NCBI GenBank assembly: GCA_023266335.1
Contig: JAHFQJ010000002.1
Location: 1-64,000, forward strand
Direction of reading: 5' to 3'
Length of the DNA stretch: 64,000 nucleotides
Source of the DNA: Burkholderiaceae bacterium
GTDB lineage: Bacteria; Pseudomonadota; Gammaproteobacteria; Burkholderiales; Burkholderiaceae
Made by a program: the position numbers and the translations under genes. Under the pieces are notes generated by a model. It did not search any database. It worked only from the letters and a program-made list of their open reading frames with translations, and was not told the origin of the DNA. Shown one piece after another: positions 1-64,000 of this stretch (its first letter is position 1; each line of letters starts with the position of its first letter).

Positions 1-2
1 GT

Positions 3-980
3 GATGGAGCAGGCGGAGAAAGAAGAAGTTTCAGCGATAGGCCGCCGCTGCGCCCAAGACCAGAAGGCGGATTTGCAGGCAGAGGCGACAGACCAGCAAG
101 ACCAAGCCAAAATATAAATAATGAAAAAGTAGGATTTAGCGATAAAAAAAGCTCTGATACTGAAAAAAAAAAGATAGTACCTAATCAATTTAGTCAAAAT
201 AATAGTTATAATCACCATAGTTCTGCTAATGAATATATACGTATTCATAAATTATTAGCTGAACTTGGAATTGGTTCTAGACGGAGTATAGAAAAATCAA
301 TTGAAATAGGCAAAATAATAGTAAATGGAGAAAGGGCAATTATTGGGCAAAAAATAAATTTAGACGATAATGTAAGTATAAATGGGCATAAAATAAATTT
401 ACATGCTAAAGAATGGATAAAACCAAGAATTATCATGTATCATAAAGCTAGCGGTGAAATAGTATCTCATGCAGATCCTGAAAACAGACCGAGTGTATTT
501 GATCGTTTGCCCAGAATTAGAAATGGAAAATGGATTGCAATAGGACGATTAGATTTTAATACAGAAGGCTTATTAATGTTCACAAATAATGGTGAATTAG
601 CAAATAAATTTATGCATCCAAGCTATGGTATAGAAAGAGAATATGCAGTCCGAGTTATTGGTAGTTTAGAGCCTGAAACACAAGAACAGCTCTTAAATGG
701 AATATTACTAGATGATGGTTTAGCTAATTTTAGTAAAATTGAAGATGCAGGCGGTGAAAATTTAAATCACTGGTATAAAGTTACTATATCAGAGGGCAGA
801 AACCGCGAAGTGAGACGTATGTTCGAAGCGGTAGGATTGACTGTATCACGTTTGACCCGTATTCGTTACGGAAGTTTAAGTTTATCCAGCAGATTGCAAA
901 GGGGCAGATATGAAGAACTATATCCGGAAGAAGTTAAGGGTGTTTTAGAGCAGTTTAATATACAAGCAGATATATTATAA
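3..980 (+). CDS. rluB: RluB-type 23S rRNA pseudouridine synthase (5' end outside window)
   Basis: The frame is open from base 3, so the true start lies upstream. It is easily missed because the first in-frame ATG (435) falls inside the protein. From the first visible codon, residues 1-78 are a low-complexity basic tail, rich in Gly/Arg/Pro and then Asn/Lys. An S4 RNA-binding domain starts at about residue 79 (IRIHKLLAELGIGSRR). The RluB/RsuA catalytic domain follows with the GRLDFNTEG motif, Asp about residue 184 being the expected nucleophile. RluB converts U2605 of 23S rRNA to pseudouridine in E. coli. The first ~110 bases are strikingly GC-rich compared with the rest of the gene, because of Gly/Arg/Pro codons. 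RluE/RsuA-like relatives are possible, but the S4 domain and long basic extension favour RluB. Confidence 0.87.
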   Translation, partial: DGAGGERRSFSDRPPLRPRPEGGFAGRGDRPARPSQNINNEKVGFSDKKSSDTEKKKIVPNQFSQNNSYNHHSSANEYIRIHKLLAELGIGSRRSIEKSIEIGKIIVNGERAIIGQKINLDDNVSINGHKINLHAKEWIKPRIIMYHKASGEIVSHADPENRPSVFDRLPRIRNGKWIAIGRLDFNTEGLLMFTNNGELANKFMHPSYGIEREYAVRVIGSLEPETQEQLLNGILLDDGLANFSKIEDAGGENLNHWYKVTISEGRNREVRRMFEAVGLTVSRLTRIRYGSLSLSSRLQRGRYEELYPEEVKGVLEQFNIQADIL

Positions 981-986
981 AACTTA

Positions 987-1074
987 TATACTAATCGGAT
1001 TTCAATTTGCGAACTTCGTTATCGTCATAATTTATTCCTGTCGCCTTGTCGTAAAATGAACTGCAATTAGTATA
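987..1074 (-). repeat. Family A inverted-repeat element, short (88 bp) form
   Basis: The element begins TATACTAATCGG and ends AATTAGTATA, giving imperfect terminal inverted repeats of about 25 bp. Read on the minus strand it matches both ends of the ~157-bp copies at 24582-24740 and 31357-31513 but lacks their central ~60-70 bp. The missing part is flanked in the long copies by two TGACG-containing direct repeats, so the short form looks like an internal deletion derivative. It lies between the convergent rluB and rsmA genes and could form a long hairpin acting as a terminator. Confidence 0.75.
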
Positions 1075-1123
1075 TTCCCCATAAATTTGACTACGGGGCA
1101 GACAAGTGCATAAAGAGTATAGC

Positions 1124-1924
1124 TTAGGTTAAGTCGCTTTCTGACCAAAGCTTAGCAAGATTTATATATTCTTCTACGCCTACTTCTTCAGCTCTTCTAT
1201 TTAAATCAAAGTCATATTTTTCAAAAATTGGCTTATTTTCCACAAAGCCTCTAAGCATTTTTCTTCTTTGTGAAAAGCAAATTCTTGTAATATATTCTAA
1301 TTTTTGTGCTTGCTGCGGACTAACTTTTATATTCGGCTTCATATAAACTACTGCTGAATCTACTTTTGGAGGCGGGTTAAAAGCATGCGGAGGGACATCT
1401 AAAGTTTTATACATCGTGTAATAAGCCTGCAGCAAAATTGATATTCTTCCGTAGGCTTTACTATTATTATCTGCCGTCATTCTACCAACAACTTCCTTTT
1501 GTAGCATAAAATGCTGACTATGTACAACATCTACATGCTTAATTAAATGCAGTAATAAGGGTGAAGAAATGTTATATGGTAAATTACCAGCTATATGTAT
1601 TTTTTGTTTTTTATCTAAACTAAATTTGGTAAAATCAAAAGTTAATACATCTTGCTGATATAGTTCTAAATTACCAAATGTGTTGATTAATTTAGCAGCT
1701 AAATTTCTATCTAACTCAATTGCATAAAGTCTATTAAAACTTTTAACTAATTGGTGTGTTAATGCACCTAAACCCGGACCAATTTCTATAACTATATCAC
1801 TAGCATCATCAGCATTTTTACAAATTCCATGTACAATATTTTGTATAATATAACTATCTTGTAAAAAATTTTGACCAAATCTTTTTTGTGCTGTATGACC
1901 TTCAACTTTATTTTTTTTATTCAT
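1124..1924 (-). CDS. rsmA: 16S rRNA dimethyladenosine transferase RsmA (KsgA)
   Basis: A 266-aa S-adenosylmethionine-dependent enzyme that dimethylates two adjacent adenines (A1518/A1519 in E. coli numbering) in the 3'-terminal helix of 16S rRNA during late 30S maturation. Visible signatures are RFGQNFLQD near residue 15, the SAM-binding loop EIGPGLG at 47-53, and the catalytic NLPYNI motif at 114-119. Its length is typical for the family. It is convergent with rluB and lies 42 bp downstream of nuoD on the same strand. Its frequent neighbours pdxA and apaG are present in this window but tens of kilobases away, which points to rearrangement. Confidence 0.96.
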   Translation of the reverse strand: MNKKNKVEGHTAQKRFGQNFLQDSYIIQNIVHGICKNADDASDIVIEIGPGLGALTHQLVKSFNRLYAIELDRNLAAKLINTFGNLELYQQDVLTFDFTKFSLDKKQKIHIAGNLPYNISSPLLLHLIKHVDVVHSQHFMLQKEVVGRMTADNNSKAYGRISILLQAYYTMYKTLDVPPHAFNPPPKVDSAVVYMKPNIKVSPQQAQKLEYITRICFSQRRKMLRGFVENKPIFEKYDFDLNRRAEEVGVEEYINLAKLWSESDLT

Positions 1925-1966
1925 TTAGATATAAAATGTTGGGAATAATTTATTTTTGTTATTATA

Positions 1967-3220
1967 TTATCTATCTATTTCTCCAAATACAATATCCTGT
2001 GTACCGATTATAGTTACTGCATCTGCAATCATATGCCCTCTTGCCATCTCATCTAAACTTGCTAAATGTGCAAAACCAGGCGCCCTAATTTTTAAACGGT
2101 AAGGTTTATTTGCCCCATCTGATATTGCATATATTCCAAATTCACCTTTAGGGTGTTCAACAGCCGCATATACCTCACCTTCATTAACATGCATACCTTC
2201 CGTGAACAATTTAAAATGATGAATTAATTCTTCCATATTAGTTTTCATATTACCACGTTTAGGCGTAACTATTTTATGGTTTTGTATAATAACTTCACCC
2301 GGATTTTCTTTAAGCCATGTTATACACTGCTTAATAATATGATTAGATTGGCGCATTTCTTCTATTCTTACCAAATAGCGGTCATAGCTGTCGCCATTTT
2401 TACCAATAGGAATTTTAAAATTTAAATCTGCATATACTTCATAGGGCTGATGCTTACGTAAATCCCAATCAATGCCTGACCCTCTAAGCATTGCTCCTGT
2501 AAATCCTAACTGCATAGCACGCTCGGGAGAAACAACACCAATTCCAACTAAGCGTTGCTTCCAAATTCGGTTATCTGTCAATAAAGTTTCATATTCATCA
2601 ACATATTTTGGAAATCTGTTAGTGAAATCTTCAATAAAATCTAATAAACTGCCTTGACGGTTTCCATTTCTTTTTTCAAAGTCTTTTTCATTGCGTTTGA
2701 AATTAGCTTTATACCGCGGCATTGTATCAGGTAAATCACGGTATACACCGCCTGGTCTATAATATGCAGCATGCATTCTAGCACCTGATACTGCTTCATA
2801 CATATCAAATATATCTTCACGTTCTCTAAATGCATATAAAAATACTGTCATCGCTCCCACATCTAATGCATGACAGCCTAACCATAACAAATGATTAAGT
2901 AATCTAGTCAGCTCATCAAACATTACTCTTATATATTTAGCTCGGATTGGAATGTCTATACCAAGCAATTTTTCAATTGCCATGACATAAGCATGTTCAT
3001 TACTCATCATAGACACATAATCCAACCTATCCATATAGGGTAAATTTTGTATCCATGTTTTACTTTCAGCAAGTTTTTCAGTAGCACGATGTAATAAACC
3101 AATATGCGGATCTGCACGTTGAATAACTTCTCCATCTAATTCTAGAATAAGACGCAATACTCCGTGTGCCGCAGGATGTTGAGGTCCAAAATTTATTGTA
3201 TAGTTCTTTATTTCTGACAT
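1967..3220 (-). CDS. nuoD: NADH-quinone oxidoreductase subunit D
   Basis: This is a 417-aa protein of the 49-kDa subunit family (NuoD/NDUFS2), part of the peripheral arm of respiratory complex I and lining the quinone-binding pocket. The diagnostic N-terminus [15 protein letters not shown], the [15 protein letters not shown] segment (residues ~40-54) and the C-terminal DIVFGEIDR are all present and the length is standard. In most proteobacteria nuoD sits inside a contiguous nuoA-N operon. Here its neighbours are rsmA and a DNA-repair helicase, and no other nuo gene lies in the window, so it is an orphan locus. The start is ATG with the conserved N-terminus immediately following. Confidence 0.97.
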
Positions 3221-3256
3221 AACGCTACCCTAATATTTACAACATTGTATCATATA

Positions 3257-3476
3257 TATGTACTTGTCTCAATTTTAACCAAGGTATGGGGATTGTGCAA
3301 ATAATGAGTTAGATAAATTTTTGTATAAAAATAATATGTAAGTCACATATTTGCACAATCCCTATTAATAAACAAATTAAGGTGGTGAAAGCCACAATAG
3401 CTTTAACGACGCAAATAGTACAGCAAGGCATAATTTTCACAACAACACAGACATAAATTCAAGTGCGATAAGTATA
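3257..3476 (+). repeat. Family B element carrying a nested family C element
   Basis: The left end (TACTTGTCTCAATTTT) and right end (ACATAAATTCAAGTGCGATA followed by AGTATA) match family B copies elsewhere. The interior also aligns with the copy at 23824-23947: both have ACAACA, a short gap, then CAGACATAAATTCAAGT. The alignment is interrupted by the 75-bp family C element at 3288-3362. This repeat makes up most of the 313-bp gap between nuoD and the helicase gene. No open reading frame was seen in the gap. Confidence 0.6.
3288..3362. repeat. Family C MITE-like element, 15-bp perfect inverted repeats
   Basis: GGGATTGTGCAAATA at 3289-3303 is exactly reverse-complemented at 3348-3362, with about 44 bp of AT-rich sequence between them. 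If the extra G at 3288 is counted as part of the element, TAT flanks both sides, consistent with a short target duplication. A solo end with the same 15 bp plus two more matching bases is found at 10890-10906. Too short to code for anything, it resembles a non-autonomous derivative of an insertion sequence. Confidence 0.72.
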
Positions 3477-3533
3477 TATACAAAAATATTTTTGTTATAT
3501 CATATACACTGAATGTATATCTAAAAACATAAA

Positions 3534-6500
3534 ATGTCTTATACCATTAACGGGCAAAATTCATTAACGCAGAAATTTATTGATTTAGCGTGTAATCCGC
3601 AACAAAATATCATAGTAAAAGCTTGTGCCGGAAGCGGAAAAACTTGGTTATTAGCCAGCCGTATTGTAAGAACATTAATTGAAGGAGCTAATCATAGCCA
3701 AATATTAGCCATTACATTTACCAAAAAAGCTGCTCAAGAAATGAAACAGCGGGTTATGGATTATTTGCATAATTTTAGTAAAATTAATGCTAAAGATTTA
3801 GAGCAGGAATTATTAGCCCGCGGCATAAAATTAACAGCAAATAATTTAACTAGAGCAAGAAATTTATATTTTGAAATATTGTCTAGCCCTTATGCATTCA
3901 ATATAAGCACATTTCATGTATGGTTTGCTAATCTTGCAAATTTAGCTCCTACCAGCCAAATTATCCATTATTCTGCAATCCGTGAAGATGAAAATATTCT
4001 GTATGAAGACGCTGTAAAATATTTTTTATCCTCGCCAATATATAATAACTATCAGGATATATTTAGTCAATTTTTACAAAAATGGAATATCCCAAGCCTA
4101 ATTAGCAATAAAACGGTTATAGAAATTTGGAAACAAAGAAATAATATATTCGGCTATATTGACTATGAATGTTTGCAAAAATTTGCATATCCAAATGATA
4201 AATTTATACAAGAATTAAAGCAAAAATCCTTACCTAGTTTTGAAATTCCAAACATTATATCAGATATAATTAATCAAACTATTAATTTATTAAAGCCAAA
4301 TAATAAAACATGTCAAGATATAGCTTTTGCCATTGAACAATGTAAAGACAAAAATGATATTAGTCTAATTGAAGAAGCTTTACTCACTTCCGGAAATAAA
4401 ATCAAATCAACAAGAGTGAAAAGTTTGCAATCTGAATTTGAAAGTTTAGCTAGTCAAATTCTACAATATTATTATGATTTATATAATCAAGCATTTACTC
4501 ATATAAGTAAAATTTTTATTTACGCATATGCTTATTATAAATCTATAAACAGCACGATTGATTTTAATGATTTACAGACGAATGCTAAATTTTTATTAAA
4601 TCAGTCTGATATTGCTCAATATATTTGGTGCAGATTGGACAATAAATATAAGCATATTTTATTTGATGAGTTTCAAGATACAGATGATACTCAATGGGAA
4701 ATTATTAATTCTTGGTTAGATGCTTATGGCAAAAATGATGAAGATAAACCTAAAATATTTATTGTCGGTGATTTAAAACAAGCTATTTACCGCTTTAGAG
4801 GTAGCAACAGCAATGTGTTTATTCAAGCTGTGAATTATTTAAAAGAAAATTATAATGCATATATATTAGCTGCTTATAATACCAGACGCTGCTCACAAAA
4901 AGTAGTTAACTGGATAAATCAAGGTTTATGTAAAGATTCAGATCAAAATTTAAATGATGATTATTTACCGCATACTACTTCTCAAAAAAATAGTCTAAAT
5001 GATAATTGCTATTGCTTAGATTTAACTGAAAATAATTATGAAAGCGCAAATCAGCTAAGTTCTATTATAAAACATTTACATTACAGTAAAAATATTGCAT
5101 ATCAAGATATTTTAGTATTAACACCCCACCGCAATAATTGGGCGGAATTTGAAAAAGAATTATCTAAGCAGCATATTCCCTGTAAAGTAAATAGACATGG
5201 CGGATTACTGCAAACCCAAGAAGTTTATATTTTTATAAATCTGATGAGATTTTTATTAAACAAAAATAATGATTATGCAGTATTTTTTATCTTAACTAGT
5301 CCCGTTTTTAATATCAAAAGTGAAGAATTATTATCAATAATTAAAAGTCATGCGAAAAAAGATTTACAAAAAGATTTAAGTTATTGGCAGATTTTACAAA
5401 TTTATACTAATGAAAGTAAAGAAGATAATTGTATAAATTCAGCTTTAAAAATAGCTATAGAAAAATTACTTTATATTTTATCCGTGTATAAAAATTATAC
5501 TCCTTTAGATTTAATGCAGTTTTTATATATAGAGCTAGATATTGAAACTAATTTCAGTATTCATGCAGAAAATCCTCAGCAATTATCTTACAATTTACAT
5601 GAATTTTTAAAATTAGTTTTAAATTTTAATGCAGGACGTTATCCAAATCTTAATAATTTACTAGATTTTATATTAAAATATCAATATACGAACTATATTA
5701 AAGAAGCTCCAAATGTGGGAATGCACCAAAATGAAAATGCAGTGAGCTTTGATACAATCCATGGAGCTAAAGGTCTAGAGTATGATGCAGTAATTTTAAT
5801 GGAATCTATGCATTATAAAAGTTTTACCGCCTCTATATTAAAAGTGAATCATAATTGGATTGCAGGTAAATCTCATATGCATAAATTAGTGGAAACCCGT
5901 CAATTTTCATGGAATGTTCAGCAAAATGAGCATGATGCAGAATATAAAAATCTGCTTTATGTTGCAATGACAAGAGCCAAAAAAATATTTATATTAGGCG
6001 GCATAAATAATAAAAAAGAAGACAATCAAATTTGGTATAAACGCTTAACTAATTTAGAAAATACAGACATTTATGACAAAATTGACAAGACAGAGCTAGA
6101 AAAGTTAATGATGTCTGTGCAGGAAAAAAATATTCAAGATGAAAATAATATTAATCAGGTCAATGTTATTAATAAAAATAATTTACATAAATTAGATATG
6201 CATAAAATTCAAATTCAGCCAAGAGAAAAGCCAAGTATCGGGCAGGAAATTGGCATAATGATGCATAAACTTTTAGAGCTGATTACGCAATTTAATTACA
6301 AAAATGATAAGTATAATGTGCCAACTTCTAAACAGGCAGCTCTGTGGCTAAAAATTAGTAAACATAGAATGTTTATGTTAGATTTAGCTTTAGAAAAAAT
6401 ACATAATATTTTAAACGCGAAACATTTAGAGCATATTTTTAGCCCAAAATTATATTTACAAGCTATGAATGAAAAAAGTTTTTTATACAGCGGAAAAATT

Positions 6501-6704
6501 TACCGTATGGATAGAATTATCCAAACATTAACTCAAGACTGGATAATTGTAGACTATAAATTTGGCGATGAGAAAAAGCATTTAGATGAATATAGACAAC
6601 AATTGCTTACTTATAAAAAAACATTATCAAAAAATTTTAATGTAGTTAAAAATAGCGTTAGTACTTTACTTATCAACAGTGAAGCAGAAATTATCCACAT
6701 TTAG
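3534..6704 (+). CDS. AddA/RecB-like UvrD helicase with C-terminal PD-(D/E)XK nuclease
   Basis: A 1056-aa superfamily 1 helicase-nuclease, expected to process double-strand DNA ends for recombinational repair. Helicase motifs are in order: Walker A CAGSGKT (31-37), motif Ia ITFTKKAAQEM, Walker B DEFQDTDDTQW, motif III GDLKQAIYRFRG, motif V DTIHGAKGLEYD and motif VI YVAMTRAKK. The C-terminus has a RecB-type nuclease signature: GIMMHKLLELI, then MDRII and IVDYKFG. AddA is the closest type; the partner AddB, usually adjacent, is not in the window. The gene stands alone between repeats and a kef-like gene. Its own promoter probably lies in the AT-rich 60 bp downstream of the family B element. Confidence 0.85.
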   Translation: MSYTINGQNSLTQKFIDLACNPQQNIIVKACAGSGKTWLLASRIVRTLIEGANHSQILAITFTKKAAQEMKQRVMDYLHNFSKINAKDLEQELLARGIKLTANNLTRARNLYFEILSSPYAFNISTFHVWFANLANLAPTSQIIHYSAIREDENILYEDAVKYFLSSPIYNNYQDIFSQFLQKWNIPSLISNKTVIEIWKQRNNIFGYIDYECLQKFAYPNDKFIQELKQKSLPSFEIPNIISDIINQTINLLKPNNKTCQDIAFAIEQCKDKNDISLIEEALLTSGNKIKSTRVKSLQSEFESLASQILQYYYDLYNQAFTHISKIFIYAYAYYKSINSTIDFNDLQTNAKFLLNQSDIAQYIWCRLDNKYKHILFDEFQDTDDTQWEIINSWLDAYGKNDEDKPKIFIVGDLKQAIYRFRGSNSNVFIQAVNYLKENYNAYILAAYNTRRCSQKVVNWINQGLCKDSDQNLNDDYLPHTTSQKNSLNDNCYCLDLTENNYESANQLSSIIKHLHYSKNIAYQDILVLTPHRNNWAEFEKELSKQHIPCKVNRHGGLLQTQEVYIFINLMRFLLNKNNDYAVFFILTSPVFNIKSEELLSIIKSHAKKDLQKDLSYWQILQIYTNESKEDNCINSALKIAIEKLLYILSVYKNYTPLDLMQFLYIELDIETNFSIHAENPQQLSYNLHEFLKLVLNFNAGRYPNLNNLLDFILKYQYTNYIKEAPNVGMHQNENAVSFDTIHGAKGLEYDAVILMESMHYKSFTASILKVNHNWIAGKSHMHKLVETRQFSWNVQQNEHDAEYKNLLYVAMTRAKKIFILGGINNKKEDNQIWYKRLTNLENTDIYDKIDKTELEKLMMSVQEKNIQDENNINQVNVINKNNLHKLDMHKIQIQPREKPSIGQEIGIMMHKLLELITQFNYKNDKYNVPTSKQAALWLKISKHRMFMLDLALEKIHNILNAKHLEHIFSPKLYLQAMNEKSFLYSGKIYRMDRIIQTLTQDWIIVDYKFGDEKKHLDEYRQQLLTYKKTLSKNFNVVKNSVSTLLINSEAEIIHI

Positions 6705-6768
6705 GCATTATAATACTATAATATTAATATTATCTTTTAAATAAAAGATTACTATAGGAAAGAAAAAT

Positions 6769-8415
6769 ATGCCTAATTTATTGGTACTTTTAATTTTATT
6801 ATCAGGTGCTGTATTTGGCATATTATTGCTTAAAATGTTAAAACTGCCAAGTATTCTTGGTTATTTATTGGCTGGAATTATTTTAGGTCCTCATGCTTTT
6901 AATGGATTAAGTAGCGAAAATACAGACATTTTTCATACAATAGGAGAATTTGGCATTGTATTTTTAATGTTCAGCATTGGCTTAGAATTTAGCCTGCCTC
7001 AACTAAAAAGCATGCCTAAAAAAATTATAGTAAGTGCTGTTGCTCAAATTCTAGTAAGCATTTTAACTGCTGTTTTTGCTATATGGGCGATAGCATATTT
7101 TTACCGGCATGAATTTATTATAACTTGGCATTTATATATTGTTGCATCAGCAATATTTGCTATGTCATCTACAGCAGTAGTTTCTAAGGTTTTAATTGAA
7201 AAACTGCAAATGCATAGTGAGCATGGTAAGCTCATTATGTATATTCTGTTATTTCAAGATTTAGTTATTATTCCATTTTTAGTCTTAATTCCAAGTTTAC
7301 AAGACACTACACAATCAATATGGTATCTATCCGCTGAAATTTTAATCAAAATATGTTTATTACTTTGGCTAGTGTTAAGTTTGGGACAGCCAATTTTAAA
7401 GAAATGGATGGATATTGTTGCTAAAAAAAAATCAGAAGAACTATTTACGCTTAATATTTTATTAATTGTAATTGCAATGGCTTCATTTACTCAAGTGCTT
7501 GATTTATCAATGTCATTAGGAGCATTTCTAGCTGGTTTAATTATTTCAGAAACGCATTATAGAACTCATGTTGAAGAAGATATAAAACCTTTTAAAGAAG
7601 TATTATTAGGTTTATTTTTTATTACTATTGGCACAAGTCTAAATTTAGCTTATTTAATTGCATCATGGAAATTAGTATTATTCTTAATATTTATGCTGGT
7701 AATCGTAAAAGCGGTATTTATATTTATCACCTTAAGGATAATTCATAAAAAGTTCAGCTTAGCTATAAAAGCTGCTTTAGGTTTATCCCATGCCGGTGAA
7801 TTTGGATTTTTATTATTACAGCAAAGCAATAATGCGTGGTTTGGTTCTCAAAGTATAGAGCAGGCATTAACTGTAACAATAGTAATTTCAATGATAATTA
7901 CACCATTTTTACTACAATATGCAAATATTATTGCTTTGAGATTTAGTCAGCAGGAATGGATAAGCCAATCATTGAATATTACGCAATTAGCAACTAAAAA
8001 TATGGCACTAAATAAGCATATTATTATTACAGGTTTTTCTAATTTAAGCGAAGAAATTGCTGGGATATTAATAGAAAATAAAAAACAATATATTGCAATT
8101 GATTATAATCCGGAAATTATTAATAAAAATCAGGATAATTTTAGACTAATGTACGGCGATGCCTCAAGAAAAGAAGTGCTGATGCAGGCAAGTTTAGCAA
8201 AGGCAAAAACTATTTTATTAATGCATAATGATATAGAATCTTATATTAAGATATGCGATATTTGCAAAAAACAACAGTTAAATGCTCAAATCTATATGCG
8301 GGTTGATACTATGCAAAAACAAAAACAGCTGCTGGATTTAGGTTATCATAATGTAATTTGTGATAATGTTGAAAGTAGTAATAAAATAAAACAAGTTTTA
8401 GATTTAGATATATAA
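6769..8415 (+). CDS. KefB/CPA2-type monovalent cation:proton antiporter with RCK domain
   Basis: A 548-aa protein with about a dozen hydrophobic helices (residues 1-385) typical of the CPA2 Na+/K+:H+ antiporter family, including GYLLAGIILGP and LFQDLVIIP, followed by a cytoplasmic TrkA-N/RCK domain (from about 420). KefB/KefC proteins export K+ in exchange for protons and protect against electrophiles. The RCK domain begins HIIITGFSNLSEEIA; the glycine-rich dinucleotide loop (usually GxGxxG) is degenerate. YGDASRKEVL is retained. No KefF/KefG ancillary gene is present. The gene starts 64 bp after the helicase gene with GGAAAG upstream of the ATG. Confidence 0.85.
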   Translation: MPNLLVLLILLSGAVFGILLLKMLKLPSILGYLLAGIILGPHAFNGLSSENTDIFHTIGEFGIVFLMFSIGLEFSLPQLKSMPKKIIVSAVAQILVSILTAVFAIWAIAYFYRHEFIITWHLYIVASAIFAMSSTAVVSKVLIEKLQMHSEHGKLIMYILLFQDLVIIPFLVLIPSLQDTTQSIWYLSAEILIKICLLLWLVLSLGQPILKKWMDIVAKKKSEELFTLNILLIVIAMASFTQVLDLSMSLGAFLAGLIISETHYRTHVEEDIKPFKEVLLGLFFITIGTSLNLAYLIASWKLVLFLIFMLVIVKAVFIFITLRIIHKKFSLAIKAALGLSHAGEFGFLLLQQSNNAWFGSQSIEQALTVTIVISMIITPFLLQYANIIALRFSQQEWISQSLNITQLATKNMALNKHIIITGFSNLSEEIAGILIENKKQYIAIDYNPEIINKNQDNFRLMYGDASRKEVLMQASLAKAKTILLMHNDIESYIKICDICKKQQLNAQIYMRVDTMQKQKQLLDLGYHNVICDNVESSNKIKQVLDLDI

Positions 8416-8492
8416 CTATAATTTTGCAGGGCAATTTAGGGAATAATGAGTATAATTAAGTTAACCATAATTGATAATCGGATATAAATATA

Positions 8493-9932
8493 ATGAATAA
8501 ATATCTTACGCTTTTACAATCTAAAATTTATCTTGCCGGATTATTTATCACTAAAGAAGATAGCCAAAGTTATGCTATTATCAGCCCGCTTAACCAAAAT
8601 AAAATAGCTTTAGCCGCTAACAGCACTATTAATGATGTAGATATTGCTATTTCACAAGCACAAATAGCTTTTGATGCATGGAAAAACCTATCCAGCTTAG
8701 AACGTGCTGAATATTTATTAAATATTTCTGATTATATGCTTAAAAATAAAGATGAGTTAGGTCATCTTTTACATTTAGAGCAAGGTAAATCAGTACCGGA
8801 AGCAATTGGCGAAATTTTATATAGCAGCAGTTATTTTAAATGGTTTGCACATCAGGCTCAAAGTTTGCATGGAGAAACTTTAAACAGCCCATGCATAAAT
8901 AAACAAATGTACACTATCAAGCAGCCTATTGGAGTTTGTGCTGCTATTACTCCTTTTAATTTTCCGTCTGCAATGCTGGCACGTAAATTAGCTCCGGCGT
9001 TAGCTGCAGGCTGTTCTATGATAATTAAGCCAGCTTCAGATACTCCATTTAGTGCTTTGGTCTACGGTATAATTGCCGACGAAATTAATTTGCCTAAAGG
9101 TTTAATTAGCATATTACCTGCTGATCAAGAAAATAGCATTAATATAGGTAAAAGAATATGTGAATCAGAAACTGTAAGAAAGCTTTCTTTTACTGGTTCT
9201 AGCCATACCGGAAAAATATTAATGTCGCAATGTGCCGGCAATATCAAGCGTTTATCGTTGGAGCTAGGCGGAAATGCCCCATTTATTGTTACAAAATGTG
9301 CAAATGTTCAAACAGCAATTGATGATGCGATTAAAAACAAATTCAGAAATTCTGGGCAAACTTGCGTATGTGCAAACCGCTTTTTCATACACAAAGATAT
9401 ATTACATGAATTTACAGATAAAATAAAACAAGAAATAGAAATTTTAAATATTACCCAGCCAATTAGTCCGTTAATAAATTTTAAGGCTATAGAAAAAGTT
9501 GATAAATTAGTAAAAAATGCTCTGAATAAAGGCGCTAAATTAGAATTAGGCGGTAATATACAGCATAATTTATATTATCAGCGTACATTACTAACTAATG
9601 TTGATAAAACTATGGACATTTATCACCAAGAAATATTTGGACCTGTAATTAGTATTATGAGCTATGAAAATATTAAAGATGCAGTTAAGCAGGCAAATGA
9701 CACGCCATACGGATTAGCAGCTTATGTTTATACAGAAAATATTAATGAAATAAATTATTTCACCAGAAATTTAGAATATGGTATGTTAGGTATAAATAAT
9801 GCGGCATTTTCAAGCCCTGCTTTTCCATTTGGCGGAATTAAACAGTCAGGCTTTGGTAAAGAAGGTTCAATTTATGGTCTGGAAGACTACACAATTACCA
9901 AAGCAATTTGTTTAGCTGATGGTGAAGCATAA
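8493..9932 (+). CDS. gabD: Succinate-semialdehyde dehydrogenase-type aldehyde dehydrogenase
   Basis: A 479-aa NAD(P)-dependent aldehyde dehydrogenase. Present are the cofactor-site segment ITPFNFPSAM, the general-base Glu257 in SLELGGNAPF, and the catalytic Cys291 in SGQTCVCANRF. FGGIKQSGFGKEG near the C-terminus is typical of succinate-semialdehyde dehydrogenases (GabD/Sad). It would oxidise succinic semialdehyde to succinate in GABA breakdown. No GabT transaminase gene neighbours it, so the physiological aldehyde is not proven. It is convergent with the NTPase gene at 9963-10574, with 30 bp between. Confidence 0.82.
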   Translation: MNKYLTLLQSKIYLAGLFITKEDSQSYAIISPLNQNKIALAANSTINDVDIAISQAQIAFDAWKNLSSLERAEYLLNISDYMLKNKDELGHLLHLEQGKSVPEAIGEILYSSSYFKWFAHQAQSLHGETLNSPCINKQMYTIKQPIGVCAAITPFNFPSAMLARKLAPALAAGCSMIIKPASDTPFSALVYGIIADEINLPKGLISILPADQENSINIGKRICESETVRKLSFTGSSHTGKILMSQCAGNIKRLSLELGGNAPFIVTKCANVQTAIDDAIKNKFRNSGQTCVCANRFFIHKDILHEFTDKIKQEIEILNITQPISPLINFKAIEKVDKLVKNALNKGAKLELGGNIQHNLYYQRTLLTNVDKTMDIYHQEIFGPVISIMSYENIKDAVKQANDTPYGLAAYVYTENINEINYFTRNLEYGMLGINNAAFSSPAFPFGGIKQSGFGKEGSIYGLEDYTITKAICLADGEA

Positions 9933-9962
9933 TTTTATTTAATATAATGATATAAACTATTT

Positions 9963-10574
9963 TTATTGAAAAAAGCCTTGATTATGTTCCTGCATTTTTT
10001 TAAGAGCTTCGAGTAAAAATTGTTTTCTCTCTTTGCTACTTAAGCTAGCATGCGGGTCTTTGTGATCTGTAACCAGACCTTTCTTCTCCATTACCATACC
10101 TGCCGTCCATTTATCAAACCCGAGTTTTTGTGCTTCTTCTACACAATCTGCTGGAAATTCTACTCCTTCACTTGCACTAATTATAATTTCGTCTCTTACA
10201 TTCATAATGCCAATGATTGCATAATCAAAATATCTACCTTTTGCAATGGCCGGGATAATTTTATTATCTGTCATATCAGAGGTAAAAATTCCGCTTTCTA
10301 TTGCTATATAAAAGTTAGATGTACTCACATTTGCTTTTAAGGTATGCAGCGTATCTGTTATAAGGTCATAAAAGTTTATAGCTGCTGCTCCAGCTTTTAA
10401 ATTATGTAAACGCCCAAATACACCGTCAATTGTGTTTGAATTAAAAGGTTGTTCATCAACTCCAGATTTTACATTATTTTTGCTTACTTTTGCTTCAGGA
10501 AAAGCTAAACTAGCAGCAGAATATTTAATTTGGCTAGTAGAAGCTAATGCAACAGTCTTATTTTTAAAGTTCAT
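9963..10574 (-). CDS. DUF84/YjjX-family non-canonical purine NTP phosphatase
   Basis: A 203-aa protein with the N-terminal ASTSQIKYSA motif, SGVDEQPFNSNTIDGVFGRLHN (substrate loop) and IAIESGIF, matching the YjjX/DUF84 inosine/xanthosine triphosphatase family. Such enzymes hydrolyse ITP and XTP to keep deaminated purines out of nucleic acids. It is somewhat longer than E. coli YjjX (about 170 aa) because of an insertion around residues 65-85. ATG follows AT-rich sequence with no strong ribosome binding site. Family assignment is firm; exact substrate is inferred. Confidence 0.75.
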   Translation of the reverse strand: MNFKNKTVALASTSQIKYSAASLAFPEAKVSKNNVKSGVDEQPFNSNTIDGVFGRLHNLKAGAAAINFYDLITDTLHTLKANVSTSNFYIAIESGIFTSDMTDNKIIPAIAKGRYFDYAIIGIMNVRDEIIISASEGVEFPADCVEEAQKLGFDKWTAGMVMEKKGLVTDHKDPHASLSSKERKQFLLEALKKMQEHNQGFFQ

Positions 10575-10946
10575 TATTTTTTAATTTTAAGAAAACATGC
10601 TATTTTAAATGAATTTTAAACAAAAGTATAGGTTTGACTATGGCTTATGTGTAAGATAAAACCATAAGTGATACTCATTTAGGTATTTACTCTAAAAGCA
10701 TATAGCATAATATGTACCTTTTATAATTAAATTAAAACATATTATCTCAATTATGCATTAAAACTTTCTACCAAATTTGTTTCTGTGCCTTTATTGCCTA
10801 TAAATTTGTATATCTCATCTATTATCATTAATACCCCCGCATTCTTCACATCTTTATATTTCCTATACTAAAAATTAATATCCTAGCATATTATTTGCAC
10901 AATCCCGAGGTATGTAATAAATATAGATTGTGATAATTTAAAAATA
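10575..10946. other. Gene-poor gap with a solo family C end and possible decayed ORF
   Basis: This 372-bp AT-rich gap lies between two minus-strand genes. At 10890-10906 it carries ATTATTTGCACAATCCC, identical to a terminus of the family C element at 3288-3362, but no matching opposite end was found nearby. Inward of that end, on the minus strand, a stop-bounded frame of about 38 codons contains ETNLVESFNA. It could be the last scrap of a transposase, but I cannot assign it to a family. No promoter or terminator is convincing. Confidence 0.5.
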
Positions 10947-11828
10947 TTAAGGTAATAATATAATAACATCTAAACCAAGCTTATTAATACTCATAGATGC
11001 TTGCCTAGTAACAATTGGCTTTGCCTTATAAGCAACACTAAAGCCTGAAATTTCCATCATTGGTAAATCATTAGCCCCATCTCCAATAGAGATGACATTA
11101 TCTAAGTTAAGATTTTTATTATCCATAGTTGTTTGTAAAAGTTTTGCTTTCATATTTCCATCTATAATCTCGCCCTCTACTTCTCCTGTTAACATATCAT
11201 CTTTTACAGATAATTTATTTGAATATGCTTCTTTTAAATTTAATCTGGATTTAAGTTTATCACTAAAAAATGTAAATCCGCCGGACAACAGCATAGTGTG
11301 AACATCTTTTTTATGCATATATTCTAATAAATTTTCTACACCGTCAGATAATTTTAAGCAGTCATTATAGATATTATCTAACAATGAAATATTAATATTT
11401 TTTAAAAAAGCTACTCTTTGTTTCAAACTATCACTAAAATTAGTAATTTTACCCTGCATAGTCGCCTTAGTTATTTCTGAAACCTGCTCTTTTACACCAG
11501 CTAAATTTGCTATTTCATCTATACATTCTATGTTAATTAGAGTTGAATCCATATCCACAGCTAATATTTCAATATGTTCTAATTTAAATGATTTTTTTAT
11601 ATAAAATGCTTCTATATTATGTTCTTTTGCATCTTTATATAACTGCTCTTTATCTGGTTCAATATGACTTTCTAATATCACAGCATAATAATTAAGATTA
11701 AATTGACAAGATTTTTCATTAGCCATTTCTGTAATATTTTGAGAGAGAAATGAACTATATTTGGCTGCAAATTTTTCAATTGTCTGATTAGAGATTTCCT
11801 GATTATCAATTATATAGATTAAAAACAT
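10947..11828 (-). CDS. serB: Phosphoserine phosphatase SerB
   Basis: A 293-aa HAD-superfamily enzyme that dephosphorylates O-phosphoserine in the last step of serine synthesis. The HAD motif I VDMDSTL (nucleophile Asp92, acid/base Asp94) is followed by ECIDEIANLAG, motif II LLSGGFTFF and motif IV GDGANDLPMM. Residues 1-80 form an N-terminal ACT-like domain, as in E. coli SerB. Monocistronic on the minus strand; the divergent neighbour lepB starts 263 bp away, leaving room for both promoters. No serA or serC is in the window. Confidence 0.94.
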   Translation of the reverse strand: MFLIYIIDNQEISNQTIEKFAAKYSSFLSQNITEMANEKSCQFNLNYYAVILESHIEPDKEQLYKDAKEHNIEAFYIKKSFKLEHIEILAVDMDSTLINIECIDEIANLAGVKEQVSEITKATMQGKITNFSDSLKQRVAFLKNINISLLDNIYNDCLKLSDGVENLLEYMHKKDVHTMLLSGGFTFFSDKLKSRLNLKEAYSNKLSVKDDMLTGEVEGEIIDGNMKAKLLQTTMDNKNLNLDNVISIGDGANDLPMMEISGFSVAYKAKPIVTRQASMSINKLGLDVIILLP

Positions 11829-12091
11829 GATGATTTATGCTATGGAATAATAGTTTATATTTTATAAATTATAATTATACAGTAAATGTATTATAAATTT
11901 GAATTTGTTTATGTCAAAACTATATTCAATTTTTATTTAATTTATGCTGATTTAATGGCGTATACTGACATAGTATATATACTAAATCTCATAAACAATA
12001 TATAATTTATTCCTAGATTATATTTGTATATCGATATATAAAAATATAGCTGAAATTTTAGTTATATAAGTAAAAAAAATAAAAGGATAGT

Positions 12092-12988
12092 ATGAATTTC
12101 CAATTAGTTTTATTTTTAGCAGTGGTAGTCACGGGGTTAGCCTATATATCGGACTTATTATATTTTAAGCCAAAGCGCAAGCACTATACGTCATTGTTAT
12201 TAAAACAGTATGATGTACAAATATCTTTATGGAAAAAAGATAATATCAATGCAGAAATCATCCAGACTAAAGAAGAAATTCAAGATGAGGCTATGCGCCA
12301 GCCATGGTGGCTAGAATTTACTGCGGGTATTTTTCCTGTAATTTTAATCGTGTTTTTATTGCGTTCTTTTATAGCAGAGCCTTTCAAAATACCTTCCGGT
12401 TCAATGATGCCGACTTTGTTGTCAGGTGATTTTATTTTAGTAAATAAATTTAGTTATGGTTTACGTTTGCCTATCTTAAATAAAAAAATTGTTCCTCTAA
12501 ATGATCCTGAAAAAGGGGATATTATTGTTTTCCGTTATCCTAAAGATGAAACTACTGATTATATAAAAAGAGTAGCAGGAGTTGGAGGTGATAAAATTGA
12601 ATATCGTAATAAAATGCTTATTATTAATGATAAACCATTAGATTATGAAAGATTGCAAGATTACTACAATAATGAGGGCATTGGTTCTTATAATAAACAG
12701 CTTACTGAAACTTTAGGCGACATAAAACATAACATACTCGTAGATGATCAAAAACCAAATTATGTAACTAATCCGGATAATTTTCCTTTCTCTTCTAACT
12801 GTACATATACGCAAAGCGGTTTCACTTGTGTTATACCAAAAGGTTACTATTTTGTAATGGGTGATAATAGAGATGATAGTTTAGATTCAAGATATTGGGG
12901 CTTTGTACCAGATAAAAATATTGTAGGCAAGGCGTTTTTTATTTGGTTAAATATAGATAAATTATCCCGCATTGGTAAAATTGGGTAA
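12092..12988 (+). CDS. lepB: Signal peptidase I
   Basis: A 298-aa inner-membrane serine protease that removes signal peptides from exported proteins. Two N-terminal membrane segments are visible (about 3-22 and 78-94). The catalytic Ser104 sits in PSGSMMPTL and the general-base Lys159 in DYIKRVAGVGGD. The C-terminal MGDNRDDSLDSRYWG box is complete. AAAGGATAG precedes the ATG. Its usual upstream partner lepA is absent. The downstream DUF4845 gene is the partner commonly seen in betaproteobacteria, but the next genes of that arrangement (rnc, era) are replaced by rsmH. Confidence 0.97.
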   Translation: MNFQLVLFLAVVVTGLAYISDLLYFKPKRKHYTSLLLKQYDVQISLWKKDNINAEIIQTKEEIQDEAMRQPWWLEFTAGIFPVILIVFLLRSFIAEPFKIPSGSMMPTLLSGDFILVNKFSYGLRLPILNKKIVPLNDPEKGDIIVFRYPKDETTDYIKRVAGVGGDKIEYRNKMLIINDKPLDYERLQDYYNNEGIGSYNKQLTETLGDIKHNILVDDQKPNYVTNPDNFPFSSNCTYTQSGFTCVIPKGYYFVMGDNRDDSLDSRYWGFVPDKNIVGKAFFIWLNIDKLSRIGKIG

Positions 12989-13047
12989 GATACATAAAGG
13001 TATCATTTTTTGTTCTATGAACTATAATAAAAAAGAAAGGATATAAA

Positions 13048-13404
13048 ATGAAAGAAACTGTTGATCGAAGTGGGTTTGGTGTTGTTGATTTTATAATGGT
13101 ATTGCTCTTAGTATTAACTTTAGTCGTGCCAATGGTCCGTATCTTTCCCACTTATGTTGAATATTACGGTTTAAAAAAGACAATTGATAGAATACAAAAA
13201 ACAGCACAAAGTGAAGATGAGGCAAAAACAGCGTTACAAAATCAATTTGCAATTGATTCTGTTAAAGCAATTAGTGTGGATAATATATTAATTGAAAAAG
13301 TAAATGAAAAACTAGTCATTTCATTTAATTATAAACAGCCGATTCCTCTTTACGGTGATTTATCTATTTTAATGAATTACCAAGCTAAAGCCACAGGAAA
13401 GTAG
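13048..13404 (+). CDS. DUF4845 pilin-like small membrane protein
   Basis: This 118-aa protein begins with a basic stretch, GFGVVDF, and one hydrophobic helix (about 13-33), like a type IV pilin N-terminus, followed by a short periplasmic alpha/beta domain. Sequence and position directly after lepB match the DUF4845 family, whose function is unknown. The ATG has a good ribosome binding site (AAAGGATATAAA). It ends 10 bp before rsmH, and lepB-DUF4845-rsmH probably form one transcript. Confidence 0.85.
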   Translation: MKETVDRSGFGVVDFIMVLLLVLTLVVPMVRIFPTYVEYYGLKKTIDRIQKTAQSEDEAKTALQNQFAIDSVKAISVDNILIEKVNEKLVISFNYKQPIPLYGDLSILMNYQAKATGK

Positions 13405-13414
13405 AACACAGACA

Positions 13415-14389
13415 ATGAGTTTAAATAATAGTCAGCATACTACTGTTTTACTGGATAAAGCGGTTGAGTGTCTTTTTGAAGATAATTATCATAAAAATGG
13501 TATTTATATCGACGGTACTTTTGGGCGGGGCGGGCATACAAAAAAAATCTTATCAATGATAAGCCAAATAAGTCAGGCAAATGATTATACTGGTTCAGTT
13601 ATTGCAGTTGATAAAGACTTAGAGGCAATTAATAGTGCTGTTGAGCAGGATTTATTAAATAAATATAATTATTTTAAAATATTTCATAATAGTTTTTCAG
13701 ATATTAAACATATTTTAGAAGAAAATAATATGCTACCTAATAGTGTTAATGGTATTTTGCTTGATTTAGGCATTAGTTCTCCGCAAATTGATATTGGAGA
13801 ACGCGGATTTTCATTTATGAGAAATGGACCTCTGGATATGCGTATGGATATTACTCAAGGTGAACCTTTATCTGAAATATTAAAAAAACTAAATGCAGAT
13901 GAATTAGCAAATATTATTTTTGAATATGGTGAAGATAAACAATCTAGAAAAATCGCAAGAGCAATAAAAGATTATAATTTACCTATATTAGATACGCAAA
14001 CATTAGCAAATATCATTGCCAGTGTGATTAGGCAAAAAAGTGCTCAGCATCCTGCAACTAAGACTTTCCAAGCATTACGTATTTATATTAATCGGGAATT
14101 AGAAGATTTGAAAGAATTTTTAAAAAATTTACCAAGCATTTTAGCTCCAAACGGTAAAATAGTCATTATTAGTTTTCATTCATTAGAAGATAGAATTGTA
14201 AAACAAGCTCTGAATACTTGGGCAAAACCAGATAAAAATCATGATGTGCCAAGACATTTACTTGCTTTGCATCCCGTTATAAAGCCGGATTTTGAACTTT
14301 TAGGAAAATTTAAGCCTAGTGCTGAAGAAATAAAATTAAACCCGCGTGCAAGATCTGCAGTTATGAGAGTTGCAAAAAAGGTATTTTAA
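13415..14389 (+). CDS. rsmH: 16S rRNA m4C1402 methyltransferase RsmH (MraW)
   Basis: A 324-aa SAM-dependent enzyme that N4-methylates C1402 in the ribosomal P site. Signatures are TTVLLDKAVECL, the SAM loop YIDGTFGRGGHT, LLDLGISSPQID, ERGFSF, GPLDMRMD, RQKSAQHPATKTFQALRI and SFHSLEDRIVK. In most bacteria rsmH opens the dcw cell-division cluster (mraZ-rsmH-ftsL-ftsI-mur). Here neither mraZ nor ftsL/ftsI is adjacent: DUF4845 precedes it and a lytic transglycosylase follows after a 171-bp gap. The dcw cluster has therefore been broken at this point. Confidence 0.97.
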   Translation: MSLNNSQHTTVLLDKAVECLFEDNYHKNGIYIDGTFGRGGHTKKILSMISQISQANDYTGSVIAVDKDLEAINSAVEQDLLNKYNYFKIFHNSFSDIKHILEENNMLPNSVNGILLDLGISSPQIDIGERGFSFMRNGPLDMRMDITQGEPLSEILKKLNADELANIIFEYGEDKQSRKIARAIKDYNLPILDTQTLANIIASVIRQKSAQHPATKTFQALRIYINRELEDLKEFLKNLPSILAPNGKIVIISFHSLEDRIVKQALNTWAKPDKNHDVPRHLLALHPVIKPDFELLGKFKPSAEEIKLNPRARSAVMRVAKKVF

Positions 14390-14560
14390 ATTTAAATTGT
14401 GCAGAAATGTCATTAGAAGCTTTTAATACAAACTTATATATACTACACTAATAAAACCGCCAATTGTGCTAAAAAATATAAAATGCTAAAATACATTAGA
14501 GCTATACTATACTATTGGTTCATTAATTTCTTTTATACCTAAATTAGGTCTGAATAAACT

Positions 14561-15208
14561 ATGATTGCAAGATTATTTTTCATATTTGCTATGGTTTTCA
14601 GCTTGACTGAAGTTATTGTTTTACTTAGTCATCAAAACCATCAGCGCTTTAGTGCTTTAAAATCGCTTGGAACATGGATAAGTAAAAATTATCATAATCC
14701 ATTTGAAGGATTTGAGTTTGGATTTGGAAGAATCCGCAGTAATGATAAAGAAATTAAGCAAAAAGTTTTAAAAATATCTGAACAAATTAATCTTTTTGAT
14801 ATAGAGAAAGAGTATAATCTGCCGAAAGGGCTGCTGCACGCAGTCATGCACCAAGAATCCGCAGGCAATTTAAATGCTGTTAGTAAAGCTGGTGCTGTTG
14901 GACCTTTTCAATTTATGTCTTATACAGCTAAAGATTACGGTTTGATTACATCTACAGGTAAAGATAACCGGCGTAATCCGTACAAATCCGCTGTGGCAGC
15001 CGCCCGCTATTATAGAAAACTTATAACATATTTCGGCGGTAATCTGTCTTATGCAATTGCAGCTTATAATGCTGGAGAAGGCAGAGTTACACAAAATATC
15101 TCAAGTATGGAGCAACTGCCGGAAGAAACTAAAAATTATGTTAAAAGAGTTAATACAATTATAAAATTGTATCAAATTGTTGATACAGATCAAGAAGATA
15201 ATGGTTAA
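14561..15208 (+). CDS. SLT-domain lytic transglycosylase
   Basis: A 215-aa protein with an N-terminal hydrophobic segment (1-22, signal peptide or anchor) and a goose-lysozyme-like SLT domain from about residue 85. The catalytic Glu99 lies in HAVMHQESAGNLNAVS, followed by GAVGPFQFM and AIAAYNAGEGRV, the classic SLT motifs. It would cleave peptidoglycan glycan strands in the periplasm, leaving 1,6-anhydro ends. It is 6 bp upstream of the LolB-like gene, so the two are probably co-transcribed. The exact subclass cannot be fixed by eye. Confidence 0.88.
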   Translation: MIARLFFIFAMVFSLTEVIVLLSHQNHQRFSALKSLGTWISKNYHNPFEGFEFGFGRIRSNDKEIKQKVLKISEQINLFDIEKEYNLPKGLLHAVMHQESAGNLNAVSKAGAVGPFQFMSYTAKDYGLITSTGKDNRRNPYKSAVAAARYYRKLITYFGGNLSYAIAAYNAGEGRVTQNISSMEQLPEETKNYVKRVNTIIKLYQIVDTDQEDNG

Positions 15209-15214
15209 AACAAT

Positions 15215-15763
15215 ATGAAATTTATACGAAATTATGCTGTAAAATTTATCGGATATTTTCTAATTAGTGTTCTGTTTAGTGCTTGTTCTTCAATTAATTC
15301 ACCGCAAAAAGTAAATTATTTAAATACCTATAATAATATAACTAAAAATAATAGTATCGAAGGAAAATTCAGGTTTAAATCAGGCAATCAAAGTAGTTCC
15401 GGTCTATTTACTTGGCATAGCTACGGCGATGCTTGGCTGTTTGAATTATCTACACCTATTAATACAAATATTGCAAATATTATCTATGGAAATTTAAACT
15501 CCATAGAATTAAAGCAAAATATTGCACAAAAGCAAAATATATACACTTGGGATAAACTTATGCTTATGCAGCAAAGTATTAACATAAATCCCCAAACTTT
15601 TAATTCTATTTTAGAAAACTTAGAGATTAAATCTAAAATTGAAGACGCTTTAAGTAATAGTGAATGGAAATTATCTCATTATCAAAAAAATGAAGATAAT
15701 TTAATTCTTGAAATTTATAGAGATGATAATACTTCATTGAAATTATTTGTTTTAAATAAATAA
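15215..15763 (+). CDS. lolB: Probable outer-membrane lipoprotein LolB
   Basis: A 182-aa lipoprotein. The signal peptide ends in a lipobox (LFSAC, Cys about residue 24). The mature part starts with an IEGKFRFKSG strand and GLFTWHSYGDAWLFELSTPI, similar to the LolB opening where unlipidated core strands form a half-barrel. LolB accepts lipoproteins from LolA and inserts them in the outer membrane. The size fits, but overall similarity is weak and no ispE gene follows as is common in beta- and gammaproteobacteria. Another small outer-membrane lipoprotein is possible. Confidence 0.6.
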   Translation: MKFIRNYAVKFIGYFLISVLFSACSSINSPQKVNYLNTYNNITKNNSIEGKFRFKSGNQSSSGLFTWHSYGDAWLFELSTPINTNIANIIYGNLNSIELKQNIAQKQNIYTWDKLMLMQQSININPQTFNSILENLEIKSKIEDALSNSEWKLSHYQKNEDNLILEIYRDDNTSLKLFVLNK

Positions 15764-16087
15764 TACTGGTTTTATTAAGTATAAATTTAAAGAACAAGCA
15801 GAGTTTTGAGCGATTAAATATTTCTGTGCAGAAATTAGCCTAATATAAAACTTCTTTTATACCCAATAAATTAGGATACGCAGAATATCTAAGCAATTAT
15901 CTAGGTAATAAAATAGAATAGAATAAACTTATAGAATATTTTAATTTGTATCTGTATCATTAGTATACAGATTATATCGTTTTATTTATTCTTTAATTGA
16001 TATTTAACTCCCCTTATATTACTATGGAAGGCAGAGGCGTTTATTTTATAAATAAATGTATTTTGCTTCATAAATTATAAAACCAGC
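15764..16087. other. 324-bp AT-rich intergenic region, nothing identified
   Basis: The gap between the LolB-like and FimV-like genes contains no open frame of note and no clear hairpin terminator. It contains several TATAAT-like hexamers but none with a convincing -35 partner. It presumably carries the fimV-like promoter. Confidence 0.4.
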
Positions 16088-17593
16088 ATGAAAAATAATA
16101 AGCTTAACTATTTAACCAGCATAAAAACAGGCATTAAATTATGCATGCTGTACTTGTACTTATTATGTGGAATGCCGTATGCATGCGCGGCAGGTTTAGG
16201 CTACTTAAATATAAAATCTACTTTAGATAAGCCCTTTGCCGCAGAGCTGGAAGTTATTGGCAATATTGAACCAAATACAACAGCAGAATTAGCAAGTTTT
16301 GATGAATATACGCAAGAACACATAGATTATAATGCAGATTTAGCCGATGCAGAATTAAAAATCATCAAACAAAAAAATAAATATATAATCAGAATTACGA
16401 CTAAGGGCAATTTTAATGAGCCAGTTGTAAATTTATTAGTTAAATTAAGCTATAACGGGCAAACTATCAAAAAAAGTTATACAAAATTCATGGAGCTTAG
16501 CCCAGCTAGCGATATTAACACGGCACGTGTAGTTGATAACAGTATCAACCCGATTGCTGATTTAATCAGCCCAACTGCTTCACTTAATATAACAAATAAT
16601 AGCAATTCAAATAATTATTCTGACATACAAATTTCTAATAACAAAAAAGTAATTTTAAATCAAACACAAAATAATCCTTTAGAAACTCTAGAATTGAATA
16701 ATGCTAATACAGATGTTATTCGGCATAGCGGAACTATATATTTAGAAAAAACCTCGGATAACCGGCAAGTTAATTCTCAACAAATAAAAAAAGAAAAATC
16801 TGCTGAAAAAAATCTGCCTGCACCACCAAAAAATAATACAGAAACTACTAAAAAAATAGAGATTTCTGCTAAAAAATCAGCAAAAATAGATGCTATTCCG
16901 TTATCATCTAATAAAAAAGCTGAAGAGGCAATAAAAGAAGTCAAAAAAGAAAGTAATAATCCAAAAAAAGAGTCTGAGAAAAAAATACCGGATATTCAGC
17001 AAAAAATTGAAAATAAGCCAACATTAAAATTAGATGAACCGTCAGCAGTTGATTTATTAAAAAGTAAAACTTTATCAGAACGCCAAATAGCAGATAATCT
17101 TAATCATACTGATTTAGGTTTAGGCATTGGTAATTCAAGCCCTAGCGGTACTGTTGCAAATAATTTTAATAAAGCTAACCCAAATGCAAGCAATACTCAA
17201 ACTGATAATAAAGCAAGCGGAGTTTTAAGCAATTCTAAAAATTTAAATAATAAACTCAATAACCAAAAACATGTTGGTATATTTGAAATAATTAAAACAA
17301 ATATAATTACAAGCTCAACTCAGCCATGGTTTTATTTTGTAGTTTTCATATTTATATTATTGCTTTCTGCAATTGCTTATATAATATATTTAAAAAAACA
17401 GTTCACAAAAAATATTATTCATACAAAAGAGCAGTTACAGCTTTTACAAGAGCAGGTAATTGCCTATACTGAACATAAAAATGAAGAACAAACAGAAAAA
17501 CAATCTACAGAATCAGGATTTTTTACAGATGATGACAGAGAATATAGCGATAATGAAAAAAAACGTAAACGCAAACGCAGTTTTATCCGTTAA
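16088..17593 (+). CDS. FimV/HubP N-terminal-domain protein, short form
   Basis: A 501-aa protein with a signal peptide (about 1-35) and the FimV N-terminal domain (about 36-140: LGYLNIKSTLDKPFAAELEV then INVL-type beta repeats). A ~260-residue Asn/Lys/Ser-rich linker follows, then one membrane helix (about 413-435) and a cytoplasmic tail ending in basic residues. FimV/HubP proteins bind peptidoglycan and organise the cell pole and type IV pili. Family members are typically 700-1000 aa with a LysM motif and a C-terminal TPR/FimV-C domain; neither is seen here. The 3' end overlaps the next gene by 41 bp. Confidence 0.75.
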   Translation: MKNNKLNYLTSIKTGIKLCMLYLYLLCGMPYACAAGLGYLNIKSTLDKPFAAELEVIGNIEPNTTAELASFDEYTQEHIDYNADLADAELKIIKQKNKYIIRITTKGNFNEPVVNLLVKLSYNGQTIKKSYTKFMELSPASDINTARVVDNSINPIADLISPTASLNITNNSNSNNYSDIQISNNKKVILNQTQNNPLETLELNNANTDVIRHSGTIYLEKTSDNRQVNSQQIKKEKSAEKNLPAPPKNNTETTKKIEISAKKSAKIDAIPLSSNKKAEEAIKEVKKESNNPKKESEKKIPDIQQKIENKPTLKLDEPSAVDLLKSKTLSERQIADNLNHTDLGLGIGNSSPSGTVANNFNKANPNASNTQTDNKASGVLSNSKNLNNKLNNQKHVGIFEIIKTNIITSSTQPWFYFVVFIFILLLSAIAYIIYLKKQFTKNIIHTKEQLQLLQEQVIAYTEHKNEEQTEKQSTESGFFTDDDREYSDNEKKRKRKRSFIR

Positions 17594-18950
17594 AACTAAT
17601 GGAACTAAAACTAACAGGCTTAATTTAAATGTAATTTCTTTTGATGCTTTTTTTGCTGTTATTTTATGCATTATTACTGGCTACAGCGGCATTATTTATG
17701 CGCAGCAAAATAATGCTGATAAATCACCTATGCAGGCAAGCGGTAAAATTGAACAAGTCATAAGTATTGATGCACATTTACTGGACATTTATAAATTAAT
17801 TGCAGCTAAAAAACATGAAGATGCATTAAGAAGAATCGATATTTTATTAAAGCAGTATCCTAATTTTTCAGTGGCTCTAGCCCTAAAATATGATTTATTA
17901 ACAATAATTAATCAAGGGAATAAAGATATAAATCAGCCTTTAATTCTAACACAGCAGGGTAAAATGAATATCGACTCTAAATCCGGAACAGGAAATAATA
18001 ATTATCTAATTAATCAAACTAGAGAAGATAGCATAAGACAAGAAGCCATGCTACGCATTAAATCTCTTTATGAAAGACCAGACCCTAGACTAATTCCGCG
18101 CGGATTATTAAATTTAGCCCCTAGACAAAAAACTGCTTTAATTGTCGATCCTGAAAAATCAAGAATATATTTATATGAAAATGTAAACGGAAGACCTAAA
18201 TTTTTATTTGATTATTATATTACTATTGGTAAAAAAGGTGTGGACAAAGAGCAGGAAGGCGATAATAAAACTCCTTTAGGTATTTATAATCTGGGAATGC
18301 CAATTCCTAAAAAAACTCTGCCTGATATGTATGGCTATGCCGCTATGCCACTAAATTTTCCTAATGATTGGGATAAGCGTAATAATATAACCGGAACTAA
18401 TATTTGGATACATGGAGTACCCAGCAATACCTACAGCAGACCGCCTCGTGCAAGTGAAGGATGTGTTGTGTTAACTAATCCAGATTTAGAAAGGTTATTT
18501 AAATTTACACAAATAAATACCACTCCGGTGATTATTAGTAAATCTACCGAATGGGTAGATTTAGAGCAATGGAAAAAAGAACGCCAAGAAGCCTTAGGCT
18601 TAGTCAAAAAATGGCAGGAAGCTTGGGATACATATGATTTTGAAAGTTATAAACAATTATATTCATTTAATTTATTCAAATCAGATAAGAAAAATTATGA
18701 ACAATGGCTGAAAAAATATTTCATTTTTTTTGACCAAAAGCAAATAAGATTACAAAACATGAGGCATTTAAGTATTTACCGTTATCCTGCCAATGAACCA
18801 ACTTTACTTATAACATTTGAACAAGATATGATGATACCGGATGTTATGAGCAAAGAAAAAGGCAAAATGAAGCAAAGCATCATGCAAAAACGTCAATATT
18901 GGCAATATGACGGCATAAAATGGGAAATAGTATACGAAAATGAATCTTGA
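17553..18950 (+). CDS. L,D-transpeptidase (YkuD) with C-terminal NTF2-like domain
   Basis: I chose the ATG at 17553 (465 aa), because a basic n-region and hydrophobic core ending in IIYAQQ then form a signal peptide; the frame itself is open further upstream inside fimV. A short helical, possibly TPR-like region (about 70-120) precedes the YkuD domain: TALIVDPEKSRIYLYE, TPLGIYNLGMP, and the active-site block with His287 and Cys304 (HGVPSNTYS ... ASEGCVVL). Such enzymes form 3-3 peptidoglycan crosslinks or attach proteins to peptidoglycan. The last ~110 residues resemble a SnoaL/NTF2 fold. The overlap with fimV suggests translational coupling. Confidence 0.86.
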   Translation: MKKNVNANAVLSVKTNGTKTNRLNLNVISFDAFFAVILCIITGYSGIIYAQQNNADKSPMQASGKIEQVISIDAHLLDIYKLIAAKKHEDALRRIDILLKQYPNFSVALALKYDLLTIINQGNKDINQPLILTQQGKMNIDSKSGTGNNNYLINQTREDSIRQEAMLRIKSLYERPDPRLIPRGLLNLAPRQKTALIVDPEKSRIYLYENVNGRPKFLFDYYITIGKKGVDKEQEGDNKTPLGIYNLGMPIPKKTLPDMYGYAAMPLNFPNDWDKRNNITGTNIWIHGVPSNTYSRPPRASEGCVVLTNPDLERLFKFTQINTTPVIISKSTEWVDLEQWKKERQEALGLVKKWQEAWDTYDFESYKQLYSFNLFKSDKKNYEQWLKKYFIFFDQKQIRLQNMRHLSIYRYPANEPTLLITFEQDMMIPDVMSKEKGKMKQSIMQKRQYWQYDGIKWEIVYENES

Positions 18951-18973
18951 GTTTAGCTTTTGCCATCTTACAA

Positions 18974-19276
18974 TTAATTATTTTTTACATCTAACTCTTG
19001 TAATTTTGCTCTACCGCCGCCTGATTGAATAAATGGTTTTAATTCTTGATCGCTAAAAAACTTCTCTACTTTGTCAACAGCCTTTTCACCATGACCAGCA
19101 GGTTCTCCATAATTTGGTATACCTTTATAACATATGCTGTGCTGCAAAGATCTATCCTTCCCCCCCCCCGTTACTGTAGCATAATAATTGTCCCCTATAC
19201 ATGGGGTAACTTCTTCCGGCTTTATTTTCCCGGCTAACACTGCAGCACCAACTATACAATTTGGATTCCATGACAT
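18974..19276 (-). CDS. Unrecognised 100-aa protein with a G10 tract
   Basis: I place the start at 19276 (MSWNPNCIVG) because AAGGAG lies 6 bp upstream; the frame is open further upstream without a site. The product is small and soluble-looking, with Gly-rich segments (VTGGGKDRS, QSGGGRAKL) and four Cys residues. I do not recognise a family. The ACG GGG GGG GGG codons make a run of ten G on the coding strand (plus-strand C at 19160-19169), exceptional in a genome this AT-rich. One-base slippage would frameshift residues after about 51. It is convergent with the L,D-transpeptidase and on the same strand as the DacA-like gene upstream, which ends 111 bp before the start. Confidence 0.68.
   Translation of the reverse strand: MSWNPNCIVGAAVLAGKIKPEEVTPCIGDNYYATVTGGGKDRSLQHSICYKGIPNYGEPAGHGEKAVDKVEKFFSDQELKPFIQSGGGRAKLQELDVKNN
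19160..19169 (-). repeat. Homopolymeric G10 tract inside a coding region
   Basis: Ten consecutive C on the plus strand read as G10 in the coding direction of the 100-aa gene. Tracts of this length are known slipped-strand mispairing hot spots (contingency loci) in several host-associated bacteria. A sequencing length error is the main alternative. Confidence 0.9.
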
Positions 19277-19387
19277 ACAAAACTCCTTAAATAAAATTAT
19301 AATATTATCTATATAATAGTAAACGATTTTTATGAAAATACATATAGGGTTTAATAATATAATAGCCAAAAAATATTTTTTATGACT

Positions 19388-20635
19388 TCAATAGAAAAAC
19401 ATTCTAATTCTATCAATCCAACGGCTGATAAAATTAGCTTCATGCACAGTTTCTAGCGCTATTACAGGAATTTTGTATATTTCTTTATCTTGATGTATCC
19501 ATTTTATACTTCCAAGTTCATTTCCTTCTTGGATCGGAGCATATATATATTTTGGTTTATCAATAACAGTGGATAAACGCGTACTTACAGCCGCTTTGGG
19601 CAAGGTTAAATATACAGTCTCTTTTACACCCAAATTAATTGTATCTTGTTTTCCCATCCACAGCTTATACTGACCTATTCTGGTATTTTCATCGTATATT
19701 TTAACCGTATCAAAGTCCGAAAATCCGTAATTTAACATTCTCAGGCTTTCTTGAGTTTCTTCGTCCATGTCATGAGAATCAATAATCACAGATATTATTC
19801 TGCGTTTCTGCTGCGTAATATTATCTTCAACACGTTCTTTACTTACTATAAAAGACGGTTTGCCTTTAAAATTACTATTTAAACTAATATCAATCATTTT
19901 ATCAATTAATAAAATATTATTAGTATTTGTATAAGTAATGGTATTATAAACAAATTGCTTTTGAGTAAATAAATCTCTGCTGTTTTTATGCGTGTTAATT
20001 AAAATTTGGATTAACCTTACTAAATCATAAGCAGTTGTATAATGATAAGGGCTTTCACTGCCTAAAATATTATCAAAGTGAGTATTAGACAAACCCAATC
20101 TTTTAGCTTCTTGATTCATACCATGGATTACATTTCCATCTTGAGATAGTAAATAATTCAATACTAAAGACGCATCTTTGCTGTTATTGATAAGGCTGGA
20201 TAATACAACATCTTTAACTAGAAGTTCTTTTTTAAGATTTAAAATATGCTTATTATTAACATGTTTCTCAATTTGTCTTTGTAAATCTTTTGGAATGTTA
20301 ATTTTATCAGTTAACTTAAGTTTACTGGCGTGTATATTATTAAATAACATATAGATTAGCATTAACCTAGTAAAATCAGCAATTGGAATACGTTCATGAA
20401 TTTTATCACCATCAATAATCTGCCCTGATACTGCATCATAAATAATCCAGCTTCCAGCTTTTACTTGGAGCTGATTTATACTTATGCCGGCAGCATTAAA
20501 TTTAGCATTTACACTTTGCGGCTCATATGCATAAATAGAGCTGGAAAATAAGCACAAAGTAAGAATAGAACTGGTTAAATAAAATGAAATTTTATGTATT
20601 TTATGCTTGAGTTGATAGATAAAGTTGATTAACAT
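19388..20635 (-). CDS. DacA/PBP5-like protein with all catalytic motifs lost (pseudoenzyme)
   Basis: A 415-aa protein with a signal peptide (about 16-36), a peptidase S11 domain, a PBP5_C beta domain and an amphipathic C-terminus (FISRWIDRIRMFFY) like that anchoring DacA to the membrane. Co-linear alignment from memory with E. coli DacA is good, including GLSNTHFDNILG and YLTLPKA. However, the SxxK motif (PASLTK in DacA) reads IADFTR: the Ser position is Asp87 and the Lys is Arg90. The SGN motif reads NSK (151-153), and no KTG is found where expected. The frame is intact. It is unlikely to have D-Ala-D-Ala carboxypeptidase activity and may be a structural or penicillin-non-binding paralogue. 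Confidence 0.82.
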   Translation of the reverse strand: MLINFIYQLKHKIHKISFYLTSSILTLCLFSSSIYAYEPQSVNAKFNAAGISINQLQVKAGSWIIYDAVSGQIIDGDKIHERIPIADFTRLMLIYMLFNNIHASKLKLTDKINIPKDLQRQIEKHVNNKHILNLKKELLVKDVVLSSLINNSKDASLVLNYLLSQDGNVIHGMNQEAKRLGLSNTHFDNILGSESPYHYTTAYDLVRLIQILINTHKNSRDLFTQKQFVYNTITYTNTNNILLIDKMIDISLNSNFKGKPSFIVSKERVEDNITQQKRRIISVIIDSHDMDEETQESLRMLNYGFSDFDTVKIYDENTRIGQYKLWMGKQDTINLGVKETVYLTLPKAAVSTRLSTVIDKPKYIYAPIQEGNELGSIKWIHQDKEIYKIPVIALETVHEANFISRWIDRIRMFFY

Positions 20636-20650
20636 ATGATATATATAAAT

Positions 20651-21319
20651 TTATTCCCAATTATAAAGCAGGCTTTGCTTAACTAGTTGCCTTAAAATTA
20701 AAAGTTTACCATGAAAAAAATGTCCGGCATCCGGCACAACTGTAACAGGCAGTTCATACTTTTTCGCCCATTCCATTGCATAAGATAGCGGAATAACATC
20801 GTCATTATCACCATGCACAATTAAACTATCCTGCGGCACTTCAGGTACATCCCATTTGCCGGCAGCCGTGCCTATCATTAACATTCTTTTAGGCTTAACT
20901 GGCAGCTGATTATACAATCTAGCTGCAACAAAACTTCCAAAAGAAAATCCGCCCAACACTACATCGCATTCCTTATCAATTAAATAATTTTTATTTTCTA
21001 ATTCATCAATTAAATTTGATTTCATATAATTTAATACTTGATGGGCATCTTCAGTTTCACCAATACCATTATCATGCTCTCCTTCACTAGCTCCAACTCC
21101 TCTAAAATTAAAACCAGCTGCCACATAACCTAAATCATTTACACAACGTATCAATGTTTGAACAATCTTATTATCCATAGTTCCGCCAAATAAAGGATGA
21201 GGGTGCAGAATTAATGCAATCCCCGCTAATTTATTATTAATTAAAGAGTTAGGCAGGTACAGATTGCATTGTATATTGCCGGCACTGCCGTTTAAGCTAA
21301 ATGGAGTAATAATATGCAT
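20651..21319 (-). CDS. Alpha/beta hydrolase
   Basis: A 222-aa soluble alpha/beta hydrolase. The oxyanion strand segment LHPHPLFGGTMDN is typical of a conserved proteobacterial group (COG2945-like). The nucleophile elbow GFSFGS contains Ser126, IVHGDNDDVIP supplies the Asp and PDAGHFFHGKL the His. The substrate is unknown. It lies 15 bp upstream of the DacA-like gene on the same strand, so both are probably one transcript. Confidence 0.85.
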   Translation of the reverse strand: MHIITPFSLNGSAGNIQCNLYLPNSLINNKLAGIALILHPHPLFGGTMDNKIVQTLIRCVNDLGYVAAGFNFRGVGASEGEHDNGIGETEDAHQVLNYMKSNLIDELENKNYLIDKECDVVLGGFSFGSFVAARLYNQLPVKPKRMLMIGTAAGKWDVPEVPQDSLIVHGDNDDVIPLSYAMEWAKKYELPVTVVPDAGHFFHGKLLILRQLVKQSLLYNWE

Positions 21320-21614
21320 AAATGAATATTTTATTTTCTATGGAATATTTTAACTGGTTTACGCATATTTTTCAAACTTAAAAAATTAGAGGCTTTCATT
21401 CTAAAACTATGATAAAATGCCTAGTGTTATATCAATCAAAAATGCATAATTAAGGTAAAAATTATAATGAGTAACAACAACTCATAAGTAAATTCAAGCA
21501 TAATGATGATATAAGAGTAAGATAATCTAATCTCTATTCATTGAACTATATTAAATTAGATAAATCCAAATTGTTTGGAAATATTAAAAATATAATACAG
21601 TAAAGGAAAATTAT

Positions 21615-22469
21615 ATGCATGCATTAATGAATATAAATGCCGGCAGTATAGAAAAATATATTCAAAGTGTAAACAGTATGCCGATATTAAGCTTTGAAGA
21701 AGAGCAAAAACTTACTAAATCTTGGCATATAGAACAAGATACGAATTCTGCAAAAATGCTGGTAATGTCTCATTTACGTGTTGTAGTCAGTATTGCAAGA
21801 CAATATTTTGGTTACGGCATTGCACATGCTGATTTAATTCAAGAAGGTAATATTGGATTAATGAAAGCAGTACGGAAGTTTGACCCCAGTTTTAATGTAA
21901 GATTAGTTACATACGCTACTCACTGGATTAAAGCAGAAATTCATGATTATATTTTGAAAAATTGGCGCATGGTAAAAATAGCGACAACTAAAGCACAGCG
22001 TAAGCTATTTTTTAAATTACGTTCTTTACTGCCTAAAGATACTGCACTAAATTTAGAACACATAGATAAAATTGCGAAGCGTCTTGATGTAAAACATCAT
22101 GAAGTTATAGAAATGCAGGCTAGACTTATACAATCTGATACTAGTTTAGATGAAAAGCATCTTCACGAAGACGGCGAAAATAGTTTAATAAATACATTAA
22201 GCGATGAGCGCGATGAGCCTTGCCAAGCCTTAATTACTCAGCAGCAGAATCAGCAATATGAAAAGATACATAAAGCTTTAGAAAATTTAAAGAATAAAGA
22301 CGAACGTATGCATGATATTATTCATAAAAGATGGCTAAATCTAAATGAAAAAAAGCTGCCGTTTAAGTATTTTGCGGATAAATGGAAAATCTCTATTGAA
22401 AGAGTAAGCCAGCTTGAAAAAATAGCAATTAAATATATCAAAGAACAAGTTTATAAATTATCTAACTAA
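21615..22469 (+). CDS. rpoH: RNA polymerase heat-shock sigma factor RpoH (sigma-32)
   Basis: A 284-aa group 3 sigma factor. Region 2 reads DLIQEGNIGLMKAVRKFDP and VTYATHWIKAEIHDYILKNWRMVKIATTKAQRKLFFKLR; the QRKLFFKLR stretch is the RpoH box that distinguishes it from RpoD/RpoS. Region 4 ends in a helix-turn-helix (FKYFADKWKISIERVSQLE). It directs transcription of chaperone and protease genes after heat stress. AAAGGAAAATT precedes the ATG. tolB begins 10 bp downstream, so these two appear to form an operon, unlike the usual ftsEX-rpoH and tolQRAB-pal contexts. Confidence 0.95.
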   Translation: MHALMNINAGSIEKYIQSVNSMPILSFEEEQKLTKSWHIEQDTNSAKMLVMSHLRVVVSIARQYFGYGIAHADLIQEGNIGLMKAVRKFDPSFNVRLVTYATHWIKAEIHDYILKNWRMVKIATTKAQRKLFFKLRSLLPKDTALNLEHIDKIAKRLDVKHHEVIEMQARLIQSDTSLDEKHLHEDGENSLINTLSDERDEPCQALITQQQNQQYEKIHKALENLKNKDERMHDIIHKRWLNLNEKKLPFKYFADKWKISIERVSQLEKIAIKYIKEQVYKLSN

Positions 22470-22479
22470 AAAAATAACC

Positions 22480-23745
22480 ATGACAAATAAGCTAAATTTT
22501 ATTTTATTTTACAAATGTATATTGTTAATAGCATTTTTTAATTTTTATAATGCAAATGCACAAAATTTACCTAATCCGTCCAAATCTAATAATGATGCTT
22601 TTACTGTAGATATTAATTGGCAGAATAACCAAAGAATACCAATTGATGTGTTTGGTTTAGACGGAAATTTACTACAAATATTAAATAATGATTTTGCACG
22701 CAGCGGTAAGCTTTCTCTTCAAAAGAATAACACACCTAATAATAGTGCTAAAGGTGAATATACACTTAATAATCAAGTAAAAAGAAATGGGGATATATAT
22801 TACATTACTTCTACCTTATCAAAATCCGGTAATCATCTTGGTGCAATACAGCTAAATTCTAACAGCGAGGCTGGTCTTGCCCATAGAATATCTGACTTTG
22901 TATATGAGCTTATATTTAAAAAACGAGGAGTATTCTCAACTAGATTATCATATGTGGTTGAGAAAAATCATAATTTTTTACTCATGATTTCAGATTCTGA
23001 CGGCAGCAACTCAAATATAGCACTGCAAAGCAAAGAGCCTATTATATCAATTGCATGGTCTCCAAGCGGTCGGGAAGTTGCTTATGTTTCGTTTGAAGAT
23101 AGAAAACCTGTAGTTTATATTCATCATCTTGCAACTGGAAAACGTAGGGTCATCTCAAATTATGCTGGGAATAACAGTGCTCCAGCTTGGTCTCCAAACG
23201 GAAAGCAATTAGCCCTTGCATTGTCTATAAGCGGAAACACACAAATTTATAAAATAAATACAGATGGAACTAATTTAGTAAGATTAACTTCTTCTAAAGA
23301 TGGAATAATTGATACAGAGCCTCAATTTAGCCCAGATGCTCAATCGATTTATTTTACAAGCGATAGAGGCGGAGAACCGCAAATTTACAAAATGTCAAAA
23401 GATGGTGAAAACGAAGAGTCTGCTAAAAGAATTACATTTAAAGGCATACACAATACATCGCCAAGAATTTCTCCGGATGGTCAGAATTTAGCTTATATTA
23501 ATAAAGGAAACGGGTTTAAGCTGCATGTGCAAAATTTAAATAACAGTAGTGTTTACAGCATTTCTGATACTTCAGCAGATGAAAGTCCAAGTTTTGCTGC
23601 AAATGGAGATTATATAATTTATGCTTCTAAAGTTAATGGTAAGCATAGTTTAGTTGCCAGCCCTGTTGAAGGTGGCGGTTCCTATGTATTATCGTTACCC
23701 TATGCAAAAATTAAACAGCCTACTTGGGGTCCATTTATGCAGTAA
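22480..23745 (+). CDS. tolB: Tol-Pal system periplasmic protein TolB
   Basis: A 421-aa protein with a signal peptide (cleaved near NANAQ, about residue 27), an N-terminal TolB domain (FAVDINWQNN-like start, RISDFVYELIFKKRGVFSTRLSYV) and a C-terminal six-bladed propeller with repeated SPSGREVAYVS, SPNGKQLALALS, SPDAQSIYFTSDRGG and SPDGQNLAYI blades. TolB interacts with Pal and TolA in outer-membrane constriction at division. The rest of the tol-pal set is not in the window. It follows rpoH at 10 bp. Confidence 0.94.
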   Translation: MTNKLNFILFYKCILLIAFFNFYNANAQNLPNPSKSNNDAFTVDINWQNNQRIPIDVFGLDGNLLQILNNDFARSGKLSLQKNNTPNNSAKGEYTLNNQVKRNGDIYYITSTLSKSGNHLGAIQLNSNSEAGLAHRISDFVYELIFKKRGVFSTRLSYVVEKNHNFLLMISDSDGSNSNIALQSKEPIISIAWSPSGREVAYVSFEDRKPVVYIHHLATGKRRVISNYAGNNSAPAWSPNGKQLALALSISGNTQIYKINTDGTNLVRLTSSKDGIIDTEPQFSPDAQSIYFTSDRGGEPQIYKMSKDGENEESAKRITFKGIHNTSPRISPDGQNLAYINKGNGFKLHVQNLNNSSVYSISDTSADESPSFAANGDYIIYASKVNGKHSLVASPVEGGGSYVLSLPYAKIKQPTWGPFMQ

Positions 23746-23823
23746 TGAGGCTTTACATAATCACTCATATAAGAACAGATAAAATAAAGTTGCGGATAAA
23801 TCTGCAATAGAGTATAATCGTCT

Positions 23824-23947
23824 TGTATTCATCATACTTGAATTTATGTCTGCACTGTTGTTGAAATTATTCATAGCCGTACTTTGTATGTAGGTCTGTG
23901 TTCATTAGTTTTGGCTTGCACTTTGCCATAGATTGAGATGGGATAAG
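23824..23947 (-). repeat. Family B inverted-repeat element
   Basis: One end reads TGTATTCATCATACTTGAAT and the other GATTGAGATGGGATAAG, i.e. the reverse complement of the TCTCAATT / AAATTCAAGTGTGATGA ends of family B. Its interior aligns with the copy at 3257-3476. It occupies about half of the tolB-rimP gap. Confidence 0.6.
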
Positions 23948-23968
23948 TTCTAAATACTGACAGCAGCA

Positions 23969-23990
23969 GGCGAATTATTTCGCCTTTTTT
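23969..23990 (+). terminator. Intrinsic terminator just upstream of rimP
   Basis: GGCGAA (23969-23974), a 4-base loop and TTCGCC (23979-23984) form a 6-bp stem followed by six T and a further T-rich stretch. It ends only 17 bp before the rimP ATG, too close to fit a promoter in between, so rimP must be transcribed through it. It could end the rpoH-tolB transcript or serve as a leader attenuator for rimP-nusA-infB. Confidence 0.8.
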
Positions 23991-24007
23991 ATTTTTTATA
24001 GGTTATT

Positions 24008-24532
24008 ATGCAGGATAGAATTAAAATTATTGAACAAACTGTTGTTGGTTTGGGTTATGATTTGGTGGACATTGAAAATACTCAGCAAGTATTAAGAATA
24101 TACATTGATACTATTTCTTCAGATAAGAATATTAGTATAGATGACTGTGTAAAAGTAAGTAATCAGTTAACACGGATTTTTGAAGTTGAAAGTGTCGATT
24201 ATGACAGATTAGAAGTCTCAACTCCAGGCATAGATAGACCTTTGAAAACTTATGCACATTATCTAAAATTTATTGGTCATGAGGCAGTTGTTACATTTAA
24301 ACAGCCATTAGGAAATAAGAAAAAATACGCTGGCGTAATAATAGAGCCTAAAAATGAAAACACTTTATGTTTAGAAGTAGAAAATAAAAAAGAAATATTT
24401 GTAATAGATTTTACTATTAATGAAGTAGACAAAGCAAAATTATCCTTAGAAGCATATTTTCCAAAATCTAGTAAAGCTAAAACGGATAGAACAGAAAGCA
24501 AGCCTAAAAAGAAAAATGATGGAGATATTTAA
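24008..24532 (+). CDS. rimP: Ribosome maturation factor RimP
   Basis: A 174-aa protein required for 30S subunit maturation, with the two-domain RimP layout: N-terminal GYDLVDIENTQQVLRIYID, the DDCVKVSNQLTRIFEVE segment and STPGIDRPLKTYAHYLKFIG, then an SH3-like C-terminal domain and a Lys-rich tail. It heads the conserved rimP-nusA-infB order. The gap to nusA is unusually long (265 bp) because of an inserted family A element. Confidence 0.95.
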   Translation: MQDRIKIIEQTVVGLGYDLVDIENTQQVLRIYIDTISSDKNISIDDCVKVSNQLTRIFEVESVDYDRLEVSTPGIDRPLKTYAHYLKFIGHEAVVTFKQPLGNKKKYAGVIIEPKNENTLCLEVENKKEIFVIDFTINEVDKAKLSLEAYFPKSSKAKTDRTESKPKKKNDGDI

Positions 24533-24581
24533 TATACAAGTACAGCTGGGGAAATTTTAACGGCAGCACAAGCAGAACGAA

Positions 24582-24740
24582 TATATCTAATCTTAGTTTA
24601 TTTTGCGACAAGATGGCGGTAGGAATAAATTATGACGATTTGTGTACATATTAGTACATTGAGGGCGGAGTGGCGAGCCTGAGAGCAATAATTTTGACGA
24701 TAATAAAACGAAGTTTGCAGATTGAAATATGGTTAGTATA
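24582..24740 (+). repeat. Family A inverted-repeat element, long form, inside the nusA operon
   Basis: This 159-bp copy begins TATATCTAATCTTAGTTTAT and ends TGGTTAGTATA. It shares with the copy at 31357-31513 both ends, the GGCGGTA-GAATAAA-T-TGACGA block and the GAGCCTG/CAATAATTTTGACG block. An internal TGTAC-ATATTA-GTACA hairpin is visible. It lies between rimP and nusA and would be part of the operon transcript. Confidence 0.78.
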
Positions 24741-24797
24741 GTAATAAATACGGCGGCTTTTAAAGCATGATAGTTATTAAAGCAAAGGGTATGAAAC

Positions 24798-26285
24798 ATG
24801 AGTAATAAAGAAGTATTAATTTTAGTTGATGTATTAGCTAGAGAAAAAAACGTTGACAAAAATATTGTATTCGCTGCTTTAGAATTAGCTTTAGCATCTG
24901 CAACTAAAAAAAGGCATCACAAACAATTTAATGAAGATTTAGATGTTCGCATAGAAATGGATAGACAAACAGGGGAATATACCAGTTACCGTAGATGGCT
25001 GGTTGTGCCGAATGAACAAGGCTTGCAGGTTCCTGATAAAGAAATTTTATTATTTGAAGCACAAGAAGATTTACCTGAAATAGAAGTCAATGATTTTTTA
25101 GAAGAAGAAATAGAGTCGATTGAATTTGGACGTATTGGAGCTCAAGCTGCCAAGCAAGTTATTTTGCAAAAAATTAGAGAAGCAGAGAGAGAACAAGTAA
25201 TTAATGATTTCCTTGAACGCGATGATAAAATTGCTATGGGAGTTGTTAAACGTGCAGATAGGTTTGGCTTGATTATTGAAAGCGGTAAGGTTGAGCTTTT
25301 GCTTAGGCGCGAAAATATGATACCAAAAGAAAATATTCGTGCGGGGGATAGGGTAAGAGGCTATATTATAAAAGTAGATAAAGAAGCAAGAGGACCACAT
25401 ATTGAAATTTCACGTACATCACCGGAATTTTTGATTAAATTATTTGAAAATGAAGTACCGGAAATTCAGCAAGGCTTGTTACAAATTGTTTCAGCTGTTA
25501 GAGATCCTGGTTTAAGAGCAAAAATTTCTGTTAGAGCAATTGATAAAAAAATTGACCCTATAGGAACTTGTGTTGGTATGAGAGGTTCAAGAGTAACATC
25601 AGTCCGCAGTGAAATTTGTAATGAAGCAGTAGATATTGTAGTATGGGCAGATGAACCAGCACAATATGTAATCAATTCTTTATCGCCCGCTCAAGTAAAA
25701 TCAATTTTGGTAGATGAAGAAACTCAAACAATAGAAGTAGTAGTTGATGAACAAGAGCTTGCAATTGCAATTGGAAGAAATGGACAAAATGTTAAATTAG
25801 CCAGCGAATTAACCGGATGGAAAATTGACATACTAACTTCTGAAGAATCTGAACAAAAACAACAAATTGAGCTAGAAAAAGTGTATAATCTGTTTAAAAG
25901 TAATCTTAAGGTAGATGATGAAGTAGTCTCTCTATTACTAGATAATGGATTTAATAGCTTAGAAGAGATTGCTTATGTTCCTATCAGCGAATTGCATGAA
26001 ATAGGTTTAAGTGATGATGATTTGCAGATTGTACGCAGTAGGGCAAGAGAGGCATTACTTACAATAGAACTCGTAGCTGAAGAAAATATAGATAATACAA
26101 ATGTTGAGCTTAGAAATATTGATGGAATAACACCAGATATTTTATCGACTTTAGCGTCGCAAAACATCAATTCTTTGGATGATTTGGCGGAGTTATCAAC
26201 AGATGAATTAATCGAATATGTTGATATAAATGAAGAACAGGCAAAAGCATTAATATTAAAAGCCAGAGAACATTGGTTTAATTAA
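24798..26285 (+). CDS. nusA: Transcription termination/antitermination factor NusA
   Basis: A 495-aa protein with the full proteobacterial domain order: N-terminal RNAP-binding domain (1-~130), S1 domain (IAMGVVKRADRFGLIIESGKVELLLR, about 135-200), two KH domains (RVSPEFLIKLFENEVPE-like start; CVGMRGSRV; IAIGRNGQNVKLASELTGW), and two C-terminal acidic repeats (about 370-420 and 440-490). It binds RNA polymerase and modulates pausing, termination and antitermination. infB follows after 46 bp. Confidence 0.96.
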   Translation: MSNKEVLILVDVLAREKNVDKNIVFAALELALASATKKRHHKQFNEDLDVRIEMDRQTGEYTSYRRWLVVPNEQGLQVPDKEILLFEAQEDLPEIEVNDFLEEEIESIEFGRIGAQAAKQVILQKIREAEREQVINDFLERDDKIAMGVVKRADRFGLIIESGKVELLLRRENMIPKENIRAGDRVRGYIIKVDKEARGPHIEISRTSPEFLIKLFENEVPEIQQGLLQIVSAVRDPGLRAKISVRAIDKKIDPIGTCVGMRGSRVTSVRSEICNEAVDIVVWADEPAQYVINSLSPAQVKSILVDEETQTIEVVVDEQELAIAIGRNGQNVKLASELTGWKIDILTSEESEQKQQIELEKVYNLFKSNLKVDDEVVSLLLDNGFNSLEEIAYVPISELHEIGLSDDDLQIVRSRAREALLTIELVAEENIDNTNVELRNIDGITPDILSTLASQNINSLDDLAELSTDELIEYVDINEEQAKALILKAREHWFN

Positions 26286-26331
26286 TAACAGTTTGCAATT
26301 TTGAAACATCAATTAGAAGGTAATATTACAC

Positions 26332-29300
26332 ATGACCACAACAGTAGAGCAGCTAGCACTTGAACTTCATAAAAGCGTACAACAGATTTTACAGCAGCTG
26401 GAACAAGCTGGAATTGCTAAAGGTGGATCTAAGGATAATGTATCTGAAGATGATAAACAAAAATTACTAAGTTATTTAAAAAAATCTCATGGCACAGAAA
26501 ATAAAAATAGCTCTCAATTCACTCTGTCAACCAAAGAAACAACACATATACGCCAGTCTGATTCTAAAGGTAAGACTAGGACAGTCGAGGTGGCAATTAA
26601 AAAGCGTAGAGTCTTAATTAAAGATGATGGTATTTCTGCAAAGATAAATTCTCAAGTGCAGCATATAGATACCTTAGATAATATTAAACATCAGACACAA
26701 ATGGAGCAAAATAATATTTCCCTCCACTCTTCTCTTGATATCGATATCTTAGAATTAGAGCATAAAAATGATATTAATGAAGATACAAATCTTAATGGTA
26801 AAAGTGAAAAAGTCAATGCTAACTCTTCAAAACTAGATGATATTGAAAGTAACACTATAAATCAAAAAAAATCTAGGAATGTGGATAACATAGATGTTAA
26901 CGAATTAAATAAAGCATTTAACAATTATAAGCCATACCCTAAGATTAAATCGGATGATTTATCTGCTGTGCTACATGCTGTATACCCTAAAAATGAGCAA
27001 AATGCTCAACATAATGCTGCTAATGATATGAATAATAAGCTGCCAGAAAATAATCCAATTGCTTTAAATACAAAAGCAGAGCAGGAAAATTCAAACATTA
27101 ATAGTTCATTAGTAAATAAAAATGATACTAAACAGTTAGAGGTTTTGGGAGAAAAAGCAAGTCTGAGCTTTAATGAGAGAAAGGCGTTAGCAAGCAAGCA
27201 AGCAAAAGAAATAAGCGATATGCTGAATAAGCCGAATAAAGTGCTTAAAGCAGACCATAAACCCAAAGACATACAAGATGCAGCACCAGAATCCTCTGTA
27301 GCAGCTGACGATCCGAAAATTAATGTTGTTCCTGTAAAAACGACTAAGCACATTGTTAAACATAACGCCAATCAAACAGCTACTTCTGCTAATACTACAT
27401 CAGTTTCTGCAAATAATAAGATAGCTAATGATAATAAAATCAATACTAAAGGTAGTATTGAAGTGAAAAGTGAAGCTTCTGAAGTAAAAGAAAATAAAAA
27501 ATCTAAAGTTGTAACTAGTGTTTCTGATAAAAATGAAAGAGAACAAAAGCGGAAAGGTACTAGTTCTATAAAAATTCGAGGTGATGATACAGGTGGTTTA
27601 GATACTGCATGGAGAAGCCCTAAATCACATAGGAAAATTACTCAAAAACCGTCAAATTTTGTTCAGCCAGTAGAATTTATTTCTAAAGAAATTATTATTC
27701 CTGAAACTATATCCGTAGCAGATTTAGCACATAAAATGTCTGTTAAAGGCAGTGAATTAATAAAAGTATTAATGAAGCTTGGTCAAATGGTTACAATTAA
27801 TCAAGTACTAGATCAAGATACGGCGATTATTTTGACTGCAGAAATGAATCATATAGCTATACCAGCGAAAACAGAAGACCCAGAAAGTTTCTTAGAAGAA
27901 AATCATGCAGAATTAATTCAATTATACCGTCCGCCAGTAGTTACAGTTATGGGACACGTTGACCATGGTAAAACTTCTTTACTAGATAAAATACGTAGCA
28001 CTAAAGTTGCTTCGGGCGAGGCTGGGGGTATTACGCAACACATTGGAGCATATCACGTAGAGACTCCAAAAGGTGTCATTACATTTTTAGATACTCCAGG
28101 GCATGAGGCCTTTACAGCAATGCGTGCTAGGGGTGCTAAAGCGACGGATATTGTCATTTTAGTTGTAGCGGCTGATGATGGAGTAATGCCGCAGACAAAA
28201 GAGGCGATTTCTCATGCTAAAGCTGCTGGTGTACCTATTGTTGTTGCTATTAATAAAATTGATAAACCAGAAGCTAATCCAGATCGTGTTACACAAGAAT
28301 TAGTAGCAGAAGGAGTAATACCAGAAATCTATGGCGGAGATGTGCCATTTGTTCCTGTGTCAGCAAAAGCAGGGATAGGTTTAGATGAATTATTGGAAAA
28401 TGTCTTATTGCAAGCTGAAGTACTAGAATTAAAAGCCCCAGTAGATGCTCCTGCTAAAGGTTTAGTAATCGAGGCGCGTTTAGATAAGGGTAAGGGTGCA
28501 GTAGCAACTATATTAGTTCAGTCAGGTACCTTAAATAAAGGTGATATGCTGCTTGCTGGTTCAGCTTATGGGCGTGTTCGTGCAATGCTTGACGAAACAG
28601 CAAAACCAGTGCAAAGTGCCGGTCCGTCAATACCAGTTGAAATTCAAGGCTTATCAGAAGTCCCTCTAGCCGGAGATGAAATTGTTGTTGTAGCAGATGA
28701 AAGAAAAGCAAGAGAGATTGCATTGTTTAGACAAGGTAAATTTAGAGATGTTAAATTAGCAAAACAACAGGCTAGTAAACTAGAAAACATGTTTGATAAT
28801 ATTTCAGAAGCAAATATGAAAGTTTTATCTCTGATTATTAAATCTGATGTACAAGGTTCGCAAGAGGCTTTAGTACATGCATTAAATCAATTATCAGGCA
28901 CAGAAGTGAAAGTTAATATAGTTCATGCTGGAGTTGGTGCAATTAGTGATAACGATATTAATTTAGCGGCAGCAAGTAAAGCTGTAATTATCGGATTTAA
29001 TGTTCGTGCTGATGCGGCAGCAAGAAAATTAGCAGAGAATCTAATAGTAAATATTAAGTATTATAATATTATTTATGATGCAGTAAATGATATTAAAGCA
29101 GCTTTATCTGGCTTATTATCGCCTGAAATTAAGGAAAAAGTAATTGGCACAGTAGAAATTAGGCAGGTAATTAAAGTACCAAAAGTTGGTTCAATTGCTG
29201 GTTGTATGGTTACTGACGGCATGGTTAAACGTAATTGTGGTGTAAGAGTTATACGCAATAATGTGGTTGTATTTACAGGTGAGTTAGAATCCTTGAAGCG

Positions 29301-29430
29301 CTTTAAAGATGATGTTAAAGAAGTTAAGCAGAGTTTTGAATGCGGATTATCTATTAAAAATTACCAAGATATACACGAGCTTGACCAGCTGGAAGTTTTT
29401 GAAACTATAGAGGTAGCACGTAGTTTATAA
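26332..29430 (+). CDS. infB: Translation initiation factor IF-2
   Basis: A 1032-aa GTPase that places initiator tRNA on the 30S subunit. An IF2_N module is at the start ([21 protein letters not shown]). A very long Asn/Lys/Ser-rich, low-complexity linker runs from about 60 to 440, and a second IF2_N module ([24 protein letters not shown]) precedes the GTPase: G1 GHVDHGKT, G3 DTPGHEA, G4 NKID, G5 VSAKAG. Domains II, III and IV follow. The linker is Asn-rich rather than Ala/Glu/Arg-rich as in GC-rich relatives, reflecting AT bias. Confidence 0.96.
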
Positions 29431-29501
29431 TAGTATTTATAATCTTAAGTTACTAATGCATACCTCCTAAAACTATTATTAAACTCGAAAATTTATTATA
29501 T

Positions 29502-30290
29502 ATGTCTTCTATTCTTGTATTTGATATTGAAACTATACCTGATGCAGAGGGCTTAGTTAAATTAGAACTTATCCCTAATTCTGATGAAAAAAGTGTTGAT
29601 GAATATTTGTTAAAGTTAAAAGAAGAAAAAAAAACGGATTTTTTGCCATTACATCTGCATAAAATTATTGCTATATCATGTGTGCTAAGAAGGCAAAATA
29701 AATCTGCTGAACAAGAGATTTTTGTTAACTCATTAGGTAGTTCAATTAGCAGTGAAGAAGAAATAATACAAAAATTTTATAGTTTAATTGATAGATACCA
29801 ACCACAGCTTATTTCATGGAATGGCAGTGGTTTTGATCTTCCAGTATTGCATTATCGTGGATTAATTAATAATGTAAGTGCATATCAATATTGGGATATG
29901 GGTGATAGAGCAGACTTTAATAGTAAAGAATATAAATGGAATAATTATATTAGCCGTTATCACTTACGCCATATAGATTTGATGGATTTATTATCTTTAT
30001 ATCAGCCTAAAGCTTATGCTAAGATGGACGACATGGCAAAACTGTGTAATTTACCAGGTAAACTTGGTATGGATGGAAGCCAAGTGTGGTCTGAATATAA
30101 AAAAGGTAATATTGATCAAATCAGGGCTTATTGTGAAACGGATGTAGCAAATACATATTTACTTTATCAAAAGTTTAATAGTATGCGTTTTGGAGATTCA
30201 AATCTCTTTGTAAAAGAAAAAGAATTTTTAAAATGCAGCTTAGATTCTTCACAAAAACACTGGCAGGAATATTTAGTTAAATTAGCATAG
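29502..30290 (+). CDS. PolB-type 3'-5' exonuclease-like protein
   Basis: A 262-aa DnaQ-fold nuclease of the predicted PolB-like 3'-5' exonuclease group (DNA_pol_B_exo2). ExoI motif FDIETIP is at residues 6-12, ExoII ISWNGSGFDLPVL near 105-117, and ExoIII with YCETDVANTYLLY near 212-224. It probably acts on single-stranded DNA, but its biological role is not established. Convergent with the TauE/SafE gene, 9 bp apart. Confidence 0.82.
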   Translation: MSSILVFDIETIPDAEGLVKLELIPNSDEKSVDEYLLKLKEEKKTDFLPLHLHKIIAISCVLRRQNKSAEQEIFVNSLGSSISSEEEIIQKFYSLIDRYQPQLISWNGSGFDLPVLHYRGLINNVSAYQYWDMGDRADFNSKEYKWNNYISRYHLRHIDLMDLLSLYQPKAYAKMDDMAKLCNLPGKLGMDGSQVWSEYKKGNIDQIRAYCETDVANTYLLYQKFNSMRFGDSNLFVKEKEFLKCSLDSSQKHWQEYLVKLA

Positions 30291-30299
30291 GCGGCTATA

Positions 30300-31100
30300 T
30301 TATTCTATTTTAGAAAATATCATTCTTAAAGTAAGAACAATGCATAATGCAAGTAAGAAGTATGCATATATGGTTTTAAGTTTTTTAGTATCTATTTTAT
30401 GGGCAATTTTTGCTCCTAAGACAGCAGTTGCACTTGTTAGAGGACATATAATTAATAATGCCGGCCAGTAAATTAGACCTAAAGTATTAGCAACTGGTAT
30501 AGCTTTTTGAGAATAAACTATCGTACTAGTAAGTGCAATAGGTAACCCCAGCCCTGCTGATGTTGCGATTGCATTGTGTATAGGTATTCCAAGATATAAT
30601 AACAGCGGAACAGTTAAAAATCCTCCGCCAACTCCAATTACGCTTGAAATTCCAGCAATCACAAATCCTGCTCCTATAAACAAAAATTTTGGTATTTTGT
30701 GTTCTATATCATATTGAGGGTTTGGATTAAGTTTAAAAATAGTCTGCATAGCAATAAGCAATATAAATAAAATAAATACTATATGAACAAATTCTCCGCT
30801 TAACTTTGTAAAAATAAAATTTCCTGTAACAGAAGAGCCAACAATTACGCCGATTGACATAAATACAAGTATTTTTACTTTCACAGCTTTGTGCCTAAAA
30901 TGACTTATGCTGGAAAATATAGATGTGAAAAGAATTACACAAGTGGACGTTGCAATCGCTACATGGTTAACATAGACATCAGGAATATTTAAACTTATCA
31001 TAAACGTAGGAACTAAAATAGATCCTCCGCCAATGCCCATGAGTCCTGCTAGCATTCCGGAAATAATTCCTGCGATAATGAATAAAAAATAATGTAACAT
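30300..31100 (-). CDS. TauE/SafE-family membrane permease
   Basis: A 266-aa protein with eight predicted membrane segments. Two related halves each start with a glycine-rich motif: GMLAGLMGIGGGSILVP and GISSVIGVGGGFLTVPLLL. This is the hallmark of the TauE/SafE (DUF81) family that exports small anions such as sulfite or sulfoacetate. The substrate cannot be told from sequence and no sulfur-metabolism gene is adjacent. Confidence 0.88.
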   Translation of the reverse strand: MLHYFLFIIAGIISGMLAGLMGIGGGSILVPTFMISLNIPDVYVNHVAIATSTCVILFTSIFSSISHFRHKAVKVKILVFMSIGVIVGSSVTGNFIFTKLSGEFVHIVFILFILLIAMQTIFKLNPNPQYDIEHKIPKFLFIGAGFVIAGISSVIGVGGGFLTVPLLLYLGIPIHNAIATSAGLGLPIALTSTIVYSQKAIPVANTLGLIYWPALLIICPLTSATAVLGAKIAHKIDTKKLKTIYAYFLLALCIVLTLRMIFSKIE

Positions 31101-31681
31101 AGTTTGTCGAAATGATTTATATATTTATATACGTTAATATATCTATTATAAAATACTTACTCTTTTTATATAGCTCTACCTATGGAATAAATAGGCTAAA
31201 TAAGTAAAATTTAGACTATTTATTAAAATAATTTTTAATAACTTTTATCAATAGTATATTAAGTAGAAATAATTATGTTACTTGATGATATTAATTAATA
31301 TACTACATTATATATAAAATTATATCTAGTTTATTATTGTTTCATACTTGTCTTTATATACTAATTGTAGTTCATTTTGCGGCATGGCGGTATGAATAAA
31401 TTTTGACGACTATGTACACATTATTACATTGATGGCGAAGCCATGAGCCTGCAAACAATAATTTTGACGGTAACTAATAAACGAAGTCCACAAATTGGAA
31501 TCTGGTTAGTATATATATTAGTATAGATCTGCCAATAAAAATATAATGTATACGTTGGTTTTTATATACAATTATATTTAAAATTAGTAATTAAATTGAT
31601 TATTGTATATATTAACCGATTATTAGATGGCTAAGTGAAGAATGAGAGTTAATTTATAATTTGCTATATAAAGGTAAAATT
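31101..31681. other. 580-bp intergenic region containing one family A element
   Basis: The gap separates the divergent TauE/SafE and ppsR genes. Apart from the family A element (31357-31513), it is very AT-rich with no ORF. Both promoters must lie here, but no hexamer pair stands out. Confidence 0.5.
31357..31513 (+). repeat. Family A inverted-repeat element, long form
   Basis: This 157-bp copy begins TATACTAATTGTAGTTCATT and ends TCTGGTTAGTATA. Left and right ends are imperfect inverted repeats over about 26 bp. The interior has GGCGGTATGAATAAA, a TTTTGACG direct repeat (near 31401 and 31463) and the TGGCGAAGCCA hairpin. It is the best-preserved copy in the window. Confidence 0.8.
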
Positions 31682-32509
31682 ATGCATACTGAATTACATA
31701 CGGATTTAAAAAAATTTGATAGAGTTGTTTATATAGTATCTGATGGAACTGGAATAACTGCTGAAAAATTTTCCACCTCTCTTTTAGCTCAATTTGATAT
31801 AACTTATCATATTATACGTATACCTTTTATAGATAATATGGAAAAAGCAAACAATTTAATTGATAAAATAAACTGTATAAATCATCATAATAAGCCAATT
31901 CTTTTTACAACTTTAGTAAATCAACAGGTAAGTAATATAGTGCATAAAGCTAATGCTTTTATTGTTGATTTATTTCAGGCATTTGTACAGCCTTTAGAAC
32001 AAGAATTATGTTTAAAATCAAGCCATGCAATTAATCGCTCGCACCAAATTGGAAATATTGAAGTTTATGAAAAGAGAATTGAAGCTATTAATTTTTCTCT
32101 CGGTCATGATGATGGTCAAAGCCATGCAAATTTAGCGCAGGCAGATATTATATTAGTAGGAGTATCGCGCAGCGGTAAAACCCCCACTTCATTATATTTA
32201 GCTATGCAGCATGGTTTAAAAGCAGCAAATTATCCCTTAATACCAGAAGACTTTGCCCGCCTAGAACTGCCAAGTATTTTATTAAAATATACAAATAAAC
32301 TTTTTGGTTTAACAATAGAACCTAACCGTTTGTCTGATATTAGGCACGAAAGAAAGCCTAATAGCATCTATGCCAGTTTGCAGAATTGCCGTTATGAGGT
32401 TTTAGAAGCAGAAAAATTAATGCGCCGGCATAATATTGAGTGTTTATCCACTACTCATAAATCAATTGAAGAAATAGCAACTACAATTTTACAAATAATA
32501 TATATATAG
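31682..32509 (+). CDS. ppsR: Pyruvate, water dikinase regulatory protein (DUF299)
   Basis: A 275-aa bifunctional kinase/pyrophosphorylase that inactivates or reactivates PEP synthase by phosphorylating a threonine. The start at 31682 has AAAGG 8 bp upstream; an upstream TTG (31661) would add seven residues and is less likely. Present are VYIVSDGTGITAEKF at the N-terminus, the P-loop GVSRSGKTPTSLYLA and NYPLIPEDF. Together with pckG at the window end it points to gluconeogenic control; ppsA itself is not in the window. Its stop is 2 bp from the convergent gspI stop. Confidence 0.93.
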   Translation: MHTELHTDLKKFDRVVYIVSDGTGITAEKFSTSLLAQFDITYHIIRIPFIDNMEKANNLIDKINCINHHNKPILFTTLVNQQVSNIVHKANAFIVDLFQAFVQPLEQELCLKSSHAINRSHQIGNIEVYEKRIEAINFSLGHDDGQSHANLAQADIILVGVSRSGKTPTSLYLAMQHGLKAANYPLIPEDFARLELPSILLKYTNKLFGLTIEPNRLSDIRHERKPNSIYASLQNCRYEVLEAEKLMRRHNIECLSTTHKSIEEIATTILQIIYI

Positions 32510-32511
32510 TT

Positions 32512-32895
32512 TTAGCGTGATTTTTGTAATAAGGTAAAACTTCTCTCGATTGGTGTTCTAGCATTTTTATCCGTAAACACTAAAATTTCTGCTGATATAA
32601 TGTAGCGATTAGGAGTATTTTTAGTATTTAACTGGCATTCGAAAGGTAAATCTTCAGCACATGTATACCTCACACCGCTATTCGCAATATTTTGGCTTAG
32701 CATAAGTTCGATTAATATATTTCTAGATAAAATAGCTGCCAAAATATTTTGCTGTAACTTTGAATAATTAGTAATAGTATTGGTAATAGTTCTTTGGGCG
32801 GCAAGCAAACTTGTGCTAATTATTATCAATGCTACTAACACTTCAATTAAAGTCAAGCCGCTAGATTTACATCTGTATTTTTTTATGCATTTCAT
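32512..32895 (-). CDS. gspI: Type II secretion minor pseudopilin GspI
   Basis: A 127-aa prepilin-like protein: basic leader, cleavage site SSG|LTLIEVLVAL (Gly13, Glu18 equivalent to mature Glu5), hydrophobic helix, then a short C-terminal domain with AEILVFTDKN. GspI caps the T2SS pseudopilus with GspJ and GspK. Its ATG overlaps the gspH stop by 4 bp, so they are translationally coupled. gspJ and gspK are not downstream. Confidence 0.75.
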   Translation of the reverse strand: MKCIKKYRCKSSGLTLIEVLVALIIISTSLLAAQRTITNTITNYSKLQQNILAAILSRNILIELMLSQNIANSGVRYTCAEDLPFECQLNTKNTPNRYIISAEILVFTDKNARTPIERSFTLLQKSR

Positions 32896-33464
32896 TCTGT
32901 CTGCTGATTATTTTTATTACGTCCGTAAAGTAAGTGATTTTTTTTCTTATTCATGGATTCTTTATGCTCCGCTTCATTATTATCAATTCTTTTACTTTCA
33001 TTTGTCTCATATTTCAGATTTATCGGTTTGGTTTTATACCTTCCGCTTCCATCTCCAGCTAATATAATTTTATAGATACCTTTGGTTAAAGATATATGGA
33101 ATGGATTTTGTAAAGGTTCTTGTGTAATAGTACGCTGCCAAGTAGAAATTTGATTTTTAACAGGACTCCAGCCTAATTTAGAATCAATTTCTTCTATATT
33201 CCATCTATAGTTACTAAGCATATTATTTGCGCTGCTGCTATTTGTACTTATGCCATGCTGATTAACTATGATTGTAAGAGGTATGTCCTGCATTTGGCTT
33301 TCATGCTGCATTATTTCTAGTACATCGCCTAAGTATTCAGCATCTTGTAAAAGTTGTCTGGGTACACTTGGCTTTGTAACTAATGTTACTATGACTAAGG
33401 TCATACCAATAATTCCAATAATTATCATCAATTCCAGTAATGTATATCCTTTTTTTGTATTCAT
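32892..33464 (-). CDS. gspH: Type II secretion minor pseudopilin GspH
   Basis: A 190-aa prepilin-like protein with a very short leader, KKG|YTLLELMIIIGIIG (Gly6, Glu11), and a GspH/FimT-like beta domain containing an LLQDAEYLGDVLEIMQHESQ helix. It has an unusual charged, Asn/Lys-rich C-terminal tail of about 35 residues. The pseudopilus tip role is inferred from family and gene order gspG-H-I. A family B element separates it from gspG. Confidence 0.75.
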   Translation of the reverse strand: MNTKKGYTLLELMIIIGIIGMTLVIVTLVTKPSVPRQLLQDAEYLGDVLEIMQHESQMQDIPLTIIVNQHGISTNSSSANNMLSNYRWNIEEIDSKLGWSPVKNQISTWQRTITQEPLQNPFHISLTKGIYKIILAGDGSGRYKTKPINLKYETNESKRIDNNEAEHKESMNKKKNHLLYGRNKNNQQTE

Positions 33465-33516
33465 TATTTTATACCAAATTTGCCTTTTAATTTAATGTAC
33501 ATATCTCTCATTCAAA

Positions 33517-33613
33517 TATACTCATCTCAATTAGATTTCGGGCAAAGCAAAAGCAAAATTTTCGGCACAGATATTACAAATACTACAGCCTAAAATTCAA
33601 GTGTGATGAATTT
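33517..33613 (+). repeat. Family B inverted-repeat element between gspG and gspH
   Basis: The element begins TATACTCATCTCAATTAGAT and ends AAAATTCAAGTGTGATGAAT, matching the two ends of the other B copies. It fills most of the 157-bp gap in what is otherwise a compact gspG-H-I set. Confidence 0.68.
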
Positions 33614-33621
33614 ATAATAGA

Positions 33622-34080
33622 TTATTCCCAATTTCCAATATCAGCATTTATACCTTCGCCGCCTATTTCTTTATCTTTACCATAAGTAAAAATATCTGCA
33701 TCGCTATGTATTCCTGGAGTGATATATTGATATTCATTCCCCCACGGGTCTTTAGGTATTTTTTCTAAATAGCCGCCGTCTTTCCAATTTTTAGCTGTAG
33801 GCACGGCTGATGGTTTTTCAACTAAAGCCTTTAATCCTTGCTCTGTGGTTGGATATCTTCCATTATCTAATCTATAAAGTTTTAATGCACTTGAAATAGT
33901 TGCAATATCTTGCTTAACCGCAACTTTAGCTGCATCGTCAGCCCTTCCCATTACTTTTGGCAGCACTAATCCTGCCAGCATTGCAATAATTGCAATCACA
34001 ATCATAATTTCAATTAAAGTGTAACCGACCTTTAATTTAAATGATGTATATGTAAGATTTAAATTTTTATTGTGTCTCAT
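33622..34080 (-). CDS. gspG: Type II secretion major pseudopilin GspG
   Basis: I prefer the ATG at 34080 (152 aa): AGGA lies 8 bp upstream; an in-frame TTG at 34107 would add nine residues. The leader ends KVG|YTLIEIMIVIAIIAMLAGLV (Gly19, Glu24 = mature Glu5). The GspG signature follows: QDIATISSALKLYRLDNGRYPTTEQGL, DPWGNEYQY and the calcium-loop region near the C-terminus. It is the main subunit of the T2SS pseudopilus in the periplasm. The remaining gsp genes must be elsewhere. Confidence 0.92.
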   Translation of the reverse strand: MRHNKNLNLTYTSFKLKVGYTLIEIMIVIAIIAMLAGLVLPKVMGRADDAAKVAVKQDIATISSALKLYRLDNGRYPTTEQGLKALVEKPSAVPTAKNWKDGGYLEKIPKDPWGNEYQYITPGIHSDADIFTYGKDKEIGGEGINADIGNWE

Positions 34081-34133
34081 ATTTGAATTCCTAATATTGT
34101 GAATCAAACTTTTAGTTGGATATTATCGCATTA

Positions 34134-35660
34134 TTATTTTATTTTTTCTAATGCCTTAATAATTGCCATAGCTTTATTTTGAGTTTCCTGCCATTCTGTT
34201 TCTCTAACAGAATCTGCTACAATTCCTGCACCAGCTTGTATATACACAGTATCATTTTGAATAACTGCAGTGCGGATTGCAATTGCAATATCCATTTCTC
34301 CATTAAAAGACATATAGCCAACCCCGCCGCCGTATATATGCCTTGCAGACGGCTCTAATTCTGAAATAATCTGCATAGCACGAACTTTAGCTGCGCCGGA
34401 TAAAGTCCCAGCCGGAAATACCGCTTTTAAAATGTCCATATTATTGACAGACTCATTAATTTCCCCCTCTACAGAACTAACAATATGCTGTACATGAGAA
34501 TATTTTTCAATATGCATATGCTGTGTAACTTTCACACTGCCTATTTTTGCAATTCTTCCAATATCATTTCTGGCTAAATCAATTAACATGGTATGTTCTG
34601 CACACTCTTTTGCATCAGCAAGTAAATCTTCGGCTAATTGATTATCTTGCTCTTCATCTATTCCACGCACTCTAGTGCCGGCAATTGGTCTTAAGGTTAC
34701 ATAATGCTTTGCATCATGCCTCACTTCATGCCTGACTAAAAGTTCAGGAGAACTTCCTACAATTTGCGTATCTCCAAAACAATAATAATACATATATGGA
34801 GATGGATTTAACTGCCTTAATTCACGATATAATAAAATAGGATCAGAAGTAAATTCTTTCTGCATGCGTTGTGATAGAACAACCTGCATAATATCGCCTG
34901 ATTTTATATATTCTTTAGCCCTATCAACTGCTTTCATATATTCTGATTGAGATGAATATATAAATTTACCATTTAATTTAGAAGTTTTATTGCGGGTTTT
35001 AATAACATGATGAGCATTATTATCTTCTAATTTTTCACACAATTCTTTTAGCCTAACTATTGCATTTTCATAAGAATTTGCTAAATTAGGATCTGCATAA
35101 ACAATTATTTTTAGACTTCCTCTCAAATTATCAACCACAACCAATTCATCACACAATAATAATTTAATATCAGGCAGATTAATTTCATCTTGAGCATTTT
35201 GTTTGGGAATGCCTAAACATGGCTCTATATGATGAACAGTTTCATAGCTAAAATAACCAACCCAGCCGCCGCAAAATCTTGGCATATTCTCTAATATTAA
35301 AGCTTTATAGTTATTTTGTAGATTATGAATAATATCTAATACATTTTCATTTTTAGAATTTTCTATTTTCTGTATAAGATGGTTATTTTCATATAATTCA
35401 ATACAAGAATTTTGTGCAAACCCGCTGCTTTGAATATAGCTAGTTGACGGTAATCCAATATAAGAATAACGCCCAAATCTTTCACCGCCAATCACAGATT
35501 CCAATAAAAAAGAATTTTTGCGCTGATTACCGGTTAATTTTAAATAAATAGATAAAGGAGTATCTAAATCAGCATTAATTTCTATAATTAGCGGAACTTT
35601 ATTATATTCTTTATTTTTATAGCTATAAAATTCTTGCTGTGTAAGGTTAATATTTTGCAT
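34134..35660 (-). CDS. trpE: Anthranilate synthase component I
   Basis: A 508-aa chorismate-using enzyme that makes anthranilate with the TrpG glutaminase. N-terminal LLESVIGGERFGRYSYIG carries the feedback-site LLES motif. The C-terminal chorismate-binding domain includes QVVLSQRM, GSSPELLVR, RPIAGTRVRG, DEQDNQLAEDLLADAKECAEH, HIVSSVEG and FPAGTLSGAAKVRAM. trpG, trpD and trpC, often linked, are absent. No leader peptide with tandem Trp codons is visible upstream, where a family B element lies 38 bp before the start. Confidence 0.96.
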   Translation of the reverse strand: MQNINLTQQEFYSYKNKEYNKVPLIIEINADLDTPLSIYLKLTGNQRKNSFLLESVIGGERFGRYSYIGLPSTSYIQSSGFAQNSCIELYENNHLIQKIENSKNENVLDIIHNLQNNYKALILENMPRFCGGWVGYFSYETVHHIEPCLGIPKQNAQDEINLPDIKLLLCDELVVVDNLRGSLKIIVYADPNLANSYENAIVRLKELCEKLEDNNAHHVIKTRNKTSKLNGKFIYSSQSEYMKAVDRAKEYIKSGDIMQVVLSQRMQKEFTSDPILLYRELRQLNPSPYMYYYCFGDTQIVGSSPELLVRHEVRHDAKHYVTLRPIAGTRVRGIDEEQDNQLAEDLLADAKECAEHTMLIDLARNDIGRIAKIGSVKVTQHMHIEKYSHVQHIVSSVEGEINESVNNMDILKAVFPAGTLSGAAKVRAMQIISELEPSARHIYGGGVGYMSFNGEMDIAIAIRTAVIQNDTVYIQAGAGIVADSVRETEWQETQNKAMAIIKALEKIK

Positions 35661-35698
35661 AATATTTATTAAAAGTGAAGCGGTAGAATATATTCAAA

Positions 35699-35778
35699 TA
35701 TACTCATCTCAAGCTGATTTATGTCAAAACGTAGGCAAAAATCACGAGACCATAAAATTTTCAGGTACGATTAGTATA
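35699..35778 (+). repeat. Family B inverted-repeat element upstream of trpE
   Basis: The 80-bp copy begins TATACTCATCTCAAGCTGAT and ends CAGGTACGATTAGTATA. Its right end (TATACTAATCG on the minus strand) is also the terminus of family A, linking the two families. On the minus strand it contains TTGACA (35722-35727) followed 19 bp later by TATATT (35697-35702), a possible promoter for trpE, though the spacer is long. Confidence 0.65.
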
Positions 35779-35913
35779 TATCATAAACTTACTCATAACT
35801 ATAATCAATATCTATGCTTAAGCTCTTAATTGCTTGGCGTATTGAAAAATATATTTTATTACTAAGCTATGATTAAATAAATTTAAGTTTTTATATAATG
35901 CATATAAAATTAC

Positions 35914-35941
35914 TTGACAAAAAACATCGTTAGTGTATAAT
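35914..35941 (+). promoter_or_regulatory. Strong sigma-70-type promoter for the tRNA-Glu/tRNA-Asp pair
   Basis: TTGACA (35914-35919) and TATAAT (35936-35941) are both perfect consensus hexamers separated by 16 bp. The predicted start at about 35948 lies some 40 bases before tRNA-Glu. This is the clearest promoter in the window. Confidence 0.8.
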
Positions 35942-35988
35942 TTCCCTCATGCAGTTAACTGTGTTATTTGCAGAGAAAATAGCCTCAA

Positions 35989-36064
35989 GTCCCTATCGTC
36001 TAGAGGCCTAGGACACCACCCTTTCACGGTGGGTACCGGGGTTCGAATCCCCGTAGGGACGCCA
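35989..36064 (+). tRNA. tRNA-Glu (anticodon TTC)
   Basis: A full cloverleaf is visible: acceptor GTCCCTA pairs with TAGGGAC, the anticodon stem CCACC/GGTGG encloses CTTTCAC (anticodon TTC at 36023-36025), and the T arm GGGGTTCGAATCCCC is canonical. The discriminator G and CCA are genome-encoded. It reads GAA/GAG codons. Confidence 0.97.
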
Positions 36065-36102
36065 TTCAAATGGCAAAGTATACAAATAGACCAAGTTTCA
36101 GC

Positions 36103-36179
36103 GGATCGGTAGTTCAGTTGGTTAGAATACCGGCCTGTCACGCCGGGGGTCGCGGGTTCGAGTCCCGTCCGGTCCGCCA
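36103..36179 (+). tRNA. tRNA-Asp (anticodon GTC)
   Basis: A 77-nt tRNA, 38 bp after tRNA-Glu: acceptor GGATCGG with CCGGTCC (one T-G pair), anticodon stem CGGCC/GCCGG-type with GTC at 36137-36139, T arm GCGGGTTCGAGTCCCGT, encoded CCA. The two tRNAs are likely one transcript. The accessory island begins just downstream. Confidence 0.97.
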
Positions 36180-36513
36180 AATCTTGATATATGTATATTT
36201 CAGTATTAACTTCATCATGTTTCAAGTTTTCAATATAAATTCACAATTTAATACTTATACAAACATTTTAAATATAAATTAATTTTAATATATAAATTAG
36301 ATTTAAAATAATTCTCTCTAGCTTTTTTTCTTTAGTTCCCATCAATTCCTACGAGCTATAAGTTATATAAAATACAAATGCAAATTGCATAAGTAAATTA
36401 GAATATATTTTATGAAACAAATTCAAAAATCCTTATAACTAATTGCCATTTTTTAGCTGTACTTGGCGTATAATTATTGCTTAGCAAGTCATGTTAGCAT
36501 AAAGGTATTATTA
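36180..36513. other. 334-bp AT-rich gap between tRNA-Asp and hsdR
   Basis: No gene is seen. No repeat of the tRNA-Asp 3' end was found that would mark an attachment site. A TATAAT at 36469-36474 could be the hsdR -10 box, with TTGCCA 20 bp upstream as a poor -35. Confidence 0.4.
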
Positions 36514-39477
36514 ATGAGAGAACAAGAAATTGAAAATCAGTTTATAGAAAAACTGATTGAACTCAAATATATTTATCGTGATGATATTACAGATATAGCT
36601 GCTTTAACCGATAATTTTAGAAATAAATTTGAGGAGTTAAACAAAGTAAAACTTGAAAATAGCGAGTTTTCTAGGCTTTTAGAAAATATAATTAGTGCTG
36701 ATGTTTTTAAATCATCAAAGATTTTACGTGAGTATAACAGTTTTGAACGTGATGATGGAACGCCTTTTGATTATAAGTTAGTTAATATTAAAGACTGGTG
36801 TAAAAATACCTTTGAAGTTATTAGGCAGCCTCGTTTTAATACTGAAAGTAGTTTCCACCGCTATGATGTAATTTTGTTAATTAATGGCATACCTATAGCA
36901 CAGGTTGAACTCAAAACTCTAGAAATTAGCCCGCGTCGTGCTATACAACAAATTATTGATTATAAAAATGATGCAGGCAATGGATACAGTAAAACACTAT
37001 TATGCTTTATTCAAATTTTCATTGTAAGCAATCAAAGTGATACTTGGTACTTTGCTAATAATAATAATCGACATTTTAGCTTTGATGCAGATGAGCGTTT
37101 TTTACCTTGTTATCAGTTTGCTGAAGAGAATAATAATAAAATTACACATTTACACAGTTTTGCTGATAAATTTTTAGCTAAATGTATTTTAGGTCAAATG
37201 ATTAGTCATTATATGGTGTTAGTAAATAGCGAACAAAAATTACTAATTATGCGGCCGTATCAAATTTATGCTGTTAAAGCCATTGTTGATTGTATTCATC
37301 AAAATTGCGGTAATGGCTATATTTGGCACACTACGGGCAGCGGTAAAACATTAACATCTTTTAAGGCTTCAACTCTGCTTAAAGATAATGAGGATATATA
37401 TAAATGCTTATTTGTAGTAGACCGTAAAGATTTGGATAGACAAACCCGTGAAGAGTTTAACCGCTTTCAAGAGGGTTGTGTTGAGGAAAATACCAATACT
37501 GAGAATTTGGTAGAACGTTTACTATCTGACAATAAAATAGATAAAGTTATTGTTACCACTATACAAAAGCTCGGGCTTGCATTAGACGGTAATAATAAAC
37601 ATAAATATAAGCAAAGGCTGGAGTTCCTTCAAGATAAGCGCATAGCTTTTATTTTTGATGAATGTCATCGCTCACAATTTGGTGAAAATCACAAAGCCAT
37701 CAAAGAATTTTTTCCTAAATCACAACTATTTGGCTTTACAGGCACACCTATCTTTGATAATAATGCCAACTATCAAAAAATAGAAGGAGAAAAAGCTTCA
37801 TATAAAACTACTGAAGATATTTTTCAGAAACAACTTCATGCCTACACCATTACTGAGGCTATTGATGATAGAAATGTATTAAAATTTCATGTGTATTATT
37901 ATGAAGGTACAGGAGCAGATAAAAAAATAGCCCAGCAAACAATCGCTGAAAAACAAGCTATAATTGAAACTATATTTGAAAAGCATGATATATCTACTAA
38001 TTTACGTAAATTTAATGCCATATTAGCCACTGCTTCAATTAATGATGCGATTCAATATTATAATTTATTTGAAAGTATGCAGGCTGAAAAGAAAAAAGAT
38101 ATTAACTTCAAACCCTTAAATATAGTTTGTATATTTTCTCCGCCAGCTGAAGGTAATCCGGAAGCAAAGCAATTACAAGAAGATTTACTACAAGAAAGAG
38201 AAGATAATAAACAAAATCCTCAAGAGAAAAAACAAGCTTTAAAAAAGATAGTAACAGCTTATAACACAATGTATAAAACTAATCATACTATCAATGAGTT
38301 TGATTTATACTATCAAGATGTACAAAAACGTATTAAAGACCAGCAATATTCTAATCAAGATTTACCTCATCATGAAAAAATTGATATAACTATTGTTGTA
38401 GATATGCTCCTTACAGGCTTTGATTCTAAATTTTTAAATACGTTATATGTAGATAAAAATCTAAAATACCATGGACTAATTCAAGCATTTTCACGTACTA
38501 ACCGTATTTTAAATGATACTAAACCTTATGGAAATATTATAGATTTTAGAGGACAAAAAGCAGAAGTAGACCAAGCTATTGAATTGTTTTCCGGACAAGA
38601 ACAAGATGAAAAAGCTAAAGAAATTTGGCTAGTAGATGAAGCTCCTAAAGTTATTAATGAACTAGAACAAGCGTTTAAAGAACTTGAAAAATTTATGCAA
38701 GTGCAAGGGCTGGAAAATAAACCTGAGCAAGTAGCTAATTTAAAAGGCGATATAGCCCGCAGCCAATTTATCAATTTATTTAAAAAAGTACAAAGACTCA
38801 AAACACAGCTTGACCAATATACTAATTTAACTGATGTTAATAAAAAAGACATTGAACAAATTCTACCTAAAGATGAATTTAGAGGCTTTAAAGGCGTGTA
38901 TTTAGAAACAGCTTACCGCTTGAAGGAAAAGCAGGATAAAAATAAAGATTTAGCCCAAGAAGTACAACAGTTAGATTTTGAATTTGTTTTATTTGCCTCA
39001 AATGTAATTGATTATGATTATATTATGCGTTTGCTTGCAAAATGCTCAAATGAAACTCCAGAACAGCAAAAAATTACTAAACTATTTTTAATAGACACAA
39101 TTCGTGCAGATGCTAAATTTGTTGATGATTATGAAGATATAAAGGAATATATAGAAACTTTAAATTTTAAAACTGGCTTAGCCATGGAACAAATCAAACA
39201 AGGATATATAGAATTTAAACAGCAAAAAAATGCTGCTGAAATTTCTGCTATTGCTTTAAAACATAATTTAGATTCAGCTAGTTTACAAAATTTTATTGAT
39301 AGTATAATCAAACGTATGATTTTTGATAGTGAACAATTAAGGGATTTACTCGAACCGCTAGAGCTAGGCTGGAAAGCTCGAGGGCAAAAAGAATTAGAAA
39401 TAGTGAAAGATTTACTGCCATTATTAAATAAATTAGCAGGTGAAAGGGAAATATCAGGGCTAAAAGCTTATGAATAA
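36514..39477 (+). CDS. hsdR: Type I restriction enzyme, R subunit
   Basis: The ATG at 36514 has AAAGG 8 bp upstream; the open frame extends further without a site. The 987-aa protein has an N-terminal PD-(D/E)XK nuclease (Asp118 in HRYDVILL, Glu132-Leu-Lys134 in AQVELK). SF2 translocase motifs follow: Walker A TTGSGKT, DECHRSQFG (DEAD-type box), FGFTGTPIF and VVDMLLTGFDSK with QAFSRTNR. A helical C-terminal region binds the methylase core. It translocates and cuts unmethylated DNA when assembled with HsdM and HsdS. hsdM lies 4.8 kb away, with hsdS and other accessory genes between. Confidence 0.94.
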   Translation: MREQEIENQFIEKLIELKYIYRDDITDIAALTDNFRNKFEELNKVKLENSEFSRLLENIISADVFKSSKILREYNSFERDDGTPFDYKLVNIKDWCKNTFEVIRQPRFNTESSFHRYDVILLINGIPIAQVELKTLEISPRRAIQQIIDYKNDAGNGYSKTLLCFIQIFIVSNQSDTWYFANNNNRHFSFDADERFLPCYQFAEENNNKITHLHSFADKFLAKCILGQMISHYMVLVNSEQKLLIMRPYQIYAVKAIVDCIHQNCGNGYIWHTTGSGKTLTSFKASTLLKDNEDIYKCLFVVDRKDLDRQTREEFNRFQEGCVEENTNTENLVERLLSDNKIDKVIVTTIQKLGLALDGNNKHKYKQRLEFLQDKRIAFIFDECHRSQFGENHKAIKEFFPKSQLFGFTGTPIFDNNANYQKIEGEKASYKTTEDIFQKQLHAYTITEAIDDRNVLKFHVYYYEGTGADKKIAQQTIAEKQAIIETIFEKHDISTNLRKFNAILATASINDAIQYYNLFESMQAEKKKDINFKPLNIVCIFSPPAEGNPEAKQLQEDLLQEREDNKQNPQEKKQALKKIVTAYNTMYKTNHTINEFDLYYQDVQKRIKDQQYSNQDLPHHEKIDITIVVDMLLTGFDSKFLNTLYVDKNLKYHGLIQAFSRTNRILNDTKPYGNIIDFRGQKAEVDQAIELFSGQEQDEKAKEIWLVDEAPKVINELEQAFKELEKFMQVQGLENKPEQVANLKGDIARSQFINLFKKVQRLKTQLDQYTNLTDVNKKDIEQILPKDEFRGFKGVYLETAYRLKEKQDKNKDLAQEVQQLDFEFVLFASNVIDYDYIMRLLAKCSNETPEQQKITKLFLIDTIRADAKFVDDYEDIKEYIETLNFKTGLAMEQIKQGYIEFKQQKNAAEISAIALKHNLDSASLQNFIDSIIKRMIFDSEQLRDLLEPLELGWKARGQKELEIVKDLLPLLNKLAGEREISGLKAYE

Positions 39478-39501
39478 TAAAATATTTTAAGGAATTCATT
39501 T

Positions 39502-39918
39502 ATGCAACAAGAAAATTTAAATCTAGATATATTTGAAAAAGCAGTTTACTCTCTAAAAGATGCTTTAAATGAATATGCAAAAGATAAAGAAAATGTTTAT
39601 GTACGTGATTCATGTATTAAACGTTTTGAATATTGTTATGATTTATCTACAAAAATCATCAAGCGTTTTTTAAGTATAAGCTCTGAAAATATAGATGATA
39701 TAAAAAGTATGGATTTTCAAAATATTATACGGCTTGCATATACGAAAAAAATCCTAAAAAACAGCTGGGATAAATGGTGGGCATACAGAGATAATCGCAA
39801 TAAAACATCACATGGCTATGATGAGCATAATGCAATTAACATTGTTGATGAGCTTGAATTATTTTATAGTGAAATTGTGTTTTTACTACAAGTGTTAAAG
39901 AATAAAAATGAACCATAA
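39502..39918 (+). CDS. HepT-like HEPN protein (nucleotidyltransferase substrate-binding, HI0074 family)
   Basis: A 138-aa all-helical protein. The HEPN motif R-x4-H is present as RNKTSH (Arg99, His104), and it continues HGY, giving the full R-x4-H-x-Y pattern of HepT toxins, where the Tyr (here Tyr106) is the residue AMPylated by the MntA antitoxin. The preceding KNSWDKWWAYRDNRNK matches the HI0074/NTase_sub_bind family. The mntA-like gene overlaps it by 11 bp. HepT is an RNase toxin in studied systems; activity here is inferred. GGAATTC lies upstream of the start. Confidence 0.82.
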   Translation: MQQENLNLDIFEKAVYSLKDALNEYAKDKENVYVRDSCIKRFEYCYDLSTKIIKRFLSISSENIDDIKSMDFQNIIRLAYTKKILKNSWDKWWAYRDNRNKTSHGYDEHNAINIVDELELFYSEIVFLLQVLKNKNEP

Positions 39919-40219
39919 TATTGATATATCGCCACAAGAATATGATATTGTTAAAAATATATTAAAAAAACATTTGCCAAAAGATTGTAAAGTATGGGTT
40001 TTTGGTAGTAGAGCAAAAAATAAAACTCGTTTTAATTCAGATTTGGATTTGGCAATACAATATATACAGCCATTGAGACAAAAACAAATATTTGATTTGG
40101 AGCAAGCCTTTATTGAATCTCTTTTACCTTATGAAGTAGATATTATTGATATGAACAACATTAGTGATAGCTTTAAAGAAATTGTGCAGCAGCAGGCTAT
40201 TTTATTGGATATAAAGTAA
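39908..40219 (+). CDS. MntA-like minimal nucleotidyltransferase (antitoxin)
   Basis: A 103-aa minimal nucleotidyltransferase. GSRAKNKTRFNSDLDLAI (33-50) gives the G-S-x(10)-D-x-D signature (Asp45, Asp47), and Asp78 in EVDIID is the third metal ligand. In HepT/MntA pairs it AMPylates the toxin and neutralises it. It overlaps the HEPN gene and is followed 2 bp later by hsdS, so hsdR-hepT-mntA-hsdS look like one transcript. Confidence 0.85.
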   Translation: MNHNIDISPQEYDIVKNILKKHLPKDCKVWVFGSRAKNKTRFNSDLDLAIQYIQPLRQKQIFDLEQAFIESLLPYEVDIIDMNNISDSFKEIVQQQAILLDIK

Positions 40220-40221
40220 AT

Positions 40222-41528
40222 ATGAAAAAAGAATTAGTGCCAAAATTGAGGTTTACAGAGTTTAAGGATAGTGGGGAATGGGAGGATATAAAGTTAGAGA
40301 AATTATGTGAAAAAATTACTCAAGGCGGAACACCAGATACTACAAAAATAAATTATTGGAACGGTAATATTCAATGGCTAACTCCAGCAGAAATGGGAAA
40401 AACAGAAAATTATTTTATATATTCTACTAATAGAACGATAACTGAATTAGGATTAAAAAATTGTTCATCAATTTTATTACCTATTAATAGCATAATAATA
40501 TCTACAAGAGCTCCTATTGGTCATTTAGCTATAAATAAATCTAATATGGCAATTAATCAAGGGTGTAAAGGATTAATAATAAATAAAGAAAATCATTATA
40601 TTTTTTTATACTATATACTTTTTAAAAATAAGAATGAGCTAAATGATTTAGGTGCTGGAAATACTTTTAAAGAATTAAGTTCTAGCATTCTTAAAAATTT
40701 TAAAATAATTATTCCCTTACTACAAGAACAAAAAAAAATCGCCGATTGCCTTTCATCAATTGATGAATTAATTGACTTACAAACTCAAAAAGTTGAAAGT
40801 TTAAAACAACATAAAAGAAGCTTAATGCAAAAACTTTTTCCTAAAGAAGGTAAAATTTTGCCGGAATGGCGGTTTCCAGAGTTTAGAGATAGCGGGGAGT
40901 GGGAGGAGGTAAAAATAAGAGAAGTTTTAGAGTATGAGAGACCAGAAAAACATATAGTTAAAAATACAGAATATAAAAAATATGGAATTCCAGTTTTAAC
41001 AGCTAATAAAAGTTTTATTCTTGGTTATACTGATGAATTAGCTAATATATATGAAAAAATACCTGTAATAATTTTTGATGATTTTACAACAGATAAAAAA
41101 TATGTAAATTTTCCTTTCAAAATAAAATCTTCAGCTATAAAAATTTGAGAGTGTTCATTTAGATAGTTATTTTTAAGATTTTGGAAATCTAAACCTAATA
41201 AACATAAGGCTTTGAATTTTTAAATTTACAGAAAAGCTATCTATATTTAATACTCTCAAAAATTTTAAAAGTAATGGATAAAAATAATCTTAAATTAATT
41301 TTTGAGATTATGAATAAAATTAATTTTAATTTTTCAGACCATAAAAGATACTATATATCTGAATATCAAAATTTAAATATATTACTTCCAAAATATCAAG
41401 AACAACAAAAAATCGCTGATTGCCTTTCATCAATCGATGAATTAATTGAATTACAAACCAATAAAATAGAAAGCTTAAAACAACATAAAAAAGGCTTGAT
41501 GCAGGGGCTTTTTCCTAGTGAGGAATAA
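40222..41528 (+). pseudogene. hsdS: Type I restriction specificity subunit, split by a MITE-like insertion
   Basis: The first 308 codons hold target recognition domain 1 (about 20-165), a central conserved helix (EQKKIADCLSSIDELIDLQ) and most of domain 2 before a TGA at 41146-41148. The rest resumes in another frame at 41266 with the second conserved helix (EQQKIADCLSSIDELIELQ) and ends at 41528. Deleting 41147-41265 (111-bp insert plus one 8-bp duplicate) joins ATT to TTA and gives a continuous 395-codon gene, a normal HsdS length. As it stands a 308-aa truncated subunit could be made; truncated HsdS can sometimes work as dimers, so loss of function is likely but not certain. Confidence 0.9.
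41147..41257 (+). mobile_element. 111-bp MITE-like insertion in hsdS
   Basis: The ends are inverted repeats: GAGAGTGTTCATTTAGATAG on the left and CTATCTATATTTAATACTCTC on the right, matching over about 20 bp with a few mismatches. AAAAATTT flanks both sides (41139-41146 and 41258-41265) as an apparent 8-bp target duplication. It has no ORF and must have moved in trans. Ends and duplication length differ from families A-C. No parent insertion sequence is in the window. Confidence 0.87.
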
Positions 41529-41538
41529 TAATTTTAAA

Positions 41539-42534
41539 TTACTCCTTTGAATAATCTTTAATTTTTATTACTAATGCAGAATGATAATCTTCATCACTCC
41601 ACATTAAAGCATTGATTTGTAAAAATATTGGTTTTCTATCTAGTGATTTTTTTAATATGTCTTTTTGCAAATCATCAATTGAATTATCTTGAATATCTGC
41701 ATCTAATTCAAGGTTATTTTCAATATTTTGAATTCTAACTTTATATTTTGTTTGAGATGAGACATCAAGTCTCAAAATTTTATACACTCCATCTAATCTT
41801 ACTTCTGATGATGTACGTCTAGCATTCTTCGTTAATAATTCAGCTATTTCTTTTGTGATTTTAATACCTTGTATTTCTGAATTTTCCCCTGCACAAAGTG
41901 CTTTTATGATTTCTGTATGTGCATCATCTGACAATTTACGAATATTATCTATATGATGATTTTTATTAGCCAAACTAGCTATAATTTTTGCTCTTTCCGT
42001 TTCTTCTTTGCTTATAGTTTCTAAAGTTTGCAAAGTTTTTATTTGCGTTTCATCTGATATTTCTTTGTTTCTAATTTCTTTTCTGTTATCTAAATATAGT
42101 TTGTATGCAGTTTTACCAAAGTATGAAACAATAAAAAAAATACCTAAAGTTATGATCACTGTGGGAGTCATATTATCACCTATTTGCTCAATAAATTTTA
42201 CGGCTAATTCTTGAACATTAATTCCAAGATTAGAAGACCCGTCTGTTATTTTAACATTTATTTCTAAATTATTTTTTTCTTCATCATTTAAACGCTTTGA
42301 GGGAGAATTATATTTTGCAGCGGCATATGCTTGATAAATACTTTTTTGAAATTCAACTAGCCCACGCATTACTGTTGGCGTAATACTTTGATTAAATTTA
42401 CTCCCTTCAATATGAATACAAAATAAAGGGAAATTGTTAAAATTGATATCATTAAATTCAATAATTGTGCCATTATTTATATCAGACAATATTTTATAGG
42501 CATCATCTTCATTACTAATATTTATGGTATTCAT
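41539..42534 (-). CDS. Unrecognised one-TM protein in the restriction island
   Basis: A 331-aa protein I cannot place in a named family. The N-terminal ~115 residues are mixed alpha/beta (with FPLFCIHIEGSKFNQSITP and a helix ending in AYAAAKYN). A single membrane helix lies at about 124-144, then a charged helical, probably coiled-coil stretch (145-215), and a beta-rich C-terminal domain (about 225-330) with Trp-containing NALMWSDEDYHSALVIKI at its end. It is the only gene on the opposite strand inside the island and converges on hsdS. Location and architecture are compatible with a defence-related or stress effector, but that is only inference. Confidence 0.72.
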   Translation of the reverse strand: MNTINISNEDDAYKILSDINNGTIIEFNDINFNNFPLFCIHIEGSKFNQSITPTVMRGLVEFQKSIYQAYAAAKYNSPSKRLNDEEKNNLEINVKITDGSSNLGINVQELAVKFIEQIGDNMTPTVIITLGIFFIVSYFGKTAYKLYLDNRKEIRNKEISDETQIKTLQTLETISKEETERAKIIASLANKNHHIDNIRKLSDDAHTEIIKALCAGENSEIQGIKITKEIAELLTKNARRTSSEVRLDGVYKILRLDVSSQTKYKVRIQNIENNLELDADIQDNSIDDLQKDILKKSLDRKPIFLQINALMWSDEDYHSALVIKIKDYSKE

Positions 42535-42741
42535 TTTATTATATTTTTACATTTATCATATAAATTATATCATAAGCAAATCTAATTAAAACTAATTTTT
42601 ACTACAAAAATATGATATGAATTTTTAAGCAACAAATAGACTTAGAAAAACTATTATAACTTGATATAATATAAACTTAAATCAACATAACCAAACAAAA
42701 AACTAAATTAATTAGTTAGAACTATAAATAAAAATAAACTA

Positions 42742-42882
42742 ACGAAACAAACCTATATCGATCCCTTTACCGATTTTGGTTTCAAAAAGCTATTTGGCGA
42801 AGAGGAAAGCAAAGAATATTTAATCGATTTTTTAAACAGCGTATTTTCTGATTTTATCGCACATACACATATAAAAGGATAA
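42742..42882 (+). pseudogene. 5' fragment of an Rpn-type nuclease/transposase gene (duplicate)
   Basis: About 110 bp (42745-42858) is almost identical to 43470-43583 at the start of the complete gene downstream, at a constant offset of 725 bp; only one or two mismatches are seen at the left edge. The fragment encodes YIDPFTDFGFKKLFGEE and what follows through VFSDFI, then diverges and stops at 42882. No start codon is present in frame. It occupies the 350-bp gap upstream of the DUF4160 gene; the rest of that gap (42535-42741) shows nothing else. Confidence 0.85.
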
Positions 42883-42885
42883 ACA

Positions 42886-43158
42886 ATGCCAACTATCTCA
42901 ATGTTTTATGGTATTTTAATAAGAATGTTTTTTAATGATATAAAACAACATAATCTACCGCATATCCATGCCGAATACCAAGGACAAAATGCAGTTTACT
43001 CAATAATTGATGGAGATTTAATATCTGGTAATTTACCAATTAAAAAGCATAAATTAGTTGTAGCATGGATTGAGATTTATCAAGAAGATTTAATGGCTGA
43101 TTGGGAATTAGCTGTAAATGGTAAAAAACCTTTTCCAATTAAAGGACTTAATCAATGA
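42886..43158 (+). CDS. DUF4160 protein
   Basis: A 90-aa protein with the DUF4160 pattern: PTISMFYGILIRMFFNDI, then HNLPHIHAEYQG and a C-terminal WELAVNGKKPFPI. AAAGGA lies upstream of the ATG. DUF4160 genes are repeatedly found next to DUF2442 genes, as here, in an arrangement suggestive of a toxin-antitoxin-like or small accessory module; function is unknown. The stop overlaps the next start (ATGA). Confidence 0.85.
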   Translation: MPTISMFYGILIRMFFNDIKQHNLPHIHAEYQGQNAVYSIIDGDLISGNLPIKKHKLVVAWIEIYQEDLMADWELAVNGKKPFPIKGLNQ

Positions 43159-43394
43159 GAATACTTGATATTATTGTGCAATCAGATTTTATTTTAAAAA
43201 TATTTACCGAAGACGGAAAAATAGGCTTTTTTGATGTAAAGCCGTATCTACATTTTGAGGCTTTTGAACCTTTAAAAAAGTTTGAAGAATTCAAAAAAAT
43301 TTATAATGGCAAATACTATGTAGAGTGGGATTGTGGAGCAGATTTATCTGCAGATAGTGTTGAAGCAGATTTACAGTTGATAGACGATATATAA
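43155..43394 (+). CDS. DUF2442 protein
   Basis: A 79-aa protein containing the DUF2442 features: FILKIFTEDGKIGFFDVKPYLHF, then FKKIYNGKYYVEWDCGADLSADS. It is coupled to the DUF4160 gene by a 4-bp overlap. DUF2442 is sometimes described as a predicted DNA-binding or antitoxin-like partner; not demonstrated. Confidence 0.85.
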   Translation: MRILDIIVQSDFILKIFTEDGKIGFFDVKPYLHFEAFEPLKKFEEFKKIYNGKYYVEWDCGADLSADSVEADLQLIDDI

Positions 43395-43427
43395 AATACT
43401 TTAAAAATTACTTAGTAAAAAAACACC

Positions 43428-44300
43428 ATGACCAAAACAACTAAAAAACCTAAAACATTAGAACCCGTAAAACAAGCCTATATCGATCCCTTTACCGATT
43501 TTGGTTTCAAAAAGCTATTTGGCGAAGAGGAAAGCAAAGAATATTTAATCGATTTTTTAAACAGCGTATTTTCTGATTTTATCCCTCATATCCAAGAGCT
43601 GAATTACCATAAAAATGAGCATTTAGGCAACAAAAAATTAGACAGAAATGTAATATTTGATTTGTACTGCAAAGACCCGCAGGGAAATAGATTTATAATA
43701 GAACTGCAAAAAGCCAAACAGGATTATTTTAGGCAAAGAACATTGTATTACAGCACTTTTGCGATTACAGAACAGGCTAAAAAAGGCAAAGAATGGGATT
43801 TTAATCTAAATCCAGTTTATTGTATAAGTATATTAAACTTTGTTTTAGATGATGGCAAAAGCGATAAATACATCACTAAAGCCAAAATATTAGATATAGA
43901 AACGCATAAAACTGTAATAAACGAGCTGAATTTTGCCTTTATAGAATGCCCAAAATTTAATAAAGATATAAGCAAAAATAGCTCTATGCAAGACAAATGG
44001 CTGTATGTACTAACACATTTAACCCAATTAGATACGAGACCCAAAGAACTGCAGGAAAGGCTGTTTGAGGAATTTTTTCAAAGAGCTAATGTTTTAAAAT
44101 TAAATGCAAAAGAACTAAGCGACTATAATACTAGCCTTTCTTATTACCGTGATGTGCATAATATAGAACATCAAAATGTTGCCAAAGGTAAAATAGAAAA
44201 ACAAGTAGAAATTGCAAAAAAAATGAAACAAAAAGGTTTTGATTTTGAATTAATAGTAGAATTAACAGGCTTAACATTACAAGAAATGCAGGATTTATAA
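43428..44300 (+). CDS. Rpn-family recombination-promoting nuclease / PD-(D/E)XK transposase-like protein
   Basis: A 290-aa protein of the PDDEXK_2/Rpn group: YIDPFTDFGFKKLFGEE at 19-35, VIFDLYCKDPQGNRFIIELQ carrying the D-(x)n-E-x-Q catalytic pattern, KAKQDYFRQRTLYYSTF, and a C-terminal helical tail (ELIVELTGLTLQEMQDL). RpnA-type proteins promote RecA-independent recombination. The duplicated 5' end (42745-42858) suggests a duplication or gene conversion event. hsdM starts 3 bp after its stop. Confidence 0.88.
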   Translation: MTKTTKKPKTLEPVKQAYIDPFTDFGFKKLFGEEESKEYLIDFLNSVFSDFIPHIQELNYHKNEHLGNKKLDRNVIFDLYCKDPQGNRFIIELQKAKQDYFRQRTLYYSTFAITEQAKKGKEWDFNLNPVYCISILNFVLDDGKSDKYITKAKILDIETHKTVINELNFAFIECPKFNKDISKNSSMQDKWLYVLTHLTQLDTRPKELQERLFEEFFQRANVLKLNAKELSDYNTSLSYYRDVHNIEHQNVAKGKIEKQVEIAKKMKQKGFDFELIVELTGLTLQEMQDL

Positions 44301-44303
44301 ACC

Positions 44304-45926
44304 ATGACCAAGCAAGAACAACAACACCTTTTAGGTAAAACCCTTTGGAAAATTGCCGATACATTACGCGGTTCAATGGACGCTGATGATTTTCGTGATT
44401 ACATGCTGTCTTTTTTATTTCTGCGTTATTTATCAGATAATTATGAAACAGGAGCTAAAAAAGAGTTAGGAGCAGAATATCCAAGCGGAATAGCAAACCC
44501 TGATGAAAATATTACTCCATTAAACATATTTTATGAGCAAAATCCTGATGATATTCATGAATTTGAAGATATGATGCGTCGTAGAATGCATTATGTGATT
44601 AAACCAGATTACCTATGGGATAACATTGCTAAATTAGCTAAACAGCAAAGCGAAGAACTTTTACAAACCTTAGATAAAGGTTTTAAGTATATAGAACAGG
44701 ATTCATTTCAAAGCACTTTTAACGGGCTTTTTTCAGAAATTAATTTATATTCAGATAAATTAGGTAAAGATTATACAAGCCGTAACAAAACACTTTGTAA
44801 TATTATAACAAAAATTGCTGATGGATTAGCAGAATTTTCTAAAGATATAGATAGCCTTGGCGATGCTTATGAGTATTTAATTGGGCAATTCGCCTCTGGT
44901 TCAGGTAAAAAAGCCGGGGAGTTTTATACACCGCAGCAAATATCGACTATTTTATCTGAAATTGTTACGCTTGATAGCCAAGACCCTAAATCAGGTAAAA
45001 AAGAACGCCTTAATAACATTCTTGATTTTGCTTGCGGTTCTGGTTCATTACTTTTAAATGTACGTAATAATTTAGGTAATGGCAGCATTAGTAAAATTTA
45101 TGGACAAGAAAAAAATCCTACTACTTATAATTTAGCCCGCATGAATATGCTATTACATGGTGTTAAAGATTCAGAGTTTGAAATTTTTCATGGCGATACA
45201 TTAACGAATGATTGGGAAATGTTAATGGAACAAAACCCTGCTAAAAAGATGTATTTTGATGCAGTTGTTGCTAATCCGCCATTTAGTTACCGATGGGAAG
45301 ATCAGAAAAAGAAAATAGGAGAGGATGATATACGTTTTAAAAACTATGGATTAGCTCCTACTTCTGCAGCAGATTTTGCGTTTTTATTGCATGGTTTCCA
45401 TTTCTTAAAAAATGATGGAGTAATGGCAATTGTTCTACCGCATGGCGTTTTATTTCGCGGGGGAGTTGAAGAGCGTATCCGCCGTAAATTATTAGAAGAC
45501 GGAAATATAGACACAGTTATTGGCTTACCGGCTAATTTATTTTATTCAACAGGCATTCCTGTATGTATTTTGATATTAAAAAAATGTAAAAAAGCTGATG
45601 ACGTATTATTTATCAATGCTAGTCAATCTTTTGACAAAGGCAAACGACAAAATTCTTTATCTGATGAACATATCAATAACATCGTAAATACGTATAAATA
45701 TCGCACACAACAAGAACGTTATTCAAGATGTGTTTCAATGCAGGAAATTATAGAAAATGACTATAATTTAAATATTTCACGTTATATTAGTACAGCTGAA
45801 GCAGATAAAGAAATAGATTTAAAAGAAGTAAATGATAATCTGGTTAGTTTAGAAGAAAAAATTATATTAGCTGCTAATAAACATAATGAGTTTTTAAAAG
45901 AGCTAGGTCTTGCTTTATTGCCCTAA
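44304..45926 (+). CDS. hsdM: Type I restriction-modification methyltransferase, M subunit
   Basis: A 540-aa N6-adenine methyltransferase. It has an N-terminal HsdM_N domain (LWKIADTLRGSMDADDFRDYMLSFLFLRYLS), GEFYTPQQISTIL, the SAM motif I DFACGSGSLLLN and catalytic motif IV NPPFSYRWED. It methylates adenine in the bipartite site dictated by HsdS. In most type I loci hsdM is directly next to hsdS; here it is about 2.8 kb away, behind the accessory genes. It is intact. Confidence 0.96.
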   Translation: MTKQEQQHLLGKTLWKIADTLRGSMDADDFRDYMLSFLFLRYLSDNYETGAKKELGAEYPSGIANPDENITPLNIFYEQNPDDIHEFEDMMRRRMHYVIKPDYLWDNIAKLAKQQSEELLQTLDKGFKYIEQDSFQSTFNGLFSEINLYSDKLGKDYTSRNKTLCNIITKIADGLAEFSKDIDSLGDAYEYLIGQFASGSGKKAGEFYTPQQISTILSEIVTLDSQDPKSGKKERLNNILDFACGSGSLLLNVRNNLGNGSISKIYGQEKNPTTYNLARMNMLLHGVKDSEFEIFHGDTLTNDWEMLMEQNPAKKMYFDAVVANPPFSYRWEDQKKKIGEDDIRFKNYGLAPTSAADFAFLLHGFHFLKNDGVMAIVLPHGVLFRGGVEERIRRKLLEDGNIDTVIGLPANLFYSTGIPVCILILKKCKKADDVLFINASQSFDKGKRQNSLSDEHINNIVNTYKYRTQQERYSRCVSMQEIIENDYNLNISRYISTAEADKEIDLKEVNDNLVSLEEKIILAANKHNEFLKELGLALLP

Positions 45927-45958
45927 AATTAAATAATACAAAAATTTGTTAAATTCAT

Positions 45959-45995
45959 GAGGCTTATTAATATTAATCTATAATGCATAAGCCTC
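45959..45995. terminator. Possible bidirectional terminator after hsdM
   Basis: GAGGCTTAT (45959-45967) is perfectly repeated as ATAAGCCTC (45987-45995), with a 19-base loop, between the convergent hsdM and livJ-like genes. It has no clean T tract, so termination efficiency is uncertain. Confidence 0.45.
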
Positions 45996-46006
45996 GTATA
46001 TTTATA

Positions 46007-47233
46007 TTATTTACTAAATATACTGATAGTATCAATTGGTGTTTTTTTATTATTGATATAATTATATATAGTTACAATTCCTTGCTTTAAATCCCCTTTA
46101 TTATCAAATTCTATATTACCTATAATACCTTTTAATTTAGTCTCCGGCATTTTTTCTAAAATTTTGGCTGAAGCGGTAGAATTAGCACGCTTCATTGCAT
46201 CAACAATTACGTACACGGCATCATAAGTAGCTGGAGAATAAATTTGAGCTTCTGAGTTAAAATGCTTTTTATATTTTTTGCTAAATGCAGCACCTTGTGC
46301 CATTTTTTCTATAGGTAAGCCGGATTCAGAACAAAAAACATTACTGACCGCATTACCAGCTAACCTAGATAAGTTATCAGTACATAACCCATCGCCGCCA
46401 AATATTTTGGCATTTAGACCTAGCTCCGCTGATTGTTTAGCCAGTATAGCCCCTGTAATATCCATACCGCCATACATAATAATATCAGGATTTTTAGCTT
46501 TTATTTTGCTTAAAATATCTTTGAAATCTTTTGTTTTATCAGTTGTAATTTCATGTGTGATAATATTAGCTCCGTTAGCTTGCATTGTTTCTTCAAAGTC
46601 ATTTGCTAAACTTTTGCCGTATGCAGTTGCATCATCAATTATAACTATATTTTTTGCTCGCAAAGTTTTTGTGGCATAGTTAGCCAATGCTGGTGCTTGA
46701 TTAGAATCTGGTGTAATTAAGCGGTAAGCAGATTTAAAACCTTGATTTGTATATTGCGGATTTGTAGAAGAAGGGGAAATTTGTACTATATTAGCCCTGT
46801 TATATATAGCAGACGCAGGAATTGATGCACCAGAATTTAAATGTCCAACTACAGCAACAACTTTATCATCTACCAATTTCTTGGCTGCTTCCACCGCTTT
46901 ACTTGAACTGCCTTCGTCATCTTCTGATATAAGCATTAAATGAATTTTTTTACCATTTATTTCTAAGCCTTTTTCATTTATCTCTTCTATTGCTAAAGAT
47001 ACACCATTTTCATTATCTTTACCTAAATGACTTATACCTCCAGTTAGAGGCGCAACATGACCAATTTTTATTATTTTAGGATTTGATAAAGAATATTTGT
47101 ATTTTGAATTCAATCTTAAATTAAATACTTCTTTTTCCTGATTTTCAGATTTTTTATTATCTTGTATATATTGTGCAAATACTTTTGCATTAGATAAAGC
47201 AAGGATTAAGATTAAAATTTTATAATATTTCAT
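46007..47233 (-). CDS. Branched-chain amino-acid-type ABC transporter substrate-binding protein
   Basis: I start at 47233, where MKYYKILILILALSNAKVFA forms a signal peptide and AAGAG lies upstream (408 aa). The mature protein has the LivJ/Peripla_BP_6 layout: IKIGHVAPLTGGISHLGKDN, NGVSLAIEEINEKG, VVAVVGHLNSGASIPA, SPSSTNPQYT, IIDDATAYGKSLAN, MYGGMDITGAIL and YSPATYDAVYV. It would bind leucine-like amino acids in the periplasm. The usual livHMGF genes are not adjacent, so it is an orphan binding protein here. Confidence 0.86.
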   Translation of the reverse strand: MKYYKILILILALSNAKVFAQYIQDNKKSENQEKEVFNLRLNSKYKYSLSNPKIIKIGHVAPLTGGISHLGKDNENGVSLAIEEINEKGLEINGKKIHLMLISEDDEGSSSKAVEAAKKLVDDKVVAVVGHLNSGASIPASAIYNRANIVQISPSSTNPQYTNQGFKSAYRLITPDSNQAPALANYATKTLRAKNIVIIDDATAYGKSLANDFEETMQANGANIITHEITTDKTKDFKDILSKIKAKNPDIIMYGGMDITGAILAKQSAELGLNAKIFGGDGLCTDNLSRLAGNAVSNVFCSESGLPIEKMAQGAAFSKKYKKHFNSEAQIYSPATYDAVYVIVDAMKRANSTASAKILEKMPETKLKGIIGNIEFDNKGDLKQGIVTIYNYINNKKTPIDTISIFSK

Positions 47234-47365
47234 TTCTAAACTCTTAAAATATAAAAGCTGTATTGTATCATTTAAACACAATTTAATCTAAATATATAGT
47301 ATAAAAATACAATTGGATTCTATAATTAAGCCGCAACAGAATAATAAAATTATCTATGAATAATA

Positions 47366-48430
47366 TTATTTAGAACAAATTAATACTTTAAACAATGCTC
47401 CCATTTCTGCTTCTGATAATAAAATTTGAGCCTGCTTAGCAATTGATAAATAATTATCACTTTTTAAGTGGGTATGTAAAATATCTAAAATTCCGTAATC
47501 TAATAAAAATCTTGCTTGAGCATCAAAATAGTCAATTTTATAATTTTTGCTTTGTAGTGTATTTTGAACTACGCTAAAATTAACATGACATGAAATGTCT
47601 TGCGAGCCAATATTAACTAATGGATTAGTATTTGCAGTGTGTTTATGGTAGCACATAATTGTTCCCATATTTCTCTGCGGGTGAAAATATTCATGTGCTA
47701 AAAATCCGTAATCTATCCAAATCATTTGCCCGTGAGTTTGAATATTTGCTAGGGTATCTAGTAAAAATGAGGCATGGCAATGGCTTTCAGTAACATAGTT
47801 TACACTATTGTATGCATAAATATTTTGATCTTGAATGCCGGAATCTATGATTTCTTGAGGAATTTTTGCCGCATCAATATTAACCCATTCCAAATTCTGA
47901 TTTTCTGCAATCTGTACATGCCTAATTTGCCATTTTTTATCAAGATAATCATAATTCCATACATCAACCGGAATAGCGTCCAACACTTCATTACCAATAA
48001 TTGTACCATTAAATTTTTCGGGTAATTCATCTAACCATTCAACATTATTAATATTCTGGCTAGCAAAATATTCTTGCTGAATTTGTTTTAAAAATCCAGA
48101 ACGTTCTAATATATAATATTTTTTTGGATTAATAGTTTTTATAATATCTGCGGCAAGTTTTCCGCTACCTGCACCAAGCTCTAAAATTACATCGCTAGTA
48201 ATTGCAGCGGCGAGAGTTTGTCCAAAAATCGGACTAATTTCTGAAGCAGTGGTAAAGTCTCCTGCTGCTCCAATATTAATATTCGGCTGATTATAATATC
48301 CATGGTAGGGGGTGTATAATGCAATTTCCATAAATTCACTAAAAGGTATGGATTTTGTATTAGATTGTGCAATGCGCTCACGAATTATATAATTAATAGT
48401 GCTATTGGTATTATTTTCTGAAACTGACAT
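47366..48430 (-). CDS. MidA/NDUFAF7-family SAM-dependent methyltransferase
   Basis: A 354-aa class I methyltransferase of COG1565: PFSEFMEIALYTPYHGYY, GDFTTASEISPIFGQ, the SAM loop LELGAGSGKLAADI and GNEVLDAIPVD. In mitochondria NDUFAF7 methylates an arginine of NDUFS2, the NuoD homologue; the bacterial substrate is not established. It lies 9 bp downstream of gcvT on the same strand, likely one transcript. Confidence 0.85.
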   Translation of the reverse strand: MSVSENNTNSTINYIIRERIAQSNTKSIPFSEFMEIALYTPYHGYYNQPNINIGAAGDFTTASEISPIFGQTLAAAITSDVILELGAGSGKLAADIIKTINPKKYYILERSGFLKQIQQEYFASQNINNVEWLDELPEKFNGTIIGNEVLDAIPVDVWNYDYLDKKWQIRHVQIAENQNLEWVNIDAAKIPQEIIDSGIQDQNIYAYNSVNYVTESHCHASFLLDTLANIQTHGQMIWIDYGFLAHEYFHPQRNMGTIMCYHKHTANTNPLVNIGSQDISCHVNFSVVQNTLQSKNYKIDYFDAQARFLLDYGILDILHTHLKSDNYLSIAKQAQILLSEAEMGALFKVLICSK

Positions 48431-48439
48431 ATTATGATT

Positions 48440-49510
48440 TTATACTAAAACCTTGCCATTTCTAACAAAAGGTAATTTTACCACTTTAGCTTCTAAAATT
48501 TTATCCCGAATTTGAACATTTACTTTATCTCCAATTTCTACCTCTAAGGGAAGTTTTGCCATTGCAATAGATTTTTGCATAGTCGGACTATAACCGCCGC
48601 TGGTTATTTCGCCATTATTGCCATTTTTGCTTGTAATAATTTGATGAGCCCTTAAAATACCGCCGGATTCTAAAATTAATCCTAAAAATTTATATTTTTG
48701 TTTGGCATTTTGAATTTTATCTTTACCAATAAACTGCCGATTATCAGCTAAACTTACAGTCCAAGCTAAACCGGCATCTTGAGGTAAGGTATTTTCATCC
48801 ATATCTTGACCATATAAATTCATGCCAGCTTCAAGACGTAAAGTATCTCTTGCACCTAATCCGCATGGTTTAACACCTTGATTAATTAATTCATTCCATT
48901 TAGTTACAGCTTGTGTTAGAGGGAGCATAATTTCCGCTCCATCTTCGCCTGTATAGCCGGTTCTGGCAATTACTATATCATTTTCGCTATCAATATGAGC
49001 ATTAAAAGGCTTAAGGGCCTTAACAGCAGAGCTAAATAAATCTATAGCTTTTGGTCCTTGAACTGCAATCATAGCTAAATCTGTTCTTGGCTTAATTTCG
49101 ATATTGAAATTATAATTAGTGTTTATCTGATTAATCCAAGCCAAATCTTTTTCCGCACAAGCAGCGTTAATTACTAGTCTGTAATAATTATCATTAAAAT
49201 AATATACAATTAAATCATCTATCACGCCGCCATTTTCATTTAACATACAGCTGTATAAGGCTTTTCCGCCAATTTTTAATTTTGCTGCATCATTGGCAAG
49301 CAAAAGTTGTAAAAATGGTTTTACATTTCCGTGTAAATCAACAATTCTCATGTGTGATACATCAAACATACCGGCATTATTACGCACGGCAAAATGTTCT
49401 TCTATTTGAGATGAATATTGAATTGGCATGTGCCAACCGCCAAAATCTACCATCTTTGCACCCATGCTCACATGAGTATTGTGTAATACAGTATGTTTTA
49501 AAGTGTTCAT
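48440..49510 (-). CDS. gcvT: Aminomethyltransferase, glycine cleavage T protein
   Basis: A 356-aa tetrahydrofolate-dependent enzyme of the glycine cleavage system: HTVLHNTHVSMGAKMVDFGGWHMPIQY at the start, MFDVSHM, GGVIDDLIVYYF, ARTGYTGEDGAEIM and GLGARDTLRLEAGMNLYGQDM. It releases ammonia and passes a methylene group to THF. gcvH and gcvP, normally downstream, are replaced by midA. No glycine riboswitch-like sequence is visible in the 120-bp leader. Confidence 0.96.
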   Translation of the reverse strand: MNTLKHTVLHNTHVSMGAKMVDFGGWHMPIQYSSQIEEHFAVRNNAGMFDVSHMRIVDLHGNVKPFLQLLLANDAAKLKIGGKALYSCMLNENGGVIDDLIVYYFNDNYYRLVINAACAEKDLAWINQINTNYNFNIEIKPRTDLAMIAVQGPKAIDLFSSAVKALKPFNAHIDSENDIVIARTGYTGEDGAEIMLPLTQAVTKWNELINQGVKPCGLGARDTLRLEAGMNLYGQDMDENTLPQDAGLAWTVSLADNRQFIGKDKIQNAKQKYKFLGLILESGGILRAHQIITSKNGNNGEITSGGYSPTMQKSIAMAKLPLEVEIGDKVNVQIRDKILEAKVVKLPFVRNGKVLV

Positions 49511-49630
49511 GTTAATCTCTTTTAAAAGTCTAATAAATATTTTAATTATTCAAAACTACTCTACTAATGCGGTGCTGACAGCATAATAATTCTAAAGAAC
49601 AGTATATTTTTTCAAATGTTTCTGATGCTT

Positions 49631-50560
49631 TTATATTTCATATTTTTTATTGAAGGCTAATTTAAATTTATTAATCATTTCAATAAGCCATAAAAATGCT
49701 GGCTCTTTATTCGTGTTCAGTATATTAAATTCTTTGTATATGCGTATTCTACTTGCTTTTTTATTTGGTAATTCTTGCCATTCAATATCATAAATATTTA
49801 GTTCTTGCTCAATTTGAGTTTTATGTGAAAAAAAATAGTTGTATAATTTTTTAGAATCTGGAATATATATTTCGCAGCCAATATAATTTTGAGCCTTATT
49901 TATCGTGAGTGCGGTATAGCAATCAGAACGTCCCATTGAAACATCATACCAATGTTGAGCGCGCGGGGTTCTTAGTTTTATTAATGGTTTTTGACTTAAT
50001 GCAAACTTTTGAAGCTGCTGCCAAAATTCTAGCTGTAACACTTGAGTATCAGATAACTCAATAAGTTCATGTGATGATGCGCGAATAGATTTAGTCCAAT
50101 TATTTGGCTTGGATACTATTACAAATTTAGGTGCAGGCTGAGATTCTCCTATTTTCCATAACTCTATTTTTATAAGAAAGAAATTAATTTTTTCATTTGT
50201 ATATTCATTTAACCAATCTACGGCTTGCTTATGTTCGTCTTTAACATCTTTGACAATCCATATAATGTATTCAGCTTCCACTCCCGCGGCATAAGTTAAG
50301 ATTTGCCCTAAATGGCTATGGTCTGTTGTTTCTAATTGATTTTCAATGATAATTTTTCTATCAGTTGTTTCTTCTTTTGCCAAAATATCAGCATGAAACC
50401 TACCTATACTATATTCTTTAGCAATAAGTTCTATATCTAGACCTATTTCATCTCCAAGTTCGCATAAATTTTCTTTTTCAGCCAGCCAAGTTGTGAAATC
50501 CAAGGCTTCATGCTTCCAAAAATCTCTTAAATCAATTTTTTCAAGTTTACCCAATTTCAT
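49631..50560 (-). CDS. DUF4268 protein, predicted PD-(D/E)XK-like nuclease
   Basis: A 309-aa soluble protein. The N-terminal half has a nuclease-like core: IGRFHADILAKEE then KIIIENQLETTDHSHLGQILTYAAG, resembling D-x(n)-E-x-Q catalytic residues. The C-terminal half (about 165-300) matches DUF4268. Such proteins occur sporadically and often near restriction or defence genes; their function is unknown. It sits between gcvT and rpe, both housekeeping genes, and reads as an accessory insertion. Confidence 0.78.
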   Translation of the reverse strand: MKLGKLEKIDLRDFWKHEALDFTTWLAEKENLCELGDEIGLDIELIAKEYSIGRFHADILAKEETTDRKIIIENQLETTDHSHLGQILTYAAGVEAEYIIWIVKDVKDEHKQAVDWLNEYTNEKINFFLIKIELWKIGESQPAPKFVIVSKPNNWTKSIRASSHELIELSDTQVLQLEFWQQLQKFALSQKPLIKLRTPRAQHWYDVSMGRSDCYTALTINKAQNYIGCEIYIPDSKKLYNYFFSHKTQIEQELNIYDIEWQELPNKKASRIRIYKEFNILNTNKEPAFLWLIEMINKFKLAFNKKYEI

Positions 50561-50583
50561 TTATAGTTACCTTATAGATAAAT

Positions 50584-51264
50584 CTATCTTAAATTTAATA
50601 TAGACCTCATTTCATCTATAACTAATTTGTAATCTGTTTGTCCAAAAATCGCTGAACCTGCTACAAAAGCATCAGCACCTGCTTTTGCAGCTTGGGCAAT
50701 GTTATCAATTTTTATGCCGCCATCTACTTCTAATATAATTTTTTTGCCGGTTTTTTCATAGTATAAATCTATTTTTTGTTTGACCAATTTAATTTTATCT
50801 AAAACAGACAAAATAAAGCTTTGTCCGCCAAAACCTGGATTAACCGACATCATCAAAACTACATCAATATTATCTAATGTATAATCTAAATATTCTAAAG
50901 GAGATGCAGGGTTAAATACTAAACCAGCCTTTGCTCCATGCTCTTTAATTAAACTTAATGTTCTATGCACATGTTTACTAGCTTCAGGGTGAAACGTAAT
51001 AATATTTGCCCCAGCTTTTGCAAACATTGGTATTAAACTATCTACGGGTTGTGTCATTAAATGCACATCAATGGGAGTGTTTCCTGTATAAGGCTTAATT
51101 GCTTCACATACTAAAGGACCAATTGTAAGATTTGGTACATAATGATTATCCATAACATCAAAATGAATCCAATCCGCACCTGCCTCAATAACTGATGATA
51201 TTTCTTTTCCCAGCCTTGCAAAATCAGCCGATAAAATTGAAGGAGCAATTATATAATCAGACAT
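50584..51264 (-). CDS. rpe: Ribulose-phosphate 3-epimerase
   Basis: I start at 51264 ([19 protein letters not shown], 226 aa), the usual family N-terminus; an upstream in-frame ATG would add 26 residues. A TIM-barrel enzyme interconverting ribulose-5-P and xylulose-5-[36 protein letters not shown] and EVDGGI are all present, with His/Asp metal ligands in order. It is divergent from apaG, an arrangement known from betaproteobacteria. Confidence 0.96.
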
Positions 51265-51356
51265 ATGGTTAGAATTATCCCCAATAGCGTTTTGTAGCAT
51301 ATTTTTTTTTGATATGTTAGTATATACTGTATATATTAACATATGAGCGCTATGCT

Positions 51357-51779
51357 ATGCAAAATAATAATTACGCTGATGCTGATGAAAAACTCGAGGT
51401 ATTTAACTGTAAAAATAAAGCAAAGATAGACATATATGTTGAACCAAATTATTTAGAAAGCCAATCTCAATTTGGCAATTATGCATTTTCTTATAAGGTT
51501 TATATGGAAAATGTAGGCGATAGTATGGCGCAAGTTATAGCGCGACATTGGATTATCACTGATGCACATAATCAAGTTCATGAAATTAAGGGATTAGGTG
51601 TAGTTGGTGAACAGCCCATATTGCAAATTGGGCAAAAATATGAATATAGCAGCACAACTGTTTTACCGACTACTACAGGTACAATGAAAGGCACGTATTT
51701 ATGTATTACAGAAAGCGGTGATTTATTTGCTGCTGATATTCCAGAATTTCTTTTAGCATTGCCTCGAGTGCTGCATTAA
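51357..51779 (+). CDS. apaG: ApaG (CorD) protein
   Basis: A 140-aa fibronectin-III-like beta protein: IDIYVEPNYLESQSQ, YAFSYKVYMENVGD, ARHWIITDAHNQVHEIKGLGVVGEQP and TMKGTYLC all match ApaG. It is linked genetically to Co2+/Mg2+ homeostasis, with no firm mechanism. About 15 residues longer at the N-terminus than usual. The ATG begins at the edge of the rpe-apaG divergent region. ruvX follows after 25 bp. Confidence 0.93.
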   Translation: MQNNNYADADEKLEVFNCKNKAKIDIYVEPNYLESQSQFGNYAFSYKVYMENVGDSMAQVIARHWIITDAHNQVHEIKGLGVVGEQPILQIGQKYEYSSTTVLPTTTGTMKGTYLCITESGDLFAADIPEFLLALPRVLH

Positions 51780-51804
51780 TAAATTATCAAGAACCCGTAA
51801 TTAG

Positions 51805-52329
51805 ATGAATAATGCATCTTCAAATATAAATGTGCCGGATGATGAAGATGTAAGTGTTATATTCTCAAAACATAAGATAAATCTTGTTAATCCAAATGAT
51901 ATTCTACAAAATCAGGCAAATTCTTATATTGCCTTAGATTATGGAGAGAAACGCATAGGAGTTGCGGGCGGAAATTTTTTAAATACTTTTTCAATTCAAA
52001 TTTGTCATTATACTACTAGGCTTGAGCGGTTTAATGCGTTAAATAAAATCATTGGTGAGTGGAAGCCAAATTTTATAATATTGGGCTTACCTTTACACGC
52101 AGATGGAAAAGCACATACTCTTACAAGAGCAAGTTGTAATTTTGGATTAGATTTATATAGATATTTTAAAATTCCTATTTTTTGGACAGATGAGCGCTAC
52201 ACCACCTCTATATACAATAAAAAATACAAAGAATATGTTGATGATAAAAGTGCAATGCTAATTATGGAGCAGTTTTTACATAGTTTAAATAATAATAGCG
52301 GGAATTTATACTATAATCTATATGATTAA
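51805..52329 (+). CDS. ruvX: Putative pre-16S rRNA nuclease YqgF (RuvX)
   Basis: A 174-aa RNase H-like protein: ALDYGEKRIGVAGG (first catalytic Asp), FIILGLPLHADGKA, and WTDERYTTSIYN with the last acidic residues (DDKSAMLIMEQFL). YqgF matures the 5' end of 16S rRNA and was earlier called a Holliday junction resolvase. The ~38 N-terminal residues before the core are longer than average. Confidence 0.9.
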   Translation: MNNASSNINVPDDEDVSVIFSKHKINLVNPNDILQNQANSYIALDYGEKRIGVAGGNFLNTFSIQICHYTTRLERFNALNKIIGEWKPNFIILGLPLHADGKAHTLTRASCNFGLDLYRYFKIPIFWTDERYTTSIYNKKYKEYVDDKSAMLIMEQFLHSLNNNSGNLYYNLYD

Positions 52330-52358
52330 AATAAATATGTCAATATCACAATAAAAAT

Positions 52359-53729
52359 ATGCAGTTAATCAATATAATAATTTTTTCAGCACTTAGTTTA
52401 TTCTTCACTTATTCAAGTGCTAATAAAAATGTAAATCCAGATTCAGATAATTCAGGTAATAAATCTTATTATTATAAGTTAGATAACGGATTAAATTTAG
52501 TTGTAAAACCGGATAATAAAGCTCCTACTGTGATACATATGGTATGGTATAAAGTTGGAAGCATTGATGAAGTATCAGATAAAACTGGGCTTTCTCATAT
52601 AGTTGAGCATATGATGTTTAAAGGTACAAAAAAATATCCTCAATTTTCTAAATTAATGGTAGATTTAGGTGCAAAGGAAAATGCATTTACTAACAGTAGT
52701 TACACCGTTTACCATCAGCAGATACCATCACAAAATTTGAAGCAAACCATATATATGGAAGCGGATAGAATGAGAAATTTAGAATTAGCTAAATCAGATA
52801 ATTTTAGACATAGATTTGAGAAAGAGCTACAGGTTATCCAAGAAGAAAGACGCTTAAGAGTTGATAATCAGCCTGAAAGTAAGCTTTATGAACAATTATT
52901 AGCCCAAGCATATACAGCAAATGGCACAAGAACTCCAACTGTAGGTTGGATGGATGATATTTATAATACTAAATTATCTGACGTTAAAAATTGGTATAAT
53001 AAATATTATCATCCTAATAATGCTTCTGTAGTAGTAGTTGGAAATGCTAATCCGGATGAAGTATATAAATGGGTTAAAGATGCATATTCATCTTATAAGG
53101 CTGAAGAAAATTCAATTGTGCATTACAATAGAAAAGAGCCAGAGCAAGAAGGAAAAAGAACCGTTGAATTATATTCTAAGCAAATAAGCGATCCGAGCTT
53201 ATATATGCTGTATAAAACTCCAAGTTATGAAGAAAAACCCAGACATATTTTAGCTTTAACATTGTTTAGCACACTATTAAGCGGTTATGATTATGCATAT
53301 TTAGATAAGAAACTAGTTAAACAGGATAAACTGCTTTCTTCAATAAGTACAAGCCAAAGTTTAATTCAAAGGTCAATGCCTCATTTTATGATATATGCTA
53401 AACCGTATAATAATGCTGATAAAATTGCTGATATAATTCAAGAAAATATTTTAAACTTCTCAAAGAATATTACAGAAGCTGAATTAAATAGGGCAAAAAA
53501 ACAGTGGACGGCGGATAATGTACATAAAAAAGATTCTTTATTAAACACAGCTATGGAATTAGGTGTAGCTTACAGTAATAATTACAGTTATACTATTTTT
53601 GATAAAATTCAGCTTAATATACTAAAAATTAGTGTGGAAGATATTCAAGAAGCAGTAAATTTATACTTTAATTCTAAGCATTTAACGATTGGAACTTTAG
53701 TACCGGAAAATTCTGGAAAGGCAAAATAA
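52359..53729 (+). CDS. M16-family zinc metallopeptidase, periplasmic
   Basis: A 456-aa pitrilysin-type peptidase with a signal peptide (about 1-21). The zinc motif H-x-x-E-H appears as HIVEH (80-84), and a downstream helix with VIQEERR supplies the third ligand. A second M16_C domain covers about 195-380. Typical betaproteobacterial loci carry two such genes in tandem; only one is present here. Substrate unknown. Convergent with icd. Confidence 0.87.
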   Translation: MQLINIIIFSALSLFFTYSSANKNVNPDSDNSGNKSYYYKLDNGLNLVVKPDNKAPTVIHMVWYKVGSIDEVSDKTGLSHIVEHMMFKGTKKYPQFSKLMVDLGAKENAFTNSSYTVYHQQIPSQNLKQTIYMEADRMRNLELAKSDNFRHRFEKELQVIQEERRLRVDNQPESKLYEQLLAQAYTANGTRTPTVGWMDDIYNTKLSDVKNWYNKYYHPNNASVVVVGNANPDEVYKWVKDAYSSYKAEENSIVHYNRKEPEQEGKRTVELYSKQISDPSLYMLYKTPSYEEKPRHILALTLFSTLLSGYDYAYLDKKLVKQDKLLSSISTSQSLIQRSMPHFMIYAKPYNNADKIADIIQENILNFSKNITEAELNRAKKQWTADNVHKKDSLLNTAMELGVAYSNNYSYTIFDKIQLNILKISVEDIQEAVNLYFNSKHLTIGTLVPENSGKAK

Positions 53730-53764
53730 TAAAATCTAAATTATTATTCTGCTTTTTTTATTTC

Positions 53765-55012
53765 TTACATATTTTCAATCATAACATTACCAAAACCGCT
53801 GCAGCTTACTTGTTTTGCACTATCTAATAAACGAGCGAAATCATAAGTTACTTTTTTGGATAAAATAGATTTTCCCATGCTGTGTATAATTAAATCAGCC
53901 GCTTCTGCCCAACCCATATGCCTTAACATCATTTCTGCAGATAATATTTCTGAACCTGGATTTACGTAATCTTTACCTGCATATTTAGGTGCAGTACCAT
54001 GTGTTGCTTCAAATATAGCAATGCTATCAGATAAATTTGCACCCGGAGCAATTCCAATACCGCCAACTTGAGCAGCTAATGCATCAGAAATATAATCACC
54101 ATTTAAATTTAATGTTGCAATTACTTCATATTCAGCCGGTCTTAATAATATTTGCTGTAAAAATGCATCTGCAATTGCATCTTTAATTACAATATCTTGC
54201 CCATTATGCGGATTTTTAAATGTATGCCAAGGTCCGCCGTCTAATGGTAATGCTCCGAATTCTGTTTGTGCTAATGCATATGCCCAATCACGGAATCCGC
54301 CTTCCGTAAATTTCATAATATTGCCTTTATGAACAATGGTTACAGATTTATTGTTATTATCAATAGCATATTGAATAGCTTTACGTACTAAGCGTTCCGT
54401 ACCTTCTTTGGATACAGGTTTAATTCCGATTGATGATGTTTCAGGAAAACGGATTTTTTTAACTCCCATACTTTCTTTTAAAAAAGTAATTACCTTTTGT
54501 ACTTCAGGAGTACCAGCATTCCATTCAATTCCTGCATATATATCTTCAGAATTTTCACGGAAAATTACCATATTTGTTTTATGCGGTTCTTTTAATGGGG
54601 AAGGCGTACCTTCAAAATAGCGAATGGGGCGTAAACACACGTATAAGTCTAATTCTTGGCGTAAAGCTACATTGAGTGAGCGGATACCGCCGCCGATCGG
54701 TGTAGTTAAAGGTCCTTTAATTGAAATTAAATATTCTTTTAAAATATCTAATGTTTCTTGAGGTAAATATACATTTTCACCGTATATTTTAGTCGCTTTT
54801 TCGCCTGCAAAAATTTCCATCCAAGAGATTTTACGTTCCCCTTTATATGCTTTTTCTACAGCTGCATCTACTACTTTTATCATTACAGGAGTAATATCAT
54901 ATCCAATGCCATCTCCTTCAATATAAGGAATAATAGGCGTGTTCGGCACAGTTAACTTACCGTCTTGTATAGTAATTTTTTCACCTTGCGGGACTTTTAC
55001 GTTTTGATACAT
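53765..55012 (-). CDS. icd: NADP-dependent isocitrate dehydrogenase
   Basis: A 415-aa TCA-cycle enzyme converting isocitrate to 2-oxoglutarate. [16 protein letters not shown] at the start, [30 protein letters not shown], the [12 protein letters not shown] block, [18 protein letters not shown], and [10 protein letters not shown] in the C-terminal domain match Icd of the E. coli type, with Ser in GGGIRSLN at the regulatory position. TTTAAAGGAAAAAT precedes the ATG. Confidence 0.97.
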
Positions 55013-55102
55013 ATTTTTCCTTTAATTTTTATTATATAGATATTAAATTAATCATGTTAACTTTGCAATATTGGCTAGGGATTTAATTTTATTTACCCAA
55101 AA

Positions 55103-56098
55103 TTAATTATTATTTAAATTCCCATAAATAAATACAGCTTTATCAATAGCTTCCAGCATACTGTCTATATCTGCACAATATTTATCTGCAATATCTATGG
55201 CTGTTCCATGGTCAACTGATGTTCGAATAATCGGCAAACCCAAAGTAATATTTACACCTTTGCCAAAAGTCGCATATTTAAATGGTGCTAATCCTTGGTC
55301 ATGATACATACAATAAAAGCAATCTGATGGCTTTAAAAACATGGTATCACCAGCATATGGTCCTGTAACATTTATATTTTGCTGCTGTAATTTTTGTATA
55401 GCAGGAATTATGAATAGCTGTTCTTCTTGCCCAATATGTCCGCCTTCTCCGGCATGCGGATTAAGCCCAGCTATTTTTATATGCGGGGTTTTAAGATTAA
55501 AATAATTTTTTAAATGTTTATCTAATAAAATAATATCTTGATAAATTTTATCTTGAGTTATTTTTTCAGCAATGTCAGTCAGCGGAATATGAGTAGTAGC
55601 TAAAGCTACCCTTAATCTTGTATTCCTAAAATTATCTATACCGCTAAGCAGCATTATTATTCTTTGAGCTGAAGTTTTTTCTGCTAAATATTCTGTATGC
55701 CCGTGGAATTTATATTCTTGTCCAAGCAGATTGAATTTAAGTTGTGCCTGATTAATAATGCCTTTATGAATTGGAGCAGTAACCATGGCATCGTATTTTT
55801 TATCTAAACAGCCTTGAATAGCTTCATTCAGTATATTTAATACATATGCACTGTTATGTTCATTTAGTTTTCCCTGAATTATTTCTTGTGCTGCTGGAAT
55901 ATGAATAATACTGAGCTGATTAAAAATATTAGCAGTTATATTACATTTATCTGCCGTATTTTTAAGAGCATATTTACAGCCTATAAGATGTATATTTACT
56001 TTAGTATTCTGCAAATATTTTACGGCTGCTTTTAAGCTGATTTCTAAACCAATTCCGGCTGGTTCGCCTGTTGTTAGTGCAATATTAATTTTATTCAT
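55103..56098 (-). CDS. pdxA: 4-hydroxythreonine-4-phosphate dehydrogenase
   Basis: Starting at 56098 gives MNKINIALTTGEPAGIG (331 aa), the normal family start; the frame extends 12 codons further. PdxA oxidises 4-phosphohydroxy-threonine in vitamin B6 synthesis. TAPIHKGIINQA, GHTEYLAEKT, IAGLNPHAGEGGHIG, GPYAGDTMF and the metal-site CMYHDQGLAPFKY are visible. It is 66 bp downstream of uvrB on the same strand. In other proteobacteria pdxA is commonly next to rsmA, which here is 53 kb away. Confidence 0.94.
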   Translation of the reverse strand: MNKINIALTTGEPAGIGLEISLKAAVKYLQNTKVNIHLIGCKYALKNTADKCNITANIFNQLSIIHIPAAQEIIQGKLNEHNSAYVLNILNEAIQGCLDKKYDAMVTAPIHKGIINQAQLKFNLLGQEYKFHGHTEYLAEKTSAQRIIMLLSGIDNFRNTRLRVALATTHIPLTDIAEKITQDKIYQDIILLDKHLKNYFNLKTPHIKIAGLNPHAGEGGHIGQEEQLFIIPAIQKLQQQNINVTGPYAGDTMFLKPSDCFYCMYHDQGLAPFKYATFGKGVNITLGLPIIRTSVDHGTAIDIADKYCADIDSMLEAIDKAVFIYGNLNNN

Positions 56099-56164
56099 AT
56101 AGTTATCTATTTCATTTTGTGAACCACGTTCCAATGCTGTTAAAATTATTTATAGATGTAATTA

Positions 56165-58216
56165 TTACATAAAAAATGCTTTTTTTAGTTGTTCTAATTT
56201 ATCCCTGCACTGTGCAGCCTTTTCAAATTCAAGATTTTTGGCATGGGCTAACATTTGTTTTTCAAGTTGCTGAATTGATTTGGCTATAGTTTTACTATCC
56301 ATATTTACAATATCATCTTCACTATATAAACTTTCCTCGGCATTTTTATGCTTATTTTTGCCTTTTCCTGTATTTTTAGTTTGATATATCCCGTCAAGAA
56401 TATCTTTTACCGGTTTTATAATTCCTCTAGGATTAATATTATTTTCTTGGTTAAAAATAATTTGTTTGTTACGCCTTCGGGTTGTTTCATCAATGGCTTT
56501 TTTCATAGATTGAGTTATATTATCGCCGTATAAAATTGCTTTGCCGTTTAAATTACGTGCTGCACGCCCGATGGTTTGAATTAAACTTCTTTCTGAACGT
56601 AAAAACCCTTCTTTGTCTGCATCTAAAATAGCAACTAATGAAACTTCCGGTATATCTAAGCCTTCACGCAATAAATTAATCCCCACTAACACATCAAATT
56701 CACCTAAACGTAAATCACGGATAATTTCTACACGTTCAACAGTGTCAATATCAGAGTGCAGATAACGGACTTTTATATTATTTTCACTTAAATATTCAGT
56801 TAACTGCTCTGCCATACGCTTGGTTAAGGTCGTGATTAATACTCTTTCTTTTTTAGGAATACGTAAATTGATTTCACTTAAAACATCGTCAACTTGCGAT
56901 AGGCTAGGTCTAACTTCCAAAATAGGGTCTATTAATCCCGTAGGGCGTACTAACTGCTCTACAATTGCTTGAGTATGTTCTAATTCATAATTTGCTGGTG
57001 TTGCTGAAACAAATATAGCTTGCCTCATTTTTTGCTCAAGCTCACTAAATTTTAGAGGTCGGTTATCTAATGCTGAAGGTAATCTAAAACCATATTCAGC
57101 TAAGGTAGTTTTACGTGCTTGATCGCCATTATACATACCGTTTAATTGTCCGATTAACACATGAGATTCATCAAAAAACATTAATGCATCATCAGCAAGA
57201 TAATCAATTAATGTCGGTGGCGGAGTACCCGCTGGAGAACCTGCAATATGTCTGCTGTAGTTTTCAATTCCTTTACAAAAACCAATTTCATTTAATAATT
57301 CTAAATCAAATTTAGTTCTTTGCTCTAACCTTAATGCTTCAACTATACGGTCATGGCTGCGGAAAAACTCTAAACGATGTTTAAGTTCCTGCTGAATATC
57401 TTTAATAGCTTTTAAAATTGTATGCCTTGGTGTTACGTAATGCGAACGCGGATATAGAGTAAAACGTGGAATAGATTGCTTAACTTTTCCGGTTAAAGAA
57501 TCAAATAATTGTATATTATCAATTTCATCACCAAATAAACTAATTCTTACCGCTAATTCTGCATGTTCAGCCGGAAATATATCAATACTATCTCCTCTTA
57601 CTCTAAAAGTACCGCGCATAAAATCTACTTCGTTTCTTTCATACTGCATATATACTAACCGCTTGATAATATCACTCTGACTGATTTTATCACCAAGTCT
57701 AACTAATAAAATCATCTGCTGATATTCACTTGGATTACCGATACCATAAATTGCGGAAACTGTGGCTACAATAATTGTATCTCTACGCTCAATTAAGCTT
57801 TTAGTCGCAGATAAGCGCATTTGCTCAATATGCTCATTTATAGCTGAATCTTTTTCGATAAATAAATCACGGTTCGGCACATATGCTTCCGGCTGATAAT
57901 AATCATAGTAACTTACAAAATACTCCACTGCATTTTTTGGAAAAAATTCTTTAAATTCGCTATATAGCTGTGCGGCTAAAGTTTTATTCGGTGCTAAAAC
58001 TAAGGCAGGTCTGCTGCATTGTGCAATAACATTTGCCATAGTATAAGTTTTACCGCTCCCTGTAACACCTAATAAAATTTGTTTATCAATTCCATGGTTA
58101 ATATTATCTACTAATTGCTTAATTGCCTCCGGCTGGTCGCCTGCAGGCGGATAGGGTTCAATGAGGCTATAAATTGAATCAGAAGAGTTATCTGATGTGC
58201 TGAGTTTTTTCTGCAT
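56165..58216 (-). CDS. uvrB: Excinuclease ABC subunit B
   Basis: I start at the ATG at 58216 (683 aa); an in-frame TTG five codons upstream is less likely. The damage-verification helicase of nucleotide excision repair. Walker [10 protein letters not shown], the beta-hairpin [67 protein letters not shown] as consecutive motifs, and the C-terminal UVR motif ([24 protein letters not shown]) are intact. Confidence 0.97.
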
Positions 58217-58499
58217 AAGAAAAATATACAATTACGTGAACTTTAAAGGATAAATTTATTATACTACAAGTTTAATTTTAGGGTTGAGTATTTATTTAAT
58301 CCGATGCTGGATAAATAAAAATAGTAAAATAAGATAAAAATTTCATTTTAATCGATCAAATAAATAAATTATTCTGCAGGCTTTTAAGTTTGAAATATTG
58401 AGAGTACTTAAAATAAAGCAATAGCATCTTAATCTATGAATAAATTTAATATATAATAAAAATATAATCAAAAAATTACTAAAAATAATACTCTTCATT

Positions 58500-59900
58500 A
58501 TGAATACATTCTCTGCTAAAACACTATATGACAAATTATGGGATATACATACTATCCATACAAATGAAGACGGTACAACTTTAATCTATATTGACAGGCA
58601 ATTACTGCATGAAGTAACCAGTCCTCAAGCTTTTGAAGGTATGCATAATTCAGGCAGAAATATCTGGCGCAAAACCGCAAATATTGCAGTAGTAGACCAT
58701 AATGTACCAACTAAAAACCGCCATTTAGGCATTCAAGACAGTATTTCTAAGCTGCAGGTTGAAACACTAGATAAAAACTGTGATGAACAAAATATTGTGC
58801 TTTTTAATATGAATGATATTAGACAGGGCATTGTTCATGTTATGGCACCGGAACAAGGCGTAACCTTACCTGGTATGACAATTGTATGCGGAGATTCTCA
58901 TACAAGCACACATGGTGCATTTGGAGCAATGGCTTTTGGCATTGGAACATCTGAAGTAGAACATGCATTAGCTACTCAAACTTTAATGCTTAAAAAAGCT
59001 AAAAACATGCTGGTTAAAGTAAATGGTCAATTACCTAGGTATTGCAGTGCAAAAGATATTGTTTTAGCTATTATTGGTAAAATCGGCACAGCTGGCGGAA
59101 CTGGCTTTACTATTGAATTTGCTGGTCAAGCAATCCAAGATTTAAGCGTAGAAGGACGCATGACTGTGTGCAATATGGCGATTGAGGCAGGCGCTAGAAC
59201 TGGTATTATCGCTGTTGATGATAAAACTATAGAATATTTTAAACATAAACCGTATAGCCCGCAAGGTACAGAACTGGAACAAGCTATTCAATTTTGGCAC
59301 ACTTTAAAATCTGATAACAATGCTCATTTTGATAAGGTTATAGAACTGGATATTACCAATCTGAAGCCTCAAGTTACATGGGGAACATCTCCAGAAATGG
59401 TAGTAGACATTAATTCTCAAGTTCCTGTTTCATCAAATAGCGACATGGAAAAAGCTTTAGCCTATATGGGATTAGAACAAAATCAATTTATACAAGATAT
59501 AAGCGTAAATAAAGTATTTATCGGCTCATGCACAAACAGCCGCATTGAAGATTTAAGAGAAGCTGCACATGTGATACAAGCTATCGGCGGTAAAATTTCC
59601 AAAGATTTAACCCTAGCAATGGTGGTGCCTGGTTCTGGTTTAGTAAAACATCAGGCTGAACAAGAAGGTTTAGATAAAATATTCACTGATGCAGGTTTTG
59701 AGTGGCGTGATGCAGGTTGCTCTATGTGTTTAGCCATGAATAATGATAAACTTGAACCTGAAGAAAGATGTGCCTCTACATCAAACCGTAATTTTGAAGG
59801 CAGACAAGGTGCTAAGGGCAGAACACACCTAGTATCTCCAGCTATGGCGGCGGCGGCAGCAATGTTTGGTAAATTTACTGACATAAGTAAGTATTATTAA
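58500..59900 (+). CDS. leuC: 3-isopropylmalate dehydratase large subunit
   Basis: A 466-aa aconitase-family enzyme of leucine synthesis. [12 protein letters not shown] at the start, [43 protein letters not shown] with the first cluster Cys, and [13 protein letters not shown] with the other two. LeuD, its obligate small-subunit partner and normally the next gene, does not follow; argD on the opposite strand does. leuB is also absent. It is divergent from uvrB with 283 bp between. Confidence 0.96.
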
Positions 59901-59916
59901 GTAAAATTTAAATTGA

Positions 59917-59951
59917 GTAAAAAGAGAGCTAATTTAAAGCCCTCTTTTATA
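59917..59951. terminator. Bidirectional intrinsic terminator between leuC and argD
   Basis: AAAAGAGAGCT (59920-59930) pairs with AGCCCTCTTTT (59938-59948), 10 of 11 positions, around a 7-base loop. It is flanked by A-rich sequence on the left and T-rich on the right, fitting termination of both convergent genes. Confidence 0.82.
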
Positions 59952-59957
59952 TTTATA

Positions 59958-61169
59958 TTAATTTTTTTGAGCTGTTATCAATTCACGTAAAGTAATTATT
60001 AATAGGTCTAGTTCTTCATAACTAACAGTTAAAGAAGGCATAAAGCGCAAAACATTTGGTCTTGGTGCATTGAGTAAAACACCATACGGCGTCATATTTT
60101 TAGCTTGAATAACAATATTTTTTGCATAATCACCATCTAAAAGCAAAGCTCTTAATAAACCCTCACCCCGCTCGCCAACTAAATTAAATTCTTTAACTAA
60201 AACTTTAAGCTCATCAGATAGATATTGAGCTTTTTGCTGAACCTGAGTTAAAAATCCATCTTGCAAAATTGTCTCTAATACTGCAAATCCGACATTAGTC
60301 ATCAATGGATTGCCATTATACGTACCGCCTTGATCGCCTGCTTCAAAACAGCTTATTTCTTCAATAGATAATAATGCAGCTAAAGGAACACCGCCGCCAA
60401 TACCTTTGCCTAAAGTCATTATATGAGGCTTAATTCCTGAAATTTGATATGCAAATAAATGACCGCTGCGCCCGCAGCCTGATTGCACTTCATCACAAAT
60501 TAATAAAATATTATGTTCCCTGCATAATAACTCTAAACCCTGCATAAATTCTTTTGATGCGGGAATAACACCTGCCTCACCCTGAATTGGCTCTAACATG
60601 ATACCAATGGTATTATCATTAATTAGTAACTTTACACTGTCTAAATTATTAAATTCAGCTTTAACAAAACCTTCTACCTTAGGCGGGAAAATTTTATCAA
60701 AGCCGGCTTTGCCGGATGCACTCATAGTAGCTAATGTGCGCCCATGAAATGAATCAATAAATGTTATTATTTCAAATGCACCTTTTTTATTTTTTTGCCC
60801 CCATTTTCTTGCCAATTTAATTGCACCTTCATTAGCTTCTGCACCTGTATTTGTAAAAAACACCTTATCAAAATGACTATTATCAGTCAAAATTTTTGAT
60901 AATTTTATCATGGGTTCATTGTAAAATGCTGGACTTGGATTGATTAGCAAATTTGCCTGTTTAGTTAATGCTTCTATGATTGCAGGGTGAGAATGACCTA
61001 AGCAATTTACTGCCCAACCTTGCAGATAATCTAAATATTTTTTACCTTTATTATCATATAGCCACATTCCATCACCGCGTACAAAAATGTTATCCGGTCT
61101 ATCTACGATATACATTAATGAATTGGTATCAGTATCAATATTTTGCGTTTCTTCCGGATATGTGGTCAT
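59958..61169 (-). CDS. argD: Acetylornithine aminotransferase
   Basis: A 403-aa class III PLP aminotransferase of arginine (and lysine) synthesis. FVRGDGMWLYDNKGKKYLDYLQGWAVN, FFTNTGAEANEGAIKLARKWG, DSFHGRTLATMSASG, EPIQGEAGV, CDEVQSGCGRSG and LGKGIGGGVPLAALL, whose Lys binds PLP, are present. Ornithine or succinylornithine aminotransferases are close relatives. No other arg gene is linked. Confidence 0.9.
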   Translation of the reverse strand: MTTYPEETQNIDTDTNSLMYIVDRPDNIFVRGDGMWLYDNKGKKYLDYLQGWAVNCLGHSHPAIIEALTKQANLLINPSPAFYNEPMIKLSKILTDNSHFDKVFFTNTGAEANEGAIKLARKWGQKNKKGAFEIITFIDSFHGRTLATMSASGKAGFDKIFPPKVEGFVKAEFNNLDSVKLLINDNTIGIMLEPIQGEAGVIPASKEFMQGLELLCREHNILLICDEVQSGCGRSGHLFAYQISGIKPHIMTLGKGIGGGVPLAALLSIEEISCFEAGDQGGTYNGNPLMTNVGFAVLETILQDGFLTQVQQKAQYLSDELKVLVKEFNLVGERGEGLLRALLLDGDYAKNIVIQAKNMTPYGVLLNAPRPNVLRFMPSLTVSYEELDLLIITLRELITAQKN

Positions 61170-61518
61170 ATTTATTCTCTATAGTTATGGGTGCATACTT
61201 ATTCTAATCATTCAGCGAGATGAATATGGAAAAATTATAGCATAACACATAGTAAAAACCATAAATTTAAGCACGATTAGTATGCAAAAATACTGATTAG
61301 ACCTGACCAGTATAAATTTAAAGCCATTTATTACTAATTTATTTTTAATTGCTTATCTATGCAAACTTTCTATTACTAATAGTTGTAAACAGTTCTAGTG
61401 ATAAATTTTATCTTTAATAAATTAGTAATTTTCCTAGTTAAATCATATAGTCATTATTACACAAATAACAAATTGTATATGCTATAATATGTATCATTTT
61501 CTATCATATGTATAAAAT
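61170..61518. other. 349-bp gap with a family B end fragment
   Basis: The divergent argD-COG0523 region contains ATAAATTTAAGCACGATTAG at 61261-61280 followed by TATG, resembling one end of a family B element; no clear partner end was found. It is otherwise AT-rich, carrying both promoters. Confidence 0.45.
61481..61489 (+). promoter_or_regulatory. Candidate extended -10 promoter of the COG0523 GTPase gene
   Basis: TGCTATAAT has a perfect TATAAT with an upstream TG, 30 bp before the ATG at 61519. No good -35 is seen. The surrounding sequence is too imperfect a palindrome to call a Zur site. Confidence 0.4.
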
Positions 61519-62601
61519 ATGACTCAATCTTCACAGCAGAATTCTAAGCAAATAATCCCAGTAACCATATTAAGCGGCTTTCTTGGAAGCGGAAAAACAA
61601 CACTATTAAAGCATATTTTAAATGAAGCACATGGATATAAAATTGCTGTAATTGAGAATGAATTTGGTGAAGAAAACATAGATAATGAAATTTTAATATC
61701 AGATACTGTGCCTCAAATTATTCAAATGAGCAATGGCTGTATCTGCTGTAACATTAGAGGGGATTTGCAAAAATCACTTAATGATTTAATTATAAAATTA
61801 GATAATAAAGAAATAGAATTTGATAAAATTGTTATAGAAACTACAGGCGTAGCAGAACCAGGTCCAGTAGCTCAAACATTTTTTTTAGATGAAGAAATTA
61901 ATCAAAGGTATAGATTAGATGCAGTCATTACATTAGTTGATGCAAAACATGCTATGACTCATTTAGATAAACACGTACAAGTACAGCAGCAGATTGGCTT
62001 TGCAGACAGAATTTTGATTACAAAAGCCGATTTAACAGATGAAAAACAAATTGCTGAATTAAAAGCCCGTATCATAAAAATAAATCCAAGAACACCTATA
62101 AAAATGGTTTCATACGGTAAATTAGATTTAAAAGAGATATTTGATATTAAGGGCTTTAATTTAGATGATAAATTGGATATAGATCCGGAATTTTTAAATG
62201 CACATCAGCATGAACATAATCACGGTCATGCACATGAACATGATTGCCATGATGAGCATTGTACTCATGAGGAACATCATCACCAAAATCACCATCATGC
62301 TCACCATCATATAGATTCAATTCAATCTTTCGTATATCAAACAGATAAGCCGTTTATTTACGAAAAACTGGAAGAGTTTTTATCCGGCATTTTAACAGTT
62401 TATGGTGAAAAATTATTACGCTATAAAGGTATACTTTATATGAAGAACCTGAATAAAAAAGTAATTTTGCAGGGTGTACACCAAATTATGGGCAGTGATG
62501 TCGGCGGTGTATGGGCAGGTAAACCTAGAAGCAAACTAGTATTTATTGGTACAGAATTGCCTAAAGATATTATTTTACAAGGCTTAGAACTGTGTCATTA
62601 A
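61519..62601 (+). CDS. COG0523 GTPase (CobW/ZigA-like metal chaperone) with His-rich loop
   Basis: A 360-aa G3E GTPase. Walker A GFLGSGKTT (20-28), the metal-binding CICC (74-77), ETTGVAEPGPV, and TKAD for guanine specificity are present. Residues 229-264 contain a long His/Glu/Asp loop with about 20 His, then a CobW C-terminal domain. Zinc-regulated family members (ZigA, ZagA, YeiR) deliver zinc to enzymes when it is scarce; cobalt- or nitrile hydratase-related roles are alternatives. No cob gene is nearby, favouring zinc. Confidence 0.88.
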   Translation: MTQSSQQNSKQIIPVTILSGFLGSGKTTLLKHILNEAHGYKIAVIENEFGEENIDNEILISDTVPQIIQMSNGCICCNIRGDLQKSLNDLIIKLDNKEIEFDKIVIETTGVAEPGPVAQTFFLDEEINQRYRLDAVITLVDAKHAMTHLDKHVQVQQQIGFADRILITKADLTDEKQIAELKARIIKINPRTPIKMVSYGKLDLKEIFDIKGFNLDDKLDIDPEFLNAHQHEHNHGHAHEHDCHDEHCTHEEHHHQNHHHAHHHIDSIQSFVYQTDKPFIYEKLEEFLSGILTVYGEKLLRYKGILYMKNLNKKVILQGVHQIMGSDVGGVWAGKPRSKLVFIGTELPKDIILQGLELCH

Positions 62602-62608
62602 TGAATGG

Positions 62609-62694
62609 TATACTTATCTCAATTGGATTTAAAAGCAGTAAGACAGTAATTATGATGATGCATTACGCTATCTGCATGGAAGTTTGGCAAGTAT
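62609..62694 (+). repeat. Family B inverted-repeat element
   Basis: Eight bases after the GTPase stop the element begins TATACTTATCTCAATTGGAT and ends GGCAAGTATA. The left end matches other B copies well and the interior poorly. The remainder of the 326-bp gap before pckG shows no gene. Confidence 0.5.
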
Positions 62695-62927
62695 AAATTA
62701 GCTTACCATAACAAAAAAGATAATTGATAAATTTGTAATAATATTAAATAATTCAATCCATATAATAAATTAAATGGAATTGTTTAGATTTACAACTAAT
62801 ACCACTGAAATACTTACTACAGCAAATGCAAAAAATTACTTATAGCAGTAAAACAAATATAATACCCAAATAAGTTTTATATTAATAATGTCAATGTAAT
62901 AGTTTTTTAATGTAATTTAGGAGTTTT

Positions 62928-64000
62928 ATGAGCGAGTTAACTATGGAAATGATAGATATTAAAGTACCTAATTATGTTAAGCATCACGGCTTAATAGAAT
63001 GGGTACAGAAAATTGCGAATCATACTAAGCCGAATAATGTGTATTGGTGTGACGGCAGTATAGCAGAATATAATAATTTATGTAATCAATTAGTAGAAGC
63101 AGGTACATTTAAACGGCTTGACGCTAAAAAACGTCCTAATTCTTTTTTAGCCTGCTCTGATCCGTCAGATGTTGCACGTGTTGAAGAACGTACATTTATA
63201 TGCGCAGATTCAAAAGAAGAGGTTGGTGCTACAAACAATTGGATGAACCCTGATAAAATGCGCGGCATTTTAAATGAGTTATTTGAAGGCTGTATGTACG
63301 GCAGAACATTGTATATAGTTCCCTTTTCTATGGGTCCGTTAGGTAGCGATATTTCTCATATTGGTATTGAATTATCTGACAGCCCATACGTAGCTGTTAA
63401 CATGCGTACGATGACACGTATGGGTAAACAAGTGTTTGACATATTAGGCACAGACGGTAATTACGTTCCGTGTGTTCATAGCGTAGGTAAGCCGCTTGCA
63501 GATGGTGAGAAAGATGTAGCATGGCCATGTAATGATACTAAATATATTGTTCATTTCCCTAAAACCCGTGAAATTTGGAGTTTTGGTTCCGGCTATGGCG
63601 GCAATGCTCTGCTTGGCAAAAAATGTTTTGCATTAAGAATTGCTTCAACTATGGGCAGAGACCAAGGCTGGTTAGCTGAACATATGTTAATTTTAGGCGT
63701 AACTTCCCCTGAAGGAAAAAAATATCACGTGGCAGCAGCCTTTCCTTCCGCTTGCGGCAAAACAAATTTTGCAATGTTAATTCCGCCGGTAAGTTTTAAC
63801 GGCTGGAAAGTTACTACAATCGGTGATGATATTGCATGGATTAAACCTAAAAACGGCAAATTATATGCAATTAATCCGGAAGCAGGTTATTTTGGTGTAG
63901 CTCCAGGTACATCGCATAAAACAAACTATAATGCAATGGAAACATTAAAAGAAAATATTATTTTCACTAATGTTGCATTAACCGAAGATGGTGATGTATG
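62928..64000 (+). CDS. pckG: Phosphoenolpyruvate carboxykinase (GTP), 3' end outside window
   Basis: The reading frame starts at 62928 ([20 protein letters not shown]) with TTAGGAG five bases upstream, and stays open to the end of the window (357 codons). [13 protein letters not shown] is the kinase-1a/P-loop; [42 protein letters not shown] and [11 protein letters not shown] are GTP-PEPCK hallmarks. It converts oxaloacetate to PEP in gluconeogenesis. About 250-260 C-terminal residues lie beyond the window. With ppsR it suggests growth on organic or amino acids. Confidence 0.96.

Follow-up and report, generated by a model that had tools for sequence, protein, structure and literature searches.

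A recently inserted 111-bp MITE in the hsdS gene of a type IC-like restriction-modification system

The type I locus

The window, by which we mean the whole stretch of 64,000 nucleotides that was analysed, contains a type I restriction-modification (R-M) operon in which hsdS, the specificity gene, is split by a short insertion. The features, with positions in the window, are as follows.

36463..39477, + strand: hsdR, 1004 aa, intact, EcoR124-like (type IC); PF12008 EcoR124_C, E=6.9e-56; EcoR124I HsdR structures, E~1e-107
39502..39918, + strand: HEPN-like nucleotidyltransferase-binding protein; PF08780; between hsdR and hsdS
39908..40219, + strand: MNT-like nucleotidyltransferase; PF18765, PF01909; between hsdR and hsdS
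40222..41148, + strand: hsdS 5' part, 308 aa, open reading frame; PF01420, E=1.4e-34; PDB 1yf2 and EcoR124I S subunit 7bst
41139..41146, unstranded: left 8-bp target-site duplication, AAAAATTT; perfect direct repeat
41147..41257, + strand: 111-bp MITE, non-autonomous IS1-family derivative (family placement probable); terminal inverted repeats GAGAGTGTTCATTTAGATAG... and GAGAGTATTAAATATAGATAG...
41258..41265, unstranded: right 8-bp target-site duplication, AAAAATTT; perfect direct repeat
41266..41528, + strand: hsdS 3' part, 87 codons, continuing the frame of the 5' part once the MITE and one repeat are removed; PF01420, E=1.6e-6
44304..45926, + strand: hsdM, 540 aa, intact; N6_Mtase, E=8e-107, and HsdM_N; EcoR124I M subunit 7bst, E=3e-84

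All three subunits, HsdR, HsdM and HsdS, match chains of EcoR124I, which places the system with type IC. It is noted that a HEPN/MNT-type gene pair (39502-40219) lies within the operon, and that the interval between hsdS and hsdM (41539-44300) holds a reverse-strand gene, a DUF4160 gene and a PDDEXK_2 (Rpn-like) nuclease gene.

The Pfam family Methylase_S matches both fragments of hsdS. The 5' part encodes the N-terminal target recognition domain (TRD), the conserved helix D1 and about two thirds of the C-terminal TRD, with the match to PF01420 spanning residues 19-196 of 308 and the whole profile, so that the truncated HsdS would retain a complete N-terminal TRD together with D1. The 3' part encodes the end of the C-terminal TRD and the conserved helix D2, and the open reading frame that starts at its ATG at 41274 gives 84 aa. 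The C-terminal TRD in which the MITE lies is a relative of EcoR124I's N-terminal TRD, and the break falls where the alignment reaches residue 99 of the latter protein. Helices D1 and D2 are identical at 36 of 48 positions, and the DNA encoding them (40694-40843 and 41368-41517) forms a 150-bp direct repeat of 81% identity. Recombination between these repeats would remove the MITE and leave an HsdS with a single TRD.

The insertion in hsdS

The initial annotation described a 111-bp insert with inverted-repeat ends and 8-bp flanking repeats, and the positions of all of these are exact to the base. The insert has no transposase gene or other coding capacity, its inverted ends pair in the predicted fold, and its target AAAAATTT is an AT-rich sequence in the C-terminal TRD. 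A stop codon at the MITE junction ends the 5' part of hsdS. When the MITE and one copy of the repeat are removed, the frame is open over 395 codons (308 + 87); the earlier claim of an intact hsdS with two TRDs after excision is thus borne out by the reconstruction of the empty site as well as by the aligned homologues, as described below.

Five homologous HsdS proteins (L040, L042, L044, L045 and L046), all from unrelated bacteria, align through the junction SSAIKI/LK with no insert and no gap, that of L042 having 61% identity over the C-terminal half. Since the homologues are uninterrupted at the junction, the element has been inserted into a normal gene and is not a natural part of HsdS. The alternative of ordinary HsdS sequence with a simple frameshift, which the initial annotation had itself raised, is rejected by the same alignment, where the homologues span the junction with no insert. 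A search of 398 genomes of the family for a near-identical empty hsdS gave only distant HsdS proteins, the best of them with 55% identity over part of the protein.

Copies of the MITE and its probable parent

Copies were searched for in the genome from which the window comes (1.96 Mb in 40 contigs). There are 12 full-length copies, the one in hsdS and 11 elsewhere, all of them identical at 111 of 111 positions and each flanked by a perfect 8-bp duplication of its own, a result far beyond chance; these short, non-coding sequences with terminal inverted repeats and target-site duplications bear out the identification as a MITE. Identical copies at different sites imply a very recent burst, in agreement with the earlier statement that the insertion is young. 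The duplications are AT-rich in almost every case and approximate to a consensus AAAWWTTT. That they match at all 12 sites argues against wrong joins, and a chimeric assembly is rejected on this ground. Outside this genome, the MITE was not found in 100 relatives, where the one 21-bp match is at chance level, and its first 31 bases were absent from viral contigs.

The search for a parent insertion sequence, as had been proposed, points to a resident IS1-family element. Numerous contigs stop roughly 120 bases into a longer element, which begins with GAGAGTGTTAAATATAGATAG and codes for the start of a zinc-ribbon-like protein (MCKCQRCGSESYIRSGK...), followed by an IS1-type DDE domain (PF03400, DDE_Tnp_IS1). 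The genome has 16 left and 18 right ends of this element, giving 11 left/right combinations with a common 8-bp flank, one of which is ambiguous in that one right end fits two left ends. The right end of the MITE is identical to that of the resident element at 22 of 23 positions, while the left ends share GAGAGTGTT and AGATAGTTA only when a one-base gap is allowed. Both have duplications of 8 bp, as in the IS1 family, but the MITE differs from the resident element in having no transposase gene and in its unrelated centre. Since the right ends are nearly identical and the duplications equally long, the resident IS1-family element is likely to mobilise the MITE in trans.

Two further observations concern the IS1-type element itself. 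In one copy (contig C6; positions 1-760 of locus L037) there are two reading frames, one of which passes into the other at nine consecutive A; this may be a frameshift site like those of other IS1 elements. In addition, a single IS copy is divided between the two ends of contig C36 (L022 and L137), where its ends share an 8-bp flank and lie within a Rep3-type gene, so that the contig is probably a 28-kb circular plasmid.

Distribution of the insertions

Five of the 12 copies lie inside genes, and four of these five are in four different R-M systems: the type I hsdS of the window, the specificity part of a type IIG enzyme-methylase gene (contig C29), a type III mod gene (C9) and a type III res gene (C16). 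The fifth is in a phage tail tape-measure gene (C39). One of the remaining copies is about 90 bp upstream of the type IIG gene, and the rest are intergenic. The families of the genes hit were checked with Pfam and PADLOC. In the reconstructed empty site, each of the four R-M genes reads through the insertion point without a change of frame. The type IIG gene carries a second lesion, an in-frame TAA upstream, and the res gene carries another, a frameshift, so that neither could be restored by excision of the MITE; in hsdS and the C9 mod gene no further damage is visible, and there reversion would be possible.

Note also the surroundings of these genes. In the 20000-34813 stretch of C29 (L085) the MITE copies are at 7857-7967, i.e., the upstream one, and at 11088-11198, inside the type IIG gene, whose in-frame stop lies between the two. 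Relative to the R-M gene, all five R-M-linked copies (in L085, L086, L089 and the window), counting the upstream one, point the same way. In the 13000-27000 stretch of C16 (L123), two AbiL-like genes (AbiLi and AbiLii by PADLOC, 6245-8016) lie between the type III mod gene and the broken res gene. In the 174000-190000 stretch of C9 (L120), another type III mod gene (6831-8483) is without the N-terminal domain found in the mod gene at 218 kb of that contig, and no reading frame homologous to that domain lies upstream; this gene may be decayed as well.

An inventory from family searches and selected stretches of the genome gives about six R-M systems, which take up about 30 kb in total (1.5% of the genome); four of them are hit. 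The probability that at least 4 of 12 copies fall in R-M genes is about 2e-5 under uniform insertion and about 2e-3 with a threefold target preference, values that serve only as a guide because the pattern was recognised in hindsight and from four events.

It could be that the concentration is a coincidence, with R-M genes, being AT-rich and dispensable, gathering insertions without any selection for losing restriction, and we give this a little less than an even chance. The GC content of the R-M genes is low (22-32%, versus 31% in the window), the target weight of most of the AT-rich ones exceeding the mean by a factor of 1.2 to 2.2, and copies of the resident IS1 element have entered other dispensable classes, namely a helicase gene and the rep gene of a plasmid. 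By contrast, even if R-M genes are preferred twofold and just 20% of the genome is taken as dispensable, four R-M hits among five intragenic copies have P~2e-3, and of about 17 IS1 copies none is recognised in an R-M gene among the flanks that were identified (Fisher p~0.02 versus the MITE).

It could also be that one short mobile element governs what becomes of the whole R-M repertoire of the cell, its burst having been selected for disarming or retargeting several R-M systems at once, for example to admit foreign DNA, with single insertions being revertible. This we consider improbable.

Discussion

Based on these data, our preferred reading, to which we give a probability of about 80%, is that of recent decay or retargeting, where an IS1-mobilised MITE has entered a type IC hsdS and the original specificity has been lost. 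The resident IS1-family transposase would move the MITE in trans. The insertion at the AT-rich target in the C-terminal TRD of hsdS has duplicated 8 bp and brought a stop codon to the junction; hsdR and hsdM are intact. The original bipartite specificity would in this way be removed, leaving a type I system that would be inactive or, with less certainty, have been given a new target by homodimerisation of the truncated HsdS. The insertions presumably persist because the R-M genes are dispensable here and under relaxed or negative selection. Precise excision would then be a possible rare reversion rather than an evolved switch.

The initial annotation called the insertion precisely reversible and considered that excision might act as a switch. 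The perfect duplication and the in-frame empty site on which the first of these statements was based do hold, but reversibility itself is deduced from them and not observed. A phase switch, in which precise excision and reinsertion of the MITE turn hsdS on and off within the population, would draw on these two features and on the ability of the terminal repeats to pair, since such pairing can promote slippage from one 8-bp repeat to the other; reversible insertions of IS elements are also known in other genes, as with IS1301 and IS492. On the other hand, precise excision is rare for IS1-type elements, and the single assembly available has no empty allele. Moreover, two of the four R-M genes hit (two of the three besides hsdS) have second lesions, and the copies in the phage tail gene and at intergenic sites indicate that the MITE is not dedicated to R-M genes. 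The switch is thus unsupported and in our estimation very improbable. As far as can be judged from the sequence, the evidence favours recent loss of specificity, with possible retargeting, over an evolved switch.

It was also stated in the initial annotation that excision would turn restriction and methylation back on. This presumes that the truncated HsdS is dead, whereas loss of the C-terminal TRD in type IC systems, including by Tn5 insertion in EcoDXXI, has given active homodimers with a new palindromic specificity, and the natural NgoAV system works as a homodimer with palindromic specificity (PMC3874165, section 26). For this reason an off state cannot be assumed here. Rather, the 308-aa HsdS could pair with itself and so direct HsdM and HsdR to a symmetric bipartite site that is new and derives from the half-site of the N-terminal TRD. 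The anatomy is that of EcoDXXI with Tn5 in the C-terminal TRD, of EcoR124I(delta50) and of natural NgoAV, all of type IC (PMC3874165), and the host system is type IC-like by its EcoR124_C domain and its PDB matches to the R, M and S subunits of EcoR124I. The similarity of D1 and D2 (see above) also agrees with such pairing, helix similarity having been offered as the reason why type IC helices can replace each other (PMC3874165). However, about 90 residues of the broken C-terminal TRD are still attached, more than in EcoR124I(delta50), and the protein could misfold or be degraded; the AlphaFold model of the truncated HsdS, with a mean pLDDT of 51.8, is too poor to judge this. We therefore hold self-pairing to be possible, with perhaps one chance in three.

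This genome offers a view of a single MITE burst that has disrupted three types of R-M system, and is therefore relevant to how barriers to gene transfer come to be lost. A report of one MITE hitting several R-M systems was not found in the literature, the coverage of which is incomplete.

Finally, we compare the locus with known systems. The element is of a known kind, while the pattern of R-M hits is unusual. MITEAba12 of Acinetobacter, with its mobiliser ISAba12, is likewise a MITE of 111-114 bp with target-site duplications that a resident IS mobilises into AT-rich targets (PMC6382973), but it has another IS parent, a 9-bp duplication and GGCTTTGTTGCAC-type ends, and is known for disrupting hns and not R-M genes. 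As in NgoAV, hsdS here is a naturally split type IC gene, the first reading frame of which holds a full N-terminal TRD and the C-terminal part of which is broken; the difference is that the break here is a MITE with target-site duplications, and that any activity of the product here is putative. There is also a likeness in anatomy to EcoDXXI hsdS::Tn5, where a transposable element likewise lies in the C-terminal TRD of a type IC subunit and leaves the N-terminal TRD and helix D1 intact, except that the element there is Tn5 and here a natural 111-bp MITE, and that a new specificity is known for EcoDXXI and is only a candidate here. The present locus may thus be viewed as a natural counterpart of that classic laboratory result, the retargeting of a type IC enzyme by transposon insertion.
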